Positions 1-64,000 of a stretch of DNA of 64,000 bases are shown piece after piece. Under the pieces are notes generated by a model. That model ran no database searches. It was not told the DNA's origin and worked only from the letters and a program-made list of their open reading frames with translations. This DNA is from Verrucomicrobia bacterium LP2A (GTDB lineage Bacteria; Verrucomicrobiota; Verrucomicrobiia; Methylacidiphilales; Methylacidiphilaceae): positions 1,054,001 to 1,118,000 of the forward strand of contig JAFS01000002.1 of assembly GCA_000526255.1 (NCBI GenBank), written 5' to 3'. A program made the translations under genes and the position numbers. The number at the start of each line of letters is the position of its first letter. Within the stretch, counting starts at the first letter, position 1.

Positions 1-933
1 GTGGTTCCGATCTTCTCGACGGGGGAGGAGAGCGCGGCGAGCGCGGCGATCGTTCCCGAGGAGCTTGCCCGGTGGCTTCCGAGGCGGAGCGCCCACTGCC
101 ATAAGGGTCAATTTGGCCGAGTTCTCCTCTTGGGAGGCTCTCGGGGATTCAGCGGAGCCCCTGCCATGGCTGCGCACGCGGCCCACCGGGTCGGCGCCGG
201 GCTCGTGACCCTGGGGGTCCGGGAGGAGATCTATCCGATCGTCGCCTCCCGGTGCCTGCCGGAGACGATGGTCTTTCCGATCTCGGATCTCTCTCTCCTC
301 TCCACGAACCGCGCCCGGGCGACCGTCCTGGCGATCGGCCCGGGCCTGGGCTTGGACCGGACGGCCGAGGAGCTCCTCGCCAATCTGGTGGAAACGAACG
401 GATCTCCCATGGTCTTCGATGCGGATGCTCTTACCCTTCTGGCGAGGAATCCCGCCCTCTTCGACCGTTTTGGCTTTCCTGCGATCCTCACTCCTCACCC
501 GGGAGAGATGGGGCGGCTCCTCGGGCGCCAGATCGGGGACGAGGAGAGGGAAGAGGCCGCGCGTGAGCTGGTCGAGAGGCTGCCGGTGACCCTCGTCCTC
601 AAAGGCACGCGAACGCTCGTCGTCCGGAAGGGAGAACCTTTCTGGTACAACACCACCGGGAATCCTGGCTTGTCCGCCGGAGGCTCGGGGGACACGCTCC
701 TGGGAGTGCTGGCCGGGCTGATTGCCCAGGGAATACCTTCCTGGGAGGCGGCGAAGCTGGGGGTCTGGCTCCATGGCCACGCCGCCGATCTGGTGCTCCA
801 AGCAAGGGGAGTCGAAGAAGGCGTCTTGGCTACCGAGGTTGCCGAGAGCCTGGGTGGGGCCATTGCCACCATTCGTGGCGCCGCCGCCCGCGCCCTTCGC
901 GAGAGAGAGGAGCCGCTTTGGGAAGGCCCCTGA
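1..933 (+). CDS. nnrD: ADP/ATP-dependent NAD(P)H-hydrate dehydratase (YjeF C-terminal type)
   Basis: Repairs hydrated NADH/NADPH (NADHX/NADPHX) in the cytoplasm, using a nucleotide to drive dehydration. The 310-residue frame has the ribokinase-like carbohydrate-kinase fold signatures of the family: GRVLLLGGSRGFSGAP near residue 40, the FDADALTLLA stretch near 140, LTPHPGEMGRLL near 165, and the closing NPGLSAGGSGDTLLGVLAGL with the catalytic Asp near 235. The first codon is a GTG exactly at the window edge. Many homologues are fused to an N-terminal NAD(P)HX epimerase domain, so the true start may lie outside the window and this could be the C-terminal half of a fused Nnr protein. Family assignment is firm; the start is not. 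Confidence 0.88.
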   Translation: MVPIFSTGEESAASAAIVPEELARWLPRRSAHCHKGQFGRVLLLGGSRGFSGAPAMAAHAAHRVGAGLVTLGVREEIYPIVASRCLPETMVFPISDLSLLSTNRARATVLAIGPGLGLDRTAEELLANLVETNGSPMVFDADALTLLARNPALFDRFGFPAILTPHPGEMGRLLGRQIGDEEREEAARELVERLPVTLVLKGTRTLVVRKGEPFWYNTTGNPGLSAGGSGDTLLGVLAGLIAQGIPSWEAAKLGVWLHGHAADLVLQARGVEEGVLATEVAESLGGAIATIRGAAARALREREEPLWEGP

Positions 934-954
934 GAGCCAGACCTGGTGGAAAAC

Positions 955-1542
955 CTACCACCAGCCGCCGCTCCACCCCGTGACGGTCGGCTCCCATCCA
1001 ACGGGATTCCAGTACTGCTCGATGGCTCCGTACTCGTCGATCGAGCCGTAGGCGGCGAGTTCCTTCTTCTGTACGTCTTCGACCACTTTTGGCTCATGCG
1101 GCCAGAGGCAGAAGCGAATGCCTTCCATCCGAATGGTCGGGCCGCGGGGAAGAGGTGGAGTGGGGAGGACCCGCCCGGCCACGGTGATTCTCTTGCCCGG
1201 GCTGTAGACGGCCGGGTCGAGACGCCCCTGGTATTCAACGAGCATCCGGCCGCCGGATTCCGCCGTTCGGACCGGCTCGTCATGCTGGGTGAGCGACCGC
1301 TGCGAGATGAGCACGATGCTCTCCTTTTCATAGAGGCGGGTCTCAATGATCCTGCCGCCCAAGATGACGATTCGCCCCTGGTATGCGGCCGGATCGGCCG
1401 CGATCTGGGAAAAAAGCGGCTGACCTTTGGCTCGGTTACGCAGGGCTTGCGGAATGGGGCTCATGCTGGCGCACCCCGCCAGCGGAAGGAGCGAAAGAAT
1501 CCAAAGGCAGGAAACTGCCAGCCGCTTTTTCCCGTCTCTCAT
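955..1542 (-). CDS. Slp-family outer membrane lipoprotein
   Basis: A 195-residue lipoprotein. From the chosen ATG the protein begins with two to four basic residues, a hydrophobic stretch and a lipobox LPLAGC, so the mature protein should start at a lipidated Cys and sit in the outer membrane. The mature part (PQALRNRAKGQPLFSQI, then YQGRIVILGGRII and YSPGKRITVAGRV) matches the layout of the Slp family of starvation- or stress-inducible lipoproteins. A longer frame starts at 1671, but it would bury the signal peptide behind 43 extra residues, so 1542 is preferred. It is convergent with the upstream dehydratase and divergent from aguB. Molecular function of the family is not known. Confidence 0.75.
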   Translation of the reverse strand: MRDGKKRLAVSCLWILSLLPLAGCASMSPIPQALRNRAKGQPLFSQIAADPAAYQGRIVILGGRIIETRLYEKESIVLISQRSLTQHDEPVRTAESGGRMLVEYQGRLDPAVYSPGKRITVAGRVLPTPPLPRGPTIRMEGIRFCLWPHEPKVVEDVQKKELAAYGSIDEYGAIEQYWNPVGWEPTVTGWSGGWW

Positions 1543-1703
1543 TGTTGGGTTGGAGTGAAGCAGCGTTGGCTTTCGCGTCCAAGCCTGGAATGCGCATCGG
1601 GTCGATTCGCGAGGCGGTCCGAACGGAAAAAAGGCTTGGCGGGCCGTCCGAAAATGAGCATGAGAAGGCAATCCGCTCCCACGTAAAGGGGCTCATCGTC
1701 AAC

Positions 1704-2603
1704 ATGCTGCGAGAACCGATGCGATCCCAGAACCGAGTGCGCGTAGCCCTCCTCCAGGCAGGAGCAGGCACCGACCGAGACGACAACCTGCGTCGGCAGG
1801 AAAGGCTGTTTGGCGAGGCGGCGGAGCAGAAGGCGGGGATCATCTGCACCCAGGAGCTCTTTGCGACCCCCTACTTCTGTCAGGAGGAGCGTGTCGAGGC
1901 ATTCGGGTGGGCCGAGGCGATCGACGGTCCGACCGTCCGTTTTCTGCAGGACCAGGCGCAAAAGGCCAAGGCGGTGGTGATCGGTTCCTTCTTCGAGCGG
2001 CGCGCCCCCGGCCTCTTCCACAACACGGCGGTCGTGATCGACGCGGACGGGAGGCTGCTCGGCTGCTACCGGAAGATGCACATTCCGGACGATCCCGGGT
2101 ATTACGAGAAATACTACTTTACCCCCGGAGATCTGGGTTTCCGCGCCTGGCAGACGTCCGCGGGGCGCCTGGGTGTGCTCGTCTGCTGGGATCAGTGGTA
2201 TCCCGAGGCGGCCCGACTGACCGCATTGCAGGGGGCGGAGGTGCTCTTCTACCCGACCGCGATCGGCTGGCATCCGCACGAGAAGGAGAGCGAAGGGGCC
2301 GCACAGGTCGACGCGTGGCGGACCATCCAGCGAAGCCATGCCATCGCCAACGGCTGTTTCGTCGCCGCCGCCAATCGCATCGGTCGGGAGGGAGGCCCGG
2401 ATGGACGCGCGATTGAGTTTTGGGGGCGCAGCTTCGTGGCCGATCCGATGGGCCGGATCGTCGCAGAAGCCTCGGGGGAGGAGCAGCTGCTCTTGGCCGA
2501 GCTCGACCTTGGCCTGATCGAAACTGTTCGGGTTCACTGGCCCTTCCTCCGTGATCGCCGCATCGACGCGTACGGGGGGATTGCCGCGCGCTACCTGGAG
2601 TGA
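1704..2603 (+). CDS. aguB: N-carbamoylputrescine amidase
   Basis: Nitrilase-superfamily enzyme that hydrolyses N-carbamoylputrescine to putrescine, CO2 and ammonia, the last step of the agmatine route of polyamine synthesis. The Glu-Lys-Cys catalytic set is visible: Glu in ICTQELFATPYF, Lys in GCYRKMHIPDDPGYYEKYY, and Cys in GVLVCWDQWYPEAAR. The C-terminal block with WGRSFVADPMGRIVAEA is also typical. Length is about 300 residues, as expected. The open frame extends back to 1383 but that part is non-conserved; ATG 1704 (or 1719) brings the start to the usual family N-terminus. Its stop overlaps the GTG start of aguA, which catalyses the preceding step. Confidence 0.92.
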   Translation: MLREPMRSQNRVRVALLQAGAGTDRDDNLRRQERLFGEAAEQKAGIICTQELFATPYFCQEERVEAFGWAEAIDGPTVRFLQDQAQKAKAVVIGSFFERRAPGLFHNTAVVIDADGRLLGCYRKMHIPDDPGYYEKYYFTPGDLGFRAWQTSAGRLGVLVCWDQWYPEAARLTALQGAEVLFYPTAIGWHPHEKESEGAAQVDAWRTIQRSHAIANGCFVAAANRIGREGGPDGRAIEFWGRSFVADPMGRIVAEASGEEQLLLAELDLGLIETVRVHWPFLRDRRIDAYGGIAARYLE

Positions 2604-3691
2604 GCACGAAATACGTGGTGGAGGAGAGCGGTCGCGAGCGGCAGGGGAAGAGCCGGGAGCCGATCCCTCGGACCTTCGGGTTTCGGATGCCGGCCGAGTG
2701 GGTGCGGCACCGCGCGACCTGGCTGACCTGGCCGCGGGAGGAGGGCATCAGCTTTCCCGGGAAAGAGCAGGCCATGTTCGCCTTCTGGGCCGATCTGGTT
2801 CGGCTTCTTTCATCCGGGGAGCTTGTCCGGATCAACTGTTTTTCGCGCCAGCAGCGGCGATCGATCCAGGAGCTCCTCGAATCGAGGGGCGTTGCGGTCG
2901 GACGGAGGGTCGTTCTCTACGAGATCCCTGCCTACGAGCCCTGGTGTCGTGACCACGGACCGATCTTCGTGCAAAACGGACGGGAGACCGCAATCGTCGA
3001 TTGGGGTTACGATGCCTGGGGGAAGAAGTATCCTCCCTACTCTCTGGACGACCTGGTGCCACAGCGGGTCGCCTCCTTCCTGGGGATGCGCTGCTTCGAG
3101 CCTGGGATCGTCTTGGAAGGAGGAGCGATCGATACCAACGGAGAGGGGCTTTTCCTCGTGGGCACCCGCTGCCTCCTCGATCCAGTACGCAATCCGGGAA
3201 TGACGCGGGAGCGGATGGAACGGGCGCTGCGCGACTATCTCGGTGCGAACCGGATCATCTGGCTCGAAGCGGAAATCGTGGGAGACGACACCGACGGCCA
3301 TGTCGATGAGATCGCCCGTTTCGTCGATCGATCCACCATCGTGGCGGTGCGCGCCCAGGACCCCCAGGATCCAAACCATGCCTCGCTCGAAGGAAACTTC
3401 GCGCGGCTGCTGGCGGAGGCGGAAAGGGGCCCCGCACGCCTGCGCGTGGTCGCGCTTCCGATGCCGTCGGCGATCTACGAAGGGGAGACGAGGCTCCCCG
3501 CGTCCTACGCGAACTTTTACTTCTCCAATGAGGCCCTTCTCTACCCGGCTTTCGGCGATCCCATGGACGCCGTGGCGGGAGAGATCTTGGGAGCGCTCGT
3601 GCGCGACCGTCCGGCGGTCCCCGTGGCCGCTCGCGACCTCGTGTGGGGATTCGGCGGCCTCCACTGCATCACTCAGCAGGAGCCGACATGA
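2600..3691 (+). CDS. aguA: Agmatine deiminase (peptidyl-arginine deiminase fold)
   Basis: Converts agmatine to N-carbamoylputrescine plus ammonia. The 363-residue protein shows the conserved WCRDHGPIFV block, the DTDGHVDEIARF block containing active-site Asp and His, and the C-terminal GGLHCITQQEP block with the nucleophilic Cys. The GTG start at 2600 overlaps the aguB stop by four bases (GTGA), implying translational coupling. With aguB it makes a two-gene agmatine-to-putrescine module; no arginine decarboxylase is visible in the window. Confidence 0.93.
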   Translation: MSTKYVVEESGRERQGKSREPIPRTFGFRMPAEWVRHRATWLTWPREEGISFPGKEQAMFAFWADLVRLLSSGELVRINCFSRQQRRSIQELLESRGVAVGRRVVLYEIPAYEPWCRDHGPIFVQNGRETAIVDWGYDAWGKKYPPYSLDDLVPQRVASFLGMRCFEPGIVLEGGAIDTNGEGLFLVGTRCLLDPVRNPGMTRERMERALRDYLGANRIIWLEAEIVGDDTDGHVDEIARFVDRSTIVAVRAQDPQDPNHASLEGNFARLLAEAERGPARLRVVALPMPSAIYEGETRLPASYANFYFSNEALLYPAFGDPMDAVAGEILGALVRDRPAVPVAARDLVWGFGGLHCITQQEPT

Positions 3692-3698
3692 GGCAGAT

Positions 3699-4250
3699 AT
3701 GATCTATCACGTTTCCTTGAGCCCGGTGGCTCTGATCGTTGGCTTGCTCCACGGCCTTGTCGGAGCGTTGGCGCTCTTCTTCCCCGTCGGAACGCAGAGG
3801 TTCCTGCAGCGCTTCCCAAGGAACCGAACCCTCGGACGGATCTTGCTGGGGGCCGGTACCGCCTGGGCGGCGACTCTCTGCGCTACGATCGACCTCGGGG
3901 AGTATTCGTGGATCCGTTCGGGTCTCTTCCTCGCATCCTTGACTCTCGGAGCGCTTGCGATCTGGCTTCTCGATGACTTTCCCTCGGTCCGGGGACTTTC
4001 GATCCTCCTGCTGCTGGGGGCGAACGTCCTGCTCGATGCCGCCTTCCTGAGCGATCGTCCCGGGAAAATCGCCGTGGTGCTTCTCGCCTATCTTTGGGTA
4101 ATCGCGGGGATTCTCTTCGTCTGCCTCCCCCATCTCTTTCGGGATCGGGTCTGCGAGCCCTTGGTCCATTCGGGCGTCTTGCGGAGCACTGGGTGGGGAG
4201 CGCTCGCGATCGGCGCGGGATTCGTCGCCTTCGGCTTGGGACTGGGCTGA
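3699..4250 (+). CDS. Small multispanning inner-membrane protein, function unknown
   Basis: A 183-residue hydrophobic protein with five to six predicted membrane spans (for example near residues 8-28, 47-62, 73-90, 95-112, 122-140 and 165-182). I do not recognise a family. It starts 7 bp after aguA and is probably co-transcribed. A much longer overlapping frame begins at 3243 inside aguA, but only the part from ATG 3699 has membrane-protein composition. No catalytic motif is visible. Confidence 0.7.
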   Translation: MIYHVSLSPVALIVGLLHGLVGALALFFPVGTQRFLQRFPRNRTLGRILLGAGTAWAATLCATIDLGEYSWIRSGLFLASLTLGALAIWLLDDFPSVRGLSILLLLGANVLLDAAFLSDRPGKIAVVLLAYLWVIAGILFVCLPHLFRDRVCEPLVHSGVLRSTGWGALAIGAGFVAFGLGLG

Positions 4251-4390
4251 GGGCCTGCCAGGGCCCCGATGGGAGGGGGATTGACAAGCGGCGCCTCCGC
4301 TCCGAAAGTGTTTCCTCTGGTGGCGGCACGCGAGTTCCGCGAATCCCACCAGGATGGGCGGATGGGACCAACTATTTCTAGGAGCAGGGT

Positions 4391-5557
4391 GTGAGCAGGC
4401 GAGCGATCTACTTGGATAACAACGCGACGACGGCGGTACTCCCGGAGGTAGCCCGCGAGATGGTCCCCTTCCTTTCGGTCTATTATGGCAATCCTTCGAG
4501 CGCCTACTCCCTGGGGCAGGAGGCCAAGCAAGCCGTGTTATCGGCCCGGCGGCGCGTCGCCCGGCTTTTAGGTTGCCGCGAGGAGGAGATCCTCTTTACG
4601 AGCGGGGGCACCGAGTCCGACAATACCGCTCTCTGGTCAGCCCTCCGCACCTCGGGAAAGCGGGAGCTGGTGACCACCCTGGTGGAGCATCCGGCGATCT
4701 ATCGTCTCTGCCAGGAGCTGGAGAAGGACGGGTACCGCATCCGATGGATCCCGGTCGGAGCCGACGGGCGGCTCGACCCCGCAGAGGTGGCTCGAGCGAT
4801 CGGCTCGGAGACGGCGGTCGTCTCCGTCATGACGGCGAACAACGAGACCGGGGTGCTCTTCCCGATTCGGGAGGTGAGCGAGATCTGCCGAGCCCACGGG
4901 GTGCTCTTTCACACCGATGCCGTCCAGGCGACCGCCAAGGTGCCGGTCGACGCATCCGAGATTCCCGTCGACTTCCTTTCGGTCTCCGCCCACAAGTTCG
5001 GGGGCCCCAAGGGGGTTGGCGTGCTCTACGTTCGAGACGGCGTCCCCTTTCGCCCCTTTTTGTGGGGAGGGAGCCAGGAGCGCGGTCGGCGCGCAGGCAC
5101 CGAGAACGTCCCAGCGATCGTCGGCATGGGCCGCGCCGCCGAGCTTGCGGCGGAACGGGTCGAACAGTATGGGGCGCGAGTCGGGAAGCTGCGCGACCGG
5201 TTTGAACAGGCGATCCTGGCCGGGCTGGCCGACGTCCGGATCAACGGACATCCGACCGAGCGGGTCCCGAATACCTCCAACCTCTGTTTTGAGAACGTCG
5301 AATCGGAAACCCTGCTTCTCGAGCTCGATCGCCAAGGAATCCAGGCTTCGGGCGGATCCGCCTGCAGCACCGGGAGCTCCAGGCCGTCGCGCGTCCTCGT
5401 TGCCATGGGGCTCAGCCCACGGGAGGCATTTGCCAGCGTTCGCTTCTCCCTCGGATGGAATCAGACCGAGGAGGAGATCGACCAGGCGGTCGTTGCGGTA
5501 ATCGAAGCGGTGCGCCGTATTCGAGAAAAGCTTCCCGCGAGCCTAGTGACGCAATGA
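4391..5557 (+). CDS. Cysteine desulfurase (NifS/IscS family)
   Basis: PLP enzyme that takes sulfur from cysteine for Fe-S clusters or thio-modifications. Features of the 388-residue protein: YLDNNATTAVLP at the N-terminus, FTSGGTESDNTAL near residue 75, the PLP-binding Lys in SVSAHKFGGPKGVG near 200, and the persulfide Cys in GGSACSTGSSRPS near 325. That long, flexible Cys loop is the group I (NifS/IscS) pattern. The GTG start is preceded by AGGAG at 4380-4384. A TTGACA lies about 105 bp upstream at 4281 but has no convincing -10 partner. The gene overlaps the next PLP gene by ATGA. No iscU or nifU neighbour is present. Confidence 0.92.
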   Translation: MSRRAIYLDNNATTAVLPEVAREMVPFLSVYYGNPSSAYSLGQEAKQAVLSARRRVARLLGCREEEILFTSGGTESDNTALWSALRTSGKRELVTTLVEHPAIYRLCQELEKDGYRIRWIPVGADGRLDPAEVARAIGSETAVVSVMTANNETGVLFPIREVSEICRAHGVLFHTDAVQATAKVPVDASEIPVDFLSVSAHKFGGPKGVGVLYVRDGVPFRPFLWGGSQERGRRAGTENVPAIVGMGRAAELAAERVEQYGARVGKLRDRFEQAILAGLADVRINGHPTERVPNTSNLCFENVESETLLLELDRQGIQASGGSACSTGSSRPSRVLVAMGLSPREAFASVRFSLGWNQTEEEIDQAVVAVIEAVRRIREKLPASLVTQ

Positions 5558-6735
5558 CCATCGACCAGATCGTCAATGACGCCGATTTGCGGTCCCGGCT
5601 CTTTCCGGTGACCCGGCGGAAGACCTTTCTTGCCCATGCGGGCGTCGCCCCGATAACGCAGCCGGCCGTCGAGCGGATCCGGATGGCGGCCGAGGAGGGG
5701 GCAAGCCAGGAGCAGGAGACCGAAGCGCTCCTTCGGGAGCTCGAAGAGAGCCGCCAGTCGGCGGCTCGACTCTTGCACGCGGATCCGACGGAGATCGCTC
5801 TGGTCGGGCCAACCGCCTTCGGTCTGAACCTGGTGGCGCAGGGGATCGACTTTCAGCCGGGGGACGAGGTCGTATTCTATCCGGACGACTATCCAGCCAA
5901 CGTCTATCCCTGGATGCGGCTGGCCGAGCGCGGGGTCAAGCTGGTTCGGCTGGAGCCCAACACCTTGGGCCGACTCACCCCGGATCTAGTGCTCGATGCG
6001 GTCAGCCCGCGGACCCGTCTGGTGGCACTCGCCTCCTGCCACTTTCTCTCCGGCTACCTGCTCGATTACCGAACGATCGGAGAAGAGCTCCGCAGGCGTG
6101 GCGTGCTCTTCTGCCTCGATGGGATCCAGTCGCTTGGTGCCGCCCCCATGGATGCGGCCTACTGCGACTTCCTGAGCGCCGACTCCCACAAGTGGCTTCT
6201 GGGCCCGCTCGGAGCGGGCATCTTCTACGTCCGCAAGGAGCGGCAGACCCTCCTCCGGCCAGCGCTCGTGGGCGCCTGGAACATCCGATCGCCGGGCTTC
6301 ATTGCGCAGCCCGAGATCGAGTGCGAGGCGGGCGCGCGGCGCTACGAATGCGGGGCGCTCTACGCCTTGGGCATCTTGGGCATGCGGGCGTCGATCGAGC
6401 TCCTTTTGGAGCTAGGGATCGAGGCGATTCGGGAGCGGCTTCTCTCCCTCCATGCCTTCCTGGCCGAAGGGCTTCGCAGGCGCGGATGGCGGCTCCTCGC
6501 GGAGGAGTTTCCCAAGGAGGCCCGATCCGGAATTGTGACCGCGACCCATGACCGGATCGACCTTGCCGCGGCCGTCCGGCTCCTGAGCGAGCAAGAGATC
6601 GTCGTCTCGCTCCGGTGGGATCGGCAAGGGAAGCAGTACATCCGCTTTTCTCCCCATTTTTACAACACGCACGCGGAGCTCGCCAAAGCGGTCGGCGTGC
6701 TCGACCGGGTTGCTTCTTCCGACGCCTCTCGCTAA
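5554..6735 (+). CDS. Class V aminotransferase-like PLP protein
   Basis: A 393-residue fold-type I PLP enzyme of the class V group (isopenicillin-N-epimerase/cysteine-desulfurase-like). The PLP Lys is in SADSHKWLLGPLGAGIFYV near residue 215, with the preceding FCLDGIQSLGAAPMD block supplying the PLP-contacting Asp. It lacks the Cys loop of desulfurases, so it probably acts on a different amino acid. It starts at ATG 5554, overlapping the stop of the cysteine desulfurase (ATGA), so the two are likely co-translated. Substrate cannot be told from sequence. Confidence 0.85.
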   Translation: MTIDQIVNDADLRSRLFPVTRRKTFLAHAGVAPITQPAVERIRMAAEEGASQEQETEALLRELEESRQSAARLLHADPTEIALVGPTAFGLNLVAQGIDFQPGDEVVFYPDDYPANVYPWMRLAERGVKLVRLEPNTLGRLTPDLVLDAVSPRTRLVALASCHFLSGYLLDYRTIGEELRRRGVLFCLDGIQSLGAAPMDAAYCDFLSADSHKWLLGPLGAGIFYVRKERQTLLRPALVGAWNIRSPGFIAQPEIECEAGARRYECGALYALGILGMRASIELLLELGIEAIRERLLSLHAFLAEGLRRRGWRLLAEEFPKEARSGIVTATHDRIDLAAAVRLLSEQEIVVSLRWDRQGKQYIRFSPHFYNTHAELAKAVGVLDRVASSDASR

Positions 6736-6740
6736 GGTCC

Positions 6741-7535
6741 ATGCTCTTCGACTACCACACGCATACTCCCCTCTGCCGTCACGCCGTGGGGAGCCCTGCG
6801 GAGTATGTCCGGCGGGCTCGGGAAGTCGGCCTGGGCGAGCTGGGATTCAGCGACCACAACCCGATGCCGACCGCGTTCGATGATTGGCGGATGGGGGCCG
6901 AGGAGCTGCCGGCCTATCTCGCTCTCGTCGAGGAGGCAAAGTCCGAGGCGGGAGACTTTCCGATCCGCCTCGGGCTCGAGTGCGATTTCCTTCCCGGCTA
7001 TGAGGATCATATCCGGCATCTGGCCCAGCAGGCGGATTGGGACTACCTGATTGGTTCAGTCCACTACGTGGATCCCCATTGGGACATCGATAACCCGGCC
7101 AAGTTAGCCAAGTGGGAAGAAAGGCCCGTGGAGGAGGTCTGGCGGCTCTACTTCGCCGCCTACGCCCGCATGGCCGGCTCGGGGCTCTTCGATTTTCTCG
7201 CCCATCCCGATCTTGTGAAGAAGTTCGGGCGGAAGCCTCCCGGAGATCTGACCGACTACTATCGCGATGCGGTCGATGCCATCGCCGACGCTGGCCTCGC
7301 CGTCGAGGTGAGCACGGCGGGGCTCCGCAAGCAAGCCCGGGAGATCTATCCCGCGAAGCGTTTCCTGGAAATGGCCTTCCGCCGCCACATCCCCGTGCTC
7401 CTCAGTTCCGACGCCCACCGTCCAGACGAAGTCGGTTACCGCTTCGACCTGGCGCTCGACCTGGTCCGGGAAGTGGGTTACCGAGAGCTCGTCCGCTTCG
7501 AGCGGAGGAGGTCGATTCCCGTGCCGATCGGCTGA
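6741..7535 (+). CDS. PHP-family histidinol-phosphatase
   Basis: Predicted cytoplasmic metal-dependent phosphatase removing phosphate from L-histidinol phosphate in histidine synthesis. The 264-residue protein begins with the PHP motif DYHTHTPLCRHAVG and continues with GFSDHNPMP, GLECDFLPG, LIGSVHYVD, DFLAHPDLVKKFG and LLSSDAHRPDEVG, which is the complete metal-ligand order of the HisK/HisJ type. ATG 6741 is 5 bp after the previous gene, suggesting one operon. Other PHP phosphoesterases share the fold, but the GSVHYVD block favours histidinol-phosphatase. Confidence 0.85.
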   Translation: MLFDYHTHTPLCRHAVGSPAEYVRRAREVGLGELGFSDHNPMPTAFDDWRMGAEELPAYLALVEEAKSEAGDFPIRLGLECDFLPGYEDHIRHLAQQADWDYLIGSVHYVDPHWDIDNPAKLAKWEERPVEEVWRLYFAAYARMAGSGLFDFLAHPDLVKKFGRKPPGDLTDYYRDAVDAIADAGLAVEVSTAGLRKQAREIYPAKRFLEMAFRRHIPVLLSSDAHRPDEVGYRFDLALDLVREVGYRELVRFERRRSIPVPIG

Positions 7536-7542
7536 TCGGTCG

Positions 7543-8139
7543 ATGTCTATGACGGGGGGGCGGAAGCTGACCCAGGAGGAGTTCCTCCCGCCCGATCCGG
7601 CAGATCGGGCTCGCTTCTTCCTCGGGAAACGGCTGGTCTGCTCCTCGCCGGATGGACGGGTCAGCGGGCTTATCTGCGAGACCGAAGCCTACGGGGGTGC
7701 CGAAGATAAAGCCTGCCACGCTTATGGGAACCGGAAGACGCGACGCACCCGGATGCTCTTCCGCGCCGGAGGTGTCGCCTATGTCTATTTTTGCTATGGC
7801 ATGCACCATCTCCTTAACTTCGTGACCGGTCCGGAAGGAATCCCCCAGGCCGTCTTGATTCGGGGGGCTTGGATCGAGGAAGGCCGCTCCCTGGTTCGAA
7901 AGAGAAGGGGGGCAGTGCCGGAGCGCGAATGGACGAACGGTCCAGCCAAGCTCTGCGAGGCCTTCGGCGTCGATCTAGCTCATAACGGCCTCTCCCTGCT
8001 GGGGGAAACCCTTTGGGTCGAGGACCTCGGGCTCACGATTCCGGAGAAGGAGATTCTCTGCACCCCTCGGATCGGGGTTGCCTATGCGGAGGAGTGGGCC
8101 GAAAGGCCCTTGCGCTTCGTCTGGCGGCACGCGCGGTAA
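7543..8139 (+). CDS. 3-methyladenine DNA glycosylase (AAG/MPG family)
   Basis: Base-excision repair glycosylase for alkylated purines. The 198-residue protein shows the family blocks ICETEAYGGAEDKACHA (catalytic Glu), the YVYFCYGMHHLLNFV block, AVLIRGAWI, and NGPAKLCEAFGVD near residue 130. Length is typical for bacterial AAG. It starts 7 bp after the PHP phosphatase gene on the same strand, so it is probably the last gene of that transcription unit. It is convergent with the hpnN-like gene. Confidence 0.93.
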   Translation: MSMTGGRKLTQEEFLPPDPADRARFFLGKRLVCSSPDGRVSGLICETEAYGGAEDKACHAYGNRKTRRTRMLFRAGGVAYVYFCYGMHHLLNFVTGPEGIPQAVLIRGAWIEEGRSLVRKRRGAVPEREWTNGPAKLCEAFGVDLAHNGLSLLGETLWVEDLGLTIPEKEILCTPRIGVAYAEEWAERPLRFVWRHAR

Positions 8140-8159
8140 CCGGTGCTCTCGCCCGCCTC

Positions 8160-11033
8160 TTAGGTGCGCCCGTTGCGCGCCCGCGCTTCCTCCGGCAGTG
8201 TCTCAATTTCGCCGGCGGGGGAGCGTGCGATCTCCGGCAGAGTGGTCGCGGGCGTCTTCGCCTTCGACGCGCGACGCCGGCAGACGAGCCAGAAGACCTG
8301 CGGGAGGACGACCAAGCTGGCGATGAGGCAGAAGCCGATCGAGAGCGTCATGAGGAGCCCCAGGCCGAAGAGTCCCCGATAGGAGCTGATCATGAGCGAT
8401 CCGAAGCCGATCACCGCAGTCAATCCCGAAAGCAGAATCGCCTTTCCGGTGCTGCTGGAAAAGAGCGCCGCGTTTCCGCCCTCGCAGAACCGGTCGACCG
8501 TATAGATGCCGTAGGCGACCCCCGCTCCGATCGCCAGCGGGAGGGTGATGATGTTCGCCGGGTTGAACGGAACATGGAAGAGGACCATGGTGCCGAGGGT
8601 CCAAAGCACGGCCATGCCGAGGGGGAGGATCGCCAGGAGGCTGTAGCCCACATGCTGAAATCGGACGGCGATCAGGATCACGATCGCGGCGAAGGCCCAC
8701 TCGGCGGCCTGCACATAACTCGATCGCAAGAGCTCGATGTACTCATAGTTCTGGACCGGAGTTCCCGTCACGTTGGGATCGACGGTCCGGAGATCGCGTA
8801 CGAAGCGGACGTCGGCGTCGCGGTTCCAGACATTTTCCTTGGGGAGCACTTCGATCAGGATCTTCCCGTGAGGCGAAAGAAAGCGATGGGCGATCTCCTG
8901 AGGGAGATCCGCTACGGTCACCCCGCGGCTGGTGTCCTGGGCGCGGAGCCACGAGAGCCCGCTCTGCATCGATCCGAACACCCGCTGATTGGCAATGCGC
9001 AGCCTGGAGTTGAGATCCTCCGGCGGGAGGTTCGCGATTGCCCCGTCGAGCCGCTCGAGAGCGGGAATCAGCTTGCCGAAGATTTCGACCGCATCGCGAG
9101 CCTGCTGGGCCAGAGCCACATACCGCTTGGCCGCCGCAAGACCTTCCCGGGACTTGGCGAGCAGCTCTCCCACAGCCGTTCGCACCTGCTGCCCGTCGAA
9201 CGGGGGCGGCTCCCGATCGAGCGGAATCGACTGGACCCGCCCAACGATGCGGCGGACGACGGCCTGCTTCTCCTCTTGCTTTTCCGGGAGGACCGAGGAG
9301 AGAGAGTGGACTTCGCTCACGCTCGGAAGCGCTGCGAAGGCGCCAATCCGCTTGGCGGCCTGTTCCTCGTTGTCCGCAATCGAAAGTCCGAAGAGAAAGG
9401 CGCGGGCGGGAGAGTTGACCAGCGCCTCTTCCTCCCGGACCGATTCGAGAGTCGGGTCCTGGAGGTTCAAGAGGTTGTAGTCGAATCCGACGCGGGGTGA
9501 GAGCCAGGCTGCTCCGGCGGACGTTAACAGAGCGGCGGCGAGGATGGTTCGAGGAGCGCGGAAGAGAGCCTGGTTGAGCCACTGCGGCGAGGACCAGTTC
9601 GACCGCAGGGCGGCTTCCTGGAGCTGACGGGCATCCTTCTTCCGGTCGATCCAGGCGTAGGCGGCCGGAAGGACCAAGAGGCTGCCCGCCAGGCAAAAGA
9701 GAATGCCGGAGCCCGCGATGATCCCGAATTCCCGCAGGCCGACGAAGTCGTTGAAGCACATCGTGAAAAAGGCGACGGCCGTCGTGCTCCCGCCGGTGAC
9801 CACGGCGACCCCCGTATGCGCCGAGGTGATCTCGAGCGCCTCGGCGACCGAGCGGCCGTGCGCCAGCTCCTCTTCGTATCGACCCATGACTTGAATGCTG
9901 AAGTCGATCCCCATGCCGAGCACCATCGCCACGAATGCTTGAGAAATGATATTCAGGTGGCCGATGACCAGCATGGCAAAGGCCAGAGACCAGAAAAGCG
10001 CCATGACGAGGACGAGCAGCCCCAGCCCCGGCCGGCGAAGCTCTCGGTAGCTGAGAAGGAAGAGGAGTGCCACCAGGCCGAAGGCCAGCTCCGCCGCATG
10101 GAGGCTGTCGGTCGAGCTCTGCGCGAGCTGATCCTCATCGAGGACCGGTTCTCCCGTCAGCGCGAAGGAGACTTCGGGGTAGTCGGCCCCCAGATACTTG
10201 ATGATCTCGCGGATCTTGCGAACGGCCGCCGTCCGTCCGTCGCCATCGAGGGCGTCCGGCCCCGGAGTGGCGGTCACCAGGAAGAGATGGCCATCTTCAT
10301 AGGAGATGTACTCGTGATCGGCGATCAGCTTCTGGATGTCTCCGGCTTGAAGGCGGGCAAAATCGTCCTCGGGACCATTGCGTGGCTGTTTCCCCCCGTT
10401 CCCGGCGGCCGGGGCAGCGGCCGCCGCAGGCGAATTCTGCGCGATCGCGTCGGCCATATCGTTGAGCATGCCGACGAACCGTCCGATGAACGGCTTGAAT
10501 TCGGTCCAATTCTCCTTCTTCCGTAGATAGGAGGCCTGGAACTTCTGATTCGCTTGCGAGAGCACCGAGGCGATGTTGAGCTTCATCTTGGGCTGAGCCG
10601 CCAGCGCCTTGACATAGCCGTCGACTTCCGCCTCGATCTTGGAAAGCTCGTCGAGCTCCAGGAAGAGGAGGGCCCTCTTTTCCAAGCCGGAGAAATCGAA
10701 CCGGTAGGTCACGTCTCGGACGAGCGGCTCGAGCTCCTTGAGCTGCTCCCCGAGCGCCTTCGCCGCGCGCTTGTTGACCTCCGGGTCGGGAGAGCGGATC
10801 GTGATGAGATACTCCTCGGCGACGCGAAACTCCCGTCGGTAGGCGAGGTAGTTGCGGTGAATCGGAGAATCGGAGCGAATCAGGGCATTGGTGTCATTGA
10901 TCACACGGAGGCGGGTCGCCACCACCCAGGCCGAAAATCCGGTGACGACGACGGCGGCCGAAAGCACCAGACCTGGCCAGGCGACAGCAAGCCGCACGAG
11001 CCGGACCAGGAGCCATTGCAAGAGTCTCTTCAT
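8160..11033 (-). CDS. hpnN: HpnN-like RND (MMPL) exporter, probably hopanoid transport
   Basis: A 957-residue inner-membrane RND/MMPL transporter. One span at the N-terminus (around residues 10-40) is followed by a large periplasmic domain with coiled-coil character. A block of five spans around 330-480 follows, then a second periplasmic domain, then another five-span block near 790-920. This two-fold RND layout with FSIQVMGRYEEE in the first half matches HpnN, which moves hopanoids to the outer membrane. ATG 11033 gives the usual MKRLL-type N-terminus; an upstream in-frame start at 11081 would only add a polar tail. No squalene-hopene genes are in the window, so the hopanoid role rests on family resemblance. 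Confidence 0.8.
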   Translation of the reverse strand: MKRLLQWLLVRLVRLAVAWPGLVLSAAVVVTGFSAWVVATRLRVINDTNALIRSDSPIHRNYLAYRREFRVAEEYLITIRSPDPEVNKRAAKALGEQLKELEPLVRDVTYRFDFSGLEKRALLFLELDELSKIEAEVDGYVKALAAQPKMKLNIASVLSQANQKFQASYLRKKENWTEFKPFIGRFVGMLNDMADAIAQNSPAAAAAPAAGNGGKQPRNGPEDDFARLQAGDIQKLIADHEYISYEDGHLFLVTATPGPDALDGDGRTAAVRKIREIIKYLGADYPEVSFALTGEPVLDEDQLAQSSTDSLHAAELAFGLVALLFLLSYRELRRPGLGLLVLVMALFWSLAFAMLVIGHLNIISQAFVAMVLGMGIDFSIQVMGRYEEELAHGRSVAEALEITSAHTGVAVVTGGSTTAVAFFTMCFNDFVGLREFGIIAGSGILFCLAGSLLVLPAAYAWIDRKKDARQLQEAALRSNWSSPQWLNQALFRAPRTILAAALLTSAGAAWLSPRVGFDYNLLNLQDPTLESVREEEALVNSPARAFLFGLSIADNEEQAAKRIGAFAALPSVSEVHSLSSVLPEKQEEKQAVVRRIVGRVQSIPLDREPPPFDGQQVRTAVGELLAKSREGLAAAKRYVALAQQARDAVEIFGKLIPALERLDGAIANLPPEDLNSRLRIANQRVFGSMQSGLSWLRAQDTSRGVTVADLPQEIAHRFLSPHGKILIEVLPKENVWNRDADVRFVRDLRTVDPNVTGTPVQNYEYIELLRSSYVQAAEWAFAAIVILIAVRFQHVGYSLLAILPLGMAVLWTLGTMVLFHVPFNPANIITLPLAIGAGVAYGIYTVDRFCEGGNAALFSSSTGKAILLSGLTAVIGFGSLMISSYRGLFGLGLLMTLSIGFCLIASLVVLPQVFWLVCRRRASKAKTPATTLPEIARSPAGEIETLPEEARARNGRT

Positions 11034-11081
11034 CTCTTTCGAACGACAGTCCCTCCGAGAAGGTGGTGCCCCGGGGGACAA

Positions 11082-11393
11082 AATGCCAAGATCGATCGCC
11101 TCCTCAAGCGATGAGCCGCCAACCGATCCCTTTTCCAGATGTAGCCGTCTATGCCTGAATCAATCAAGAAGAACGACTCGCTCCGGAGCGTCTAATCCAA
11201 AAAAAAGGTGAGAGGGGAAGGAGCGGGACGTTCGCCCGAGCCGAGACAGAATGCCAAGCTTTCTTCGGTGCAGGGGGAAGAGCCGAATCCGGCGGAATCA
11301 ACGTTTCTCGCCGTCCCACCTGCAATAACAGGATCCTCTTGGTCTTTCCGATGTCCACCATCCAAGCAAGAGCGAAACGCGTCGGCTGCCGAC
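11082..11393. other. Intergenic stretch with no gene seen
   Basis: About 310 bases between the divergent hpnN-like gene and the HNH gene. Short frames here have no recognisable domain or ribosome-binding site. The right edge leads into a promoter-like sequence; otherwise I see nothing specific. Confidence 0.5.
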
Positions 11394-11422
11394 TTGACAC
11401 AGGGTCCGCGAGTCGATATCAA
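11394..11422 (+). promoter_or_regulatory. Sigma-70-like promoter before the HNH gene
   Basis: TTGACA at 11394-11399 and TATCAA at 11417-11422 are separated by 17 bases. The start codon at 11440 is very close, so the leader would be about 10 nt and would cut into the GAGGAG at 11424-11429. The match is good but the spacing to the gene is tight; real use is uncertain. Confidence 0.4.
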
Positions 11423-11439
11423 AGAGGAGCGATAGGTCG

Positions 11440-12039
11440 ATGTCGGCGCTAGAAAGGTCCGTACTCGTTCTCAACCGCCTCTGGCAGGCGGTGAATCTCT
11501 GTTCTGCTCGGCGCGCTTTCGGGCTTCTCTATCAGGGACAGGCTCACGTGGTGCATGCCGAGGAGAGCGACTTCTATTCTCTCGATTTTGCCCGATGGGC
11601 GGAGCACTCGCGCTACTACGAGGGAGCCGACATCGTGCACACGGTCTCCGCTCGGATTCGAATTCCCCGCGTCATCCTTCTTCTTCTCTTCGAGCGGCTT
11701 CCCAGCAAGGAGATCAAATTTACCCGCCACAACGTCTTCGAGCGGGACAACCACACCTGCCAGTATTGCGGCCATCGCTTCGACAACCGTTCGCTCAACC
11801 TCGATCATGTAGTTCCGCGGGAGCGGGGTGGGAAGACCGTCTGGGAAAATATCGTCTGCTCCTGCATCTCGTGCAATAGCCGCAAAGGGAATCGGACGCC
11901 GCAGGAGGCGGGGATGAAGCTCCTACGCAAGCCGCGCCGGCCACGATGGCGGCCCCTTGTCTCCGCAGAATCCGCAGGCGTTCCCGAGGCTTGGCGGCGG
12001 TTCGTCGACGTCGATTCCTGGAAAGTCGAGCTGAGCTAG
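11440..12039 (+). CDS. HNH endonuclease family protein
   Basis: A 199-residue protein with a C-terminal HNH nuclease module: [10 protein letters not shown] (first Cys pair), [14 protein letters not shown] (the H-N-H core), then [15 protein letters not shown] with the second Cys pair of the zinc knuckle. The N-terminal 100 residues ([20 protein letters not shown]) match a family of stand-alone HNH proteins common in environmental bacteria whose role is not known. It is preceded by GAGGAG. It is convergent with purH. No methylase or mobile-element partner lies next to it, so a restriction or homing role is not supported. Confidence 0.85.
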
Positions 12040-12052
12040 CCGCCTGCGGAGA

Positions 12053-13585
12053 TCAATGGCGGAAGTGGCGCCGCCCGGTGAAGACGAGGGCGAGACCGCG
12101 CTCATCCGCCGCGGCAATCACCTCCGGATCCCGAATGCTCCCTCCCGGCTGGATCACCGCAGTCGCTCCCGCTTCGGCGGCGTAGACGACCGAATCGGGG
12201 AAAGGAAAATAGGCGTCCGAGGCGACGGTGCTTCGCGCGAGCGAGAGCCCCGCGTTCTTCGCCTTGGCGATCGCGACGCGCACCGCATCGACTCGGGACA
12301 TCTGCCCCGCGCCGATCCCAAGGGTGCGATCCGCGGCGCCGAAGACGATCGCATTGGAGCGCACATGCTTGCAGACCCGCCAGGAGAACTCCATCGCTTC
12401 CCGTTCTTCCGGGGTCGGGGAGCGGCGGCTGACGACCTGCCGGGCTTCCGAGGAGAGGGGAGCGGCGTCGGGTTCTTGGGCAAGGATCGAATCGCCCAGC
12501 ACCGACCGGAAGGAAAAGCGGTCGCTCGGAATTTGGGCGAAGTCGGCGCAAAGGAGCCGCAGGTTCTTCTTTTTCTGCAAGAGGATCAGCGCTTGGGGAT
12601 CGAATCCTGGCGCAATGACCACTTCGGTAAAGATCCCCGAGAGGGTTTCCGCGAAGGGGAGGTCGACCGGTCGATTCGCTGCGACCACCCCGCCGAAGGG
12701 CGCCTCGCGGTCGGTGGCCAGGGCCTTCTCCCACGCTTCGCGTAGAGTTTCGGCCGAGCCGATTCCGCAGGGGGTGTTGTGCTTGAGAATGGCCACCGTG
12801 GGTCGCTCGGAAAAATCGGCGAGCAGACCGACTCCACTGTCGATGTCGAGCAGATTGTTGTAGGAGAGCTCCTTCCCGTGAAGCTGCTGGAAGTGGCGCC
12901 AGAACTCCCCGTAGAGCATTCCCCGCTGGTGGGGGTTTTCTCCATACCGGAGCGTCTGGCCGTTCACGAGCGGCAGGCTCCAAGCGGCGGGAAGCTCGGC
13001 AATGCCGAAGCTCTGCTGGAGGTAACCGGCGATCGCGGCATCGTACGCGGAAATCTGCGCGAAGGCTTTGACGGCCAACCGCTGCCGTAGCCCGAGGCTC
13101 GTCTCCCCCGACTGGGCGAGCTCCTGGATGACCTCTGGGTAATCGCGAGGATCGATCACCACCGTCACGTGCCGGAAATTCTTGGCGGCACTCCGGGCGA
13201 GGGCGCAGCCTCCGATATCGATCTGCTCGATCGCCGCCTCAATCGCTACACCCGGTTTCCGAATCGTTTCGGCGAAGGGATAGAGATTGACCGCCACGAA
13301 GCAAATCTCGGGGAGGCCGAACGCCCGCCTCTGGCGCTCATGCTCTTCGTTTCCGCGGAGCCAGAGGATGCCTCCGTGAATCTTGGGATGGAGCGTCTTT
13401 ACCCTGCCTCCCAGGAGCTCAGGGAAGCCTGTCACCCCTTCGAGATCCTGGACAGGGATGTGGGCATTGCGGAGGGCGACCGCCGTCCCTCCGGTCGAAA
13501 GGATGGTCACTCCGGCCTGGGCGAGGGCGTGCGCCAAGGGGAGGACCCCGGTCTTGTCCGATACGGAAATCAGTGCAGCGCTCAT
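12053..13585 (-). CDS. purH: Bifunctional AICAR transformylase / IMP cyclohydrolase
   Basis: Last two steps of de novo IMP synthesis. The 510-residue protein has the N-terminal MGS-like cyclohydrolase domain ([40 protein letters not shown]). The C-terminal transformylase domain shows [13 protein letters not shown], the [11 protein letters not shown] block and the terminal [16 protein letters not shown] and [12 protein letters not shown] blocks. Full length. Its ATG overlaps the stop of the PHP gene upstream (ATGA), so it is the second gene of a two-gene operon. Confidence 0.97.
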
Positions 13586-14310
13586 TCGGCTCTGCCCGAC
13601 GATGCGGAAACGCGATTATGCCGAAAGCGAAAGACATTGTGCCAGGTTTTTCGCAAGGCCGCCTGAGCCTTGATGTAGTGCTCTTCGAGCCTGGATGACT
13701 TTTGGCGCAGCGCGGCGAAGACCCCGGCCACCGAAAACTCCTCTGCCTCCAAGATCACGTAGGCGGTTCCGATCGCCTCGGCCTCATGGGCGTCGCTGGC
13801 CGCCACCATCGGGAGCTCCCGCTCCTTGGCGTAGCGAAAAGCCTGCCGGTTGCTCCGGCGCAGTGTCGCCGCCGCGTTGAAGACCTCGATCGCATCGAGG
13901 GGAAGGGTGTCGAGCGTCCGGCTCCGGATGCCGGCGCGGAAATAATCGAAGGGATGCGGGGCGATCGAAAATCCACCCTGGTTCCGGATCAGGGAGACGG
14001 CGTCGGCGGCGGCAATGCCGTGAAGGTCTGGCAGCCGGACGCCCAGAGCCAGGAGATGGCCTTCGCGAGTGCTGATCTCCTGTCCTGGGATGACGAGGAA
14101 GCCATCGACCGGCCTTCCGTCGGCGCGGAGCAGGCCCTGCGATTCGAGGTAGTCGATGCCCGCACAGCTGTTGTGGTCGGTCAACGCAATGGCGTTCAAT
14201 CCCTTTTGGCGAGCCACGCGGATCAACTCTTCCGGCGGGGAGACCCCGTCAGAAGAAAAATGGGAATGACAATGGAGATCCGCTCGAATCTGCATAGATG
14301 TCTTGACCAT
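13582..14310 (-). CDS. PHP-domain phosphoesterase
   Basis: A 242-residue PHP protein, predicted metal-dependent phosphoesterase of the TrpH/YciV-like group (this group includes 5'-3' exoribonucleases/nucleotide phosphatases). Motifs: RADLHCHSHFSSDG, IALTDHNSCAGI, VIPGQEISTREGHLLALG, IAPHPFDYFR and MVAASDAHEAEAIG. ATG 14310 is chosen; 14295 is equally possible and removes five residues. The frame runs back to 14436 but that part overlaps the opposite gene. It is translationally coupled to purH. Confidence 0.8.
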   Translation of the reverse strand: MVKTSMQIRADLHCHSHFSSDGVSPPEELIRVARQKGLNAIALTDHNSCAGIDYLESQGLLRADGRPVDGFLVIPGQEISTREGHLLALGVRLPDLHGIAAADAVSLIRNQGGFSIAPHPFDYFRAGIRSRTLDTLPLDAIEVFNAAATLRRSNRQAFRYAKERELPMVAASDAHEAEAIGTAYVILEAEEFSVAGVFAALRQKSSRLEEHYIKAQAALRKTWHNVFRFRHNRVSASSGRAE

Positions 14311-14434
14311 ACCACACGGCCGAAAGGGAACTCCAACCTCTTTCGTGGCCCACCACAGGCCTGCGGACCTTCTCTTCGCTTGCGCTCGGCGAGCAGGTGC
14401 GCGAGGATTCCCATCCTGCGCGGAAACTTCGTCC

Positions 14435-15172
14435 ATGGCCTCCTTCCCCCTCTCCCCCCGGCCGGACCCGCTTCCCGAAGAGAGCTACGCGAGATCGGCA
14501 GACTCCATGGGCGAGCTCTTCGATTCGGTGGCCCAGCGCTACGACTTTCTCAACCACCTTCTGAGCGGGGGAAGCGACTGGCGGTGGAGAGAAACGGTCG
14601 CTTCCGCGGTCGGTCGGTGCGGGCCCAGGCGGCTTCTCGATCTGGCCACCGGCAGCGGAGACCTGCTGCGGCTCCTCGAGCGGCGCGTTACGACCCTCGA
14701 TGAGGCCTGGGGCATCGATGTCTCCTCCTCGATGCTCGCTGTCGCCCGGGCCAAGGGTCTCCACCGTCTGCTCCAGGCCGATGCCCTGGCCCTGCCCTTT
14801 CCCGACGGGAGCTTCGACGCCGTTACCGTCGCATTCGGGCTGCGCAACTTTACCGATCGCTCTCGAGGCTTCGCCGAGATGCGGCGCGTGCTCCGTCCGG
14901 GAGGAAGCGCTTTCATTCTCGAGTTTTCCCGCCCCCGGGCCTGGATCACGCCCGCTTACTTTTTCTATCTGAGGGAGATCCTTCCGGAAATCGCCCGCCT
15001 CTTCGGCGCTCCCGGCCAAGCCTACCGGTATCTCGCCGCTTCGATCCTCGCCTTCCCTCGGCCGGAGGCGCTCGCCGTGGAGATGGAAAAGGCCGGATTC
15101 GGCCCGGTTCGCTTCCGGCGGCTTACCGGCGGCATCGTCGCCCTGCACGAGGGCGAGAAGCCGGCTGCTTGA
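14435..15172 (+). CDS. ubiE: Demethylmenaquinone/ubiquinone methyltransferase
   Basis: SAM-dependent C-methyltransferase of quinone synthesis (UbiE/MenG). The 245-residue protein has LFDSVAQRYDFLNHLLSGG at the N-terminus, the SAM motif LLDLATGSGDLL near residue 70, VTVAFGLRNFTDRSRGF, and the terminal LTGGIVALHEGEKP. These are diagnostic of the family. Whether the substrate is menaquinone or ubiquinone cannot be told here. The frame is open from 14303 but ATG 14435 fits the family N-terminus. Confidence 0.92.
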   Translation: MASFPLSPRPDPLPEESYARSADSMGELFDSVAQRYDFLNHLLSGGSDWRWRETVASAVGRCGPRRLLDLATGSGDLLRLLERRVTTLDEAWGIDVSSSMLAVARAKGLHRLLQADALALPFPDGSFDAVTVAFGLRNFTDRSRGFAEMRRVLRPGGSAFILEFSRPRAWITPAYFFYLREILPEIARLFGAPGQAYRYLAASILAFPRPEALAVEMEKAGFGPVRFRRLTGGIVALHEGEKPAA

Positions 15173-15188
15173 TCCCAAGGCCGCTTCC

Positions 15189-16610
15189 TTATCGGGAAAT
15201 CCTCTCCAGCTCCATGCCGGGGCGCACGCGGCGACAGCCGAGGAGGAGAAGTCCGGACAACAGGGCGGGGAGAGATCCGATCCAGAAGCTTGCCCAGATT
15301 CCGCTCATCCCGTGACCGAGGGCGAGGCCGAAGAGAGAGGAGCTCACGATCGCACCGAGCGGGCCGATGGCGTTGATGAGCGCCGTGGCGCTGCCCCGGA
15401 CCCGCGTCGGGAACGATTCGGCGATATAGGGGAAGAGCGCGGCGTAGGCGCCCGCTCGAAAGAATTCGGCGATCGCGTAGAGCAGGGCCACGGCCCAGAA
15501 CCCTCGAGCGAGGAAGAGGAGCGCCGCATAGGCGAACGCCGAGGCCGCCCAAGCCATCGCCACGGTCTCCCGGCGTCCCACGGCATGGCCCAAGAGGCCA
15601 TGAAAGACATAGCCAGCGTAGGAAACGGCGCTGCCCAGGCCAAAGGCGTAGAGCGCCTCCTCGTAGGTCAATCCCTTGAAGTACGTAAGCAGGGTAGTCG
15701 CCAAAACTGTGAAGATCTGTCCGGCAAACCAGTTGAGGAAGAAGGCGGCGAGCAAAAAGAAAAAGTGCTGTCGCAGGTCAGGGCCCAGGAGCTGCGTGAG
15801 AAAAGGCTGCCGGGACTTTTCCGCATCGATGCCATTCTTTTGGGCATAGCGGGCGGCCGTTTCCGGGCTGCGTCGCCGATAGAGCTCGCGGAATCGCTGC
15901 AGCCTGCGGAAGTGGGGGCTCTCCGGCAGCCAGAGGCGAGCGAGCACGATGGCCAGAGCGGGAAAGCTGGCGATCAGGAAGACTCCACGCCAGCCGACGA
16001 AGGGAAGGAGCAGTCCCGTCGCAGTCGTAGCCAGGAGCTGTCCCATCGGCCACCCTCCTTGCACCAGGCCGTAGAGGCGCCCGCGCCCTCCAGCGGGTTC
16101 AAGCTCGGCAAGATAGGCCGTCTGGATCGCCTGCTCCGCGTACCCGAGACCCGAGAGGGATCGGGCGAAGATCAGCGAGAGGGGGCCGACTGCGAAGGCG
16201 GTCAATCCCGAGCTCAAGGCCGCTCCGCCGACCGTGAGGACGAGCGCATTGCGTCGGCCCAGGCCGTCTGCGACCGGGCCGACGAGAAGCGAGGAGAGGA
16301 AGCTTGCGACGGCGACCCAGAACGCAATGGAGACGCTCTGGGCGGGAGTCCAGCCGAACTCCTTCGCGAGCACCGGAAGGAGAAGCCCGAAGAGCAGGAA
16401 GTCGTAGACCGCGAATGTCCAGGCAAGGAAGGCGACGAGAGAGGGGTAAAGAACCCGGAAGGGCTTGGAATCGGAAGAACCGGGCAGCGGTCGCTCTTCG
16501 CCTCTTCTCGACTTCTGGCTTTCGCCCCGGTTCACAGTTCCGGGAGGCGGGCAAGGCCGGACACCAAAATCGACGGCCCGGCGATCCTCTTCCCTGGTGG
16601 CATCGGGCAC
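15189..16610 (-). CDS. MFS transporter (metabolite:H+ symporter type)
   Basis: Twelve-span major facilitator superfamily carrier, 473 residues from the GTG at 16610. MFS loop motifs are visible: GPVADGLGRRNALVLTVGG between spans 2 and 3 and a central cytoplasmic loop PESPHFRRLQRFRELYRRR. The IAESFPTRVRGSATALINA block near the C-terminus is typical of the sialate/aromatic acid symporter-like branch. The first 55 residues are polar and poorly typical; GTG 16535 is an alternative start. Substrate unknown. It follows the exbB transcription unit on the same strand. Confidence 0.85.
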   Translation of the reverse strand: MPDATREEDRRAVDFGVRPCPPPGTVNRGESQKSRRGEERPLPGSSDSKPFRVLYPSLVAFLAWTFAVYDFLLFGLLLPVLAKEFGWTPAQSVSIAFWVAVASFLSSLLVGPVADGLGRRNALVLTVGGAALSSGLTAFAVGPLSLIFARSLSGLGYAEQAIQTAYLAELEPAGGRGRLYGLVQGGWPMGQLLATTATGLLLPFVGWRGVFLIASFPALAIVLARLWLPESPHFRRLQRFRELYRRRSPETAARYAQKNGIDAEKSRQPFLTQLLGPDLRQHFFFLLAAFFLNWFAGQIFTVLATTLLTYFKGLTYEEALYAFGLGSAVSYAGYVFHGLLGHAVGRRETVAMAWAASAFAYAALLFLARGFWAVALLYAIAEFFRAGAYAALFPYIAESFPTRVRGSATALINAIGPLGAIVSSSLFGLALGHGMSGIWASFWIGSLPALLSGLLLLGCRRVRPGMELERISR

Positions 16611-16613
16611 CGG

Positions 16614-16913
16614 TCAAGAACCAAATGCCCTTTGAGCGTGCCCCGCATCCTCTTCGACCGGCACGGGCTTTGGATCGTCCGCTCGGGGTAGGGTGTCATC
16701 GGGGAACGTCTCCTCCGGAGCGGGAGGGCTTTCGCCCTTGGGCGACTCGGCATCCGGGCGCGCCTGGGGCTGTTCCTCGGCTCCATTGATCGCGCTCGCT
16801 CCCGGCAGGCGGAGAAGGAGGAGGGCCAGGCTCATGGCCCGTGCGGAAGCGGAGAGCCGTCGATCCCGCAGGAGCCACCGGTTCGTTGGCCTTCCTCGTG
16901 CGTGCATGGGCAT
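16614..16913 (-). CDS. Small hypothetical, possibly exported
   Basis: A 99-residue frame between exbB and the MFS gene on the same strand. It has a basic N-terminus, a hydrophobic segment (MSLALLLLRLPGASA) resembling a signal peptide, and then an acidic, Pro-rich mature part. It starts 24 bp after the exbB stop. No homology is recognised; support comes from position and the signal-like segment only. Confidence 0.4.
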   Translation of the reverse strand: MPMHARGRPTNRWLLRDRRLSASARAMSLALLLLRLPGASAINGAEEQPQARPDAESPKGESPPAPEETFPDDTLPRADDPKPVPVEEDAGHAQRAFGS

Positions 16914-16937
16914 CTACCCGAGCTCCCTCTCGGCTCC

Positions 16938-17612
16938 TCAGCCTGTCCCGGGAGTGGCTTCCGCATAGTGGGCGGTAGGCGGAGCAAAGCGGATCTCCCG
17001 GCTGCGGCTTTGGAGGAGGAGCTCCACGTTGGTCGCGGCGGTCTCGAGATCGAACTGGAGGTTTACCACCTTGCGGCCGAAATAGTTGAAGGGGATGAGC
17101 GCAAAGATGGCGAGAGCAAGCCCCGTGGCTGTGGCAATCAGGGCTTCCGCGATGCCGCCGCTGACCTTGACCGCTGCGAGCTCCTCGTTTCCCACGAAGT
17201 GGAAGGCATTCATGATCCCCGTTACGGTTCCCAAGAGGCCGAGGAGGGGGCCGAGCGTCACGATCGTATCGAGGATCGCGAGCCCGCGTCCGGCCTGCTT
17301 GAGCTCGAAGCCCGCAGCGACCTGCAGGGCGTTCTGCAGCGAGGTTTCATGATGGCTCAGCCCCCACCAGATCATCTTCATGACGGGATCCTTGGTGCCT
17401 CGCGCCAATTTGACCGCCTCCTCGATCTGGTCGTGCTTGAGCAGGCTATAGACTTCGGAGAGCCTGCTTCCCTGCCGGCGGAGCCGGACCATCGACCACC
17501 ACAGGATCCGCTCGAGGACCGTGACGATCGCGACGACCGCGGTGAGCAGCAACGGCCACATGATCGGGCCCCCGCGGGAGAAGGTGTTGAGGACGAGGTT
17601 GGCAAGGATCAT
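16938..17612 (-). CDS. exbB: ExbB/TolQ/MotA proton-channel protein
   Basis: A 224-residue inner-membrane subunit of the TonB energising complex. There is a span near residues 15-35, a cytoplasmic loop, then the conserved TLGPLLGLLGTVTGIMNAFH and GGIAEALIATATGLALAI spans containing the channel Thr/Glu residues. The frame is open far upstream, but ATG 17612 is preceded by AGGAGAG at ideal distance and gives the family N-terminus. Here exbB is last in the order exbD-tonB-exbB, which differs from the common exbB-exbD-tonB order. Confidence 0.92.
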   Translation of the reverse strand: MILANLVLNTFSRGGPIMWPLLLTAVVAIVTVLERILWWSMVRLRRQGSRLSEVYSLLKHDQIEEAVKLARGTKDPVMKMIWWGLSHHETSLQNALQVAAGFELKQAGRGLAILDTIVTLGPLLGLLGTVTGIMNAFHFVGNEELAAVKVSGGIAEALIATATGLALAIFALIPFNYFGRKVVNLQFDLETAATNVELLLQSRSREIRFAPPTAHYAEATPGTG

Positions 17613-17658
17613 TTTCTCTCCTGGGTTGGGGTGGGCATCGGCTGGATAAGCGGGGCGG

Positions 17659-18384
17659 CTATTCGAGTCGGTAGACGATCGGGATCGTGTAGCTGCCGGA
17701 AAGATTGCCCGGCAAGCGCCAGCGCTGTCGGATCCACTGGCGGGCGTTGGAATCGAGGAGTCCAAAGCCCGAGGATTGGACGACCTCGACGCTGAGGAGC
17801 TTCCCTTGGGCGACGGTGAGCGAGAGCTGGACCGTCCCTTGGTAGCGTCGCAGGGCGGCCTCGTAAGGATAGGGGGGCTTGGGCGTGTTCGCGTCGCCGA
17901 CCCGAGGTGCCGCCGCAGCATAGCGCATGGCTGGATGCGGCGGAGCGGTCACGGCCGTCTTCTTGACCGCATGGGCCGGCATGGGCGTGCGAGCTTCCAG
18001 TTGGGGCGCTGGCTTCTTTTCGGGAGGAGGAATGGGCTGAGGCGCAGGCTGCAGCTTGGGCTGCAGGAACTCAGGCTTCGGCTCCGGGGGCGGAGGAGGG
18101 GTAAACTCGACTTCGATCGGAGGGGAAGCCGCTTCCTCCTGCGGAGGGGGAGCGACCGGGGTCACCGCCCCACGGAGAAGCAGGTCTACGATCGACTGCT
18201 CCTTATTGGTGGCTCCCATCGCGAGCAGCAAGCCAGAGAGCAGGACGACGCAGAGAAGAGCCCAGCGCCCGTGGCGGAGTCCCTCGTCGAACGGATAGAG
18301 GGCATGGCCGAGCGGGACGATTTCGGGGCGGCCGCTGTTCCGTGGAACGGCTTGCGGATGGTTCGGATCGGTTCGGGAAGTCAT
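17659..18384 (-). CDS. tonB: TonB-type energy transducer
   Basis: A 241-residue protein with a single N-terminal membrane anchor (RWALLCVVLLSGLLLAMG, around 40-57). A Pro-rich periplasmic spacer (PPPPPEPKPEF and similar) and a C-terminal TonB domain follow, with PPYPYEAALRRYQGTVQLSL and a terminal strand. It links ExbB/ExbD to outer-membrane receptors such as the one at 40-43 kb. Its ATG overlaps the exbD stop (ATGA). Confidence 0.9.
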   Translation of the reverse strand: MTSRTDPNHPQAVPRNSGRPEIVPLGHALYPFDEGLRHGRWALLCVVLLSGLLLAMGATNKEQSIVDLLLRGAVTPVAPPPQEEAASPPIEVEFTPPPPPEPKPEFLQPKLQPAPQPIPPPEKKPAPQLEARTPMPAHAVKKTAVTAPPHPAMRYAAAAPRVGDANTPKPPYPYEAALRRYQGTVQLSLTVAQGKLLSVEVVQSSGFGLLDSNARQWIRQRWRLPGNLSGSYTIPIVYRLE

Positions 18385-18905
18385 CGGGCGACTTCTGGAT
18401 CTCGGAGAAGCGGGTTGTCTTTTCCCTTATGGCTTGGGGGCTTGGGCCCCGGCGTTGGCGCAGGAGAAGCGGAAAGCCCGGAAGCCCCCGCTGCCGGAGC
18501 TTCCTCCTTCACCTGGAAGCCGATCTTCTGAATCCCAGCCGCTCGCACCTTGTCGAGGACCTTCACCACGTCCCCGTGCAGCGTATTCATCTCGGCCTGG
18601 ACGTAGATGCGGAGGTTGGGCTCCTTCTCCTTGCGGCGCTTGAGCTCATCGACGAGCGCAGCTCGGTCGATCTCCTCCTTCTCGAGAAAGACCTGCCCGG
18701 TCTCCTTGATCGACAGGGTGAGGAAGTCAGACCTGTTTTCGGGGGTGGCGGTCTGCGCCGTCGGCAAGTTGAGCTTGAGGCCGCGCATCCGGATCATCTC
18801 GAGGTTCACCATCATCATGCAGGCCATGAGAAAGACCATGATGTCGATGAGCGGGATGATCTCGATCCGACCCTTCTTCTCCGGTACCGGGCTCAGAATT
18901 TTCAT
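18381..18905 (-). CDS. exbD: ExbD/TolR-type protein
   Basis: A 174-residue protein with a short cytoplasmic N-terminus, one span containing the family Asp (IEIIPLIDIMVFLMACMMM) and a periplasmic domain (LRIYVQAEMNTLHGDVVKVL). A Pro/Ala-rich C-terminal extension of about 35 residues is unusual for ExbD. It is the first gene of the exbD-tonB-exbB operon. Confidence 0.92.
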   Translation of the reverse strand: MKILSPVPEKKGRIEIIPLIDIMVFLMACMMMVNLEMIRMRGLKLNLPTAQTATPENRSDFLTLSIKETGQVFLEKEEIDRAALVDELKRRKEKEPNLRIYVQAEMNTLHGDVVKVLDKVRAAGIQKIGFQVKEEAPAAGASGLSASPAPTPGPKPPSHKGKDNPLLRDPEVAR

Positions 18906-18933
18906 GGGACCAATGACGGAAAGCAGTTGGTAT

Positions 18934-18948
18934 GCCAGCCGGGCTGGC
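18934..18948. promoter_or_regulatory. Palindrome upstream of exbD
   Basis: GCCAGCC-G-GGCTGGC is a perfect 7-bp inverted repeat with a single central base, about 30 bp before the exbD start codon. It could be an operator or a leader hairpin of the exbD-tonB-exbB operon. It does not look like a Fur box. Confidence 0.3.
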
Positions 18949-19313
18949 TTCTCCCCTTCGCAGCCATTGCCGATCGGCTTCCCGGCGCAAAGGAAGAGTC
19001 ACTTGCTGAAGATCGGCACGCTGGTCCATCTCAGCGTCCGACGCGTCCTCTTGTCGATGAGCAGCGCCGATGCTTGGAAACACCTCTTCCCGATGCTGCG
19101 TTGCTGAGCATGCCTCAAAATCAGAGCGCTTCCCCCTGCAGCAGAGCTTCCCATCGAGCGGAGCCTTGCTCCAGAAGCGGACTTCCTATTCTGTGCAGAG
19201 CTCGCATTCAGCCACATCGAGCAGAAATCTGCTGCATCCCCGCTTACGAAGACCCTTTCCCTGCCGAACATCCTCGAAATCGACTCGGGCCTTCCCTTCT
19301 CGCGCGAAACCTC
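18949..19313. other. Intergenic stretch, no gene seen
   Basis: About 365 bases upstream of exbD. The frames present have no domain, no ribosome site and shift composition along their length. Nothing recognised apart from the flanking palindrome and the repeat copy at its right edge. Confidence 0.5.
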
Positions 19314-19340
19314 GCGTTGGTGAGAAATGGCGGCTAGGGC
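19314..19340 (+). repeat. Solo copy of a 27-bp terminal-repeat-like sequence
   Basis: This 27-bp sequence (begins GCGTTGGTGAGAAATGGCGG) differs at one base from 23511-23537, the right end of the MITE-like element. No inverted partner is visible to its left, so it appears to be a lone end or a dispersed repeat. Confidence 0.6.
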
Positions 19341-19419
19341 TTGCCTGGGGATCCGTCTGGTTGTCTCCCATACGGGAGGCGGGCAATGCTGGCAGCGGCC
19401 TTTTGTTTGCAAAGAAAAG

Positions 19420-19448
19420 TTGACGCATCCCAGCGCTTGCGGTAAAAT
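19420..19448 (+). promoter_or_regulatory. Sigma-70-like promoter of the adhesin gene
   Basis: TTGACG (19420-19425) and TAAAAT (19443-19448) are separated by exactly 17 bases, about 100 bp before the adhesin start. This is one of the best promoter matches in the window, and it lies in a locally less GC-rich stretch. Confidence 0.55.
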
Positions 19449-19549
19449 TGTACCTTTAGCAGGCTCTCGAGCGATGGGCCCGGATGGCTACCTAAGCGGG
19501 CGCTCCCGGTTCATGAGGCAAGAGACTAAAACGAGGCATTCAAGAGCGA

Positions 19550-21799
19550 ATGACCAAGGGGCTTCTGAAGGGAAAAACGAAGATGAAGGGAAAAACGAAG
19601 AGTTATGCCTCGGCTCTGCGGGCGCTGCTGGCGACGGCAGCCTGTGCGGGCCTGGGATTGGTTCCGGCTCGGGCCACAGTTCTTGATTCGCAACAGTTGC
19701 CGGGACATGGGACGGTGACGGGCCAGGGGTTAAGCTCCATTCCTAACATCGCGAACGGAACGGAGACGATCGCCTTGCACTCGGGCGACACGGCGATCAC
19801 ATGGGCCTCTACGGGAGGCACAATTAATACAAGCCAACCGGGAGGCTTCAACATCGGTCAGAGCGCGGCGTTGCACTTCACGTCGAGCGGCACGGCGGCC
19901 CTCCTCAACGTAGACACGAGCGGGAGCGTCTCGCAGATCTACGGAACCTTGACCAGCGGGACCGGTGTCTCGATCTTCGTGGCCAACGCGAACGGGATCA
20001 CGCTGGGACCGAACGCGACCATCACGGCTCCGGCGGGTTTGGGCCTGATCGCGGCGAGCGTCAACTCGGCCCGGTTCCTGACGACCGGCAACGTGCCAAT
20101 CAGCTTCGCGACCTCCGGTCCCTTGACCGTGCAGGGCAACCTGCAAGGGGTGGGCGCCTTCGTCCTGCTCGCGGGCTCGGGAGCGGTGAATATTTCGCCG
20201 ACTCAGAATGGTTTGGGCGCTTACTTTGGAACGTTCAATGTCGCCATCTTGGGCGGAGTGGGTGCGACGTTCGAGCCGAATAGCTTGACTACTGCTGTTG
20301 GCCCGAACAGCTCGACCCCCTCCGCGTCGAGCGCGACGACCGTGACCCTCAATTTAGGTAACTCGGGGTACCCGTACCCGTTCTCTTACGAACCCAGGAC
20401 GTCTGTAGACAACGGGTATCCCGTCGCCTATGTGTATGGAAACATCGTGAACAACGGGGTTCTGAATACGAGCAATACATCTCAGCCTCTGATCGCTAAT
20501 CTCCAGTGGACGGGGACACTCACCAACAATGGGACGATCAATGGCGAGTTGGATAGTTACAGCAGTGCGGGTCGGGTTGCCTTCAATGGCAATACCTCGG
20601 CCCAACTTGCCTATGGCGGCCTCGTGAACAACGGGACGATCGCCACCGACAGCATCGGCACGCTCAACGTCATTCTTCCCGGGACGATCATCAACAACGC
20701 AGGAGCAACGATCTCCAACGTGGGAGGAGAAGTTTACGTCGCCGCGGGTACTGCAGGGGCGCTTCCGCTCTTCACCGGAGTGGGTGGTGCTGTGATCAAC
20801 CATGGATCGGTCATCGCGTTTGATGGCGTGGTACTCGTGGCCTCCAATCCGAACCATGTGGGGCCGCATCCTGGCGGCGAAGTCTATAGTGACGGGACGA
20901 TTGAGATCCAGAGCGGAATTGCTCACACGAACTCCGGGCTGATGGTCGGCAGCTTCACCGGAAACACCTTCCTGGGCGGCACCGTGGCGACTCCGAACGA
21001 CGCGGCGGGGTTGGCGAGCGTCTATTTTCAATCCGGAGCGACGCCTGCGTCACTCTTCACGCTCCGAACCAACGTAACGGCAAGCTCTGTCACATTCAGC
21101 GGTGGGAGCCTGACGGGTCCCGCAACCCTTACGACGGGCACGCTCTTCCTCCCTGACCTCACGGGCAATGTGAACAACGTTACCTCGCCGACCAACTATC
21201 TGGCCAACGGATTTCACGTGGCCAGCGGGTCGTTCGGGAACACGAATGTGACCATTAGCTTGGCGACGACGAGCGAAGGCGCGGTCGGGCCTCAGAAGGT
21301 CAACCTGAACGTGACGGGCAATGCGGCGATCAACTCGGGTTTCACCTCGACCTTCGTAAAGGGCACTGGTTCGGTGGCGACATCCCCTGAGGCGAACGTG
21401 GGCAGCCACATGCTCGTTCAGGCGAGCGGTAACCTGACGGTGAACGGGAGCACTCCAACGAACTACGCGTTCTCCACTGGCGCGCTGAAGACTTCCGGCT
21501 TTGTCTTCCCGGGTGGGATCGCGCTGATCGCGGGGCACACGCTGACCTTGAACACGGTGGTTGACAACGGCTATGCGCCGACGGTCCTCGCGGGCCAGGG
21601 GATCTTCCTCCAAGCCCCGACCATCAGAGTTCCGAGCGGGTCTTCGGTGATCACCAATGGCAACGCGTGGGTCAACTTCAGCACGCAGCCGTCCATGGTG
21701 CCCCCGATCTATGGGGTGGCTGCCGTCCCGGGCTCGACGACTAACTTCAGGATCGTGAACGATCCCTCGGCCTTCCATATCCGCCCCTACCCCAACTAG
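19550..21799 (+). CDS. Filamentous-haemagglutinin-type exported adhesin (TPS domain)
   Basis: A 749-residue protein. An extended, basic N-terminus (start at 19550, or 19583) leads to a signal peptide ending in the PARA-T region near residue 43. The two-partner-secretion/haemagglutination domain follows: its hallmark is ANANGITLGPNATITAPAG near 145-165, then repeated beta-helix-like segments rich in Asn, Gly, Thr and Ser (such as VNNGVLNTSN and INNAGATISNVGG). It is much shorter than typical FhaB-like proteins and ends without an autotransporter barrel, cell-wall anchor or recognised sorting signal. No TpsB transporter is in the window. A decayed transposase lies 180 bp downstream, so C-terminal loss by rearrangement is possible. 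Composition is Asn/Thr-rich, unlike its Arg/Ala-rich neighbours. Confidence 0.75.
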   Translation: MTKGLLKGKTKMKGKTKSYASALRALLATAACAGLGLVPARATVLDSQQLPGHGTVTGQGLSSIPNIANGTETIALHSGDTAITWASTGGTINTSQPGGFNIGQSAALHFTSSGTAALLNVDTSGSVSQIYGTLTSGTGVSIFVANANGITLGPNATITAPAGLGLIAASVNSARFLTTGNVPISFATSGPLTVQGNLQGVGAFVLLAGSGAVNISPTQNGLGAYFGTFNVAILGGVGATFEPNSLTTAVGPNSSTPSASSATTVTLNLGNSGYPYPFSYEPRTSVDNGYPVAYVYGNIVNNGVLNTSNTSQPLIANLQWTGTLTNNGTINGELDSYSSAGRVAFNGNTSAQLAYGGLVNNGTIATDSIGTLNVILPGTIINNAGATISNVGGEVYVAAGTAGALPLFTGVGGAVINHGSVIAFDGVVLVASNPNHVGPHPGGEVYSDGTIEIQSGIAHTNSGLMVGSFTGNTFLGGTVATPNDAAGLASVYFQSGATPASLFTLRTNVTASSVTFSGGSLTGPATLTTGTLFLPDLTGNVNNVTSPTNYLANGFHVASGSFGNTNVTISLATTSEGAVGPQKVNLNVTGNAAINSGFTSTFVKGTGSVATSPEANVGSHMLVQASGNLTVNGSTPTNYAFSTGALKTSGFVFPGGIALIAGHTLTLNTVVDNGYAPTVLAGQGIFLQAPTIRVPSGSSVITNGNAWVNFSTQPSMVPPIYGVAAVPGSTTNFRIVNDPSAFHIRPYPN

Positions 21800-21980
21800 C
21801 TCCAAGCATGTAGGGAAACTGATCTATGGATTGGAGGAAAGGGTGCTTCGGCCCCCCTTCCTGCTTCCCGCAGCGAGTCTGGTACATCCGCGTTTCCTTT
21901 TGGAGTAGGGGACGACGAGAAAGCGGTGGAGGCGTTGATCGAGATTGGCATGGCATGGCTTTTCCCGCCTCTTCGCTGTT
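21800..21980. other. Short spacer between adhesin and transposase remnant
   Basis: Non-coding stretch of 181 bases. I looked for a terminal inverted repeat of the ISL3 remnant here and did not find a clear one. Confidence 0.4.
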
Positions 21981-23189
21981 TCAAGTGGGTAGAGCGGGAA
22001 GATCGAGCCGCAACTTTCCGGCTTTGAGGAACGCGGCAATTCTCAGGTAGCGGAAGCTCCGAAAGCCTCTGGCCATCCTTTTGGCCAGCTGGATCAGCCC
22101 GTTGATCGCTTCGATGGTTCCGTTGGTGATCCGGCTCTGGAGAAAGGCGATGATTCCCCCCAGATGCTCTTTGATGGTTCTGGAGAGTCTTCGGAAGGGG
22201 GCAAGCCGACTGCGATCCGCCCACCGGAACCACCAGCGGAGCTCTTGGGGATCCTCCTGGGAGAGGATCTCTGGGAGAGCCTCCCGCAACCCAATGGCTC
22301 TTCCCAATCGAGGATAGGCGGCGCAAAGGGAACTCCGCAGACCCTTCTGCTCCTCGCTTCGCGTCCATTCGTTGCCTCGGAGCGCCCAGAGGCTTCCTTT
22401 CGGCAGCAACCCTTGACGCCCGAACTCCTTGCGCACCTGGTCCACCGCCTCTCCCGCCATCGGCATGACAGGGAAAGGATCGAAAATCCTCTCCGCCTTC
22501 GGAAAAACTCCCGGGCTCCAGAGATGGAAGAGGGGCTCATATCCATGCAGATCGCTTCGATCTGCCCTGGATCGGCATTATGTTCCTTCATCTCCTTGGC
22601 GAAGGCCTCCAGAGCCTCCTTTCCTCTCCCCTGGGCAAGGAAGAGCCGCTTCCGGCTCTCCGCATCGGTAACGACCGTCACGGAACGGTGGCCCCGCTTG
22701 CTCCTGGTCTCATCCACCAGGATCTTCTTGACCTCGCTCCAATCCTCGCGTCGGTAGGCCTTTTCCACGGAATGCCCCAAGACCCGCCAGAGCCGGGTAT
22801 CTTGCTCCTTGAGCATCTCCGCCATCGCCGAAACCGACATCTCCCGGGAAAGCATCAAAATGACCGCCTCCCTCATGAGAGTAAACCCGCTCCCCGCCCT
22901 GGCCCAAGGAACCTCCACCAGCCGAACTCCATGCTCCGGACAGTCGATCCGAGGAACCCGAGCGAGCCACTCGGTCCGGTACTGCCAGAAGTTCATGTGC
23001 CTCCACCGCTTCTCCACCGTGTCGTGTACGGGGGAAGCTCTTCGACATTCCGGACAGGGAAACCGATGACCTTGCTGAAAACCCTCGCCAGATCTTCAGA
23101 GTATGCTCCTTCGCAGAAAGCTCACTCCGGCTCACCTTCCCTTCCGAACCCAGTTGCAGCGCCGCAGCAAAAAGCTTGTTCGCGTCCAT
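21981..23189 (-). pseudogene. ISL3-family transposase, broken by two frameshifts
   Basis: Three frames together read as one ISL3 transposase. It begins at ATG 23189 (MDANKLFAAALQLG). It then shifts near 23080 into the frame carrying the zinc-ribbon FPCPECRR, VEKRWRHMNFWQYRTEW, CPEHGV and the ILVDETRSKRGHR/CMDMSPS catalytic blocks. It shifts again near 22500, at a TTTTTCC run, into the C-terminal frame with GGIIAFLQSRITNGTIEAIN and LAKRMARGFRSFRYLRIAAF. Each break can be explained by one base gained or lost. The product would be non-functional without frameshifting. No terminal repeats or target duplication were identified, so the element is probably old. Confidence 0.85.
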
Positions 23190-23228
23190 TCCGCAAGCAT
23201 CAACCAGGCAGCCCGGTCTGGCAATCCG

Positions 23229-23329
23229 CCGTCAAGGAGGATCGACGAAGTCGAAGTGTCCTTGACGGCTTCCTCTCTCCCCAAAAATCCGTCGAAGACG
23301 GATGGCAAGAACCCCGCTTCTTGCCATCC
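23229..23329. repeat. Three consecutive inverted repeats
   Basis: CCGTCAAGGA (23229-23238) pairs with TCCTTGACGG (23259-23268). TCCGTC (23288-23293) pairs with GACGGA (23297-23302). GGATGGCAAGAA (23300-23311) pairs with TTCTTGCCATCC (23318-23329) around a 6-base loop. All arms are perfect. The last two share bases and could form alternative structures. No T-run follows, so they are not classic terminators. Confidence 0.6.
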
Positions 23330-23383
23330 CTTAACCGAAATCCGCTCTCCCCTTACCCACTCAATTCAGCGAGGAGCCCTTTT

Positions 23384-23537
23384 CCCTAACCGCTATTTCT
23401 CACGAGGGCCGACCAGAACGGGAGGCACAAAAGCCTGCACAAGGGCAGAGCAAAGGCCGCCTTTCCCTGGTATAATGTGCGTGAACGATACGTAAGGACA
23501 ACCAGACCCCGCGTTGGTGAGAAATGGCGGTTAGGGC
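23384..23537. mobile_element. 154-bp MITE-like element
   Basis: The left end begins CCCTAACCGCTATTTCTCAC (23384-23403). The reverse complement of the right end (23511-23537) reads GC then CCTAACCGCCATTTCTCAC, so the two ends are near-perfect inverted repeats of about 20 bp around roughly 110 bp with no coding capacity. Inside is an extended -10-like TGGTATAAT (23468-23476) pointing right. A third copy of one end lies at 19314-19340. No target duplication could be fixed with certainty. Confidence 0.6.
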
Positions 23538-23650
23538 CGAGAGGGATCGCGCGAAGAGCAGGGCCATGGAAAGAAGAGCCCAACGGCGGGGGCGCAGCCT
23601 CTGGTCGATGAGATAGAGCGCGAGCCCCGGTCGCCCGGGCCAATCGTCTC
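23538..23650 (-). pseudogene. Fragment of a second tonB-like gene
   Basis: Read on the minus strand, about 30 codons give ALYLIDQRLRPRRWALLSMA, which matches the membrane-anchor region of the intact TonB at 18.3 kb (ALYPFDEGLRHGRWALL). The frame has a stop about a dozen codons before it and is cut by the MITE-like element directly after the anchor. It is therefore a degraded paralogue fragment. The similarity is short, so confidence is limited. Confidence 0.4.
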
Positions 23651-23668
23651 CCTAGTTGAACGGAATGG

Positions 23669-25039
23669 TTACTGACCGAGACCGCAGGGGCCCGGGAGAA
23701 AGCGGCCGCGAGCGCGGAGCGGATGGCCGAAGCGCGAGAAGGCGACCTCTCCGCGCACGAGCGTAAGCAGGATCGACGCCCGACTGGGAAGCCCCACATA
23801 GGGGCTCTGCGGGTGGCGATAGAGAAGATCCTTGGTGGCAATGGGCTTGGGCTCTCCGACCTCGACTAGTGCGAGATCCGCATCGTTGCCGACCGCAATT
23901 GCGCCTTTGCTCGCTATGCCAAAGCGCCGGGCGCTGCCCAGTGCGCAAAGCCGGGCGGCAAGCGGAAAGGCATGGCTGCCGCTTTCGGCGGCAAGCCGAT
24001 CGAGGAGGAGGGGAAGGAGATGCTGGCAACCGGAGATGCCTCCCCAGGCGGCAAAGAAGTCGCTCGTCGCTTTGGCGGCGGGCGGACAGGGAGAGTGATC
24101 CGAGGCGAGCAGATCGATCTGTTCCTGGAGGAGCGCCCGCCAGAGACCTTCGGACTGCCGCCGGCTGCGGAGTGGCGGCGCGCACTTGGCGAGGGCCCCA
24201 AGCCGCTCCAGCTCCTCCTCGCAGAGGACGAGGTAGTGGGGGCAGGTTTCCACGGTGACGTCGACCCCCTTGGCGCGCTCGGCTTGCGCGATCTCGACGA
24301 CCTCCGGAGCGCTCACGTGGACCAGGTGGAGCCGGCAGCCGGTTTCGCCCGCGCAGTCGAGGGCTTGCCGGACCGCCTCGATCTCCGCGGCCAGCGGCCG
24401 GGAGGCCAGATAGTCCCGCCAGCTGCCGCGCCCGTGGGCTCGCAGGCGTTGGGTCAGCTCCGTCACGATCCGTTCCGACTCTGCGTGGACCGCGACCGGG
24501 AGGCCGAAATCCGCCGCTTGGCGCATCCCTTCGCGCAGGGCAGCGCGATCGACCCACCCAAACTCGGGGGTCCCCGTCGGAGAGAGAAAGGCCTTGAAGC
24601 CGATCGCACCCGCCCGAGCCAATCCTTCCCGCTCCTTTTGATTCCCGGGGACGATGCCTCCCCACAGGGCGAAGTCGGTGACGGCCGTTGCTTCGGCCGC
24701 GCGCTTCTTTTCAAGAAAGCTCTCCACATCGACCGTGGGCGGCAAGGAGTTGAGAGGCATGTCGAAAAAGAGGCTTCCTCCGCCGGCGGCGAGCGCGCGG
24801 GAGCCCGTTGCGATTCCCTCCCACTCCTCCCGGCCCGGCTCATCGAAATGGACATGCGGGTCAATCGTCCCGGGAAAGAGGTATCGTCCTTCTCCATTGA
24901 CCTCCTCGCGGGCGCTTCCCTCCACTCCCGCCCCGATCGCCGCAATCCGCCCCTCCCGCACGGCGACATCCCGCAGGGAGACGCTCTCGGAGCTCACCAC
25001 GGCTGCCTGCCGAACGATCCAATCGAACTCTTCTGCCAT
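23669..25039 (-). CDS. allB: Allantoinase
   Basis: Cyclic amidohydrolase opening allantoin to allantoate. The 456-residue protein has the metal-binding PGTIDPHVHFDEPGREEWEG near residue 60, the carbamylated-Lys region AIGFKAFLSPTGTPEFG near 150, GLPVAVHAE, LHLVHVSAPE, TVETCPHYL, CAPPLRS and the LLASDHSPCPP block. DEPGREEWEG and the context separate it from dihydroorotase and hydantoinase. A longer frame extends to 26275 inside allC; ATG 25039 is the family start. It is the last gene of the xdhA-to-allB operon, 17 bp after allC. Confidence 0.93.
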   Translation of the reverse strand: MAEEFDWIVRQAAVVSSESVSLRDVAVREGRIAAIGAGVEGSAREEVNGEGRYLFPGTIDPHVHFDEPGREEWEGIATGSRALAAGGGSLFFDMPLNSLPPTVDVESFLEKKRAAEATAVTDFALWGGIVPGNQKEREGLARAGAIGFKAFLSPTGTPEFGWVDRAALREGMRQAADFGLPVAVHAESERIVTELTQRLRAHGRGSWRDYLASRPLAAEIEAVRQALDCAGETGCRLHLVHVSAPEVVEIAQAERAKGVDVTVETCPHYLVLCEEELERLGALAKCAPPLRSRRQSEGLWRALLQEQIDLLASDHSPCPPAAKATSDFFAAWGGISGCQHLLPLLLDRLAAESGSHAFPLAARLCALGSARRFGIASKGAIAVGNDADLALVEVGEPKPIATKDLLYRHPQSPYVGLPSRASILLTLVRGEVAFSRFGHPLRARGRFLPGPCGLGQ

Positions 25040-25056
25040 ACTCGATCCGAAGGCCC

Positions 25057-26295
25057 CTAGGGCAGGAAGCCCTCCACGAAGCCGACCAGCGCTTCGAGCG
25101 CACGCGCGGTGTCGGACGGGGAGACCAGCTCCGCAGGATCGTGGCTCACCCCGCCGCGGCAGCGGACAAAGAGCAGGACCATGGGGACGAGGCGACCGAA
25201 GACGCCCGCGTCGTGGCCGGCCCCGCTCCAGAGCCGAGGGGCTTTCCCTTGGATCGTGGTGATCACCGAGGAGAGCCGATCCTGCCAATCCGGGTCCGAT
25301 CGGACCGGGGGCAGTCGCTGCGTCCTCCGCCACCCGACCTCGATCCCCCGGTCTCTGCCGATCTCCTCCGCCCTCTCCAGGAGCGCCTGGGAGAGCCGAT
25401 CCAAGGCGGCTTCCTCGGGATGGCGCAGATCGACCGAGAGGTCGACGCGCTTCGGGATGACGTTGACGGCCCCGGGGAGACAGTGGAGCTCCCCCACGGT
25501 GGCGACCGCCCCGGGCTCCCGCCGGGAGGCCTCTTCGACAAAGGCCACGAAAGCCGCGGCGGCGCAGAGCGCATCGCGGCGCGCGCTCATCGGCACGCAG
25601 CCGGCGTGGCCACCCTCCCCCAGGAAGGAGAGGAGCAGCCGTTCCTGCGCGACGATGCCCAGGGCGACCCCGAGCGGCACTCCCAGGGCCTCCAGCTGCG
25701 GACCCTGCTCGATGTGGGCTTCGCAGTAGCCCAAGAGCTTCTCCCGGGGATCGGGTTCCATCCGAGGCCATCCCTGGATTGAAAAGGAGTCGTGGGCTTC
25801 GCGAAGGGAGATTCCGGAGGAGTCCTCGAGATTCCAATCCTTCTCTTCGAGAAGGCCCAGGAAGGCCCGGCTGCCGAGGCAGCCAGAGCGGAAGCGCGCT
25901 CCTTCCTCTTCCTGGAAGGCGAGGATGTCGAGAGCAAAGGGGAGGGAGCCTGCCCGGTCCTGGAGGATCTCCGCGGCGGAGATCCCCAAGAGAATCCCGA
26001 GCGCTCCGTCGAACCGTCCGCCGCCAGGAACCGTGTCGAGGTGGGAACCAATCAAAAGGACGGGCTCTTGGTTTTCCCGCACGCCCCATCCGCGTAGGTT
26101 GCCGAAGGCATCGACGGCGGGTCTGAGTCCCGCCTCCTCCATCCACCGGGCGGTCTCTTCCATCGCGCGGCAAAGGGAGCGGGTGAAGGGAGGGCGATTC
26201 AAGGCGCCCTCGCCCTCCGAGATTGCGCCGAGAAGATCGAGCCGCCGCCCGATCCTCTCCGCCTCTCGCAGCCAATCGACCCGCGTTGCGTTCAA
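25057..26295 (-). CDS. allC: Allantoate amidohydrolase (M20/amidase-hydantoinase family)
   Basis: Converts allantoate to ureidoglycine, CO2 and ammonia. Of its 412 residues, the di-metal site is visible as GSHLDTVPGGGRFDGALG near 85, the FQEEEGARF Glu pair near 130, CEAHIEQGPQLE near 195, SARRDAL near 245 and LWSGAGHDAGVFG near 350. No ATG or GTG fits the family N-terminus. A TTG at 26295 overlaps the puuD stop (TTGA), is preceded by GAGGGAGAG, and gives the right length. The GAGHDA motif matches allantoate amidohydrolase, in contrast to the YHDSLF motif of the paralogue at 34 kb. Confidence 0.9.
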   Translation of the reverse strand: MNATRVDWLREAERIGRRLDLLGAISEGEGALNRPPFTRSLCRAMEETARWMEEAGLRPAVDAFGNLRGWGVRENQEPVLLIGSHLDTVPGGGRFDGALGILLGISAAEILQDRAGSLPFALDILAFQEEEGARFRSGCLGSRAFLGLLEEKDWNLEDSSGISLREAHDSFSIQGWPRMEPDPREKLLGYCEAHIEQGPQLEALGVPLGVALGIVAQERLLLSFLGEGGHAGCVPMSARRDALCAAAAFVAFVEEASRREPGAVATVGELHCLPGAVNVIPKRVDLSVDLRHPEEAALDRLSQALLERAEEIGRDRGIEVGWRRTQRLPPVRSDPDWQDRLSSVITTIQGKAPRLWSGAGHDAGVFGRLVPMVLLFVRCRGGVSHDPAELVSPSDTARALEALVGFVEGFLP

Positions 26296-27632
26296 GGATG
26301 TCTCTCCCTCCTCGCTTGGGCTCCCCTTTCCCGTCCCCGGATCCACTGGCTCAGGAGCAGGCGCTCCTCCTCGGTCATCCCGGTGAGATTGCCCGGAGGC
26401 ATCGCTCGCAGCTCGACGGCTTGGGACCAGACGAGCGGAAGAGCTTCGCGCAGCCCCTCCAAGGTGTCGAGGACGACCCCGGAGGGAGGGCTCGCCAGGT
26501 GGGCGAGTGTCGGTTTCGCGGCGTGGCAGCCGGAGCAGCGCCGGAGGAGGATCGCCTCCACTTCCGCGTCGGTCGCTTCGCGGGTGGGCGCTCGGGGAGG
26601 AGAGATGACTGGAGTGGGCCGGGCAAAGGTGATGGCGCCGAAAACGAGCGCGGCTCCCCCGAGAAGCCAGGGGAGCCAGGACTGCTGCCGCTGGCGGAGG
26701 TTGACCGCGTGGCGCACCGTCCCTCCTGCGAGGAGAAGGCAGAAGAGAACCAACCAGTTGTCCCTGCCCAGGAAGGCGAATGGGAAGTGGTTGCTGATCA
26801 TCGTAAAGAGCACGGGGAAGGCGAGGTAGTTGTTGTGGAGTGAGCGGAGATGCGTGCGCTCCACCTGCGCGGGATCGAGGCGCTCTCCCCGCTGAGCGGC
26901 GTGGAGAAAGCGCCACTGGGCGGGGATGATCACGAAGAGCACATTCCCCACCATGATGGTTCCGAGCACCGCCCCGGTCTGCACAAAGGCACCCCGTCCG
27001 CTGTAGAGGTGCGTGAGCGTGAACGCGAGAGCCGCGAGGAGCAGGCAGGAGAAGAGGGCGAAGAGCCGCGGGCGCTGGAGGAGGGGAGTGGCGGCGAGCC
27101 CGGCATAGGCGAGCCAGCCCGCCGCCAGGATCGCCAGGCTGCAGAGGACGGCCATTCCGGGAGAGAGGGGGGCGATCTGCGGATCGATCAAGGTCGCTTC
27201 CGGATGGGCGTAGAAGAGGAGGATGAGGAGCGCGAATCCGGTCATCCAGGTGAGGTAGGCATCCCAGCGGAACCAGTGGAGAAGGGCCGGGAGGGGAAGG
27301 GGTGCGGTGCGGTATTTCTCGAGCCGGTAGACGCCTCCCCCATGCACGGTCCAGAGACGGCCGGCGAGGGCGCTCTCCCCAGGAAAGCGTTCCAGGCTGT
27401 TCTCGACGAAGATGAAGTAGAAGGAAGCCCCGATCCAGGCGATTCCGTAGATGAGGTGGGCCCAGCGGAGCAGCAGGGGAAGCCAAAGGGAAAGCAGCGA
27501 GGTGCCGAAGCCCGGCAGGGAGCTGAGAGCGAAGAGGGCGGGCAGGAGGGCTCCGGCGATCCCGATCCCGAGGAGGAGAGAAGTCCCGAGGGAGGATCTC
27601 CTTCCGGATCGTAAAGGGGAGTGCGGTTCCAT
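26292..27632 (-). CDS. puuD: Membrane-bound urate hydroxylase with cytochrome c domain
   Basis: Oxidises urate to 5-hydroxyisourate and passes electrons to the respiratory chain instead of oxygen. The 446-residue protein has about eight membrane spans in the first 340 residues, including the RWAHLIYGIAWIGASFYFIF, VHGGGVYRLEKY, FRWDAYLTWMTG and RSLHNNYLAFPVLFTMIS blocks of the family. A C-terminal cytochrome c module carries CSGCH near residue 375 and a Met ligand candidate in AVELRAMPPGN. This is the PuuD family described for bacterial urate catabolism. It sits between guaD (9 bp gap) and allC (4-bp overlap). Confidence 0.92.
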   Translation of the reverse strand: MEPHSPLRSGRRSSLGTSLLLGIGIAGALLPALFALSSLPGFGTSLLSLWLPLLLRWAHLIYGIAWIGASFYFIFVENSLERFPGESALAGRLWTVHGGGVYRLEKYRTAPLPLPALLHWFRWDAYLTWMTGFALLILLFYAHPEATLIDPQIAPLSPGMAVLCSLAILAAGWLAYAGLAATPLLQRPRLFALFSCLLLAALAFTLTHLYSGRGAFVQTGAVLGTIMVGNVLFVIIPAQWRFLHAAQRGERLDPAQVERTHLRSLHNNYLAFPVLFTMISNHFPFAFLGRDNWLVLFCLLLAGGTVRHAVNLRQRQQSWLPWLLGGAALVFGAITFARPTPVISPPRAPTREATDAEVEAILLRRCSGCHAAKPTLAHLASPPSGVVLDTLEGLREALPLVWSQAVELRAMPPGNLTGMTEEERLLLSQWIRGRERGAQARRERHP

Positions 27633-27641
27633 CCTCTGGGC

Positions 27642-28163
27642 TTAGTAGTGGATCTTATTCTTCGATTGATTCCAGAGAGCAAAGGCCTGCCGGCAGGCGG
27701 GCAGATCGATGCGCTCGACCAGAAGGCGCCGCTCTTCCGGAGGAAGCTGCACCTCCTTCCAAAGGGCAACGTCGAGGAAGCCGGCTTCCGCGGCCAGGGA
27801 GGAGGGGGCGCCGCAAACGATCCTCTCGATCCGGGCCCAGTAGGCGGCTGCCAGACACATGGGGCAGGGATCGCAGTTGACGTAGAGAACGCATCCTCCG
27901 AGATCAAACCGGCCGATCGTCTGGGCGGCCTCCCGAATCGCTTCGATCTCGGCGTGGGCCGTTGGATCGGGACGGGCGGTTACCCGGTTGACTCCCCGTC
28001 CAACGATGGCGTTCTCACGCACGACGACCGCCCCAAAGGGCCCCCCCTCGCTCTGGAGCACGTTTTCGGTGGCCAGCCTGGCCGCCTCTTCCAGAAATCG
28101 GATCTCCGAAGCGCTCCCCTGGGCTCGGCCTCCCCCCGAAGGATCGGACGGTGAAGGATTCAT
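27642..28163 (-). CDS. guaD: Guanine deaminase (cytidine-deaminase-fold)
   Basis: A 173-residue zinc deaminase: TAHAEIEAIREA carries the zinc His and catalytic Glu, CDPCPMCLAA the two zinc Cys. The last 20 residues (ACRQAFALWNQSKNKIHY) end in a Tyr, as in the domain-swapped Bacillus-type guanine deaminase. A tRNA adenosine deaminase is the main alternative, but the position between xdhC (ATGA overlap) and puuD argues for guanine to xanthine conversion. Confidence 0.82.
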   Translation of the reverse strand: MNPSPSDPSGGGRAQGSASEIRFLEEAARLATENVLQSEGGPFGAVVVRENAIVGRGVNRVTARPDPTAHAEIEAIREAAQTIGRFDLGGCVLYVNCDPCPMCLAAAYWARIERIVCGAPSSLAAEAGFLDVALWKEVQLPPEERRLLVERIDLPACRQAFALWNQSKNKIHY

Positions 28164-28999
28164 GGATCGGGAAGCCCTTCACTTTCCGCTACGTCCGGGG
28201 TGGGGGAGGAGAGGAGGGAGAGGAGCTGTGCTGCGGTTGCAATCGCAATCGCGGCCGGGCTCTTGTCCCCGATCCCCGGGAGGCCGATCGGCGTGGTGAT
28301 GCGGCTCCAGGCATCCTCCCCGAAGCCCGCCTCTCGAATCCTCTTCCGGAAATGGGCACGCTTGGCCTCGCTGCCGATCAGACCAATGTAGCCGAGATCG
28401 GTACGGGCCAGGGCCGCTTCGAGGATCGCGAGATCTTCGGCATGGTCGTGGGTGAGGATCACGACGCAGGCTCCCGGAGAGAGGGAAGAGATCCATTTTT
28501 CTGGAATCAACCCGGGACAGCAGTGGACGTTCGCAGCACTGTCGAGAGCGGGGAGACGGCTCGGGTGAAGCATCTCCGGTCGCGAATCGACGAGGAAGAG
28601 GTCGAGCGGCAGGAGCGAGAGCACCTGCGCGAGCGCCCGCCCCACATGCCCCATCCCGAAGATCGCAACCTGGGGCGCTTCCCGGGTCACCGGCTCGAGG
28701 AAGAGGGAGACTTCGCCGCCGCAGCACTGGGCGCCCCACTCTCCCTTCTCGCCGGCCAGCCGCACCGTGATCGAGCGCGGGCTCCTCTCTCGGCGCTCCA
28801 GCATCTGCCGCGCCTCGGTAATGGCGCTCTGCTCGAGATTCCCTCCGCCGACGGTTCCGAAGCTCCCTTCGTCCGTCACGAGCATTTTGGCCCCGATGGC
28901 TTGCGGCGCATGGCCGCGCACCCCGGTGATCGTGACGATCGCGATCCGGGCATGCGTGCGCAGCAGCTCGCGAAGCTTGTCGATCCAGGGTGTGGTCAT
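28160..28999 (-). CDS. xdhC: XdhC-type molybdenum cofactor insertion protein
   Basis: Chaperone that sulfurates and inserts the molybdenum cofactor into xanthine dehydrogenase. The 279-residue protein has the N-terminal XdhC/CoxI domain (VTITGVRGHAPQAIGAKMLV, FGTVGGGNLE, GAQCCGGEVSLFLEP) and a C-terminal Rossmann-like domain (QVAIFGMGHVGRALAQVLS, DSRPEM, YIGLIGSEAKRAHFRKRI). ATG 28999 overlaps the xdhB stop and its own stop overlaps the guaD ATG, both as ATGA. The frame is open to 29302, inside xdhB. Confidence 0.93.
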   Translation of the reverse strand: MTTPWIDKLRELLRTHARIAIVTITGVRGHAPQAIGAKMLVTDEGSFGTVGGGNLEQSAITEARQMLERRERSPRSITVRLAGEKGEWGAQCCGGEVSLFLEPVTREAPQVAIFGMGHVGRALAQVLSLLPLDLFLVDSRPEMLHPSRLPALDSAANVHCCPGLIPEKWISSLSPGACVVILTHDHAEDLAILEAALARTDLGYIGLIGSEAKRAHFRKRIREAGFGEDAWSRITTPIGLPGIGDKSPAAIAIATAAQLLSLLSSPTPDVAESEGLPDP

Positions 29000-31383
29000 G
29001 ACTGGGACGCTGCTCCCAAGCAGAGCTGCGGGGTCCGTGGATCCACCCCTCCCGCTTTCTTGCCGGCCTGGCTCCCTCGGCGTGCCGCCTCGATCGCCCA
29101 ATAGACGCGCTCGGGCGTGGCGGGAAGTCCGAGATCGACCGGGCCGGAACCGAAGGCGGCGATTCCCGCCTTGAGGGCTTCCCGCACCGAGAGAGCGAGA
29201 AGGAGCGGGGGTTCGCCAACCGCCTTGGATCCGCCGATGGCGGGGCTTTCGGCACCGCGCGAAAAAAAACGGACCTCGAAGCGGGGAGGGAGCTCGCTCC
29301 ACGAGGGCAGCTTGTAGGTCGAGGCCCCCGCCGTTCGGAGCCTTCCTTCGCGATCCCAGAGGAGCTCTTCGCAGGTCACCCAGCCGAGACCCTGGAAGAA
29401 GGCTCCTTCCACCTGTCCCCGGTCGATCAAGGGATTGATCGAGCGCCCCACGTCGTGGAGGATCTCCACCGAAAGAATCCGATACTCCCCGGTAAAGCCG
29501 TCGATCTCGACCTCCGAGACGGTGGCTCCAATCGCAAAATAGGCAAAAGGAGTCCCTTGTCCGGTTTCCGGATCGAAGGAGAGCCCCGGGGTCCGGTAGA
29601 ACCCTTGGGCAAAGAGGGGGATCGATTGGAGGTAGGCCTCTTCGACGAGCTGGGTAAAGGAAAGAGAACGGGTGGGCTCATATTCGCAAAAGACCCGCCC
29701 ATCCTGGAAGCAGACGAGGAGGGCCGGGCAACCGAGCCGCTTCGCCGCCAGCGGGCGGAGGCGATCGAGAAGCTGGCGGCAGGCTTCGGCGACGGCCGGG
29801 CCGCTCAGGTCGCAGCCGCTCGATGCCGCCGTCGGGGAGCTGTTGGGGATCGCGTCGGTCCGGGTCGTCATGACCCGGATCGATTCGAGCGGCAGGCCGA
29901 GCGAGGAGGCCGCGATCTGGCGGATCTTGGTCTGGAGCCCTTGGCCCATCTCGGTGCCCCCGTGGTGGAGCTGCACGCTGCCGTCGCGATAGAGGAGCAC
30001 GCTGGCTCCCGCCTGGTTGAGGCAGCCGCGGGTGAAGGAGATCCCGAACTTTACCGGGGTGATCGCGATTCCCCGTTTCCAATGAGGATTGAGCCGATTG
30101 GCCTCCGCGATCTCTTCCGCCCGCTCCGCGTACCGGGTCTGCTTCCAGAGCGAGTCCCAGAGCGCCCGTAGCGATTCGGCTTCGCGAACCTCCTGGCCAT
30201 AGGGAGTCGTCTGCCCGGCCCGATAGAGATTGCGTTCCCGAACCAGGGAAGGAGAAAGGTCGAGATGATGGGCGATGCGGGTGAGGACCTCCTCGATCAG
30301 CGCCGCCCCCTGCGGACCGCCAAAGCCGCGGAAGGCCGTCTGAGAGGTCTTGTGGGTTCGGCAGACGAAGCCGACCGCCTCGATTGCGGGAATCCAGTAG
30401 GCATTATCGAGGTGGAGCAGAGCCCGCCAGAGGACGCCGGCCGAAAGGTCCTGGCTCCAGCCGCCATCCGCATAGAGCTCGACCTGGAGCGCAAGCAGCT
30501 TTCCCTCCCGAGTGAAGCCCGCTCGGAATCGCCCGAGAAAGGGATGCCGCTTTCCGGTCAGGATCATGTCCAGGGAGCGGGGGAGGCGGACGCGGACCGG
30601 CCTGCCGGCCTTGAGGCAGCCCAGCGCCGCGATGGCCGCGTAGGGAGCTGCCTGGACCTCCTTCCCGCCAAAGGCTCCGCCCATGCGCGGACACTCGACG
30701 GTGATCCGATGCCGGGGAAGGCCCAGCACGCGGGCGACGACCTCCTGCGTCTGGCTCGGATGCTGGGTGGAGCTCCGGACGAACACTCCTCCGTTCGCAT
30801 CCATCCAGGCCAAGGCCGCCTGCGTCTCCAGGGAGAAGTGCTCCTGGCCCCCCATCCAAAGGGACCCCTGGATCAGAAAAGGACTCCGCTCCCATGCGGC
30901 AGGAAACTCCCCCCGATTCAGCCGGAACGGTCCGGCGAGCCAGCACTGCGCTTCGATCGCCTCCTCGAGCCCAATCACGCTCGGCAGCGGCTCATAGTCC
31001 ACCGGAATGGCCGCCGCTCCCAGGCGGGCCGCCTCCCGGCTCTCCCCGAGAACCCAGGCGACCGGTTGACCGTGGTAGAAGACCTCATCGATGGGCAAGA
31101 GCGGCTCATCGAAAACGCCCGAGCTCGTATCGTTCACTCCCGGGACGTCGGTCGCGGTAAGCACGGACGCGACTCCCGGATATCCGAAAGCGCCCTCGCG
31201 CCCGATCTGGCGAATGCGGGCGTGCGCATGAGGGCTGAGGACCGGCCAGGCGTGAAGCAGATCGCGGAAGCGCCCGGCATCGTCGTCGACATAGCAGGCC
31301 CCTCCGCGGACATGGTCGAAAGCGCTCTCGTGAGGCAGCGGTTGACCGATCGGGCTCAATGGGGAAGGCGACGGGTTTGCCAA
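28996..31383 (-). CDS. xdhB: Xanthine dehydrogenase, molybdenum-binding subunit
   Basis: Large catalytic subunit (795 residues) that hydroxylates hypoxanthine and xanthine. It starts with the GGACYVDD entry of the aldehyde-oxidase/xanthine-dehydrogenase a/b hammerhead domain. It continues with the Moco-contacting RMGGAFGGKE and FRGFGGPQG blocks, HGGTEMGQGLQTKI, and ends with the KAVGEPPLL block carrying the catalytic Glu. It overlaps the end of xdhA by 28 bp. Symbols follow the bacterial split XdhA (Fe-S/FAD) and XdhB (Mo) convention. Confidence 0.94.
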   Translation of the reverse strand: MANPSPSPLSPIGQPLPHESAFDHVRGGACYVDDDAGRFRDLLHAWPVLSPHAHARIRQIGREGAFGYPGVASVLTATDVPGVNDTSSGVFDEPLLPIDEVFYHGQPVAWVLGESREAARLGAAAIPVDYEPLPSVIGLEEAIEAQCWLAGPFRLNRGEFPAAWERSPFLIQGSLWMGGQEHFSLETQAALAWMDANGGVFVRSSTQHPSQTQEVVARVLGLPRHRITVECPRMGGAFGGKEVQAAPYAAIAALGCLKAGRPVRVRLPRSLDMILTGKRHPFLGRFRAGFTREGKLLALQVELYADGGWSQDLSAGVLWRALLHLDNAYWIPAIEAVGFVCRTHKTSQTAFRGFGGPQGAALIEEVLTRIAHHLDLSPSLVRERNLYRAGQTTPYGQEVREAESLRALWDSLWKQTRYAERAEEIAEANRLNPHWKRGIAITPVKFGISFTRGCLNQAGASVLLYRDGSVQLHHGGTEMGQGLQTKIRQIAASSLGLPLESIRVMTTRTDAIPNSSPTAASSGCDLSGPAVAEACRQLLDRLRPLAAKRLGCPALLVCFQDGRVFCEYEPTRSLSFTQLVEEAYLQSIPLFAQGFYRTPGLSFDPETGQGTPFAYFAIGATVSEVEIDGFTGEYRILSVEILHDVGRSINPLIDRGQVEGAFFQGLGWVTCEELLWDREGRLRTAGASTYKLPSWSELPPRFEVRFFSRGAESPAIGGSKAVGEPPLLLALSVREALKAGIAAFGSGPVDLGLPATPERVYWAIEAARRGSQAGKKAGGVDPRTPQLCLGAASQS

Positions 31384-32756
31384 TGGAACTTCTCCAGGAG
31401 GTTTTTCGCTACGGCGAGCCGATAGGCCCTGCTCCCGCGGTGATCGTCGATTGGCGCAAGGGCTGCTGCGAGGGCTCGCCGGGCTCGCTCGATCGCCGGG
31501 AGCTCCCAGGGCTTGCCCTCAAGCTCCTCCTCCGCCGCCGCGGCACGGAGGGGCCGGTCGGCGACGCCCCCGAGCGCCAAGCCGATCCGTCGCACGCGCC
31601 GCACGGCATCGAGATCGAGCGCAGCGGCCAGGGAGACGGTGGCGATGTCATCACTCTGCCGCTTCGCGACCTTGTAGAAGCGGACGATCGAGGGATAGGG
31701 CTTCGGGATCCGAATGGCGCAGATGACCTCCCCGGGCCGAAGGGCCGTTTTCCGGTAGCCCAGGAAAAATGTGTCCAGGGAGATCTCCCGGCTTCCTTCG
31801 GAGGAGAGAAGCACGATCCGCGCATCGAGGGCGAGGAGCAGCGGGGCCGAGTCTCCCACCGGGGAAGCCGTCGCCAAGTTTCCGCCCAGCGTCGCGCGGT
31901 TCCGGATCAGGGGTGAGGCGAAGAGCGGGAGCCACTCCCGCAGTCCGGGCGGAGGCTCGGGGATCTCCCCGAGACGCTCCTCGATTGCGCGCAGCGAAAG
32001 CCCGGCTCCGATCTCGATCCCTTGGGCGTCCTCGCGGAAGCCGCGCAGCTCGGGGATCCCCTCGAGGCTGACCAGGCAGGGAAAGCGCCGAAAGCGGAGG
32101 TTGCGTTCCACCGAAAGATCGGTCATCCCGGCCGCCCACCGTGCCTCCGGATAGCGGGAGGAGAGCTTCCAGAGCGCATCGAGGCTGGTTGGCCGCAGGA
32201 AGCGTTCGGGACCCGATTCCCAGGAGAGCGGACCGAGCCGGGGCGGAGGAGAGGAAAGGCGTCGGAAGAGGGGATGATCGGCTTCGAGGGGGGGGAGTCG
32301 GAGCGCGGCATCCCGAATCGGCCGATAACCGGTGCAGCGGCAGAGGTTGCCCGACAGGGCTGCCAGCGTGGCTCCCCCTCCGCGCCGATCGCTCTGCTCC
32401 GCAAAGAGTGAGACCACGAACCCCGGTGTGCAGTAGCCGCATTGCGAGCCCCCTTCCTCCACCATCCCCCGCTGGGCCTGGCACATCCGGTCTCCCTCGG
32501 CCAGCGCTTCGACCGTATAGATCTCCCGGTGGGCCGCGGCGGCGAGGGGAACCAGGCAGCTGTTGATGGCACGCAGGCACGAAATCCCTTCCCGCTCCTC
32601 GACCCAAAGGAGGGCGCAGGCTCCGCACTCCCCTTCGGCGCACCCCTCCTTCGCCCCCGTGAGGCCGATCGACCGGACGTAGTCGAGCAGGGTCTCCCCC
32701 GCCTCGCTCGATCCGACGATGCGCACTCGGCCATTGATCGTGAGAGGAAAGCTCAT
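31356..32756 (-). CDS. xdhA: Xanthine dehydrogenase, 2Fe-2S and FAD subunit
   Basis: Small subunit (466 residues) carrying electrons from the Mo site to NAD. Domains in order: plant-type 2Fe-2S (CAEGECGACALLWVEE near 40), a second 2Fe-2S helical domain (QCGYCTPGFVVSL near 105, NLCRCTGYRPI near 135) and an FAD-binding domain (IRNRATLGGNLATASPVGD near 290). The frame continues to 33824, but ATG 32756 gives the natural N-terminus MSFPLTINGR. It is the first gene of the operon; the region before it is shared with the divergent allE. Confidence 0.94.
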   Translation of the reverse strand: MSFPLTINGRVRIVGSSEAGETLLDYVRSIGLTGAKEGCAEGECGACALLWVEEREGISCLRAINSCLVPLAAAAHREIYTVEALAEGDRMCQAQRGMVEEGGSQCGYCTPGFVVSLFAEQSDRRGGGATLAALSGNLCRCTGYRPIRDAALRLPPLEADHPLFRRLSSPPPRLGPLSWESGPERFLRPTSLDALWKLSSRYPEARWAAGMTDLSVERNLRFRRFPCLVSLEGIPELRGFREDAQGIEIGAGLSLRAIEERLGEIPEPPPGLREWLPLFASPLIRNRATLGGNLATASPVGDSAPLLLALDARIVLLSSEGSREISLDTFFLGYRKTALRPGEVICAIRIPKPYPSIVRFYKVAKRQSDDIATVSLAAALDLDAVRRVRRIGLALGGVADRPLRAAAAEEELEGKPWELPAIERARRALAAALAPIDDHRGSRAYRLAVAKNLLEKFHWQTRRLPH

Positions 32757-32926
32757 TGCGTCCAATTGCCCGCTTCCTTTCCGGCAAACCGCACCCTCTC
32801 TTCCCTTGCGCTGCCTCAGGCAAGCAGAAGGCGTGCCACCGTCTAATCTAGCCGCGATCTTCGGAAACCGGAAGGGGCAGCCGGACGCCATCGCGGCACA
32901 AAAGCTGCTTTTCGTCAGCCGATGGC
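32757..32926. promoter_or_regulatory. Divergent control region xdhA / allE
   Basis: The 170 bases separate the two purine-degradation transcription units and must contain both promoters. No strong consensus promoter is visible. AAAAGCTGCTTTT at 32900-32912 is a perfect palindrome 14 bp before the allE ATG and is a candidate operator. Confidence 0.4.
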
Positions 32927-33721
32927 ATGAGGGCAACTGGCGGTCAGAAGGATTGCTTGCCGGGAAGGGCGTCACTCCTCGGCAGCACGCGGACGGTGGT
33001 CGGCAAGACGCATGCGCTGCTGGATCCCGCAAGCCATGTCCACGGCGGGCTGCCGGGATTTTCCTCCGATGCGGTGGTCGTGCTGATTTCGCCCCCAATC
33101 GGGGCAGGCTTCGTCCAGTTTCTGGTCGATCTGGAGCCATACGAGGCGGGCGGTTCGAGCCTGCCGGGAATCGAGAGCTTTCTCTACCTCCTTGCCGGAG
33201 AGGCCTCCGCCGATCTCGGCGGGCGAGCAGCTTCGCTCTCCGCTGGCGACTTCTTCTTTTCCCCACCCGGCATCGAATGGAGCCTCCGTGCGGGCGGCTC
33301 CGGAGCTCATGCCGTCGTCTTTCAGAAGACCTATGCCCGCCTGCCAGGAGTGGAGCCTCCTTCGCTCGTCCTCGGGCGAACCGAGGAGGGGGGCGGTCGC
33401 CCCTTTTTGGGCGATCCCGACGCCCTTCTCCAGACCTTCCTCCCCGAGGAACCCTCCTTCGACATGGCGGTGAACCTCTTCCAGTTCCGTCCAGGCGCCT
33501 CCCTCCCCTTCGTCGAAGCGCACGTGATGGAACATGGGCTGTTGATGCTCGAAGGGAGGGGGATCTACCGCCTCGACGACGGCTGGTATCCGGTCGTGGC
33601 GGGGGATGCGATCTGGATGGCCCCCTATTGCCCGCAATGGTTTGCGGCCCTTGGTCCCACGCCGGCCCGCTATCTCTATTACAAGGACGTGGGCCGCCAT
33701 CCGTTGGATGGCTCACATTGA
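32927..33721 (+). CDS. allE: (S)-ureidoglycine aminohydrolase
   Basis: Bicupin enzyme (264 residues) that releases ammonia from (S)-ureidoglycine to give (S)-ureidoglycolate. The two cupin halves are visible: LPGIESFLYLLAGEASADLG with LSAGDFFFSPPG in the first, and FVEAHVMEHGLLMLEGRGIY with VVAGDAIWMAPYCPQWF in the second. The second cupin carries the Mn-binding Glu/His/His/Gln set. The family signature MAVNLFQFRPGASLPFVE is well preserved. It is followed 12 bp later by ureidoglycolate amidohydrolase. Confidence 0.92.
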   Translation: MRATGGQKDCLPGRASLLGSTRTVVGKTHALLDPASHVHGGLPGFSSDAVVVLISPPIGAGFVQFLVDLEPYEAGGSSLPGIESFLYLLAGEASADLGGRAASLSAGDFFFSPPGIEWSLRAGGSGAHAVVFQKTYARLPGVEPPSLVLGRTEEGGGRPFLGDPDALLQTFLPEEPSFDMAVNLFQFRPGASLPFVEAHVMEHGLLMLEGRGIYRLDDGWYPVVAGDAIWMAPYCPQWFAALGPTPARYLYYKDVGRHPLDGSH

Positions 33722-33733
33722 GAGCGGCAAGAG

Positions 33734-34990
33734 ATGGAGGATCGCTTCGGCTGCGCACCGCTTCCGATTCGCCCGGACCGGATCGTCTCCCTTCTGGAAG
33801 AGCTGGCCGCCTTTTCCGACCCACCTTCCCCGGGTGTCACCCGGATCCTCTTCTCCCCTCCCGATCTGGCAGCGCGAACGTGGCTCAAGGCTCGCTGCCA
33901 GGAGCAGGGACTCGCCATCCGGGAAGATGCCGCCGGTAACCTCTTTGCTCGATGGGTGGGCCGGGAGCCCGATCTCCCAGCGATTGCCACGGGCTCCCAT
34001 ATCGACGCTGTCCCGCATTCGGGTCGCTTCGATGGGACCGTCGGGGTCGTGGGAGCGCTCGAGGCCTTCCGGGCCCTCCGCCAATCGGGATTTCGCCCAA
34101 AACGGTCCCTGGAGCTCGTGGTCTTCACCGCCGAGGAACCGACCCGTTTTGGCGTTAGCTGCTTGGGGAGCCGGCTCCTCGCCGGAAGAATGCGGCCGGA
34201 GGATCTGGAAAGGTTGCAGGACGAAGCGGGCGAGAGCTTCCCTCGGCTCCGCGAGCGTGCGGGCTTGGCGCAACTCCCACTCTCCGCCCTTGCGCCGCCC
34301 CATTATGCGGCATTTCTCGAGCTCCACATCGAGCAGGGCCCGGTTCTCGAAGGGACGGGCGAGGCGATTGGAGCCGTCGAGGCGATCGCGGCCCCGGCCG
34401 CCTATCGAGTCCGTTGGGAAGGGGTGAGCGGACATGCGGGCACGCTGCTCATGCCCGATCGGCGAGATGCCCTGGCGGGTGCTGCGGAAGCAATCCTTGC
34501 CGTCGAGCGCGCAGCCAAGGAATCCGAATCTCTCGACACGGTCGCCACGGTGGGAGAGATTGCCGTGAGCCCCGGGGCTCTCAACTCAGTGGCGGGCAGC
34601 GTCTCCTTCGGGATCGACCTGCGCGACAGCGATCCGCGGCGACGCGAGCGCGTGGCGCGCGCCATGCGCCAATCCCTTGGGGAGATCGCAAAGCGACGAG
34701 GATTGAAGCTCAGTTGGCAAATCCTCTACGAAGATCCCCCCGCCGCTTGCGATCCCGCGCTCGTCGCACAGATCCTCGAAAGCGCCGATCGGCTCGGGCT
34801 CCGGGCACGGAGGATGATCAGCCGGGCCTATCATGACTCCCTCTTCCTGGCTCTCCTCTGCCCGGTTGCGATGATCTTCATCCCATGTCGAGGAGGGAAG
34901 AGCCACTGTCCGGAAGAGTACTCCTCGCCCGAGCAGATCGAGGCCGGAGTGCATGTCCTGGCCGATTGCTTGCGGGCCTTGGCGGGCTAG
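33734..34990 (+). CDS. Ureidoglycolate amidohydrolase (M20 family, UAH-like)
   Basis: A 418-residue M20 dinuclear hydrolase, paralogous to AllC. Metal-site blocks: GSHIDAVPHSGRFDGTVG, TAEEPTRFGVSCLGSR, ELHIEQGPVLE and GVSGHAGTLLMPDRRDAL. The C-terminal active-site region SRAYHDSLFLALLCPVAMIF followed by FIPCRGGKSHCPEEY differs from AllC's GAGHDA and matches the pattern I recall for plant ureidoglycolate amidohydrolase. Predicted reaction: ureidoglycolate to glyoxylate, CO2 and two ammonia. Other carbamoyl-amino-acid hydrolases share the family, but the pairing with allE supports this call. Confidence 0.85.
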   Translation: MEDRFGCAPLPIRPDRIVSLLEELAAFSDPPSPGVTRILFSPPDLAARTWLKARCQEQGLAIREDAAGNLFARWVGREPDLPAIATGSHIDAVPHSGRFDGTVGVVGALEAFRALRQSGFRPKRSLELVVFTAEEPTRFGVSCLGSRLLAGRMRPEDLERLQDEAGESFPRLRERAGLAQLPLSALAPPHYAAFLELHIEQGPVLEGTGEAIGAVEAIAAPAAYRVRWEGVSGHAGTLLMPDRRDALAGAAEAILAVERAAKESESLDTVATVGEIAVSPGALNSVAGSVSFGIDLRDSDPRRRERVARAMRQSLGEIAKRRGLKLSWQILYEDPPAACDPALVAQILESADRLGLRARRMISRAYHDSLFLALLCPVAMIFIPCRGGKSHCPEEYSSPEQIEAGVHVLADCLRALAG

Positions 34991-35043
34991 CCGGCTCGCA
35001 ACCGCCATCGACATGGGCAGATCCCTGCGCGAGGCATTGCCCC

Positions 35044-35594
35044 TCACGCATCCATCTTCGGCAGGATCCTCTTCATGAATCCGTCGAACCAGGGAACGGT
35101 GAATGCCGTATCGCCGTGAGCGGGGCTGTAGATCATCCCTTTGGCAATCAGGCGATTTCGCAGCGGCGCTGCCGAGGTAACCGTCATTCTCAGTCGTTCC
35201 GCGATGTCGCCGGAGCGATGAGGACCCGCACCGAGCTCCGCCATGGCACGCAGATAACGCTTCTCGGCACGAGTCAGCCTGTCGAAGCGTACGCGGAAAA
35301 AGCCGTCGTCCAACTCCGCCAACGCCAAGGTTGTCGTGCGGGCAAGGACCTGCCTTCCGGCGCTTCGATCTTCACGCTGGCAAAGCCCCGGGCCTCGGCA
35401 TCGACCTCGATTCGGTTCAGCAGCACCGTCTTGCCGACTCCGCGTAGCCCGTGAAGGATCAAGCTTCGGGCGGAACGGCCAGACCGTATCCGGTCGAGCG
35501 CGATCGCGGCTCGTTCGATCCACGCATCCCGTCCAGCTAGTTCCGGAGGTGGCGTTCCGGCACCAGGAGCATAAGAATTTTTTCGTGGATCCAT
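35044..35594 (-). pseudogene. AAA-type ATPase gene with a large internal deletion
   Basis: The N-terminal part (from ATG 35594: PGAGTPPPELAGRDAWIERA, then LHGLRGVGKTVLLNRI with Walker A) runs to about 35345. The reading then continues in another frame with the C-terminal part (ALAELDDGFFRVRFDRLTRA, RSGDIAERL, GDTAFTVPWFDGFMKRILP). Full-length members of this ATPase family are about twice as long; the Walker B and sensor region is missing. The remnant is thus an internally deleted and frameshifted gene. Its start codon lies within the target duplication of the IS next to it. Confidence 0.8.
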
Positions 35595-35597
35595 TTA
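35590..35597. repeat. 8-bp target-site duplication, left copy
   Basis: TCCATTTA directly abuts the left end of the IS; the identical octamer is at 38171-38178. Read on the minus strand it is TAAATGGA and contains the ATPase start codon. Confidence 0.9.
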
Positions 35598-35629
35598 GGG
35601 TACTATCGCATTGACTCAGGCAGCCACAA
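35598..35629. repeat. IS terminal inverted repeat, left
   Basis: This 32-bp end includes the tnpB stop codon (35616-35618), so the last four sense codons and the stop of tnpB lie inside the transposase-recognition end. Confidence 0.85.
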
Positions 35630-37178
35630 GGGCTGGAGCATCGGGCGATTTCATGGACGCCTCGCGGCGTTCGGATGACCTCACCACGGGCAACGGCACT
35701 CCACCGAAGTAGGGATTGGTTGATCGTGGGTCGGCGGGGGCACCCCGGCTCCCGGTTCTGCCCAGGCCCAGCGCCCGGACAGGTCGCTCCCCGAACTCGC
35801 GCACGAGCTCGGCAAGGACCGCAGCCTTCCCCTGGAAGAGCCAACCATTGGGGCGCGCACGGCGCGCTTCGATGTTGGCCGCCGCATTGAGGTCGGCGTG
35901 CATTTGGTGACCGCACCAAAGGCAGACGAAGGTCTTCTGGTCGCGGCGGTTCCGCTTGTCCACATATCCGCAACCGGAACATGCCTGAGAGGTGTATGCG
36001 GCGTTGACCTCGGCGGAGGGGATTCCGAACCGCTCCTCCAGGTCGCGCAACTTCTCCTGGACGATCGAGCGTCCGCAGTTGCGCAGGATCGCGTTGAGCC
36101 GCTTCGAGAGGTCGGGGTGGCGGAAGTCGAGCCGCTCCAGCACCAACTCCTTGGGCTTGCCCTGCTCGACAAGGCGGTTGAGCACGCGGCCGACCTCGGT
36201 GCGAAGGAAGCCGCGCACGTCCTCCACCAGCGCCCGATACCGCTTGCTCTCGCGTGGCCTGAGTCCGGCACGCTGCTGGCTGGCCGCGATCAAGGCAAGC
36301 AGCGCGTCGTACCGCTTGAGCCACTTCAGCCAGCCCTGGCCGAGCAGCCGGCCGTCGGATGTGGCCAAGAGCGTGGACAGCCCAAAATCAAGCGCCAGCG
36401 CGCCGTGGCCGTCGTAGGCGGCGCGGCTTTTGGCGCAGACCTCGCCCATGTCGGTCACCACGCCGAAGCTCAGGCGACCCTCGCGCTCGTTCACCTGGAT
36501 GCCGTTGGTCACGCGGCCAGGACGCTTGGCATGGTAGTCGTAGGTGAGCAGCGGGATGGCGATCTTGCGCCCCTTCTCGAGCGTGGAGAGGCTCACCCAC
36601 CAGCCGACCCTGCCGCCCTGCGTCGCCTTGACGGGGCGGGCGATGCTCCCCGCGCGGTGGTCGAGGCGCATGGAGATGCGCGAGAGGTCCGGGCGGCGAT
36701 GCCGCACCATGCAGTGGCGCATCATGGCGCGCGCCAGCCGTCGCACGGAAACGGGAATCACCTCGCCCGTGTCTCTCCTCTCCACCTCGCTGCGCCGGAA
36801 CCACGCGCCCAGGCCGTTGATGGCGTGGAGTATCTGCTTGGTGGCGGGTGCCAGCGTGCTGTGGTTGACCATGTCTCGAAACTCATTGGCCCGGTTGCGG
36901 ATCCAGCCCTGGAGCTGCCCGACGACCTGCCAGCGGGCCATCTGGACGCGGTTGGCCGCGCCGATGACGGCGGCGAAGGTGACCTTGTCCAGGTCGTGGT
37001 TCTTGTCAAAGCGGCCCGTCTCGAAGAAGAGCCGCCACTCTTCCCGGCCCAGCAGCACCGCGCCCCGGCGGTAGGCTCTGAGCAGCGCGCGCACGGCCGC
37101 CTCTTTGCTGGCCGTCAGGTTCGACGGCAGCAGGTCGGTCCGATGGACGGGCGGATGCTCGGGCTTGGTGCGGGCCAT
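35616..37178 (-). CDS. tnpB: TnpB-like RuvC nuclease (OrfB with zinc ribbon) carried by the IS
   Basis: A 520-residue TnpB-family protein. The RuvC-like nuclease residues are all present: Asp264 in ALALDFGLSTLLATSDG, Glu348 in KELVLERLDF and Asp429 in HADLNAAANIEARR. The four-Cys zinc ribbon is intact (CSGC at 400-403 and CLWC at 419-422). The first 250 residues form a long, divergent N-terminal region; typical TnpB proteins are around 400 residues. Known TnpB proteins are RNA-guided DNA nucleases whose guide RNA usually comes from the 3' end of the gene and the element end. Here the 3' end overlaps the terminal repeat. ATG 37178 overlaps the transposase stop. Confidence 0.9.
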   Translation of the reverse strand: MARTKPEHPPVHRTDLLPSNLTASKEAAVRALLRAYRRGAVLLGREEWRLFFETGRFDKNHDLDKVTFAAVIGAANRVQMARWQVVGQLQGWIRNRANEFRDMVNHSTLAPATKQILHAINGLGAWFRRSEVERRDTGEVIPVSVRRLARAMMRHCMVRHRRPDLSRISMRLDHRAGSIARPVKATQGGRVGWWVSLSTLEKGRKIAIPLLTYDYHAKRPGRVTNGIQVNEREGRLSFGVVTDMGEVCAKSRAAYDGHGALALDFGLSTLLATSDGRLLGQGWLKWLKRYDALLALIAASQQRAGLRPRESKRYRALVEDVRGFLRTEVGRVLNRLVEQGKPKELVLERLDFRHPDLSKRLNAILRNCGRSIVQEKLRDLEERFGIPSAEVNAAYTSQACSGCGYVDKRNRRDQKTFVCLWCGHQMHADLNAAANIEARRARPNGWLFQGKAAVLAELVREFGERPVRALGLGRTGSRGAPADPRSTNPYFGGVPLPVVRSSERREASMKSPDAPALVAA

Positions 37179-38122
37179 CAGGCGGTTCCCGTGAGAAAGC
37201 GGTAAGGCAGCGTGCGCCCAACGCCGCCCCGGACGAGCAGGGCCATGCGCTCCAGGCAGGCGTCGGCCTTGCGGTTCCAGCGGAAGGCGGCTTCGCTGGC
37301 GTAGCATCCGAGCTGCTTGGGCGAGACGAAATGCAAGGCGCCGACCACCGCGCGTCCCAGGAACCCGCTGAAGGATTCGACGCGGTGGCCCGCGGAGTCG
37401 GTGCGGGCGTACTCCCGTTGGCTCTGGTTGACGGACAAGTGGGTGTGTTCCGCGCCCAGGTGCCTGTCGGCCGGGAGACCATCGGTCATCGCCCGCGCAT
37501 CGGCAGAGAGCACGCCGTCCAGCGCCTCGGCGACGGCGGCCTTGCCGTGGGTTGGAATGACCTTGGTTGCCACCTCGCCGCCGCGCTCTGCGGCGACCAG
37601 CAGCAGCGGACGTTTGGTGCCGCGCCCCTCGGGGTTGGGCGGAGGCGGGTCGCAGTCGTCGTCCGCGCGTTCCGGCTTGGGGCGCTTGCGCGGCGGCGCT
37701 CCGGCGTAGGTCTTGTCGATCTCGACGATGTTGGACAGCAATGGGCTATCCTCGGCCATCATGGCGCGGATGCGGTGGCCGAGGTGCCACGCCGTCTGGT
37801 AGGATACGCCCAGCATCTCCGAGAGCTTCACGGCGGAGATGCCCTTGCTCGACGCGACGATCTGGTAGATGGCCTGCGCCCAGGTGAGCATCGGCAGGTG
37901 GGTGCGGTGCATCGGCGTGCCAGCGGTGACCGAGAACTGCCGGTGGCAGGCGGTGCATTGCCAGCGGCGGATCGTCCGCAGCCAGCAGGCGTGGTTGACC
38001 CATCCGCACACCGGGCACATCGGGCCGTCCGGCCAGCGGGCGCGCTCAAACCACGCCCGCGCGGAGTCCTCGTCCGGGAAGAGATCGTGGAAGGCGCGGA
38101 GCATGAGGCCGGTGTCGGTCAT
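37178..38122 (-). CDS. IS1595-family (ISXO2-like) transposase
   Basis: A 314-residue DDE-type transposase. An N-terminal zinc ribbon (CPVCGW near residue 36, CTACHRQFSVTAGTPMHRT near 56) is followed by a helix-turn-helix stretch (SAVKLSEMLGVSYQTAWHLG). The ISXO2-like catalytic domain shows VEIDKTYAG, a second Asp in ARAMTDGLPAD, and a terminal VESFSGFLGRAVVGALH block. The frame is uninterrupted. It is the promoter-proximal gene of the element and is coupled to tnpB by an ATGA overlap. Confidence 0.9.
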   Translation of the reverse strand: MTDTGLMLRAFHDLFPDEDSARAWFERARWPDGPMCPVCGWVNHACWLRTIRRWQCTACHRQFSVTAGTPMHRTHLPMLTWAQAIYQIVASSKGISAVKLSEMLGVSYQTAWHLGHRIRAMMAEDSPLLSNIVEIDKTYAGAPPRKRPKPERADDDCDPPPPNPEGRGTKRPLLLVAAERGGEVATKVIPTHGKAAVAEALDGVLSADARAMTDGLPADRHLGAEHTHLSVNQSQREYARTDSAGHRVESFSGFLGRAVVGALHFVSPKQLGCYASEAAFRWNRKADACLERMALLVRGGVGRTLPYRFLTGTA

Positions 38123-38138
38123 GATCAGAATCTAGGGA

Positions 38139-38170
38139 TTGTGGCGGTCTGCGTCAAGTCGATAGGCCCG
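38139..38170. repeat. IS terminal inverted repeat, right
   Basis: The reverse complement matches the left end at 24 of 32 positions without gaps. It lies 16 bp upstream of the transposase ATG. Confidence 0.85.
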
Positions 38171-38178
38171 TCCATTTA
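38171..38178. repeat. 8-bp target-site duplication, right copy
   Basis: TCCATTTA, identical to 35590-35597. It marks the original position of the ATPase start codon. Confidence 0.9.
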
Positions 38179-38483
38179 TACAAAAGTTAGCAGTATTATC
38201 ATAATGTGATAAGATTAGATAAGAACCGTATAAGGCAACCGAGCGCCCTCATCAAGATCCCTTGTTGAAGGAGGGGAATCTACGGAAGAGGCGCCTCCCG
38301 GCATCGCCAGGAGGAACGGCTACGGTCCGATCGAACGGGCTTCCCCTCTCTTCCTTGCCGTTGCCGCAGACAGGGAGGCACCCTGGCCGCGGCTGCCCGT
38401 GAACGGGGGAACTTCGCTCCAGCCCGAACGGAGCCAGCGCCCGCCGTAATGCAAGCCAGGAAGCCTTTCCAGAGGCTGCCCGG
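38179..38483 (-). promoter_or_regulatory. AT-rich upstream region of the interrupted ATPase gene, then featureless DNA
   Basis: The first 55 bases (38179-38233) are strikingly AT-rich. On the minus strand they include TATGATAAT (GATAAT at 38200-38195), a plausible -10. After the insertion this promoter points into the IS transposase gene. The rest up to the permease stop holds a short frame without recognisable features. Confidence 0.4.
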
Positions 38484-39851
38484 TCATCCGAGAGCTGCCG
38501 CCTGCTTCTCACGCTGGGTCAGGCTGAGGTAGAGCAGAGCCGAGACGACGGTCCCAACGATGACCGCACCATCGCCCCATTCGGGATGCGCGGCGGCGAT
38601 GGATCCGAGGAACCAAGGCTCTTGCCGGATGAAGGGGAGGGAAGAGAGAACTCCGCCCAGCCAGCAGAAAAATCCGATCGACCCCGTGTCGAGGGAAGGG
38701 ATTCGCGAGAGGCGCGGCCGGAGGTGGGCGATCGCCAGGATCGGAAGCCGCGGGAAGATCAGGTAGGCGAGCAGGAAGAGGAGCCCCTCGTACCGCTGGT
38801 AGAATTCCTGCTGGCCGAAAAGCGCGATGGCAAGGCCTGTTGCGCCAACAAGGAGCGAGGCTCGGGATTGGGGGATGCGGATTCCGGCACCCAGGAGGGA
38901 GAGGCCAGCCGAGTAGAGATTGATCATGTTGGCGCTGATCGTTCCCATCACGATCGCTACCGCGAGGAGCAGGTGGAGGGAGCCCGGCAGCAAGGAGAAG
39001 AGCAGGTCTGTCGGGTCTTTGGAGCGGATCGCTCCCCCCAGGAAAGCGCCGAGGATCTCGATCCAGGTAGTCGAGAGAAAGGCTCCCCAGAAGGTGTGCC
39101 AGAAGACCTGCCGCTCGATCGACCGGGGCTCGTTCTCGTAGCGGAGGTAGCGGGAGTAGTCGGCAGCGAAGAGCATCCAGCCTCCGAGGTAGGAGAGGGA
39201 GATGGTTGCCGTGAGGATCCATGCTCCGGGGACCGCTGCTCCACTCCCAATTTTCGGTGCTGGGCAGGAGCCGACCGGGAGGGGGAGCAGGGCGAGCGCA
39301 GAGACGACGGAGAAGAGGAGTACGAGGACCAGGAAGCAGGCATCTCCCGCCCGAAGGATGAGCTTGTGGCCGATGCTGGCAACCAGGATTTGGACCGCGG
39401 CGAGCAGGAGGATCGCCGGGGCGGGAGGGATCGAGAGGATATGCTTGAGGGCATAGGCGCAGACCACCGTGTTGACAGCAAACCAGGAGGCACCGTTCAA
39501 GAAGTTGATCCAAGAGAGGATGCGGTTGCCCGGCTGTCCGAACCACCGCTCGCAAAGAGCCATCATCGGGACGCCGTAACGGACGCCGTAGGTGGAGAAG
39601 AGGCCGAGCACGAGGGAGCCCAGGAAGTTGGCGATGGCGATCGCCAGCGCGGCCTTCCAGAGCGGGAGGCCGAGAAAAGCGGTGGCGATGGCTCCCGTGC
39701 CCAAGGTCGCGATGTTGACATTGGCCGCCATCCAGAGTCGGAAGAGGCTTTCCGGCTGGCCATGGGCCTCTTGCGCCGTGACCCGCTCGATTCCCTTCAC
39801 CTCGAAGGGAGAGCTCTTCCTCGTGGCTCGCAGGGGCATTCCCTTCCTCAT
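38484..39851 (-). CDS. NCS1-family purine/pyrimidine or allantoin permease
   Basis: A 455-residue inner-membrane symporter with about twelve spans. NCS1 landmarks include the N-terminal FRLWMAANVNIATLGTGAIA, the SWINFLNGASWFAVNT block and the LFAADYSRYLRYE signature in the sixth/seventh span region. Its ATG 39851 overlaps the hiuH stop (ATGA). Position in an operon with a TonB receptor and HIU hydrolase suggests urate, xanthine or allantoin as substrate; sequence alone cannot choose. Confidence 0.85.
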   Translation of the reverse strand: MRKGMPLRATRKSSPFEVKGIERVTAQEAHGQPESLFRLWMAANVNIATLGTGAIATAFLGLPLWKAALAIAIANFLGSLVLGLFSTYGVRYGVPMMALCERWFGQPGNRILSWINFLNGASWFAVNTVVCAYALKHILSIPPAPAILLLAAVQILVASIGHKLILRAGDACFLVLVLLFSVVSALALLPLPVGSCPAPKIGSGAAVPGAWILTATISLSYLGGWMLFAADYSRYLRYENEPRSIERQVFWHTFWGAFLSTTWIEILGAFLGGAIRSKDPTDLLFSLLPGSLHLLLAVAIVMGTISANMINLYSAGLSLLGAGIRIPQSRASLLVGATGLAIALFGQQEFYQRYEGLLFLLAYLIFPRLPILAIAHLRPRLSRIPSLDTGSIGFFCWLGGVLSSLPFIRQEPWFLGSIAAAHPEWGDGAVIVGTVVSALLYLSLTQREKQAAALG

Positions 39852-40195
39852 TGCCCGCGGTAGACCGTGTAGCTCCATGGGGTGATGAGAAGTGGGATGT
39901 GGATGGGATCGGTCGTTCCGCTCATGCCGAAACGGATCACGATCTCGTCGAGGAAGGGCGGCTCGGGAAGCACGATCCCCGCTTGGGTAAAATAGCCCGC
40001 AATCGCAAAGACGATCTCGTACCGCCCGGCTCCGAGAAGTGCCTTCCCTGGGGGCGTGCAGGCCGCCCTTCCTGTTCGATCGGTCCGGCACTCGGCCAAG
40101 AGCTCCTGCGACTCGGCGCGGTAGAGGCGGAGCGGCACCCCCTCTGCGGGTCTTCCGTGGACCAGATCGAGCACGTGGGTCGTGAGGTGGCTCAT
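39848..40195 (-). CDS. hiuH: 5-hydroxyisourate hydrolase (transthyretin-related)
   Basis: Hydrolyses 5-hydroxyisourate, the PuuD product, to OHCU. The 115-residue protein starts MSHLTTHVLDLVHGRPAEGV, contains the catalytic His near the N-terminus, an Arg in LAECRTDRTGR, the HIPLLITPWSYTVY block, and ends YRGQ in place of the usual YRGS tetrapeptide. It has no evident signal peptide, so it is likely cytoplasmic. It starts 5 bp after the TonB receptor stop. Confidence 0.92.
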   Translation of the reverse strand: MSHLTTHVLDLVHGRPAEGVPLRLYRAESQELLAECRTDRTGRAACTPPGKALLGAGRYEIVFAIAGYFTQAGIVLPEPPFLDEIVIRFGMSGTTDPIHIPLLITPWSYTVYRGQ

Positions 40196-40200
40196 CGTGG

Positions 40201-42780
40201 CTAGAACTTGTAGGCGACATTGCCCTGGACCCAGAAAGGGAGGCCCGCCACGATCTGCTCGGTGTCCATCTCTCTCCCGAAGGTCACCCCCGGGCCATAG
40301 GGAAACCAGAGGTGCCGGTTGTCGGTCAGATTGTAGATGTTGACTCCGAAATCCCAGCGGGGCGTCGCGTAGTAGAGACGCGCGTTGATGACATATTCGG
40401 TGGGGATCTCGAGGTTGTAGGAATAGTCGAGATACTGGTTGCTCAGGACGAGCGCTGAAAGGGTGACACCCAGTCCTCCGTCGGTCTGGTAGGTGACCAT
40501 GGCGCTCAAGGTCTGATCGGGCCATCCGATAAAGGCATACTTTCCGGGGGGATAGTTGGCCGCGTTGTTGAGCGGAAGCCCCTGGGCAAGTGCAGTCGAG
40601 GTCGAATAGGTCTGAAACTGAAAGGGGCCGACGGGCATCCCCGACCAGTTCTCGGTGCCGTTGGCGAGCATATATTGGACGCGCGCCCAGAAGTTCCTGC
40701 TCGGCTGGTAGGTGAGGGCGAGCTCGAATCCCTTGATGTAGGCTGGGGTTGGAGGCATGCCCATGTTGGCGATGTAGAAATCCTGGCTGAAGCCCGCGGT
40801 GGTGATGTAGAGCTTGTCCTGGAGCAGGCTGAACTTGAGTCCTCCTTCGATGAGCTGATTGACCAGCCGGAACTCCGCCCCGTCGTAGAAAGGCGTATAG
40901 CCTCCCATGACCCCCACCGCACTTGTATAGCCCCAGTTGTAGTCGAAGTAGGCGGTCATCCAAGGGAAGGGCTTGTAGACCGGGCTCACGTTGACCATCG
41001 GCATGAGCACCGCCGCATCGTATCCGGTCGAGAGGAAGGCCGGGGTGCCTGGAGGCGTTTGCGCGGTGATGAAGAGGCCGGTTGCCCGCGCGCCGACCAG
41101 AAGGCTCAACTGATCGGTAAAGTGGATGTTGTGCTGGTAGAAGGGGGCGACCTGCCAGAACTGCGAATCTTCGGTGAGCGAGTAGCCGTTCAAGGGCTCG
41201 AAATACCATCCGGCGGGAGCCGATGGGATGGGCCAATCTCCTCCGCCGTAGGCGAGGGGATTTCCCACTCCCGCCGCGAACGAGCTCGAGAGCGAACCGT
41301 TTCGTAGGTTGGGATTGGCGAGCGCGGGATTCGAGGGGTTGGCGACGCTCCAGGAGTTTTGCGTGCCGAAGAAAGAGACCGCCTCGTAGTCGACGTTGCG
41401 CTGGAAGCCGAGCTCGATTCCGGCGTCAATGTGCTGCTCGAAGAGGGCCTCTTCCGGATGGAGGGCGGCCAGGACCTCCGTCCGATTGAAGACCTCGTAG
41501 TCTCCGGTCGCGTCGATGTCCTCCCATTGCGCATAGTCGATGAGCGAGCTGCGGATGTAGAAGGCAAAGGTGTTGTTCCGAATGTGCAGGTCGTCGTCGA
41601 TCGTGACGTTCTGCACCAGCTGGAGCATCCCGCTCATGCCCTGGCCGCCGCTGGCCGGATTCATGGCGGTCGAGCGGAGGCTGATCGGAACCAGCGGTCC
41701 CGCGTAGGTGTTGAAGTTGGGAAATCCGAAGCCGACCTGCGAAGGGGGGAGGGCGCCGGTCTGGTAGAGGCCGTTGTCGATGAGCTCGTTGGTCGGCCGA
41801 TTCATGAAGTCCATCACATTGAAGTTGTAGGTGCCGAAATCGGAGTAGAAGTCGACCGAGTAGTTGTCGGTGGGGCGAGCGCTCAAGGCCAGGTAGAAGT
41901 TCTGCTGGTCGTTGTACTGGTACTGATAGTAGCTCCCATTCTCCATCCCTAGGTAGCTGAAGCGGTAGGCGACCTTCTTCTCCTTGTCGATCGGCCCGCC
42001 GATATCCGCACCCCAGAGGTAATTCTGGTACATGCCGGTCGTGTCCCAAACGCTGCCGCGGAACCGGTCGAAGTAGGGCTGCTTGGTGATGTAGTTGACG
42101 GCACCCCCGTTGGCCTGGAGCTCGCCGAAGACCGCATTCGGCGGTCCCTCAATCACGTCCATCGACTCGACCATGTTGTAGTTCCAGGGAAGGTTCCACC
42201 AACCCGCGTCTTGCATCGTCATCTGCATCCCGTTGATGAAGCCCAAGGGCGGCATGCCCCGGATCATGGGGGCAAAGACGAGGTTGTTTCCCGCGGCGGC
42301 CGTCGAGCCCGGCGAGAGGAAGGCGGTGCTCACCGGATCGAAGACTCCTTGGGTGCCGGCTCCCTCGGTCTGCAAGATCTTCTGGTTCACGGGAAAGATC
42401 TGGCGGGGGATATCGAGCACATCCATCGGCTCCCCGTAGGCTCCTGACTCGGTGGGCGTCGCCGTCGGGAGCATTGATTCCCCGGGGGCCGTTGTGGTGA
42501 CCACCATGCTGGAGAGGCTGCCCTGCTGCTTTCCTGACGTTGGCGCACTAGTCGTTCCGAGGGCCGGAGCCGATCCCTGCGTCGGGACGGTCGCTGGATC
42601 GGGAGAGAGGGCCGCGGGTCCAGGGCTGGCGGAGGGAGAGGCGGGAACGGGAAGGGTCTCCGAGGAGGCGAGGGCTGTGCCTGTCGCAACCACCCAGAGA
42701 AGGAAGGAGAGCGGTTGCTCTCCCGCTGGTCGGGGAGTCGTCGAGATCGGAATGATTTTCGGAACGCTCGGTGGTCCCAT
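40201..42780 (-). CDS. TonB-dependent outer-membrane receptor of the purine operon
   Basis: An 859-residue receptor. From ATG 42780 there is a signal peptide (LSFLLWVVATGTALASS), an unusual Pro/Ser/Thr-rich linker of about 80 residues, a plug domain (FAPMIRGMPPLGFINGMQMT, ESMDVIEGPPNAVFGELQAN, GGAVNYITKQP) and a C-terminal barrel ending in aromatic NVAYKF, as expected for BAM insertion. It is the first gene of an operon with hiuH and the NCS1 permease, so it probably imports purines or related compounds. The frame extends to 42984, but the signal peptide fixes the start near 42780. Confidence 0.88.
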   Translation of the reverse strand: MGPPSVPKIIPISTTPRPAGEQPLSFLLWVVATGTALASSETLPVPASPSASPGPAALSPDPATVPTQGSAPALGTTSAPTSGKQQGSLSSMVVTTTAPGESMLPTATPTESGAYGEPMDVLDIPRQIFPVNQKILQTEGAGTQGVFDPVSTAFLSPGSTAAAGNNLVFAPMIRGMPPLGFINGMQMTMQDAGWWNLPWNYNMVESMDVIEGPPNAVFGELQANGGAVNYITKQPYFDRFRGSVWDTTGMYQNYLWGADIGGPIDKEKKVAYRFSYLGMENGSYYQYQYNDQQNFYLALSARPTDNYSVDFYSDFGTYNFNVMDFMNRPTNELIDNGLYQTGALPPSQVGFGFPNFNTYAGPLVPISLRSTAMNPASGGQGMSGMLQLVQNVTIDDDLHIRNNTFAFYIRSSLIDYAQWEDIDATGDYEVFNRTEVLAALHPEEALFEQHIDAGIELGFQRNVDYEAVSFFGTQNSWSVANPSNPALANPNLRNGSLSSSFAAGVGNPLAYGGGDWPIPSAPAGWYFEPLNGYSLTEDSQFWQVAPFYQHNIHFTDQLSLLVGARATGLFITAQTPPGTPAFLSTGYDAAVLMPMVNVSPVYKPFPWMTAYFDYNWGYTSAVGVMGGYTPFYDGAEFRLVNQLIEGGLKFSLLQDKLYITTAGFSQDFYIANMGMPPTPAYIKGFELALTYQPSRNFWARVQYMLANGTENWSGMPVGPFQFQTYSTSTALAQGLPLNNAANYPPGKYAFIGWPDQTLSAMVTYQTDGGLGVTLSALVLSNQYLDYSYNLEIPTEYVINARLYYATPRWDFGVNIYNLTDNRHLWFPYGPGVTFGREMDTEQIVAGLPFWVQGNVAYKF

Positions 42781-42782
42781 CT

Positions 42783-42830
42783 TCCGCTTGGCTCCGGAGG
42801 GCAGATAAAGCAGCCCCCGTGCCAAGCGGA
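42783..42830 (-). promoter_or_regulatory. Leader hairpin over the ribosome site of the TonB receptor gene
   Basis: TCCGCTTGGC (42783-42792) and GCCAAGCGGA (42821-42830) are a perfect 10-bp inverted repeat. In the minus-strand transcript the 28-nt interior can form a second helix (GGGGGC with GCCCUC, closed by a 10-nt loop). The 3' arm ends AGCGGA two bases before the receptor ATG, so the hairpin would mask the ribosome-binding region. It may instead be an operator shared with the divergent adenine deaminase gene. Confidence 0.5.
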
Positions 42831-42886
42831 GAGGAATGCGTTCGATCTCTGTGGCATATATTCTGCTTGATTGCCCAAAAATTCCC

Positions 42887-44770
42887 ATGGTCCGCCAAAA
42901 GAAGCCTTTTGCCGTTCCGCCGCTCGCGAAGATGACCCGTTCCCTCGCCCTGGTCGCCTCGGGCAGGCGTTCTCCCGATCTCATCCTGCGGGCTGCGCGG
43001 GTGCTCTGTCCCTATACCGAAGCGATCCTCCCGAATCGGGAGATCTGGATCTTCGGCGGTCGAATCGCCGCGGTGAAGCCCCAGGGGAGCGCTCCTCCCC
43101 GCTGGGGGAGGCGGGAGTACGACGTCCGGGGAGGGATCGTCGCCCCGGGGCTGATCGATCCGCATGTCCATATCGAGAGCAGCATGGTCGGGGCCTGCGC
43201 CTATGCCGAGGCGGCCCTGCGCAACGGCACCACCACGATCTTCTGCGACAGCCACGAGATCGCCAACGTCCTGGGTCGAAGAGGGATCGAATGGATGCTC
43301 GAGGATGCCCGGAGATCTCCTCTTTCGATCTTTCTCACGGTCCCGAGCACGGTTCCTGCGACCAACGACCGGATGGAGACCTCGGGCGGCAGGATTGATC
43401 GACACGACGTGGCGCGTCTCTTCGACCGCTTTCCCGAGGCGGTGGCCCTCGGGGAAAAGATGGACTTCGTCGCGGTCGCTGCGGGGCACCCTCAAACCCA
43501 TGCCATTCTCGGAGAGGCTCTTCGCCGGGGACGGCCCGTCTGCGGCCACATTTACGGAGAGGAGTTCGTGGCGGCCTATGCCGCCAGCGGGATCACCGAT
43601 ACGCACGAGGCGGGAGAGGGGAAGATCGCCTTGCAGATGCTCCAGGCGGGGATGTGGATCTTCTTGCGCGGAGGTCCGCCGCTGACGCCGTGGCACAGCC
43701 TTCCCAAGGCGATCGAGGCCGTGAGCCGACTGGGAGCCTCTCCCAAGCGGCTCTGCGTCTGCACCGACGACCGCGATCCTGATGACCTGCTCCTCTTCGG
43801 GCTCGACTGGGTCGTCCGGGAGGCTTGGCGTCACGGGCTGAGCCAGCCCCTCGGCTGGAGCCTGGGCTCTCTCCACCCGGCGCTCCGCTTTGGGTTGGAT
43901 GGAGAGATGGGGGGCTTGGCTCCCGCCCGCCGTGCCGATCTGGTGCTGCTCGACGACCAAGGGCGGGTTCGGAATACCTGGCTCGGCGGGGAGCTGCTGG
44001 TCGAGGAGGGTGAGAGTACCCCGAGCTTGGAGAAATCCCTGGCCGCACGCTACCGCTATCCGCCATCTGCCTACCGGACGGTGCGCTTACCGAGGCGAAG
44101 GCTCTGCCCGCCGCGCTTGCCGGAAGGGATGAAGCGCTTCCACCTTCTCGGGATCGAGCCGCCGGGAATCCTCGTCCGCCATCGGGCGGTCGTGGCTTCG
44201 GGCCACGAGATCCTCCGGCGGCTGAGGGAAGAAGACCTCTGTTGGCTCGCCGTTCTCGAGCGCCACGGGAAGACTGCGGAAATTGCCTGGGGTCTCTTGG
44301 AAGGATTCGGCCTGCTTCAAGGGGCCGTGGCGTCGTCCGTAGGCCACGATGCACACAATCTCCTCGTCGCGGGGAAGCGCGTGGAGGAGATGGAATTGGC
44401 CGCCCGCACCTTGGAGAGCGCCCAAGGAGGGGTCTGCGTCGTCGCCGGAGAGCGCATCCTGGCGCTGGTCGAGCTCCCCGTCGCGGGGCTCCTCTCTGAC
44501 CGGAGGATCGACGAGGTCGCCGAGGCGATGCGGCGATTGAAGGCCGCTTGGGGCGAGGTCGGCTGCCAGCTTCCCTACATGGGCTTCAACTTGCTCTCTC
44601 TCTCGGTGATCCCCGAGATCCGGCTGACCAACAAGGGGCTCGTCCTGGTGCCCGAAATGCGCCTCGTTCCTCTCTGGGAAGAGAGCCGAGCGAAAGGCGC
44701 CTGCCGGAATCGCCGGGGCGATCAGGCGGTGCCGAAGCCGACGCCCAGCTCGGCGAGCCAGCGCCGGTAG
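42887..44770 (+). CDS. ade: Adenine deaminase (amidohydrolase type)
   Basis: Converts adenine to hypoxanthine and ammonia. The 627-residue protein has the metal-binding [20 protein letters not shown] near residue 110, [12 protein letters not shown], the [22 protein letters not shown] block, and the long C-terminal adenine-deaminase domain ([16 protein letters not shown] and [20 protein letters not shown]). ATG 42887 or 42932 are both reasonable; the frame opens at 42836. It is divergent from the TonB receptor operon and overlaps the Rieske gene tail-to-tail by 49 bp. Confidence 0.92.
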
Positions 44771-45690
44771 GCGATGGCAAGGCGATCGGAAGGAAGGTGG
44801 AGCTCCACCTGGAGATCGAGCGGAAGGAGCTCGGGCCGCTGCGACTCGACGACCGGTCGGTCCTGGGCGAAGACCCGCTCCTGGTGGGCGCGGATCTCCT
44901 CGGCGGTAGCGCCTTTTTCCGGGTCCCAGAAGTGCCACATCCAGAGAGCGCTTTCCCGCGGCCCGATCGGGTGGACCGCGGCGAGGATCCCATACCTCTT
45001 CTTCCCCTCCCCGGTCTTTTGGAACCGGGCTGCCAGGGGGCGAAGAATCTCGTAGGTGTAGGAGACGGTCTGTGCCTGGCCGCTCCCGTCGGGATCGGGT
45101 TGCCAGACAGGAATGTCGGCGGCGATCCATCCGCCTTCCGGTCTCCGTTCGACGCGGTAGGCGGGAATCTCCGGCCGCCTCGGATCGCCCAGGATGCCCT
45201 GGTGGACGATCGGCAGGTGGCCCACGTCGAGAAAATTCTCAAGGAGGCGGGGGGCTGAGGCGTTCACCCGATAGGGGCCGCAGCGGGTCTTGGCGAGGGA
45301 AAGATCATCCCATTCCGGGAAGGATGGGGGATTGCCTGGGCAAGTGCCGAGGGAGACCCAGATGGCACCGTAGCGTTCCATGGCCGGGAAGGGAAGAATG
45401 TGGGCGCGCTGCGGTGGGCGGACTCCCGGGTGGGCCGGGATCGCCACGCACTGGCCCTCTTCAGAGTAGGTCCAGCCATGGTAGGGGCAGCGGAGGCAGC
45501 TCTGCGCGACCTTGCCAAGAGAGAGACGTGCACCCCGGTGGAGGCAGAGATCGGGCCAGGCATGAACGCCGCCCTCTCCGCGCCAGAGTGCCAGCTCTTG
45601 TCCCAGCAGGGAGGCGGCCAGAACCTCTCCCTCGGGTAGCTCTTCCGAGGCCGCGATCGGGTGCCACTCGTCGAGGAGAGCGTCTCTCAT
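44722..45690 (-). CDS. Rieske non-heme iron oxygenase, VanA/NdmA-like
   Basis: A 322-residue ring-hydroxylating/demethylating oxygenase alpha subunit. The N-terminal Rieske centre is [12 protein letters not shown] plus [12 protein letters not shown]. The C-terminal mononuclear iron site follows NxxDxxHxxxxH in [15 protein letters not shown]. The end ([26 protein letters not shown]) recalls O- and N-demethylases of the VanA group, and from memory especially the methylxanthine demethylases NdmA/NdmB. Given its purine neighbours, a role on methylated purines is a reasonable hypothesis. No reductase partner lies beside it. ATG 45690 is the first convincing start, 52 bp after the nucleoside hydrolase. 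Confidence 0.8.
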
Positions 45691-45742
45691 CGCGACGTTC
45701 GAAAGCAGCTTGCGTACCAGGAAGCGGATCCGCCTGGAGAGG

Positions 45743-46864
45743 CTATTCCATGGCCTTCGCCCCGGAGGGCGTTGCGCGGATCCTCTCCCGGAAGAAGTGG
45801 TAGAAACGTTTCGGGTCGATCTTCCGGACCACCTCGACCCTCTGCTCCCCAAGGCCGGGCTCGCTCCCCGCCTTCCAGACCAAGGTATTTCCGTAGCAGG
45901 GCCCGCGCGAGAGGTCGACGTCGAGGAAGAGGGTCTCCTTTTGGACGATCAAGGAAGGATCGAGCGAGCCCACGATCGCGGCCTCATCCCACATCGGTAG
46001 CCCGATCCAGGCATATTGTCTCAGGTAGCGGGCGATCGCCGAGCTCCCTTCGCCGACTTCCGAGGAGAGCTCTCGGCTCATGACCGTCTGGATCCCGGGA
46101 TCGACCGGATAGCCTTCCACCTGGTTCCAGGGTGCGGTCAAGACGATATGGGCGGCTTCCGGATCCCAGAAGAAGTTGAACTCAAAGCGGGGATTGGTGC
46201 TCCATTCCGGATCGTTCGTCCGGGGATCGATGCTTCCGCCCATGAGCACGAGCTTCTTGATCCGCTGGGAAAACTCCGGATCGAGCCGGCAGGCGAGAGC
46301 CACGTCGGTCAAGGGCCCCAGGGCGAGGAGGGTCACTTCTCCCGGGTGGTTGTGCGCCATCTCGATGAGGAAGTTTGCTGCGAGCCCGGGATTCGGACGG
46401 AGCGCAGGCTCTCCTTCCACTGGCGGGGGAGGGCGGAAGGGATTCTCCGGGAACGAAAGGGGCGGGTGGAGTTCCTGGCCAGGATAGGAGCGATTCCAGG
46501 CCCCTTTATAGAAGAGCTTGCCAAAGAGCTCTTCCCAGATCTCGGTTTCCTTGCGGGTACGCAGGAGAGGATAGACCGCTCCTCTCACGACGGGAATCTC
46601 CCTCCGTCCGGCGACTTCCAAGAGGCGGAGCGTATGTGCGATCCCCTCATCCCGCCAGCAGTCCCCGCTCACCACGGTGATGCCGAGAAGCTCGATCTCT
46701 GGAGAGTGGAGAGCCAGCAAGAGCGACTGCATGTCGCTGCCTCCGGGACCTGCCCCGTCCTGGTCGATCACCCAGAGCTCCTTCGCCTGGGCGTTCCTGA
46801 ACGGAGAAAGCCAGCAGAGCAGGAGAAGGAGAGGCAAGCCGGAGAAGAAGAGGAATCGATCCAT
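45743..46864 (-). CDS. Exported nucleoside hydrolase (IUNH family)
   Basis: Splits nucleosides into base and ribose. The 373-residue protein has a signal peptide (FLFFSGLPLLLLLCWLSPF), so it is likely periplasmic. IUNH features: the N-terminal calcium site appears as WVIDQDGAGPGGSDMQSLL, which departs from the usual DTDPGxDD run. LLALGPLTDVALACRLDP, KKLVLMGGSI, and NPRFEFNFFWDPEAAHIVL follow. The C-terminal WDEAAIVGSLDPSL also fits. It would feed bases to ade, guaD and xanthine dehydrogenase. The altered metal motif may change substrate range. Confidence 0.85.
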   Translation of the reverse strand: MDRFLFFSGLPLLLLLCWLSPFRNAQAKELWVIDQDGAGPGGSDMQSLLLALHSPEIELLGITVVSGDCWRDEGIAHTLRLLEVAGRREIPVVRGAVYPLLRTRKETEIWEELFGKLFYKGAWNRSYPGQELHPPLSFPENPFRPPPPVEGEPALRPNPGLAANFLIEMAHNHPGEVTLLALGPLTDVALACRLDPEFSQRIKKLVLMGGSIDPRTNDPEWSTNPRFEFNFFWDPEAAHIVLTAPWNQVEGYPVDPGIQTVMSRELSSEVGEGSSAIARYLRQYAWIGLPMWDEAAIVGSLDPSLIVQKETLFLDVDLSRGPCYGNTLVWKAGSEPGLGEQRVEVVRKIDPKRFYHFFRERIRATPSGAKAME

Positions 46865-46884
46865 CCCGCTCTGATCTTTGCAAA

Positions 46885-47739
46885 TTACGAAAGAAGTAAA
46901 GCCCGTTCGCTCTCTTGCCAAAAGGCGGGGAGCTTCTTCTCCGGACGTGGTGAAGGATTTTTTTTGCGCGGCGGGGGCTTGCGCGAAGGAGCCGTCTTCT
47001 TGGGTCGCGGCGGTGAAGCGTGTTCGTTCCGCGTGGACAAAGGAGCGATCTTGGGAAGGGAGGGATCGAGCTTGTGCGCTTCGGCATCGAGCTTGGCGGC
47101 TTGGGTCCCATTCCCCTCGACGCGGTAGACGAGTGCCTGGTTGAGCAGAAGAATGGCGAGCAGCCTCTTTTGCTGTTCCACGATCTTGCCCGCCCCCCGT
47201 CCGGCTTGGATATAGGCCAGCCACGAATTGAAGGTCGTGTCGGTTTGCGCTTGGCTCAGCGCGCCGCGCTGGATGCTGATCGCCCGGGCAATCGTCTTGT
47301 GGGCCTCCGCATATCTTTTTTGCAGCGTGTAGACGACCGCGAGGTTGTTGGAGGGAATCGTCAAGCGGAAGGCGAAGCCCAACATCGATGAGGCCGACTG
47401 GAGCTTCTTGGTCGGAGTGATCTCTCCTCCCGCCTGGAGCGAGGCACCGATCCTCACCTCCTTTTGCGCAATGGCTTCAGCCTCGGAGAGCTGCCCGGCG
47501 GCGATCCGCTCCCCGACGGCTTTGCCTTCTCCAGCAGGACCGAAGAGGATCTGAGGAGCTGCGAGGAGAGGAGCCGCCTTCTGCCTGTCTTCCGCTGTGT
47601 GGGCGGCGTAGAGGAGTCCCGTGCCCGCCAGCAGGGAGAGCGCGAAAAGGAGAAGGGATCGGCGCGGACCAACGCAAAGGGTAGCAAGGAGCCTGCGTGC
47701 CAGAGCACGAGGAAAAGAGCCCTGGAACCAAGAAGGCAC
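46885..47739 (-). CDS. Hypothetical membrane-anchored protein with a basic Pro-rich tail
   Basis: A 284-residue protein with one predicted membrane anchor (SLLLFALSLLAGTGLLYAA, near 28-46). An alpha-helical, TPR-like middle (NNLAVVYTLQKRYAEAHKTI and NQALVYRVEGNGTQAAKLDA) precedes a Lys/Arg/Pro-rich tail (PKKTAPSRKPPPRKKNPS). I recognise no family. It starts upstream of, and in the same direction as, the nucleoside hydrolase (20 bp gap), so the two may be co-transcribed. Confidence 0.6.
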   Translation of the reverse strand: MPSWFQGSFPRALARRLLATLCVGPRRSLLLFALSLLAGTGLLYAAHTAEDRQKAAPLLAAPQILFGPAGEGKAVGERIAAGQLSEAEAIAQKEVRIGASLQAGGEITPTKKLQSASSMLGFAFRLTIPSNNLAVVYTLQKRYAEAHKTIARAISIQRGALSQAQTDTTFNSWLAYIQAGRGAGKIVEQQKRLLAILLLNQALVYRVEGNGTQAAKLDAEAHKLDPSLPKIAPLSTRNEHASPPRPKKTAPSRKPPPRKKNPSPRPEKKLPAFWQESERALLLS

Positions 47740-47852
47740 CGGAAACTTCGCTCGATTCGTGATCTTACCGGTTCCAGCTCGAAGGAGACAAGGCCAATTC
47801 CCGTCCAGGCTTTACCCATCGAGAGCCGTCGGGACGAGGATTGCGGCCTCTT

Positions 47853-48683
47853 TCAAGCAAGCCTCGCATTGTACCAGGCACCGCTCTGGTTCACGCGGAT
47901 CGGCATCCCGAAGGCGGCACTCAGGGCCGCATCGGTGAGCGTCTTGGCCTTCGCGCCCTGCTGCACCATCCTGCCGTCCCGCAGCAGCAGGACTTGATCG
48001 ATTTCCGGCAGGATCTCCTCGATATGATGGGTTATGAGCAAAAGGGTCGTGCCGGCCTGGGCCAAGGAGCTCAAGCTTTCCAGGAAGCGACGGCGGCTGA
48101 CGAGATCGAGGCCCTCGCCGGGTTCGTCGAGCAGCAAGGCCCGAGGGCGGTGGACCAGGGAGCGCGCGATCAGCACGCGCCTCGCCTCGCCGCTCGAGAG
48201 AGTGGCCAGCTCGCGGCCGACAAGATGACCCGCGCCGAGCAGGTCGAGCGCCTGGAGCGCGCGTTGACGCATCTCCTCGGTAACGGAATGGTTGGGGCCC
48301 AATCCGCGTGCGGCAAAAAAGCTGGAGACGACGGCCTCGAGAGCTTCCAAAGGCGGATCGACCGTAAGATCGCGCTCGAGCGCGGGCGAGACGATGCCGA
48401 GCAGTCCCCGCAGCTCTGCCACGTTCCAACGGTCGTGGCCCAAGACCCGCACTCGGGCCCGACCATCGTCGCAGGCAGAGGGATAAATTTCGCGCGCAAT
48501 CAACTTCACCAATGTCGACTTGCCGGAGCCGTTGGGCCCGAGGATGGCCGTATGTCGGCCGATCGGCACTCGCAGGCTGAGCCGGTCGAGGATCCACTGC
48601 TCACCGCGCCTCACGCTGGCTTCGTCGATCTCGAGCAACGGGCCGTCGAAAACGGGAGCGGGAAGAGCTTCCGGACTGGTCAT
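47853..48683 (-). CDS. ABC-type ATP-binding protein
   Basis: A 276-residue ATPase with Walker A GPNGSGKSTLVKL, a Q-loop region, the signature ATLSSGEARRVLIARSL, Walker B RALLLDEPGEGLD and the H-loop LLLITHHIEEI. No permease or binding protein adjoins it, and it resembles the ModF/YlmA-type stand-alone ATPases. ATG 48683 gives a compact N-terminus; ATG 48764 adds 27 residues and would abut the TnpB remnant. Confidence 0.85.
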   Translation of the reverse strand: MTSPEALPAPVFDGPLLEIDEASVRRGEQWILDRLSLRVPIGRHTAILGPNGSGKSTLVKLIAREIYPSACDDGRARVRVLGHDRWNVAELRGLLGIVSPALERDLTVDPPLEALEAVVSSFFAARGLGPNHSVTEEMRQRALQALDLLGAGHLVGRELATLSSGEARRVLIARSLVHRPRALLLDEPGEGLDLVSRRRFLESLSSLAQAGTTLLLITHHIEEILPEIDQVLLLRDGRMVQQGAKAKTLTDAALSAAFGMPIRVNQSGAWYNARLA

Positions 48684-48770
48684 GCGGCCATTCTCTTGGC
48701 GGACGGCAAGGCTCGCAAGCCTTGGGCTCAAGAGGTGCTCGGCCGTTCCGTCAGGCTCACTCATTCCTGC

Positions 48771-49148
48771 TCAAACAGCAACAAAGCTGACTTCCTGCTT
48801 CGCCGAGGCTGGTTTCACCCGGCGCTTGCGTGCCGAGCCAGAGCCTTCCTCTCCACAGGCTGACACCGTGGAACTCACGGCCAAATTCTTGAGATTGATC
48901 GCGGCGTTCACGTCCCGGTCATGCTCCGCTCCGCAGGCTGGACAGGTCCACTCCCGCACCGACAGCGGCAAGGTTTCCAACTTGTTCCCGCACGCTGAAC
49001 ACGTCTTACTGCTGGCATAGAAGCGATCCGCAACAACCACCTCTCCGCCCCGCATCGCGGCCTTGTACTCCAGCTGCCGCCGGAACTCGAAGAAGCCCAT
49101 GTCGCCGATCGACCGGGCCAGACGCCGGTTGCCCATCATGCCGCGCAC
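48771..49148 (-). pseudogene. TnpB (IS200/IS605 OrfB) C-terminal remnant
   Basis: The frame holds only the last third of a TnpB: NVRGM then MGNRRLARSIGDMGFFEFRR, a zinc ribbon (CSACGNKLETLPLSVREWTC, CGAEHDRDVNAAINL with the last RuvC Asp), and a tail EEGSGSARKRRVKPASAKQE common in IS605 OrfB proteins. In frame it can be read back to about 49200, where a stop ends it, so the first RuvC motif and the N-terminus are absent. It is unrelated in detail to the intact TnpB at 36 kb. Confidence 0.8.
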
Positions 49149-49613
49149 GTTCAGGCCCTCGACGCCGATTCCTCGGCCGGCTACCAGTGGCGAGTCGGGC
49201 TACCGAAACGCACGCTCGAAGAAGGGGCCATCTCGCTGGCCGGGGCCGCGAGCGTGTTGAGCGGGGAACAGGAGTTCCCGGCCTTAGCGAAGCCTCCAGA
49301 CGCAGAGCGCTTGCGTCTTCTGGTCCAGTTGGCCTGGATTTGCTCGGCCTGCATCCACGACCGCCAGTTCGCTGCCTGCCTCTCCGGCATCTGCGCGCCG
49401 CCTAGCCAGATCGACGTTGTCGATGAGCAGCAGTTCACCAATCCATGGCAGCGCACGACGCAGGCCAGCGCCGCGATCGACTGCGCGAAGCACGACCGCG
49501 GGCGCGAACGGATGCGGCAGCAAGGGTGGGACATCGTGACGGTCCGGTTCATTGAGATTCGAGCGGAGGCGGCGTCAGTGCAGCGAACAGCGCAAGGATG
49601 ATGGAGGGCGACG
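49149..49613. other. Degenerate DNA between TnpB remnant and darT
   Basis: The first 50 bases continue the TnpB remnant. Beyond that, frames on both strands (for example 49254-49601 plus) have no recognised domain. GGAGGG at 49603-49608 is the darT ribosome site. This is probably scar DNA left by rearrangement at the island edge. Confidence 0.4.
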
Positions 49614-50204
49614 GTGAAGCGCGAGGAGTTGCGGGAATTGCATTACATCGCGCCTATGGTTAACGTATGTTCCATCCTTCAGCGCGGAATCCTGTCAAAC
49701 AGAAGGGCCTCGAGGATTGACCATGCTTCGGTGGCGATGCCGGAAGTCCAGGCTCGACGAGCCAACGTTGTCGTCGCCGGCAGCCGAAGGCTGCATGAGT
49801 ATGTAAACCTGTACGTATGCGCCAGGAATCCGATGCTTTACAGTCGGCAAGAACAGCACCTCGACCTCTGCGTGCTCCAGATAAGCACGGATGTGCTGGA
49901 CCTTCCAGACGTGGTCGTGACGGACAGAAATGCGTCGAGCGTCTACGTTCGGTACGCGGCTGCGCCTGCTGGTCTCAGCATCGTAGTTCGAGAGTGGACC
50001 TTTGCCGAGTACTGGACAGAGCCGGATCCCACTGTCCAATTGAGGAAGAAATCCGCCAAGTGCGCCGAAGTTCTGGTTCCGGACAGGGTGGACCCACGGT
50101 TCATCCTGGGCGCCTATGTCTCGTGCCAGGTCGCAGCGGACAAGCTGAAGAGCCTAGGAACCCGAATCGGCATCAGCATCCATCCGCACATGTTCTTCCA
50201 ATAG
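49614..50204 (+). CDS. darT: DarT-type DNA ADP-ribosyltransferase toxin
   Basis: A 196-residue toxin predicted to ADP-ribosylate bases of single-stranded DNA, arresting replication. Family blocks: LHYIAPMVNVCSILQRGILS at the N-terminus (NAD-binding His), HEYVNLYVCARNPMLYSRQ near residue 62 and a C-terminal SAKCAEVLVPDRVDP block carrying the catalytic Glu. The GTG start is preceded by GGAGGG with 5-base spacing. The antitoxin gene begins 10 bp downstream. Confidence 0.9.
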   Translation: MKREELRELHYIAPMVNVCSILQRGILSNRRASRIDHASVAMPEVQARRANVVVAGSRRLHEYVNLYVCARNPMLYSRQEQHLDLCVLQISTDVLDLPDVVVTDRNASSVYVRYAAAPAGLSIVVREWTFAEYWTEPDPTVQLRKKSAKCAEVLVPDRVDPRFILGAYVSCQVAADKLKSLGTRIGISIHPHMFFQ

Positions 50205-50214
50205 GCAGGGCGTC

Positions 50215-51342
50215 ATGGTGAACGTGCTCATCGATGACATCTTCAAGTCCAAGGCGCAGACCTTGGTGAACACGGTCAACTGCGTGGGTGTCATGGGCAA
50301 AGGGATCGCTCTCGAATTTAAGAAGCGATTTCCCGAGATGTATGAGGACTACGTGCGCCGTTGCAAAGCCAAGGAGGTTAAGCTGGGGCAGCCCTATCTC
50401 TACCGTTCCCTTCTGCCGCCGTGGATCTTGAACTTTCCGACAAAGGATCATTGGCGCTCGGTGTCCAGGCTGGAGGATATCCTCGATGGTCTTGACTACC
50501 TCAAGCGGCATCTTCAGGAATGGGGAATCACCTCGCTAGCCGTTCCGCCTCTTGGATGTGGTCACGGTCGTCTGGAATGGCGGGTTGTAGGACCTGCACT
50601 CTACCAGCATCTCAAGCGCCTGCACATTCCCGTGGAACTCTATGCCCCATGTGAGACGCCGCACGAGGAGCTGCAGGCGACCTTCCTCGAGCAGAGGCTC
50701 ATCGAGAAAATGGCGGCGGCAAGCAGCGATCGGGCGAGCCTCATGAAACCAGCGTGGATCGCGCTCGTGAAGATCCTGCAGGCGATCGAGGCCGAGCGTT
50801 ACCATTATCCCGTCGGCAGGACCTCGTTTCAGAAGATTGCGTACTTTGCCACGGAATCGGGAATCCCTACCGGGCTTTCCTACCAACGCGGTAGCTATGG
50901 CCCGTACGCACCTGAGCTCAAGACGCTGGTGACGCGTCTGGTGAACAACGGCCTCATCCGAGAGGAGCGTCTGGGACGGATGTTCGCCGTGAAGACGGGA
51001 CCAACCTTCCCAGATGCGTGCCGCGCCTGCGAAGGGGAGTGGTTGGAATGGAAGGATACGATTGAGGCGCTTGCCGATCTCTTCCTGCGGATGGATACGC
51101 GGCAGGCGGAGCTTGCTGCGACGGTTCATCTTGCGGCAAAGGATGTCGCGGCAAAGAAACCCGAGGGGCCGAGCGAATTGGACGTGCTGCAAGAGGTGAT
51201 GCGGTGGAAGCAGAAGCGGCGTCCAGCTCTGGAGGAGACGGAGATCGCCGCAGCCATCCGGGGCCTTGGCATGCTGGGCTGGTTAAAGGTGAGGTCGAGC
51301 TCGGAGTTGCCGGTGAGCGAGGAGATGGTGCTCGGCGTCTAG
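50215..51342 (+). CDS. darG: DarG-type macrodomain antitoxin
   Basis: A 375-residue antitoxin. The N-terminal macrodomain (TLVNTVNCVGVMGKGIALEF, PPLGCGHGRLEW) removes ADP-ribose from DNA. The C-terminal domain from about residue 170 (YPVGRTSFQKIAYFATESGI, YGPYAPELKTLVTRLVNNGL) is the part known to bind and neutralise DarT. Full length and in the standard darT-darG order. Known DarTG systems act in phage defence. Confidence 0.92.
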   Translation: MVNVLIDDIFKSKAQTLVNTVNCVGVMGKGIALEFKKRFPEMYEDYVRRCKAKEVKLGQPYLYRSLLPPWILNFPTKDHWRSVSRLEDILDGLDYLKRHLQEWGITSLAVPPLGCGHGRLEWRVVGPALYQHLKRLHIPVELYAPCETPHEELQATFLEQRLIEKMAAASSDRASLMKPAWIALVKILQAIEAERYHYPVGRTSFQKIAYFATESGIPTGLSYQRGSYGPYAPELKTLVTRLVNNGLIREERLGRMFAVKTGPTFPDACRACEGEWLEWKDTIEALADLFLRMDTRQAELAATVHLAAKDVAAKKPEGPSELDVLQEVMRWKQKRRPALEETEIAAAIRGLGMLGWLKVRSSSELPVSEEMVLGV

Positions 51343-51497
51343 CGCCGACCGTCAGTCCTTGGCGACGATCTGCCGATCAAGGCCGTTTTCCTGCAGCGGG
51401 AGAGAGGCCACTTCCCGATGAGATCGTCGACTCAAGCCCAATCCTCCCGTTTTCCCAGCAAGCGCCATATTGTCCACGAAGAGAGAAGGAGGTTCCT
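51343..51497. other. Spacer after darG
   Basis: Non-coding except for AAGGAGG at 51486-51492, a strong ribosome site for the Uma2 remnant. Confidence 0.4.
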
Positions 51498-51776
51498 ATG
51501 CCCACGAATCTCTTGGAGCCCATATCAAGGTTTATCGTCGTAAAAGCGCTCTCCTCCTCGACCGGGAAAATCGACCTTGTGGAGAAGCTGGAGATCGATC
51601 GCGAGGCGGGCGCTCGCCAATATTGGATCTTCGACCGCTCCGAGCAAATGCTCCCTCTCTACCGCTTTGCCGAGAATGGGGAAGAGCCAGCGGCCCTCCT
51701 CAGCTTCGACCAAAGGGGGCTCCGCCGCTCCTCCCGGAATGCTCCTTGGAGCTGCCAAAGGTTCGGCAGGCCTTGA
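51498..51776 (+). pseudogene. Uma2-family nuclease fragment
   Basis: The 92-codon frame from ATG 51498 matches the C-terminal half of Uma2 (PD-(D/E)XK-like) proteins: VVKALSSSTGKIDLVEKLEI then REAGARQYWIFDRSEQML and LYRFAENG. The N-terminal half with the first catalytic acid is missing and the C-terminus turns Arg/Ser-rich, as after a frameshift. It nevertheless has a near-consensus ribosome-binding site at ideal distance. Confidence 0.6.
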
Positions 51777-51831
51777 GGATCGGATGGGAGGCTCAGCGTC
51801 CTCCCCGGCCGTAGCCACTCCGGGGAACGGC

Positions 51832-52257
51832 TCACTCCCCGGCGGGAGCCCGGGGAACGGCTTCCCTGGCTTTGCCGACCACAAAGACCGCCTCACGCAG
51901 CGCTTGGGACGCGTCCTCCCGGCTGTAGCTCTCGGTCGGGATGAAGTCGATATCCCCATAGAACGAGAGCTCCCTCTCCTTGCGCAGCCGGGTGGAAATC
52001 CGGGCGAGCTCGTCCAGGTGCTCCCGAATGGGCCCTGCCAGAGATTCCCGATGCGCCCGCAGGAGTCCCGAGACATCGTGCACGTGGGGAGGCTCGATGC
52101 CCGCCTGCCGGAGGACGGCCTTCAAGGCGAGCTCGACGGCTTCCTGCGCCTCGCGGATTACATCGGAGTAGTCCTCGCGCTCGAGGAGATGCGCTAAGAA
52201 CGCGATCCGTGCCTCGGCCTTCCGAAGGTAGCTCTGAGCCAAGGATTCGCTGGTCAT
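51832..52257 (-). CDS. HEPN-domain protein (toxin-type) of a MNT/HEPN pair
   Basis: A 141-residue helical protein: YLRKAEARIAFLAHLLERED, EAQEAVELALKAVLRQAGIE, then HVHDVSGLLRAH. In the HEPN family the RX4-6H motif forms the RNase site in some members; here a short Arg-rich segment is followed by tyrosines, so ribonuclease activity is not assured. It starts 5 bp after the nucleotidyltransferase gene. Together they resemble type VII toxin-antitoxin pairs in which MNT modifies HEPN. Confidence 0.82.
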   Translation of the reverse strand: MTSESLAQSYLRKAEARIAFLAHLLEREDYSDVIREAQEAVELALKAVLRQAGIEPPHVHDVSGLLRAHRESLAGPIREHLDELARISTRLRKERELSFYGDIDFIPTESYSREDASQALREAVFVVGKAREAVPRAPAGE

Positions 52258-52262
52258 TGCCC

Positions 52263-52775
52263 CTAAATCTCGATCGGCTCCCCTGGGAGATGCCCGGGCT
52301 GGAGCTCCCAATACCAGGCGTTGCCGCTCCAGATCCGCCGCGCCCCATTCCGCGCCAGCCGCCGCTTCATCTGCCGCAAGGCCTCTTCGAGCACCCTTTG
52401 CGGATCCCAGAGGATCCTCGCATCCTCCGTCATATCGAAGAGGATGGGGCTTCCCGCCCTGAGTTCCTCGGGGGTCTTGAAGAGCGGCGACCATTCGGTG
52501 AGCACCCCGTGCGTCCGCGCCTCCTCGAGGGCGCGGGAGAGCTCCTGCTCAATCGGCTCCCATTCGGCGACCCGCGCCATCCTCCCACGGGGAAGAGGAT
52601 CGGCGACGAGCAGGAAGTCGATGTCCGAATCGGGCCTCATTTTCCCTCTTCCCACCGACCCGAAGACGGCCAGGGCGAGGAGCCGCGGCCCGTAGGCGAG
52701 GCGGACGGCCTCCAGGAGCCGCTGCACTAGCTCCTCGAAGCGGTGCGGGAAGTGGGGATCCAGGACCGTCTCCAT
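52263..52775 (-). CDS. MNT-type nucleotidyltransferase (antitoxin) of the pair
   Basis: A 170-residue minimal nucleotidyltransferase with the pol-beta signature FGSVGRGKMRPDSDIDFLLV near residue 38 and a third acidic position further on. Known MNT antitoxins AMPylate a Tyr on the cognate HEPN toxin. The frame is open to 52985, but ATG 52775 gives the family start. First gene of the MNT-HEPN operon, convergent with darTG. Confidence 0.85.
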   Translation of the reverse strand: METVLDPHFPHRFEELVQRLLEAVRLAYGPRLLALAVFGSVGRGKMRPDSDIDFLLVADPLPRGRMARVAEWEPIEQELSRALEEARTHGVLTEWSPLFKTPEELRAGSPILFDMTEDARILWDPQRVLEEALRQMKRRLARNGARRIWSGNAWYWELQPGHLPGEPIEI

Positions 52776-52983
52776 CCTCTCGTATCCTGACACAGCTCTT
52801 CCTCGCCGGCGAGGAAATGGACAGCTAGACAACGAGTTGTCGAAAAGCGAAGATTGGCTTTGCGATGACCGGTGTCCAAAGGGAGGCGGAAGCAGAAGGC
52901 AAATTCCTCTTTGCTCCGCGTCCGGTCCGCTCCTCATCCCCCTCTGACATGAAAGGGGCGGCTTGGGCCGTCGCAGTCTCCTC

Positions 52984-53787
52984 ATGAATACTTCCGAAGC
53001 AACGATGGCCGTCTTCCTGGATTTGGAAAATATCGCGCTGGGCGCTCGAGAAGCGGCCTACCCCAAGTTCGATATCCAGAGGGTGCTCGAGCGCCTCCTG
53101 CTCAAAGGGCATATCGTCGTCAAGAAGGCCTACTGCGACTTTGAGCGCTACAAGGAGTTCAAGCGGGGACTCCATGAGGCGGCCTTCGAGTTGATCGAGA
53201 TCCCTCACGTGAGCCAATCGGGCAAGAACTCGGCCGATATCCGCATGGTGGTGGATGCGCTCGACCTCTGTTACACCAAAGGCCACGTCGATACCTTCGT
53301 CATCCTCAGTGGAGATTCTGATTTTTCTCCCCTGGTCAGCAAGCTGCGGGAAAACGCGAAGACCGTGATCGGCGTCGGCGTGAAGAACTCTACTTCCGAC
53401 CTCTTCCTCAACAACTGCGATGAATTCCTCTATTACGACGATCTGTTCCGCAACTCGACAGAGGTTCATGCGCTCGCTGAACCCGAGGAGAAACGGCCCA
53501 AAGGCAGAGGGAAAGCCGCGAAACCATCGGCCGACAACGCATTGCAGATGGTCGTCGAAACGCTGGAAGCCCTGGTCCAGGAAAGAGGCGAGGACGAGCG
53601 GATCTGGGGCTCGATGATCAAGCAGGCGCTCAAACGCCGCAATCCGGGTTTCAATGAGCGGGCCTACTCCTTCCGCTCCTTTAACGATCTTCTTCTCGAA
53701 GCCCAAAAGAGAGGACTTCTGAAGCTGGAGCCCGAGGAAAAATCCGGAGGGTACCTCGTCTATCCCTCCGAAGAGCATGGATCGTAG
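52984..53787 (+). CDS. NYN-domain ribonuclease-like protein with OST-HTH domain
   Basis: A 267-residue protein. The N-terminal NYN (PIN-like) domain shows AVFLDLENIALGAREAA, KNSADIRMVVDALDL and FVILSGDSDFSPLVSKLRE, with the acidic residues of the PIN active site. A charged linker near 165-185 leads to a C-terminal OST-HTH/LOTUS-type RNA-binding domain (IWGSMIKQALKRRNPGFNER then SFRSFNDLLLEAQKRGLLKL). Predicted RNA processing or decay role. It lies at the right edge of the toxin-antitoxin island but is a common chromosomal family. Confidence 0.85.
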   Translation: MNTSEATMAVFLDLENIALGAREAAYPKFDIQRVLERLLLKGHIVVKKAYCDFERYKEFKRGLHEAAFELIEIPHVSQSGKNSADIRMVVDALDLCYTKGHVDTFVILSGDSDFSPLVSKLRENAKTVIGVGVKNSTSDLFLNNCDEFLYYDDLFRNSTEVHALAEPEEKRPKGRGKAAKPSADNALQMVVETLEALVQERGEDERIWGSMIKQALKRRNPGFNERAYSFRSFNDLLLEAQKRGLLKLEPEEKSGGYLVYPSEEHGS

Positions 53788-53945
53788 AGCCTCTGCTCTT
53801 GCTCCCATCCTTTGGGTGGGCTCGGCCTTTGGCCGCGATTGACGGGAGAAGGCCGCCGCGCGATCATGGACCTGCGTCTCGCAGAGCGTGCTCCGTCGCT
53901 TCCGGGGAAGATCGGCCCGCCCTCCGAGATGAGGAAGGTCCGCCC

Positions 53946-55589
53946 ATGATGTCTAAGCATGGCGACATGACGCCGGTCGTCGATCTGACCCGGGAAAAGG
54001 GTACGGGCCCCATTCGGACTCATCGCCCGCTCTACGTCGATCTCCTGCCCCCTTGCCGGGCCGCCTGCCCCGCTGGAGAGGACATCCAGGGCTGGCTCGC
54101 CCTGGCCCAGGCCGGGAGCTACCGGCAAGCCTGGGAGCTTCTCGTCCAGGAGAACCCCTTTCCCGCCGTTCACGGGCGGGTCTGCTACCATCCTTGCGAG
54201 AGCCATTGCAATCGGGGCGACTACGACGCCCCGGTCTCGATTCACGCGATCGAGCGCTTCCTCGGGGATCTCGCTTCCGCCGAGGGCTGGCCCTTTCCGC
54301 CGTCTGCCGCGCCCAGCGGAAAGCGGGTGCTGGTCGTCGGAGCAGGCCCATGCGGGCTCTCGGCCTCCTACCATCTCGCCCGCCTTGGCCATGCGGTCGA
54401 AGTCCACGAGGCGGGTCCCTTGGCCGGAGGGATGATGCACTTCGGGATTCCGGCCTACCGGCTGCCCCGCGAGGTTCTGGCCAAGGAAGTCGAGCGGATC
54501 GAGCGGATGGGGGTCCGCTTTGTCTTCGATCACAAGGTTGAGGGCCTCCTCGCCGAAAAGGAAGCGGGCGCTTTCGACGCGGTCCTGGTCGCCATCGGCG
54601 CCCAGGTCGGCAAGCATGTCGACATTCCGGCCCGCGACGCAGCGCGCGTGCTCGATGCGGTCTCCCTGCTGCACCAAGTGGCCGGAGAGGAGCGTCCGCT
54701 GCTCGGCCGGCGGGTGGTGATCTACGGCGGGGGCAATGTGGCCATGGATGCGGCGCGGACGGCCAAGCGGCTGGGGGCGGAAGAGGCACTCATCGTCTAC
54801 CGGCGGGACCGCGCCCATATGCCGGCCCGCGCCTTCGAGGCCGACGAGGCCCTCTCCGAAGGGATCCGAATCCGGTGGCTCACGACGATCAAGGAGATGG
54901 CAGGCGAGGAGCTGACCGTCGAGCGGATGGAGCTCGGGCCTGACGGCCGGCCCCGGCCGACCGGTCAATACGACACGTTGCGGGCGGACGCGGTGGTGCT
55001 TGCGATCGGGCAGGAGACCGACAGCCGCTTCCTCAGGCAGGTTCCCGGGATCGCCTTCGGGAAGGACGGGGCGGTGATCGTCGACCAGAACCAGATGTCC
55101 GGGCATCCCGGCATCTTCGCCGGGGGCGACGCGGTTCCGGGAGATCAGACCGTTACGGTCGCCGTCGGTCAGGGTAAGAGAGCGGCCCGGTCGATCGACG
55201 GCTGGCTTCGCGGGACCGCCTTCGCCGAGCCGTCTCCTCCGCCCGGCGTCTCCTTTGCGATGCTCCATCTGCCGCTCTATCGCGACGTCGCGCCGGGCCG
55301 GCAGCCCGAGCTGCCGCTTGCCGAGCGGACCGGCGATTTCGCGGAGGTGGTGGCGGGGCTCTCCGAAGCCCAGGCTCGCCGCGAGGCCGAGCGCTGCTTC
55401 TCCTGCGGGATCTGCTTCGAGTGCGACAACTGCTATGCGGCCTGCCCGGAGGACGCGATCCTCAAGATGGGACCGGGCCTGCGCTACCGCTTCCTCTACG
55501 AGAAGTGCACCGGCTGTGCGGTCTGCTTCGAGCAGTGCCCCTGCCATGCGATCGAGATGATCCCCGAGCCCGCGGGAGGCCGAGCATGA
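53946..55589 (+). CDS. GltD-like FAD oxidoreductase with C-terminal ferredoxin domain
   Basis: A 547-residue flavo-iron-sulfur protein. The N-terminal helical Fe-S domain (CRAACPAGEDIQGWLALAQ, GRVCYHPCESHCNRG) is followed by an FAD motif LVVGAGPCGLSASYHLARLG near residue 130, an NAD(P) motif VIYGGGNVAMDAARTAKRLG near 260, and a C-terminal two-cluster ferredoxin (CFSCGICFECDNCYAACPED, CTGCAVCFEQCPCHAIE). This is the glutamate-synthase-beta-like electron bridge between NAD(P)H and ferredoxin. It overlaps nifJ by ATGA, so it probably exchanges electrons with that enzyme. Start ATG 53946 (or 53949). Confidence 0.88.
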   Translation: MMSKHGDMTPVVDLTREKGTGPIRTHRPLYVDLLPPCRAACPAGEDIQGWLALAQAGSYRQAWELLVQENPFPAVHGRVCYHPCESHCNRGDYDAPVSIHAIERFLGDLASAEGWPFPPSAAPSGKRVLVVGAGPCGLSASYHLARLGHAVEVHEAGPLAGGMMHFGIPAYRLPREVLAKEVERIERMGVRFVFDHKVEGLLAEKEAGAFDAVLVAIGAQVGKHVDIPARDAARVLDAVSLLHQVAGEERPLLGRRVVIYGGGNVAMDAARTAKRLGAEEALIVYRRDRAHMPARAFEADEALSEGIRIRWLTTIKEMAGEELTVERMELGPDGRPRPTGQYDTLRADAVVLAIGQETDSRFLRQVPGIAFGKDGAVIVDQNQMSGHPGIFAGGDAVPGDQTVTVAVGQGKRAARSIDGWLRGTAFAEPSPPPGVSFAMLHLPLYRDVAPGRQPELPLAERTGDFAEVVAGLSEAQARREAERCFSCGICFECDNCYAACPEDAILKMGPGLRYRFLYEKCTGCAVCFEQCPCHAIEMIPEPAGGRA

Positions 55590-58500
55590 CCGCGAGAAGC
55601 GTGAAACCCCGCCGGACGATGGACGGCAACACGGCCGTCGCCGACGTCGCCTATCGGACGAACGAGGTCTGCGCGATCTACCCGATCACCCCTTCCTCGA
55701 CGATGGCGGAGCTCGCCGACCAGTGGGCGGCACAGGGACGCAAGAACCTCTGGGGGAGCATTCCGGTCGTCCAGGAGATGCAGAGTGAAGGGGGGGCGGC
55801 TGGGGCCGTTCACGGCGCTCTTCAAGTCGGGTCGCTGACAACCACCTTTACCTCCTCCCAAGGTCTCCTCCTCATGATCCCGAACATGTTCAAGATCGCG
55901 GGCGAGCTTACCCCGACGGTCTTCCATGTCGCGGCGCGGTCGGTCGCCAGCCATGCCCTCTCGATCTTTGGCGACCACTCCGATGTGATGGCGGTGCGCA
56001 TGACGGGCTTCGCGCTCCTCTGCTCGGGTTCCGTCCAGGAGGCTCACGATGGGGCGCTGATCGCGCAGGCGGCGACCCTCGAAAGCCGGGTGCCCTTCCT
56101 CCACTTCTTTGACGGCTTTCGAACCTCGCATGAAGTGAACACCCTGAACCCGCTGGCCGACGAGCCGCTCCGGGCGCTGATCCCAGACGAGCTCATCCGC
56201 GCGCATCGGGAAAGGGCGCTCAATCCGGAGCATCCGTTCATCCGGGGCACCGCCCACAACCCGGATACCTTCTTCCAGGCCCGGGAGGCGGCGAATCCCT
56301 TCTACGCTGCCCTGCCCGGGATCCTCCGGTCGGTTCTCGACCGGTTCGCCGAGCAGACCGGCCGTCGCTACCGCCTCTTCGAGTACGACGGTCCGGAGGA
56401 CGCCGAGCGCGTGATCGTCCTGATGGGCTCGGCGTGCGAAACCGCCCGGGAGACCGCCGCCGCCCTCCGCCGGCAAGGGGAGAAGACGGGCGTGCTCCAG
56501 GTCCGCCTCTTCCGCCCCTTTGCCGTTGACGACTTCCTTTCCGTGCTCCCAGCGAGCTGCCGAGCCCTTGCCGTGCTCGAGCGGACCAAGGAGCCCGGGG
56601 CACCGGGCGAGCCGCTCTTCCTCGACGTGCTGGGAAGCCTCGCCGAAGCCTATTCCCAAGGGAAGCGGCCCCGCCTCCCCCGGGTCATCGGAGGCCGCTA
56701 CGGACTTTCCTCGAAGGATTTCACCCCCGCGATGGCGAAGGCCGTCTTCGACGAGCTCCGGAAACCCGAGCCTAAGAGCCGGTTCAGCGTCGGCATCACC
56801 GATGACCTCTCCCACGCGAGCCTCGAGGTCGACCGAGGGTACTCGATCGAGCCCGACTCGGTCGTCCGCGCTCTCTTTTACGGCCTGGGCGGCGACGGAA
56901 CGGTCGGAGCCAACAAACATTCGATCCAGATCATCGCCGAGGAGGCCGGCCTTCATGCCCAAGGCTACTTCGTCTACGACTCCCACAAGTCGGGGGCGCT
57001 GACCGTCTCCCATCTTCGGTTCGGGCCCGAACCGATCTGTTCGCCCTACCTGGTCTCCTCGGCGAGTGTTGTGGCCTGCCACTGGTTCCCCTTCCTCGAG
57101 CGGGTCGATCTCCTCCGCTCGGCGGCTTCGGGGGCCGTCTTCCTCCTCAATAGCCCCTACGGGCCGGAGGCGGTCTGGGATCACTTTCCCCGGTCGGTCC
57201 AACGGCAGATCCTGGAGAAGCAGCTCCGCCTCCATGTGATCGACGCCTCCCGGATCGCCCGGGAGGCTGGCCTCAAGGGGAGGACCAACACGGTCCTTCA
57301 GGCCGCCTTCTTCGCTCTCGCGGGCATCCTCCCGCGCGACGAGGCGGTGGAGCGGGTCCGCCAATCGATCCGGAAGGCCTACGGCGGCAAGGGGGAAAAA
57401 GTCGTGGCCGAGAACCTGCAGGCCGTCGATCATGCACTCGCGAACCTCCACGAGGTGGTCGTTCCCAAGGAAGCGACGAGCGCCTTCGATCGGCGTCCTC
57501 TGGTCCCCGCAGAAGCCCCCGAGTTCGTCAGGCTCGTGACGGGGCCGATGCTCGCGGGGCGGGGCGATGAGATCCCCGTCAGCCTTTTTCCCGTGGACGG
57601 CACCTACCCGTCGGGCACCGCGGCCCTGGAAAAGAGGAACATCGCGGACTTTGTACCGATCTGGGAGCCCGCGATCTGCGTCCAGTGCGGCCAGTGCGGC
57701 TTCGTCTGCCCCCACAGCGTCATCCGGGTCAAGTATTACGACGAAGCGCGGCTCGACGGCAGCCCCTCTTCCTTCCGGTCGGCACGGGTCCATCTCCGCG
57801 GCTACCCCGGGATCCGCTTCACCCTGCAGGTCTACGTCGAGGACTGCACCGGTTGCGGGCTCTGCGTCGATGTCTGCCCCGCCTATAGCCCGACCAAGCC
57901 GGGGCTTAAGGCGATTCACTTGGAGGCGAAGCAGCCCGTCCTGGAGGGCGAGCGCGAGAGCATCGCCTTCTTCGAGCGGCTTCCCGTCAACGATCGCACC
58001 CAAGTCGACTTCGCCAACGTCCGGGGGGTCCAGTTCCTGGAGCCCCTCTTCGAGTTTTCCGGCGCCTGCGCGGGCTGCGGGGAGACCCCCTATCTCAAGC
58101 TCCTCTCCCAGCTCTTCGGCGACCGGCTCTTGATCGCGAATGCGACCGGCTGCTCCTCGATCTACGGGGGCAACCTCCCCGTCACGCCGTGGGCCAAGAA
58201 CGGCGAGGGGAGGGGGCCTGCCTGGTCGAATTCCCTCTTTGAGGACAACGCCGAGTTCGGCCTTGGATTCCGGCTGGCGGCCGACCAGCTCCGGGGCCGG
58301 GCCGAAGGGCTGCTCCGCGGATTGGCGAGCTCGGGCGGCGAGGAGTTGACCCGGGAGATCCTCTCGGCCCCGCAGATCCAGGAATCGGAGATCCGCGCCC
58401 AGCGCCAGCGGCTTGAAGCCCTCCGCAGCAGGCTTGCGCCGCTGGCCCAGGCGAGCCCTCAGGCCCGCGAGCTCCTCTCGGTGATGGACCACCTGGTCCG

Positions 58501-59206
58501 CCGCTCCATCTGGCTCGTCGGCGGGGACGGCTGGGCCTACGATATCGGCTTCGGGGGCCTCGACCATGTGCTCGCCACCGGCCGGAACGTCAACGTGCTC
58601 GTTCTCGATACCGAGGTCTATTCCAACACAGGGGGTCAGGCCTCGAAGGCGACCCCGCTCGGAGCGGTCGCCAAGTTCGCCGCTGCGGGAAAGCGGGTGC
58701 CCCGGAAGGATCTGGCCCTGCAGGCGATCGCCTACGGCAACGTCTACGTGGCCCAGGTGGCGATGGGGGCTAACCCGCAGCAGACCCTCCTCGCCTTCCG
58801 GGAAGCCGAGGCTTACGAGGGCCCCTCGCTGATCCTCGCCTATAGCCATTGCATCGCCCACGGGATCGAGATGGAGCGGGGCTTGCGCCAGCAGGATGCC
58901 GCGGTCGCCTGCGGCTACTGGCCCCTCCTCCGCTTCAATCCCGCGATGCGGGCGATCGGCGAAAACCCCTTCCGCCTCGACTCTCCCCGGCCGACGCTCC
59001 CCTTCCGGCAGTACGCTTACCAGGAGCTCCGCTACCGGGCGCTCGCGATGAGCCATCCCGCCGAGGCGGAAGAGCTGGCGACCCGCGCCCAGTCCCTCAT
59101 CCTCGAGAAATACGGGCTCTACGAGCAGCTCGCCGGCTTCCGGGAGGCGAAGGCGCCGGTTCCCGCAGGCGCCCCGGCACCCGCCGCTTTGGAGGAGACC
59201 CGATGA
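55586..59206 (+). CDS. nifJ: Pyruvate:ferredoxin (flavodoxin) oxidoreductase
   Basis: A single-chain 1206-residue 2-oxoacid oxidoreductase that makes acetyl-CoA, CO2 and reduced ferredoxin, reversibly. Motifs in order: YPITPSSTMAELADQW near residue 34, the two 4Fe-4S motifs CVQCGQCGFVCPHSVI and CTGCGLCVDVCPAYS near 695 and 755, the TPP-region GACAGCGETPYLKLLSQLFG and the NATGCSSIYGGNLPVTPW block. VYSNTGGQASKATPLGAVAK follows near 1015. Full length. Upstream and downstream genes overlap it by four bases, forming a three-gene redox operon. In aerobes this enzyme may serve biosynthetic or low-oxygen metabolism. Confidence 0.95.
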   Translation: MTARSVKPRRTMDGNTAVADVAYRTNEVCAIYPITPSSTMAELADQWAAQGRKNLWGSIPVVQEMQSEGGAAGAVHGALQVGSLTTTFTSSQGLLLMIPNMFKIAGELTPTVFHVAARSVASHALSIFGDHSDVMAVRMTGFALLCSGSVQEAHDGALIAQAATLESRVPFLHFFDGFRTSHEVNTLNPLADEPLRALIPDELIRAHRERALNPEHPFIRGTAHNPDTFFQAREAANPFYAALPGILRSVLDRFAEQTGRRYRLFEYDGPEDAERVIVLMGSACETARETAAALRRQGEKTGVLQVRLFRPFAVDDFLSVLPASCRALAVLERTKEPGAPGEPLFLDVLGSLAEAYSQGKRPRLPRVIGGRYGLSSKDFTPAMAKAVFDELRKPEPKSRFSVGITDDLSHASLEVDRGYSIEPDSVVRALFYGLGGDGTVGANKHSIQIIAEEAGLHAQGYFVYDSHKSGALTVSHLRFGPEPICSPYLVSSASVVACHWFPFLERVDLLRSAASGAVFLLNSPYGPEAVWDHFPRSVQRQILEKQLRLHVIDASRIAREAGLKGRTNTVLQAAFFALAGILPRDEAVERVRQSIRKAYGGKGEKVVAENLQAVDHALANLHEVVVPKEATSAFDRRPLVPAEAPEFVRLVTGPMLAGRGDEIPVSLFPVDGTYPSGTAALEKRNIADFVPIWEPAICVQCGQCGFVCPHSVIRVKYYDEARLDGSPSSFRSARVHLRGYPGIRFTLQVYVEDCTGCGLCVDVCPAYSPTKPGLKAIHLEAKQPVLEGERESIAFFERLPVNDRTQVDFANVRGVQFLEPLFEFSGACAGCGETPYLKLLSQLFGDRLLIANATGCSSIYGGNLPVTPWAKNGEGRGPAWSNSLFEDNAEFGLGFRLAADQLRGRAEGLLRGLASSGGEELTREILSAPQIQESEIRAQRQRLEALRSRLAPLAQASPQARELLSVMDHLVRRSIWLVGGDGWAYDIGFGGLDHVLATGRNVNVLVLDTEVYSNTGGQASKATPLGAVAKFAAAGKRVPRKDLALQAIAYGNVYVAQVAMGANPQQTLLAFREAEAYEGPSLILAYSHCIAHGIEMERGLRQQDAAVACGYWPLLRFNPAMRAIGENPFRLDSPRPTLPFRQYAYQELRYRALAMSHPAEAEELATRAQSLILEKYGLYEQLAGFREAKAPVPAGAPAPAALEETR

Positions 59207-60213
59207 ACCTCGCCACCCGCTACATGGGCCTTTCCCTCAAGAACCCGCTGATCGCGTCGGCCTCTCCCCTGACCGGCGAAATCGGCGCGATCCGCCGGTT
59301 GGAAGATGCGGAGGCGGGGGCGGTGGTCCTCCCCTCGATCTTCGAGGAGCAGATCCGGGCCGAGCAGGAACGCTGGGAGCGGCTCACCGCCGCCGGAACC
59401 GAGAGCTTCCCCGAGGCGCTCACCTACTTCCCCGATCCCGGCTCCTACCGGGTCGGACCCGACCGCTACCTTGAGCTGATCCGGGAGGCGGTCGAGGCGG
59501 TCGACATCCCGGTCCTGGGCAGCCTCAACGGGGTGACGAGCGAAGGGTGGATCTCCTACGCCAAGGGGATCGAGGAGGCGGGGGCTGACGGCCTCGAGCT
59601 CAACATCTACTTCTTTCCCACCGACATTGCGGAGGAGGGATGGGCCGTGGAGGAGCGCTACCTTCAGATCCTCCGGGCGGTCCGCGCGGAAGTTTCGATC
59701 CCTCTTGCGGTCAAGCTCCTCCCGGCGTTCAGCTCTCTCGGGAACATGGCTCGCCGCCTGAGGGAGGCGGGAGCCCAGGCGCTCGTCCTCTTCAACCGCT
59801 TCTACCAGCCCGAGATCGACCTCGCTGAGCTTCGCCTCGTCGATGACCTGGCCTTGAGCCACCGGAGCGAGACGCGCCTCCCTCTCTTCTGGATTCGCCT
59901 TCTCCGCAGCCGGATCGACTGCTCCCTGGCCGCGAGCAGCGGGGTCGAGAGCGCCCGGGAGGCGATCCAATATCTCCTTGCGGGAGCCGATGTCGTGATG
60001 ACCACCTCCGCCCTCCTGCGGGAGGGGATTCCTCACATGAAGCGCCTGGTGGGCGGCCTCCGCGATTGGATGGACCAGCACGCATTCGCCTCCGTGGACG
60101 CGATCCGGGGGCTCTTGAGCCGGGAGCATCTGGCCAAGCCCGAACCGGCGGCCCGCGCCCGCTACATCGACATCCTCCAGCGCTATCCGGCGGAGCAGGG
60201 GCTGTGGGATTGA
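59203..60213 (+). CDS. Dihydroorotate-dehydrogenase-like flavoprotein
   Basis: A 336-residue FMN beta/alpha-barrel protein: YMGLSLKNPLIASASPLTGE at the N-terminus, VLGSLNGVTSEGWISYAKGI near 105, ADGLELNIYFFPTD near 130, PLAVKLLPAFSSLGNMARRL near 170 and AGADVVMTTSALLREG near 265. It belongs to the DHOD family but is a divergent member that often accompanies nifJ; a role in pyrimidine synthesis is not assured. It overlaps the nifJ stop (ATGA). Confidence 0.85.
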   Translation: MNLATRYMGLSLKNPLIASASPLTGEIGAIRRLEDAEAGAVVLPSIFEEQIRAEQERWERLTAAGTESFPEALTYFPDPGSYRVGPDRYLELIREAVEAVDIPVLGSLNGVTSEGWISYAKGIEEAGADGLELNIYFFPTDIAEEGWAVEERYLQILRAVRAEVSIPLAVKLLPAFSSLGNMARRLREAGAQALVLFNRFYQPEIDLAELRLVDDLALSHRSETRLPLFWIRLLRSRIDCSLAASSGVESAREAIQYLLAGADVVMTTSALLREGIPHMKRLVGGLRDWMDQHAFASVDAIRGLLSREHLAKPEPAARARYIDILQRYPAEQGLWD

Positions 60214-60247
60214 ACGGAGCGGCGGTCGATGCGACGGCCCGGCGCGG

Positions 60248-61651
60248 TCAGTGCTGGCCGACCAGCTCCTTGATCGACTGGAGCATCTGGATGAGCACCT
60301 GCTGGGCGTCTCCGTAGACCATCCGGCAGTTGTCCGCCGTAAAGAGGGCGTTCTCGATGCCCGCGTAGCCCTTTCCCTGTCCCCGCTTGATCACGTAGAC
60401 CTGGCGGGCCTTGTCGACGTCGAGGATCGGCATTCCGTAGATCGGCGAGCCCCGGTCAGTGCGGGCCGCGGGATTGACGATGTCATTGGCTCCGACCACC
60501 AGCGCCACGTCTGTCGCGGGAAACTCCTCGTTGATCTCGTCGAGGCCGACGATCATCTCGTAGGGGACTCCCGCTTCGGCCAGCAGCACGTCCATATGAC
60601 CCGGCATCCGGCCCGCCACAGGATGGATGGCGAACTTGACCTCCGCTCCTTCCTCCTGGAGCCGCTTGGCGAGCTCGTAGAGCTTCTGCTGGGCGTGGGC
60701 GACCGCCAGGCCATAGCCCGGAACGAAGATCACCTTCCGCGCATAGCAGAGAGTCGCCGCCGCATCCTCGGTGCTGATCGGCTTGAGCTGGCCGGTGACC
60801 TGGCTCTCCTCTTGCCCCGCTTCGCCGAAGTTGCTGAAGAGGATGTTTCCGAGCGAACGGTTCATGGCGCGCGCCATGAGCAGGGTGAGCAGGCTGCCCG
60901 CCGCACCGACAACCGTCCCCGCGATCATGAGCGCCGGATGGTTGAGGACGAACCCCTCGAAGCCGACCGCGATCCCCGTGCAGGCGTTGCAGAGCGAGAT
61001 CACGACCGGCATATCGGCCCCGCCGATCGGGAGCGTGATCAGCGCCCCGAAGAGAAGAGAGCAGCCGAAGAAGAGCAGGAGGAGATCCGGATTGGGGAGG
61101 AGAGCCGGCAACGCGGTAGCCGAGGCGACGGCCACCAGGAGCACGAGCCCGTTTCCGAGCTGAAGGAAGCGGGGTCGCCAGGGCTTCGGCAGCCTTCCAT
61201 CGAGCTTCGCCCACGCGATGAGCGACCCCGAGAACGAAAAGGAGCCGATGAATCCCCCGGCGATCGCGATGGCGAGCCGGACGTTGCTCACGTCGGAGTG
61301 CATGAGGAGCTCGATCCCTGCGATCGCTGCGGCCGCAGCTCCTCCCATCCCGTTGTAGAGGGCCACCATCTGCGGCATCGCGGTCAGGGGGACGCGCCCT
61401 CCCCGCCACCAGGCCCAGCCGACTCCCAGGAGAAGCGCGAGCCCGGCGAGCAGGAGGTTGCCGGGCAGATGGGACCGGGCCTCCCCGCCGACGCCGAAGA
61501 CATAGAGGAAGCTCGCCAGCGTCACAACCAGCATTCCGACACCCGCGAGCACGATCCCGGAGCTCGCCGTGCCCACCGAGGACATCCGCTTGAGCCCGTA
61601 GATGAGCAGGAAGGCGGTAACCAGGTCGCAGGACTGCAGGAGGAAGTCCAC
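60248..61651 (-). CDS. pntB: NAD(P) transhydrogenase subunit beta
   Basis: Membrane and NADP-binding subunit of proton-translocating transhydrogenase. The 467-residue protein has about eight to nine spans, with GGADMPVVISLCNACTGIAV near 225. The C-terminal NADP domain shows IFVPGYGLAVAHAQQKLYEL near 320, HPVAGRMPGHMDVLLAEAGV, and VGANDIVNPAARTDRGSPIY. The start is a GTG at 61651, one base after the pntAb stop; an upstream ORF start would lie inside pntAb. Confidence 0.95.
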   Translation of the reverse strand: MDFLLQSCDLVTAFLLIYGLKRMSSVGTASSGIVLAGVGMLVVTLASFLYVFGVGGEARSHLPGNLLLAGLALLLGVGWAWWRGGRVPLTAMPQMVALYNGMGGAAAAAIAGIELLMHSDVSNVRLAIAIAGGFIGSFSFSGSLIAWAKLDGRLPKPWRPRFLQLGNGLVLLVAVASATALPALLPNPDLLLLFFGCSLLFGALITLPIGGADMPVVISLCNACTGIAVGFEGFVLNHPALMIAGTVVGAAGSLLTLLMARAMNRSLGNILFSNFGEAGQEESQVTGQLKPISTEDAAATLCYARKVIFVPGYGLAVAHAQQKLYELAKRLQEEGAEVKFAIHPVAGRMPGHMDVLLAEAGVPYEMIVGLDEINEEFPATDVALVVGANDIVNPAARTDRGSPIYGMPILDVDKARQVYVIKRGQGKGYAGIENALFTADNCRMVYGDAQQVLIQMLQSIKELVGQH

Positions 61652-61652
61652 G

Positions 61653-61979
61653 CTACCTCCGCCGCTCCGCAGCCGCCTTGGACGGCTTTTCCGAATGGAA
61701 CATCCGGAGCATCCGGACGGTGACCACGTATCCTCCGGCGGCATTCGCCGCGCCGAAGAGCACTCCGAGGAAGCCGATCGCCTGCTCCGCTACGGTCGTT
61801 GCGTGAAGCAGAGCGTAGAGCGCTCCCACGACCACGATGCCGTGGATGAAGTTGGAGCCCGACATGAGCGGGGTGTGGAGGATTGCCGGCACCCGCGCAA
61901 TCACCTCGTAGCCGGTAAAGGCGGCCAGGAGGAAGAGGTAGATCGCCAGAAACCCCGTGAGGCCGGTTTGTCCGTCCAT
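61653..61979 (-). CDS. pntAb: NAD(P) transhydrogenase alpha subunit, membrane part
   Basis: A 108-residue three-span protein (LTGFLAIYLFLLAAFTGYEV, IARVPAILHTPLMSGSNFIHG, then GFLGVLFGAANAAGGYVVTV) matching the membrane domain II of PntA in three-subunit enzymes. The soluble NAD-binding subunit PntAa is normally the gene just before it, but the 320 bp upstream contain no such gene. It must be encoded elsewhere or be absent. Confidence 0.92.
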   Translation of the reverse strand: MDGQTGLTGFLAIYLFLLAAFTGYEVIARVPAILHTPLMSGSNFIHGIVVVGALYALLHATTVAEQAIGFLGVLFGAANAAGGYVVTVRMLRMFHSEKPSKAAAERRR

Positions 61980-62299
61980 AGATGCGTTCTCCGATTCGAG
62001 TTTGAGCCCCTTGCCTTATGCTATTGGGCCCGTCGCTCCCGGCTTCCCACGGACGCGGAAGCTTCCTCCGACTGGTTTCTCCCAAGGGTCCGGGTGGCTC
62101 GTGGCTGGAGCATGCCGGCAAGTCTAGTGAGGCCAGTGGGGCTTCGCCAACTAGAAAGAGCGCGGAGCGCAAAGGAAAGGCGCAGGAAGGCTAGGAAGCG
62201 GCCGATGGCCCGGGGGAAACCGGAGTAGACCCGCTCTCGCCCTCCCTCTGGTCAGGGGGAAACGCGCTCCTCCACGGAGAGGCCGCGGGGCATGCTGGC
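61980..62299. other. Intergenic stretch upstream of pntAb, no gene seen
   Basis: About 320 bases with only shadow frames. No remnant of pntAa is recognisable. It must contain the pntAb-pntB promoter; no clear consensus is visible. Confidence 0.5.
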
Positions 62300-63331
62300 T
62301 CAATCGCGAGGCTTCTCGGCCTCGACCCATTTCACGATGTCGAGGTAGACGTTCTCCTCCCCGAGGAGCGAAAAGCCCGCTGCGCGGACATTGCCCACGG
62401 TCTCCCGATTGAGTGCCGGTCCCACGAGGCGGGAGAGAGGGGTCATGCCATCCAAGAGAATGCCCACGGGGCCGATCCGGCTCCGTACATGCTCAAAAAG
62501 GAAGAAGCGGCCTCCGGGTCGGAGCACCCGGTAGATCTCTCGAAGGCCCGCCAATGGATCGGGAACCGAGCAGAAGGTGCAGACCGCCAGCGCCTCCTCG
62601 AAGGAGCCGTCGGCAAAGGGAAGGCGCTGCACATCGGCTTCGCGCAGCTCGATCTCGCCCGCATAGCCGCCCGCCTTGACCGAGGCCTGGGCGAGCATGG
62701 CCGGGCTAATGTCGACCGCCGTCACCGACAGCCCGCTCGGCAGGTAGGGGAAGTCGTTCCCGGTTCCCGCGCCGACGAAAAGGAGCTTGCCGCGCAAGCG
62801 CGCGAAGAGCCGACGCTTCTCCGGCCCAAAGCGCTGGTCGTCGGCCCAGGTGAGCCGGTCGAAGAACCGGCTCGCCGCATCCCATTTGCCGCGGGTCGAG
62901 GAGCGAGCCTCCTCAGGCAATTCTCCAGAAGGGCCATTGACGGGCCCGCGCAGGATCCGGTCGTAGAGATGGACACCTGCCACCACGATCGCTCCGAAGA
63001 GGGCCCCTACGCCCAGGGTGCCCAGCCAGGTTGGGGAGCCAGCTCCCATCGAGTCGCGCATGGCAAAGAGCATTCCCCCGTACATTCCGATCCACGATCC
63101 CGGAACCATCGTCTGGAACATACCAAGCAGAGGCCCGAGAACGAGTCCGAGCAGGAGATGGATCGCCATGCCCAGGATCATGCCGAGCACCATCGCGAGC
63201 ACCATGTCGAAGCCGGGTCCCACCAGTCCCCGAACGGCTCCGGCCACGATCGTCCCGGTCAGGATGCCCGCCAGGTAATCTCCGAGCGGAAAGAGAAGGG
63301 AGCGGCTCAAGTTCACGTTGTCGATCGGCAC
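62300..63331 (-). CDS. SAM methyltransferase fused to an N-terminal membrane domain
   Basis: A 343-residue protein. Residues about 10-130 form three or four membrane spans rich in Gly/Met (VLAMVLGMILGMAIHLLLGL, GTLGVGALFGAIVVAGVHLY). Residues about 145-340 are a class I methyltransferase: KLLFVGAGTGNDFPYLP (SAM motif I), VTAVDISPAMLAQA, LREADVQRLPFADGSFEEAL and LREIYRVLRPGGRFFLFEH, a ubiE/COQ5-like core. No ATG precedes the membrane part closely; GTG 63331 is chosen, and the frame is open to 63595. Probable substrates are membrane lipids or quinones. Confidence 0.72.
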   Translation of the reverse strand: MPIDNVNLSRSLLFPLGDYLAGILTGTIVAGAVRGLVGPGFDMVLAMVLGMILGMAIHLLLGLVLGPLLGMFQTMVPGSWIGMYGGMLFAMRDSMGAGSPTWLGTLGVGALFGAIVVAGVHLYDRILRGPVNGPSGELPEEARSSTRGKWDAASRFFDRLTWADDQRFGPEKRRLFARLRGKLLFVGAGTGNDFPYLPSGLSVTAVDISPAMLAQASVKAGGYAGEIELREADVQRLPFADGSFEEALAVCTFCSVPDPLAGLREIYRVLRPGGRFFLFEHVRSRIGPVGILLDGMTPLSRLVGPALNRETVGNVRAAGFSLLGEENVYLDIVKWVEAEKPRD

Positions 63332-63466
63332 GGCAGATGCTGATATCTTTTTAGAGTGAAGGCTGATCTCTTTCCCACGCTCCCAAGCCACAAGGCCGAG
63401 AAGAGGCCGCAACGAGGGCCTCGATGGGGAGTTGTTCGCTGGGGCGTTTCCGAATAGAGTTCTCGC

Positions 63467-64000
63467 ATGAGCTTTCCCATCCGGTCCAGTGACGAGATGC
63501 TCACCACCCTCCGGGAACATCCGGAGTGGAGGGACGCGATCCGCCGGGAGCTCCTCACCGAGGAGCTTTTGGAGTTCCCTGCCCATTTTCAGCAATCGGA
63601 GGCGGAGCGCAAGGAGGATCAGCGGAAGGTCTGGGAAGCGATCCGGGCAACGAATGCCACTCTGAAGTCCTTCATGGAATCGACTCAGGCGTTTCAGCGA
63701 TCCATGGAGGAGTTCAAGGAGGCGACGGATCGTCGGTTTTCCGAGGTCGAGGGACGGCTGGACGGCTTGGAGACGACCCTCAAGTCTTTCATGGAGGCGA
63801 CGGATCGTCGGTTTTCCGAGGTCGAGGGACGGCTGGACAGCTTGGAGACGACCCTCAAGTCTTTCATGGAGGCGACGGATCGTCGGTTTTCCGAGGTCGA
63901 GGGACGGCTGGACAGCTTGGAGACGACCCTCAAGTCTTTCATGGAGGCGACGGATCGTCGGTTTTCCGAGGTCGAGGGACGGCTGGACAGCTTGGAGACG
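63467..64000 (+). CDS. Coiled-coil protein with 25-residue repeats (runs off the window)
   Basis: Open from ATG 63467 (MSFPIRSSDEMLTTLREHPE) to the window end, at least 178 residues, no stop. The first 60 residues resemble the N-terminus of coiled-coil proteins that end in a PD-(D/E)XK nuclease-like domain (DUF3782-type), but that C-terminus is not in the window. From 63718 it is built of near-identical repeats (EATDRRFSEVEGRLDSLETT). It is divergent from the methyltransferase fusion. Confidence 0.75.
   Translation, partial: MSFPIRSSDEMLTTLREHPEWRDAIRRELLTEELLEFPAHFQQSEAERKEDQRKVWEAIRATNATLKSFMESTQAFQRSMEEFKEATDRRFSEVEGRLDGLETTLKSFMEATDRRFSEVEGRLDSLETTLKSFMEATDRRFSEVEGRLDSLETTLKSFMEATDRRFSEVEGRLDSLET
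63718..64000 (+). repeat. 75-bp tandem repeat, 3.8 copies to the window end
   Basis: Units at 63718-63792, 63793-63867, 63868-63942 and 63943-64000 (cut) are almost identical; the only difference I see is GGC versus AGC (Gly/Ser) between unit 1 and the others. Each unit encodes 25 residues, keeping the frame. Confidence 0.92.

Follow-up and report, generated by a model that had tools for sequence, protein, structure and literature searches.

In Arabidopsis, the plant ureide pathway (XDH-uricase-allantoin synthase-ALN-AAH-UGLYAH-UAH) releases purine nitrogen down to glyoxylate without forming urea. The all regulon of E. coli (AllB, AllC, AllE) ends with the dehydrogenase AllD or the lyase AllA, and a PuuD urate oxidation system has been described in Agrobacterium fabrum. 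Methane-oxidising Verrucomicrobiota have so far been described on nitrogen from N2, ammonium, nitrate and cyanate; their published nitrogen sources are all other than purines (PMC7907005, PMC8498564), and a literature search found no report of purine use by them. The locus described here lies in a 64,000-nt stretch of DNA (the window) whose host we infer to be an acidophilic verrucomicrobial methanotroph of the genus Methylacidimicrobium. Its deduced chemistry is very probably that of a nitrogen-scavenging unit for purines, urea-free by way of a plant-type ureidoglycolate amidohydrolase (UAH) and controlled by sigma54.

Layout and conservation of the cluster

A sequence-only reading had placed the locus at 23669-34990, which proved too short: the whole cluster spans about 15.2 to 46.9 kb of the window and extends on both sides of that interval (Table 1). 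All the genes named in that reading were recovered intact, and its divergent layout is correct, with seven genes on the minus strand and two on the plus strand separated by about 170 bp. Its list lacked the 5-hydroxyisourate (HIU) hydrolase, the NCS1 permease, the TonB-type receptor, adenine deaminase, the Rieske protein, the nucleoside hydrolase and ExbD-TonB-ExbB. The picture of two M20 genes flanking the locus holds at the right end, where UAH lies, but the left-most gene of that interval encodes allantoinase and not AllC. XdhC, XdhB and XdhA together occupy 28160-32756 on the minus strand, and PuuD carries a C-terminal haem motif, CSGCH. The receptor is predicted to recognise purines or ureides, the Rieske protein is a probable purine or methylpurine oxygenase, and the nucleoside hydrolase would be periplasmic. 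Four further congeneric genomes keep the cluster, within the limits of their contigs, and so does one genome from a sister genus; the grouping of these genes is therefore not due to chance. TonB adjoins ExbD and allantoinase in the relatives G004, G005 and G012. An Rfam search of the window returned no match.

Table 1. Genes and sigma54-like sites of the cluster, in window coordinates
Feature	Position	Strand	Evidence or remark
MFS transporter, aromatic-acid/H+ symport-like	15189..16610	-	downstream of ExbB; DNA conserved in relatives
ExbB/TolQ-type proton channel protein	16938..17627	-	translated region, start approximate; PF01618; TolQ/ExbB models
TonB	17659..18384	-	PF03544, TIGR01352
ExbD	18381..18905	-	PF02472
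sigma54-like promoter TGGCATACCAACTGC	18923..18937	-	17 nt before exbD; equivalent in G004, G005, G012
Allantoinase	23669..25039	-	TIGR03178 488 bits, cutoff 358
Allantoate amidohydrolase (AAH), M20, GAGHDA, operonic AAH clade (predicted)	25057..26292	-	tree, residues, ureide operon; 26292 is the limit of the stop-free frame, first residue shown Asn
PuuD membrane urate oxidase	26292..27632	-	PF06181 342 bits, E 3.5e-102
Guanine deaminase (CDA fold)	27642..28163	-	best solved relative 1wkq/1tiy, 142 bits, vs plant guanosine deaminase 97
XdhC maturation factor	28160..28999	-	TIGR02964 above cutoff
XdhB, molybdopterin subunit of xanthine dehydrogenase	28996..31383	-	TIGR02965 851 bits, cutoff 849.5
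XdhA, FeS/FAD subunit of xanthine dehydrogenase	31356..32756	-	TIGR02963 398 bits, below 467 cutoff
sigma54-like promoter TGGCACGCCTTCTGC	32824..32838	-	67 nt before xdhA; conserved in 5 genomes
sigma54-like promoter CGGCACAAAAGCTGC	32894..32908	+	18 nt before UGHY gene; conserved in 5 genomes
(S)-ureidoglycine aminohydrolase (UGHY/UGLYAH)	32927..33721	+	TIGR03214 261 bits, cutoff 200
(S)-ureidoglycolate amidohydrolase (UAH), M20, AYHDSL (predicted)	33734..34990	+	scores, tree, residues, context
NCS1-type nucleobase/ureide permease	38484..39851	-	PF02133 above cutoff
HIU hydrolase, C-terminus YRGQ for YRGS	39848..40195	-	TIGR02962 93.6 bits, cutoff 87.45
TonB-dependent outer-membrane receptor	40201..42780	-	weak siderophore-receptor matches over plug; conserved place in cluster
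sigma54-like promoter TGGCACGGGGGCTGC	42810..42824	-	29 nt before receptor gene
sigma54-like site TGGCATATATTCTGC	42852..42866	+	20 nt before likely adeC start (42887)
Adenine deaminase	42887..44770	+	PF13382; TIGR01178 342 bits, below 472.5 cutoff; start likely, longest ORF opens at 42836
Rieske oxygenase, SxtT/NdmA kind	44722..45690	-	in conserved cluster
sigma54-like promoter TGGTACGCAAGCTGC	45705..45719	-	14 nt before Rieske gene; equivalent in G004, G005, G012
Nucleoside hydrolase, signal-peptide-like N-terminus	45743..46864	-	PF01156

Two M20 hydrolases and a predicted urea-free ending

The sequence-only reading told two M20 proteins apart by their motifs, and these are as it noted, GAGHDA in the 25057-26292 product and AYHDSL in that of 33734-34990. 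An M20 phylogeny bears out the distinction, placing the former in an AAH clade separate from the UAH clade that holds the latter. The 33734-34990 protein scores 427 bits against Arabidopsis UAH (4pxe), 251 against Geobacillus L-carbamoylase (3n5f) and 196 against E. coli AllC; it is 53% identical to Arabidopsis UAH, as it is to UAHs of its own order, and groups with the plant enzyme in one clade of 53 rows (SH-aLRT 100), not with carbamoyl-amino-acid hydrolases. All the shared M20 metal and substrate residues are kept (H89, D100, E134/E135, H198, H234, N284, R297, H391; invariant in 53/53 UAH and 34/34 AAH rows), and so are the clade-specific A92, P136, P221, L239, R364 and Y366 and the AYHD signature, which is invariant in the UAH clade. 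At the AYHD/GAGHD position, Tyr366 is found in 53/53 UAH rows versus Gly in 34/34 AAH rows and in E. coli AllC. The protein is thus a predicted ureidoglycolate amidohydrolase. It is very improbable that it is instead a second N-carbamoyl-L-amino-acid hydrolase of the ErtE or L-carbamoylase kind, standing beside ureide genes by chance. Against the NCBIfam models it scores 398 bits for ErtE, short of the 520 cutoff, and its best subfamily is named allantoate amidohydrolase, but this assignment is countered by the far higher score and common clade with Arabidopsis UAH, by the UAH-only Tyr366 and Arg364 and by a UGHY-UAH pair that is found across many phyla; on scores, tree and residues we rejected the carbamoylase identity.

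The 25057-26292 protein is, judging from its clade, its residues and its ureide operon context, a predicted allantoate amidohydrolase. Its clade shares T87, G131, Q216, P234, G357 and G359 with E. coli AllC, Q216 being rare in the alignment outside these two, and the AAH-type pocket residues Gln216, Gly359 and GAGHD occur in 34/34 AAH rows and are common to AllC. In the tree, AllC groups with Paenibacillus proteins, and the operonic AAHs do not fall in one clade with it. UGHY scores 176 bits against the Arabidopsis enzyme (4e2q) and 143 against E. coli YlbA (1rc6), and is not the bifunctional allantoicase form (NF040771, 145 bits vs a cutoff of 350). The genome holds no family match to urease or to the ureidoglycolate lyase AllA; a final step that releases urea would therefore lead nowhere in this organism and was rejected. 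The proposal that the route ends at glyoxylate without urea, as in plants, is supported by these absences and by the identity of UAH.

This plant-like ending is not peculiar to the Methylacidiphilaceae locus. UGHY is encoded in 36 of 44 bacterial UAH-clade loci against 0 of 36 other M20 loci, and the operon order UraD-(PuuD)-HIUH-AAH-ALN-UGHY-UAH recurs across phyla; from clade membership together with UGHY-UAH pairing it follows that bacterial UAH operons are widespread. Arabidopsis UAH is nested among bacterial UAHs in a preliminary tree. Among the matches listed, UAH on plasmids is represented only by proteins of <45% identity. Searches restricted to open-access literature turned up no bacterial UAH that had been assayed, and carry little weight as evidence. 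Bacterial UAHs bear the database name allantoate amidohydrolase, and a plant-type completion of purine breakdown without urea would be a common bacterial trait hidden under that name.

A urate pathway without OHCU decarboxylase

The HIU hydrolase keeps its catalytic His/Arg/His (H5, R41 and H97, alignment numbering) and departs from the YRGS signature, reading YRGQ here and YRGR or YRGQ in the other Methylacidiphilaceae members aligned; the C-terminal residue is Gln or Arg in the five Methylacidiphilaceae sequences aligned, versus Ser in 39/40 and Thr in 1/40 of the others. OHCU decarboxylase (PF09349, Urad) was found neither in the genome, whether in the cluster or elsewhere, nor in any of the Methylacidiphilaceae genomes searched (13/13). 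Of the earlier claim that the route releases all urate nitrogen, the urea-free ending stands, and the remainder is subject to the stereochemistry of allantoin: because this gene is missing, full yield requires either that the allantoin be stereochemically pure (S) or that allantoinase act on both enantiomers, and a racemic product could limit it.

On balance, OHCU probably decays unaided, with a half-life of about 10 minutes, and either a racemic allantoin forms, of which some is lost, or the allantoinase takes both forms. The short half-lives of HIU and OHCU (7.2 and 9.6 min; PMC4562309) argue for this, as does a fungal OHCU decarboxylase mutant that starts slowly on urate and later catches up (PMC3646786). 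The lack of any match to the Asp/Glu (allantoin) racemase family (PF01177) in the genome was counted on the same side, and speaks against a racemase rescuing (R)-allantoin. However, keeping HIU hydrolase makes little stereochemical sense when the step after it is uncontrolled, and Urad is lacking in only 1 of 159 PuuD species in a published survey (PMC4562309) and present in 8/8 other PuuD genomes drawn from the class. Less probably, the decarboxylation is the work of a Methylacidiphilaceae protein not recognised as a decarboxylase, for which the altered HIU hydrolase is a candidate. The family-wide absence of PF09349 and the altered HIU hydrolase C-terminus are consistent with such a catalyst, but the motif change is a correlation that may reflect one ancestral event, and the conserved purine units were found to contain no gene lacking an assignment, the extra genes conserved upstream being ExbB and the MFS transporter. 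That the Methylacidiphilaceae swapped OHCU decarboxylase for another catalyst, possibly a YRGQ/YRGR HIU hydrolase doing both steps, is a tentative and rather doubtful proposition; if true, it would be an exception to the reported rule by which PuuD is accompanied by both Urah and Urad. The absence of a decarboxylase leaves this well-studied pathway with a clean gap that can be tested.

Sigma54-like promoters and the proposed route

Sigma54-like promoters, most of them conserved in relatives, stand at the head of six transcription units of the cluster, and none of these sites precedes an internal cluster gene. A strict pattern gave 4 matches where 0.37 were expected; a relaxed one, loosened only once the first sites were known, gave 8 against 1.8, six of the eight being correctly oriented and immediately ahead of a cluster gene. 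The site before adeC is found in G012, and the relaxed pattern detects none in G004 and G005. With predicted -24/-12 promoters before each unit and rpoN (RpoN) in the genome, the cluster has the makings of a sigma54 regulon.

Under nitrogen limitation, as the promoter sequences suggest, sigma54 RNA polymerase would start transcription of these units. Purines and nucleosides would cross the outer membrane via the TonB-dependent receptor, the nucleoside hydrolase would split nucleosides, and the bases would enter through the NCS1 permease. Adenine deaminase, guanine deaminase and xanthine dehydrogenase would convert them to urate, and PuuD would oxidise urate to 5-hydroxyisourate. HIU hydrolase would yield OHCU, and its decarboxylation to allantoin, for which no decarboxylase is recognisable, would probably be spontaneous. 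Allantoinase and AAH would then produce ureidoglycine, ammonia and CO2, UGHY would form ureidoglycolate and ammonia, and the plant-type UAH would free the two remaining nitrogens as ammonia, leaving CO2 and glyoxylate. The route would produce no urea, in keeping with the lack of urease in the genome. The prediction is that methane-oxidising Verrucomicrobiota can draw the nitrogen they live on from purines, under the control of RpoN.

Comparison with known systems

The locus has the three final hydrolases of the plant ureide pathway, acting in the same order and predicted likewise to end at glyoxylate without urea, and UAH is orthologous by tree. The two pathways differ in their urate oxidase, Uox in plants and PuuD here, and plants possess a fused OHCU decarboxylase-HIU hydrolase whereas only the HIU hydrolase was found in this locus. 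With the E. coli all regulon the allantoinase, allantoate amidohydrolase and ureidoglycine aminohydrolase steps are held in common, but UAH takes the place of AllD or AllA, and E. coli AllC and the AAH of the locus belong to different clades. PuuD with a cytochrome c domain and HIU hydrolase are shared with Agrobacterium fabrum, whereas Urad is lacking here. Bacterial UAH operons (Acidobacteriota, Meiothermus/Calidithermus, other Verrucomicrobiota) have the AAH-ALN-UGHY-UAH set in common with this locus, often with XDH, HIU hydrolase and PuuD alongside. OHCU decarboxylase lies nearby in at least 21 of 44 such stretches, several of them partial, in contrast to the Methylacidiphilaceae genomes, and the cluster described here, unlike the operons compared, includes a TonB system and its receptor.

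Identity of the rightward M20 protein

All nine genes that a sequence-only reading had claimed for the purine locus are found in the window (genome of 2,465,519 bases in 3 contigs), intact and where that reading had placed them. Seven run leftwards (xdhA, xdhB, xdhC, guanine deaminase, puuD, allantoate amidohydrolase (AAH) and allantoinase) and two rightwards, namely (S)-ureidoglycine aminohydrolase (UGHY) and an M20 protein taken for ureidoglycolate amidohydrolase (UAH); both sets diverge from a single intergenic stretch of ~170 bp. The guanine deaminase matches the structures 1wkq/1tiy best, at 142 bits vs 97 bits to guanosine deaminase.

Against Arabidopsis UAH (53% identity) the rightward M20 protein reaches 427 bits, compared with 251 against Geobacillus L-carbamoylase and 196 against E. 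coli AllC, and its identity to UAHs from other families of its own order (53-55%) is about equal to the Arabidopsis figure. A phylogeny of both M20 proteins, which the earlier reading had proposed as a check, places it in a single clade of all 53 AYHD proteins, including Arabidopsis UAH (SH-aLRT 100; 136 M20 proteins, quick method without bootstrap), and the 34 AAHs of the same operons in a separate one. Positions A92, V103, P136, P221, L239, D298, R364 and Y366 are specific to UAH, while the AAH positions T87, G131, Q216, P234, G357 and G359 are the same in E. coli AllC. A smaller pocket has reportedly been proposed for UAH in a structural paper on the two enzymes, an idea that Tyr for Gly at 366 fits. 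Scores, clade and residue pattern together bear out a plant-type UAH, and its orthology is established at the level of sequence. In a family search of the genome, urease alpha, ureidoglycolate lyase (AllA) and the Asp/Glu racemase family all went unmatched, and the UAH route is therefore the sole recognised means in this genome of recovering the last two nitrogens.

Features of the purine cluster and of compared loci
Feature	Stretch	Position	Strand	Remark
ORF	window	19550-21799		filamentous haemagglutinin N-terminal domain
ISL3-family transposase remnants	window	21796-23017		exbD-allantoinase interval
AAH	window	25057-26292	-	
UGHY	window	32927-33721	+	
UAH	window	33734-34990	+	
Split AAA-type ATPase gene	window	35044-38171		between UAH and permease
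TnpB gene	window	35616-37307		inside split AAA-type ATPase gene
IS1595 transposase	window	37178-38122		inside split AAA-type ATPase gene
TonB-dependent receptor	window	40201-42780		
Rieske oxygenase	window	44722-45690		
G004 locus	L034	6350-7489		without nucleoside hydrolase
UGHY near GALHDA M20 protein (G023)	L041	10210-13169		
UGHY near GALHDA M20 protein (G035)	L042	8471-11427		

The larger cluster

To the right, the core is continued by HIU hydrolase, an NCS1 permease and a TonB-dependent receptor, beyond which stand genes for adenine deaminase, a Rieske oxygenase and a nucleoside hydrolase. Its left flank carries ExbD, TonB, ExbB and an MFS transporter. The gene set is kept in four compared genomes of the same genus (G001, G002, G004 and G005), within the reach of their contigs, and also in a sister-genus genome, G012; the genus is probably Methylacidimicrobium, methanotrophs of the Verrucomicrobiota. 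G004, whose UAH is 98% identical, lacks the nucleoside hydrolase gene that stands beside the Rieske gene in G005 as in the window. Purines or ureides are candidate ligands of the receptor, which has no Pfam match above threshold and only weak similarity to siderophore receptors, and for which the cluster encodes a TonB-ExbB-ExbD set. Among PDB entries, SxtT/SxtDIOX (220 bits) is nearest to the Rieske oxygenase, followed by NdmA, a methylxanthine demethylase (137 bits); the enzyme may hydroxylate or N-demethylate purines, and relatives occur in the ureide loci of two further genomes (G024 and G025).

In the window the exbD side is separated from allantoinase by ~4.8 kb including transposase remnants in several frames, and the two genes adjoin in G004, G005 and G012. 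The interrupted ATPase gene, flanked by intact purine genes, is apparently uninterrupted in G004; UAH and permease are ~6 bp apart in G005.

Predicted sigma54 control

The divergent stretch carries -24/-12 elements facing either way, conserved in five genomes. YGGCAC-N5-CTGC matches four times in the window vs 0.37 expected, and a looser pattern, relaxed only after the first sites had been seen, eight times vs 1.8 expected. Six of these eight stand 14-67 nt upstream of exbD, xdhA, UGHY, the receptor, adeC and the Rieske gene in the correct orientation; the looser pattern gives no site before internal cluster genes, nor an adeC site in G004 or G005. Since the genome also encodes RpoN, the cluster is very probably a sigma54, nitrogen-limitation regulon. 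We infer its reactions, transport directions and nitrogen control from sequence.

The missing OHCU decarboxylase

OHCU decarboxylase (PF09349) is absent from all 13 Methylacidiphilaceae genomes searched, including all six with PuuD; the 8 further PuuD genomes sampled from the class all carry it. The absence is probably one evolutionary event, and the six are therefore not six independent cases. A published table lists one PuuD species without Urad among 159, and OHCU decays spontaneously with a half-life of 9.6 min (PMC4562309); such decay is the simplest explanation of the missing decarboxylase. It is rather unlikely that a replacement catalyst stands in for it. HIU hydrolase ends in YRGQ or YRGR in the Methylacidiphilaceae rows aligned (G002 protein left out), in step with the absence of PF09349 in the family; the last residue elsewhere is Ser (39/40) or Thr (1/40).

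The plant-type ending in bacteria

A genome-wide scan yielded 44 UAH-clade loci at 48-57% identity, the next matches falling clearly to 44% or less. Of the 44 stretches retrieved, 36 include UGHY, vs none of the 36 retrieved for lower matches; contig ends cut some of the remaining eight. In G023 and G035, of the same order, UGHY lies near another M20 protein, with GALHDA replacing AYHD/GAGHD, that belongs to neither clade. Among the NCBIfam models matched by the window's UAH none is UAH-specific, and the best is named allantoate amidohydrolase, so the UAH proteins of bacterial operons L068-L109, L111 and L114 are likely misnamed as such. Arabidopsis UAH sits within the bacterial clade, next to a Deinococcales MAG (support 94); with one plant sequence in the tree, a claim of gene transfer is without basis.

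The operon type XDH-UraD-(PuuD)-HIUH-AAH-ALN-UGHY-UAH recurs in Acidobacteriota, Deinococcota, Verrucomicrobiota and others. The sequence-only reading was right, as far as sequence tells, in calling the pathway plant-like and in its view of the second M20 enzyme; this ending is common among bacteria and therefore not unique to this locus, and the unexpected features are its host, its regulon and the step that is missing.

Follow-up and report, generated by a model that had tools for sequence, protein, structure and literature searches.

TnpB, the kind of nuclease that gave rise to CRISPR-Cas12, has been described in bacteria together with Y1 transposases and serine recombinases. IS200/IS605 elements, such as ISDra2, move by peel-and-paste and are retained with the help of TnpB. 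According to PMC10711439, the guide starts immediately past the right end in IS200/IS605 and one base later in IS607, and the TnpB of ISXfa1 depletes GGG. The same paper places TnpB-type nucleases, Fanzor1 and Fanzor2*, in eukaryotic cut-and-paste DDE transposons with inverted repeats and target duplications, and gives altered RuvC signatures for Fanzors, namely DPG and a shifted E (PMC10711439). A literature search of titles and abstract openings, with most subscription papers outside its scope, gave no description of an IS1595-TnpB pair.

Architecture of the element and its closest counterparts

The window, which is the whole stretch of 64,000 nucleotides analyzed here from Verrucomicrobia bacterium LP2A, contains a complete IS1595-family (DDE) element of 2573 bp. 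Its features are the following.

35598..38170, minus strand: whole IS1595-TnpB element, transposase followed by tnpB, with ends common to copies elsewhere in the genome and a perfect 8-bp duplication
38139..38170, minus strand: left (transposase-side) terminal inverted repeat, an end shared by the copies
35598..35629, minus strand: right (tnpB-side) terminal inverted repeat, with the tnpB stop codon inside
38171..38178, unstranded: target duplication, transposase-side copy, TCCATTTA, identical to the other copy over 8 bp
35590..35597, unstranded: target duplication, tnpB-side copy, TCCATTTA on the plus strand, predicted guide nt 1-8
38179..38181, minus strand: GTA (RTA motif), predicted TnpB target-adjacent motif (TAM), adjoining the duplication and also present in the empty allele of the sister genome G004
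38129..38157, minus strand: promoter-like site TTGACG-17-TAGATT inside the left end, a consensus match only
37178..38122, minus strand: IS1595 DDE transposase, 314 aa (Pfam and NCBIfam)
35616..37178, minus strand: tnpB, 520 aa, its start overlapping the transposase stop by one base (TGATG)
36387..36389, minus strand: RuvC D264 codon, invariant among homologues and aligned with Cas12f
36135..36137, minus strand: RuvC E348 codon, invariant among homologues and aligned with Cas12f
35892..35894, minus strand: RuvC D429 codon, invariant among homologues and aligned with Cas12f
35598..35819, minus strand: predicted scaffold of the omega (guide) RNA, which takes in the tnpB 3' end and the terminal repeat, based on covarying helices and four-fold sites
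35578..35597, minus strand: predicted guide, the duplication plus the next 12 nt of host DNA, inferred from position

The element has the DDE transposase with a zinc ribbon, the terminal inverted repeats and the 8-bp target duplication of the IS1595 family. It resembles ISPepr2 and other members in its transposase domains, its duplication and its ends (CGGAACTATC in ISPepr2). Unlike it, the other IS1595 elements examined are without tnpB between their ends and without RTA. The 32-bp terminal repeats are imperfect (24/32 positions identical), and the element is beyond chance because the same ends recur at other places in the same genome. The first-pass annotation had described an IS1595-type element, and the ends, the transposase and the perfect duplication are confirmed here, as is the location of the tnpB stop codon within the tnpB-side repeat. 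It had also reported that the two genes share four bases (ATGA); they do overlap, but by one base. Between the promoter-like site and the transposase ATG there are 6 nt, and in 18 of 21 left ends the best promoter match sits at an identical position with identical spacing.

Like IS200/IS605 elements, this one has a TnpB with RuvC triad and zinc ribbon, a predicted scaffold ending at the right end, and a left-side motif that the right junction lacks. However, in place of a Y1 transposase and resealing excision it has a DDE transposase, inverted repeats and an 8-bp duplication, and its predicted guide starts with that duplication. The Y1 transposase and the unduplicated target that mark IS200/IS605 were not found, nor were the marks of IS607, a serine recombinase beside tnpB and no target duplication. 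The IS607 elements (ISXfa1; Thermus, Bifidobacterium) provide the nearest TnpB relatives in our tree, at a partly open fork, and differ in using a serine recombinase instead of a DDE transposase; the Thermus and YS40_Isch relatives have the same NPY(F/L) tail. Fanzor1 and Fanzor2* are alike in that the nuclease was captured by a DDE transposon with inverted repeats and target duplications. In Fanzors, however, the duplication is predicted to lie in the RNA scaffold, whereas here it varies per copy and would be guide. The TnpB is also of the bacterial type: it has DFG, and its E348 lines up with the Cas12f E, which does not fit a Fanzor.

Conservation of the proteins and recurrence of the pair

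The transposase matches Pfam DDE_Tnp_IS1595 (E 3.3e-19) and NCBIfam transpos_IS1595 (122 bits, cutoff 75). TnpB matches Pfam Cas12f1-like_TNB (58.4 bits, cutoff 26.3) and NCBIfam guided_TnpB (E 1.1e-21; 77.6 bits, under the whole-protein cutoff of 100). The RuvC D-E-D residues and the zinc ribbon of TnpB proteins are present, as had been claimed from the first reading. D264, E348 and D429 align with acidic residues of solved Cas12f (alignment read by eye) and, together with the zinc-ribbon cysteines, are invariant across five homologues; the loss of RuvC residues that might have been met in relatives was not seen in these five. Over 440 codons, tnpB has a dN/dS of 0.15-0.20 in five divergent pairs and of 0.17-0.52 in three near-identical pairs, and by this measure TnpB is under purifying selection. 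A structure predicted from the single sequence had a mean pLDDT of 34 and was set aside.

In a tree of 22 rows, the IS1595 TnpBs, including the one of Azospirillum oryzae without transposase, form one clade with 92/92 support, which is moderate in a tree with long branches and six open forks. This clade falls in a partly resolved group with Thermus and Bifidobacterium IS607 TnpBs and solo copies, and the C-terminal NPY(F/L) motif is common to this TnpB and to its Thermus and YS40_Isch (phage) relatives. The simplest history would be a single capture of TnpB from an IS607-like element.

Six copies with both ends lie in the host genome (G000), which also has one fragment at the edge of a contig. 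Its sister genome G004 has six copies, and G006 has one (TnpB 72% identity); G002 has pieces at contig ends and one mini-element. Close relatives are found on two Indioceanicola plasmids (TnpB 76% and 72%), while A. oryzae has a TnpB of 82% identity with the right end only and no transposase within the 11.5 kb examined. Close relatives are also present in G094 and G097, further genomes of the A. oryzae order. At greater distance, an IS1595 transposase lies directly upstream of a TnpB, 44-48% identical, on a Salipiger plasmid, and the proteobacterial genome G823 has a TnpB 32% identical with a transposase split over two frames. The search for other IS1595-TnpB pairs was successful in sister genomes, Azospirillaceae, Salipiger and G823. 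Because of this recurrence, chance capture of tnpB was ruled out, and the sequences indicate that the first annotation was right to pair an IS1595 DDE transposase with an intact TnpB, and that the pair is a lasting one.

Among relatives of the host, 12 of 60 match at E 0.001, a count that includes ordinary TnpBs of other kinds. Within the order of A. oryzae, 4 of 82 genomes gave matches. With the best three or fewer candidates per genome scored, so did at least 1 of 385 genomes of its class (A. oryzae itself) and at least 3 of 398 of its phylum; in one of these three, G555, no IS1595 partner is visible. From these tallies the pair looks rare and patchy. A pattern scan of viral contigs found no relative of the element, and a phage collection gave distant relatives only. 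The relatives in other genomes, the IS607 side of TnpB, the deletion derivatives and the one-sided RTA motif go beyond the first-pass annotation.

Transposase matches at >=60% identity, taken from 11 genomes or records, were screened for copies with the same ends and no tnpB. No full example turned up; all matches lie in tnpB elements, bar two uninformative ones at contig edges (G000:C1:1285181 and G002:C190). The one copy with both ends but most of tnpB missing is L093 (G002), a 351-bp element whose two ends enclose just the RNA part of tnpB, within a perfect duplication. Among the G000 and G004 copies with both ends, the 520-aa tnpB frame is present in 12/12 and a full-length transposase in 5/12. 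The middle of the transposase is deleted in six copies by four deletions (L095=L096, L084, L086=L089, L088), and in all six the residual frame is open to the tnpB start, for which chance would give (1/3)^4 over four deletions. Likewise, the Indioceanicola plasmid copy L036 has an annotated residual transposase of 137 aa that ends at the tnpB start. L086 and L089 have a common deletion, yet each has its own perfect duplication, and thus shortened copies move, presumably mobilized by transposase in trans. Outside the host genus tnpB decays: it is broken in L037 (Indioceanicola plasmid) and has a tail frameshift in G094.

Covarying RNA and the one-sided insertion motif

A guide-RNA scaffold had been expected at the tnpB 3' end, with covariation as the check. 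The last 250 nt were aligned for 11 divergent copies out of 21 right ends, excluding near-identical host copies; Salipiger and G823 lie outside these 21. Over 47 tested pairs, 97.3% of cells were paired, 11 pairs had changed on both sides (5.6 in shuffles) and covariation was 0.229 (0.119 in shuffles), and none of 500 shuffles was as high on these measures. The number of pair types was not unusual (26 versus 23.8; 60/500 shuffles). Sliding by 1-3 columns collapses the pairing signal, a control that is partly built in since this alignment also supplied the structure. Double-sided changes affect 5 of the 9 pairs in the strongest helix (columns 70-92). A GNRA-like hairpin has one such pair, and the closing helix, which joins tnpB coding sequence to the terminal repeat, has two.

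Four-fold sites also changed less in the last 210 nt than earlier in all five divergent pairs compared (0.21 vs 0.50, 0.17 vs 0.47, 0.08 vs 0.35, 0.22 vs 0.33 and 0.24 vs 0.35), a sixth pair being too close to tell. In G094 the tail frame is broken and the nucleotides are still alike. Judged by these patterns, the last ~220 nt of tnpB, together with the element end, would make up a covarying RNA that could serve as a guide scaffold, in line with the expectation. Taken alone, the window RNA has an unremarkable fold energy (z -1.08). A known RNA family for this region was set aside: Rfam gave only two chance-level matches, far under gathering scores.

Directly before the left duplication, reading from transposase to tnpB, TA was found in 21/21 sites and RTA in 20/21, the exception being CTA in G823. 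At the other 55 upstream positions TA averages 1.7%. Beyond the right duplication of the same sites the motif has no counterpart, and the base that follows the right end is always A or T (20/20). The sites come from G000 (7), G004 (6), G006, G002, G094, G097, the two Indioceanicola plasmids, Salipiger and G823; with one site per genome or plasmid, TA is present in 10/10 and RTA in 9/10. Where TnpB is only 44-48% identical the motif is still RTA, and at 32% it is still TA. In the 20 sites with both ends, the duplication is perfect in 12, has 1-2 mismatches in 5 and is absent in 3. L090 has no duplication. A 22nd site, outside this count, has GTA and is divided between two contigs of G002, L069 (G002:C190) and L091, which are halves of one insertion by their common perfect duplication TCTGGAAA. 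Also left out were L139 (Methylocalor; transposase 40% identical, right end missing), where GTA precedes the predicted duplication, L035/L101 (A. oryzae, right end only) and the G002 right-end pieces L091, L092 and L094.

Two sets of tnpB-free IS1595 elements served as controls. In the first, 70 locus entries, some duplicates, gave 11 readable rows equal to 10 sites, 59 being dropped for want of ends, and TA was at the motif position in 0/10; L065 in this set is weak (one mismatch, IR 17). In the second, three multi-copy elements gave nine sites with a duplication (G113 four, G167 three, G516 two), and TA was found in 0/9; L216 (no duplication) and L215 (partial copy) were omitted and the G438 copies were unreadable. 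In G516 the duplication follows GCT in both copies. Identity between the control transposases and that of the element is only 30-37%, and thus their target taste may simply differ.

Eight sites have an empty allele in a sister genome, each site being counted once. Between 18 and 20 nt of the predicted 20-nt guide are matched there, with TA in front of the target in 7 cases and RTA in 6. For the window copy, 19/20 nt are identical in the G004 allele, preceded by GTA. The exceptions are L099, whose empty allele in G004 lacks TA and which is not alignable in two more genomes; L089, where one of three empty alleles shown, a paralogue, lacks TA; and L087, with CTA in the G000 allele. L100, one of eight joined sites searched, had no spanning match, and no allele of the L096 site could be settled in relatives. 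Compared with G004, L095 has lost 21 bp beside its left end, which now abuts a second RTA + 8 bp. This apparently re-made left junction is not part of the site of the L095 guide; it looks like a transposase-made adjacent deletion, and the second RTA suggests that the transposase itself picks RTA. The empty site of a Bifidobacterium IS607 relative has no TA at the motif position, and the YS40 empty-site comparison is ambiguous by ~10 bases.

A predicted homing or retention system and its alternatives

We consider it probable, at roughly 0.7, that the element is a TnpB homing or retention system on a DDE transposon, aimed at the empty allele of each copy. At the sequence level this reading rests on the pair and its spread, a TnpB under purifying selection with its catalytic residues intact, the covarying RNA, the motif on one side only and the empty alleles. 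From these we infer transcription, guide loading, RTA as the TAM, cutting and repair. An IS1595 DDE insertion sequence would have acquired TnpB along with the scaffold of its guide RNA, and an IS607-like element is the probable source. The transposase would insert directly after (R)TA, with the following 8 bp duplicated, and the tnpB transcript would continue past the right end into the flank, so that the omega RNA guide would be the duplication plus adjoining host DNA. A guide starting at the right end would begin with the duplication, and RTA would then occupy the position required of a TAM. TnpB may recognize RTA plus a guide match, which is present only in the uninserted allele (the sister chromosome, another plasmid copy or the same locus in a recipient), and cut there; repair from the inserted copy would retain or spread the element. 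The right junction would be spared because there the element's own end (...CCC in the window copy) stands in front of the full match, and the left because its RTA has only 8 matching bases behind it. TnpB as a gene drive on plasmids is described in PMC11870625.

Several points weigh against this reading. The RNA and the cleavage are predictions, the control transposases are distant, and the pair-type count and window fold energy are unremarkable. Empty-allele exceptions occur at L099, L089 and L087, and tnpB decays outside the host genus (L037, G094). A cut-and-paste DDE element, unlike IS605, does not reseal the donor site, and therefore the retention logic must rest on sister copies. RTA may also be transposase taste alone, as the second junction of L095 suggests.

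In that case TnpB would be an active nuclease with another TAM or role, and the overlap would be accidental. The L095 left junction has RTA though its guide belongs to another stretch, and another IS1595 group has its own taste, as the GCT of G516 indicates. However, the motif is strictly one-sided despite the symmetric 8-bp stagger of a DDE transposase and is kept across the deep divergence of TnpB, and we regard a preference of the transposase only as unlikely. IS605 elements use a single sequence as transposase motif and as TAM, so that both readings of RTA can hold, and here they may be one and the same.

A further, quite doubtful suggestion is that the duplication and the TAM let nuclease-active TnpB bind the left end uncut and repress the transposase. 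The duplication would be both the guide start and the sequence after RTA, and therefore every copy with a duplication would keep a TAM and an 8-nt seed, which lies 21 nt before the -35 box of the promoter-like site. An 8-nt match would be too short for cutting, so TnpB would bind there without it. TldR, a natural TnpB relative, represses with guides down to 6 nt (PMC13418256). If true, this would be a self-addressed RNA-guided repressor, re-programmed per insertion, and a full match in the empty allele would still be cut.

That TnpB is a hitch-hiker without guide function in the element seems very improbable. IS1595-family elements can carry unrelated cargo, and the G516 element has other reading frames, but here the covarying RNA reaches the very end of the element, tnpB is under purifying selection and is kept in the host genus while the transposase decays, L093 retains the RNA only, and the pairing spans deep divergence. 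Least credible is that TnpB and its RNA choose or prepare the insertion site by RNA- or TAM-guided transposition, since, despite a one-sided motif at the insertion point, sites vary per copy, the guide can form only after insertion, and L037 (broken tnpB) and L093 (deleted) are also at RTA, where trans help or later breakage is possible.

Returning to homing and retention, the best reading is that the TnpB-DDE element is a bacterial parallel of the Fanzors in eukaryotic DDE transposons. One prediction of this reading is RTA as a new short TAM. If a DDE element that duplicates its target has stably captured TnpB, guide recording would not depend on resealing excision. The question of what TnpB is for becomes testable, as transposition and nuclease are separable here, and natural decayed copies already keep tnpB alone or the guide-RNA part alone.

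Unmatched duplications and a repeated target locus

The 8-bp duplications flanking the element do not match in two copies of the host genome (L095, at G000:C2:209 kb, and L096, at G000:C1:1040 kb) and in one copy of a genome of the same genus (L090, G006). In L095, 21 bp were lost flush with the left end, creating a new junction with RTA, the predicted TAM; this loss resembles the adjacent deletions made by transposase. A repeated, tandem-like locus was found in the host genome (G000:C2:1-2517) and in its congener G004 (G004:C1:845-849 kb), where one of its copies was the target of the L089 insertion.

Related elements and partial copies

Genome G516 harbors two copies (L226 and L227) of one IS1595 element of 2434 bp, with a left end (GGGGTTTATCCCCTTGAC) similar to that of the IS1595-TnpB element and other reading frames in place of tnpB; GCT precedes the duplication in 2/2 copies. 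Another TnpB locus is present in the host genus (L014, G001:C124, 327-2586), composed of a recombinase-like frame and a 555-aa TnpB with 30% identity over the matched part; by eye, it is IS607-like.

In Azospirillum oryzae (L035, 5001-6582), tnpB has the right end only and lies between infC-like and histidine-kinase-like frames; this is perhaps a remnant, or else a copy that has become domesticated. A mini-element of 351 bp in the congeneric genome G002 (L093, contig C58, about 2685-3035) has a perfect duplication and both ends, which enclose the predicted guide-RNA part only. It is possibly a stand-alone, mobile guide RNA.
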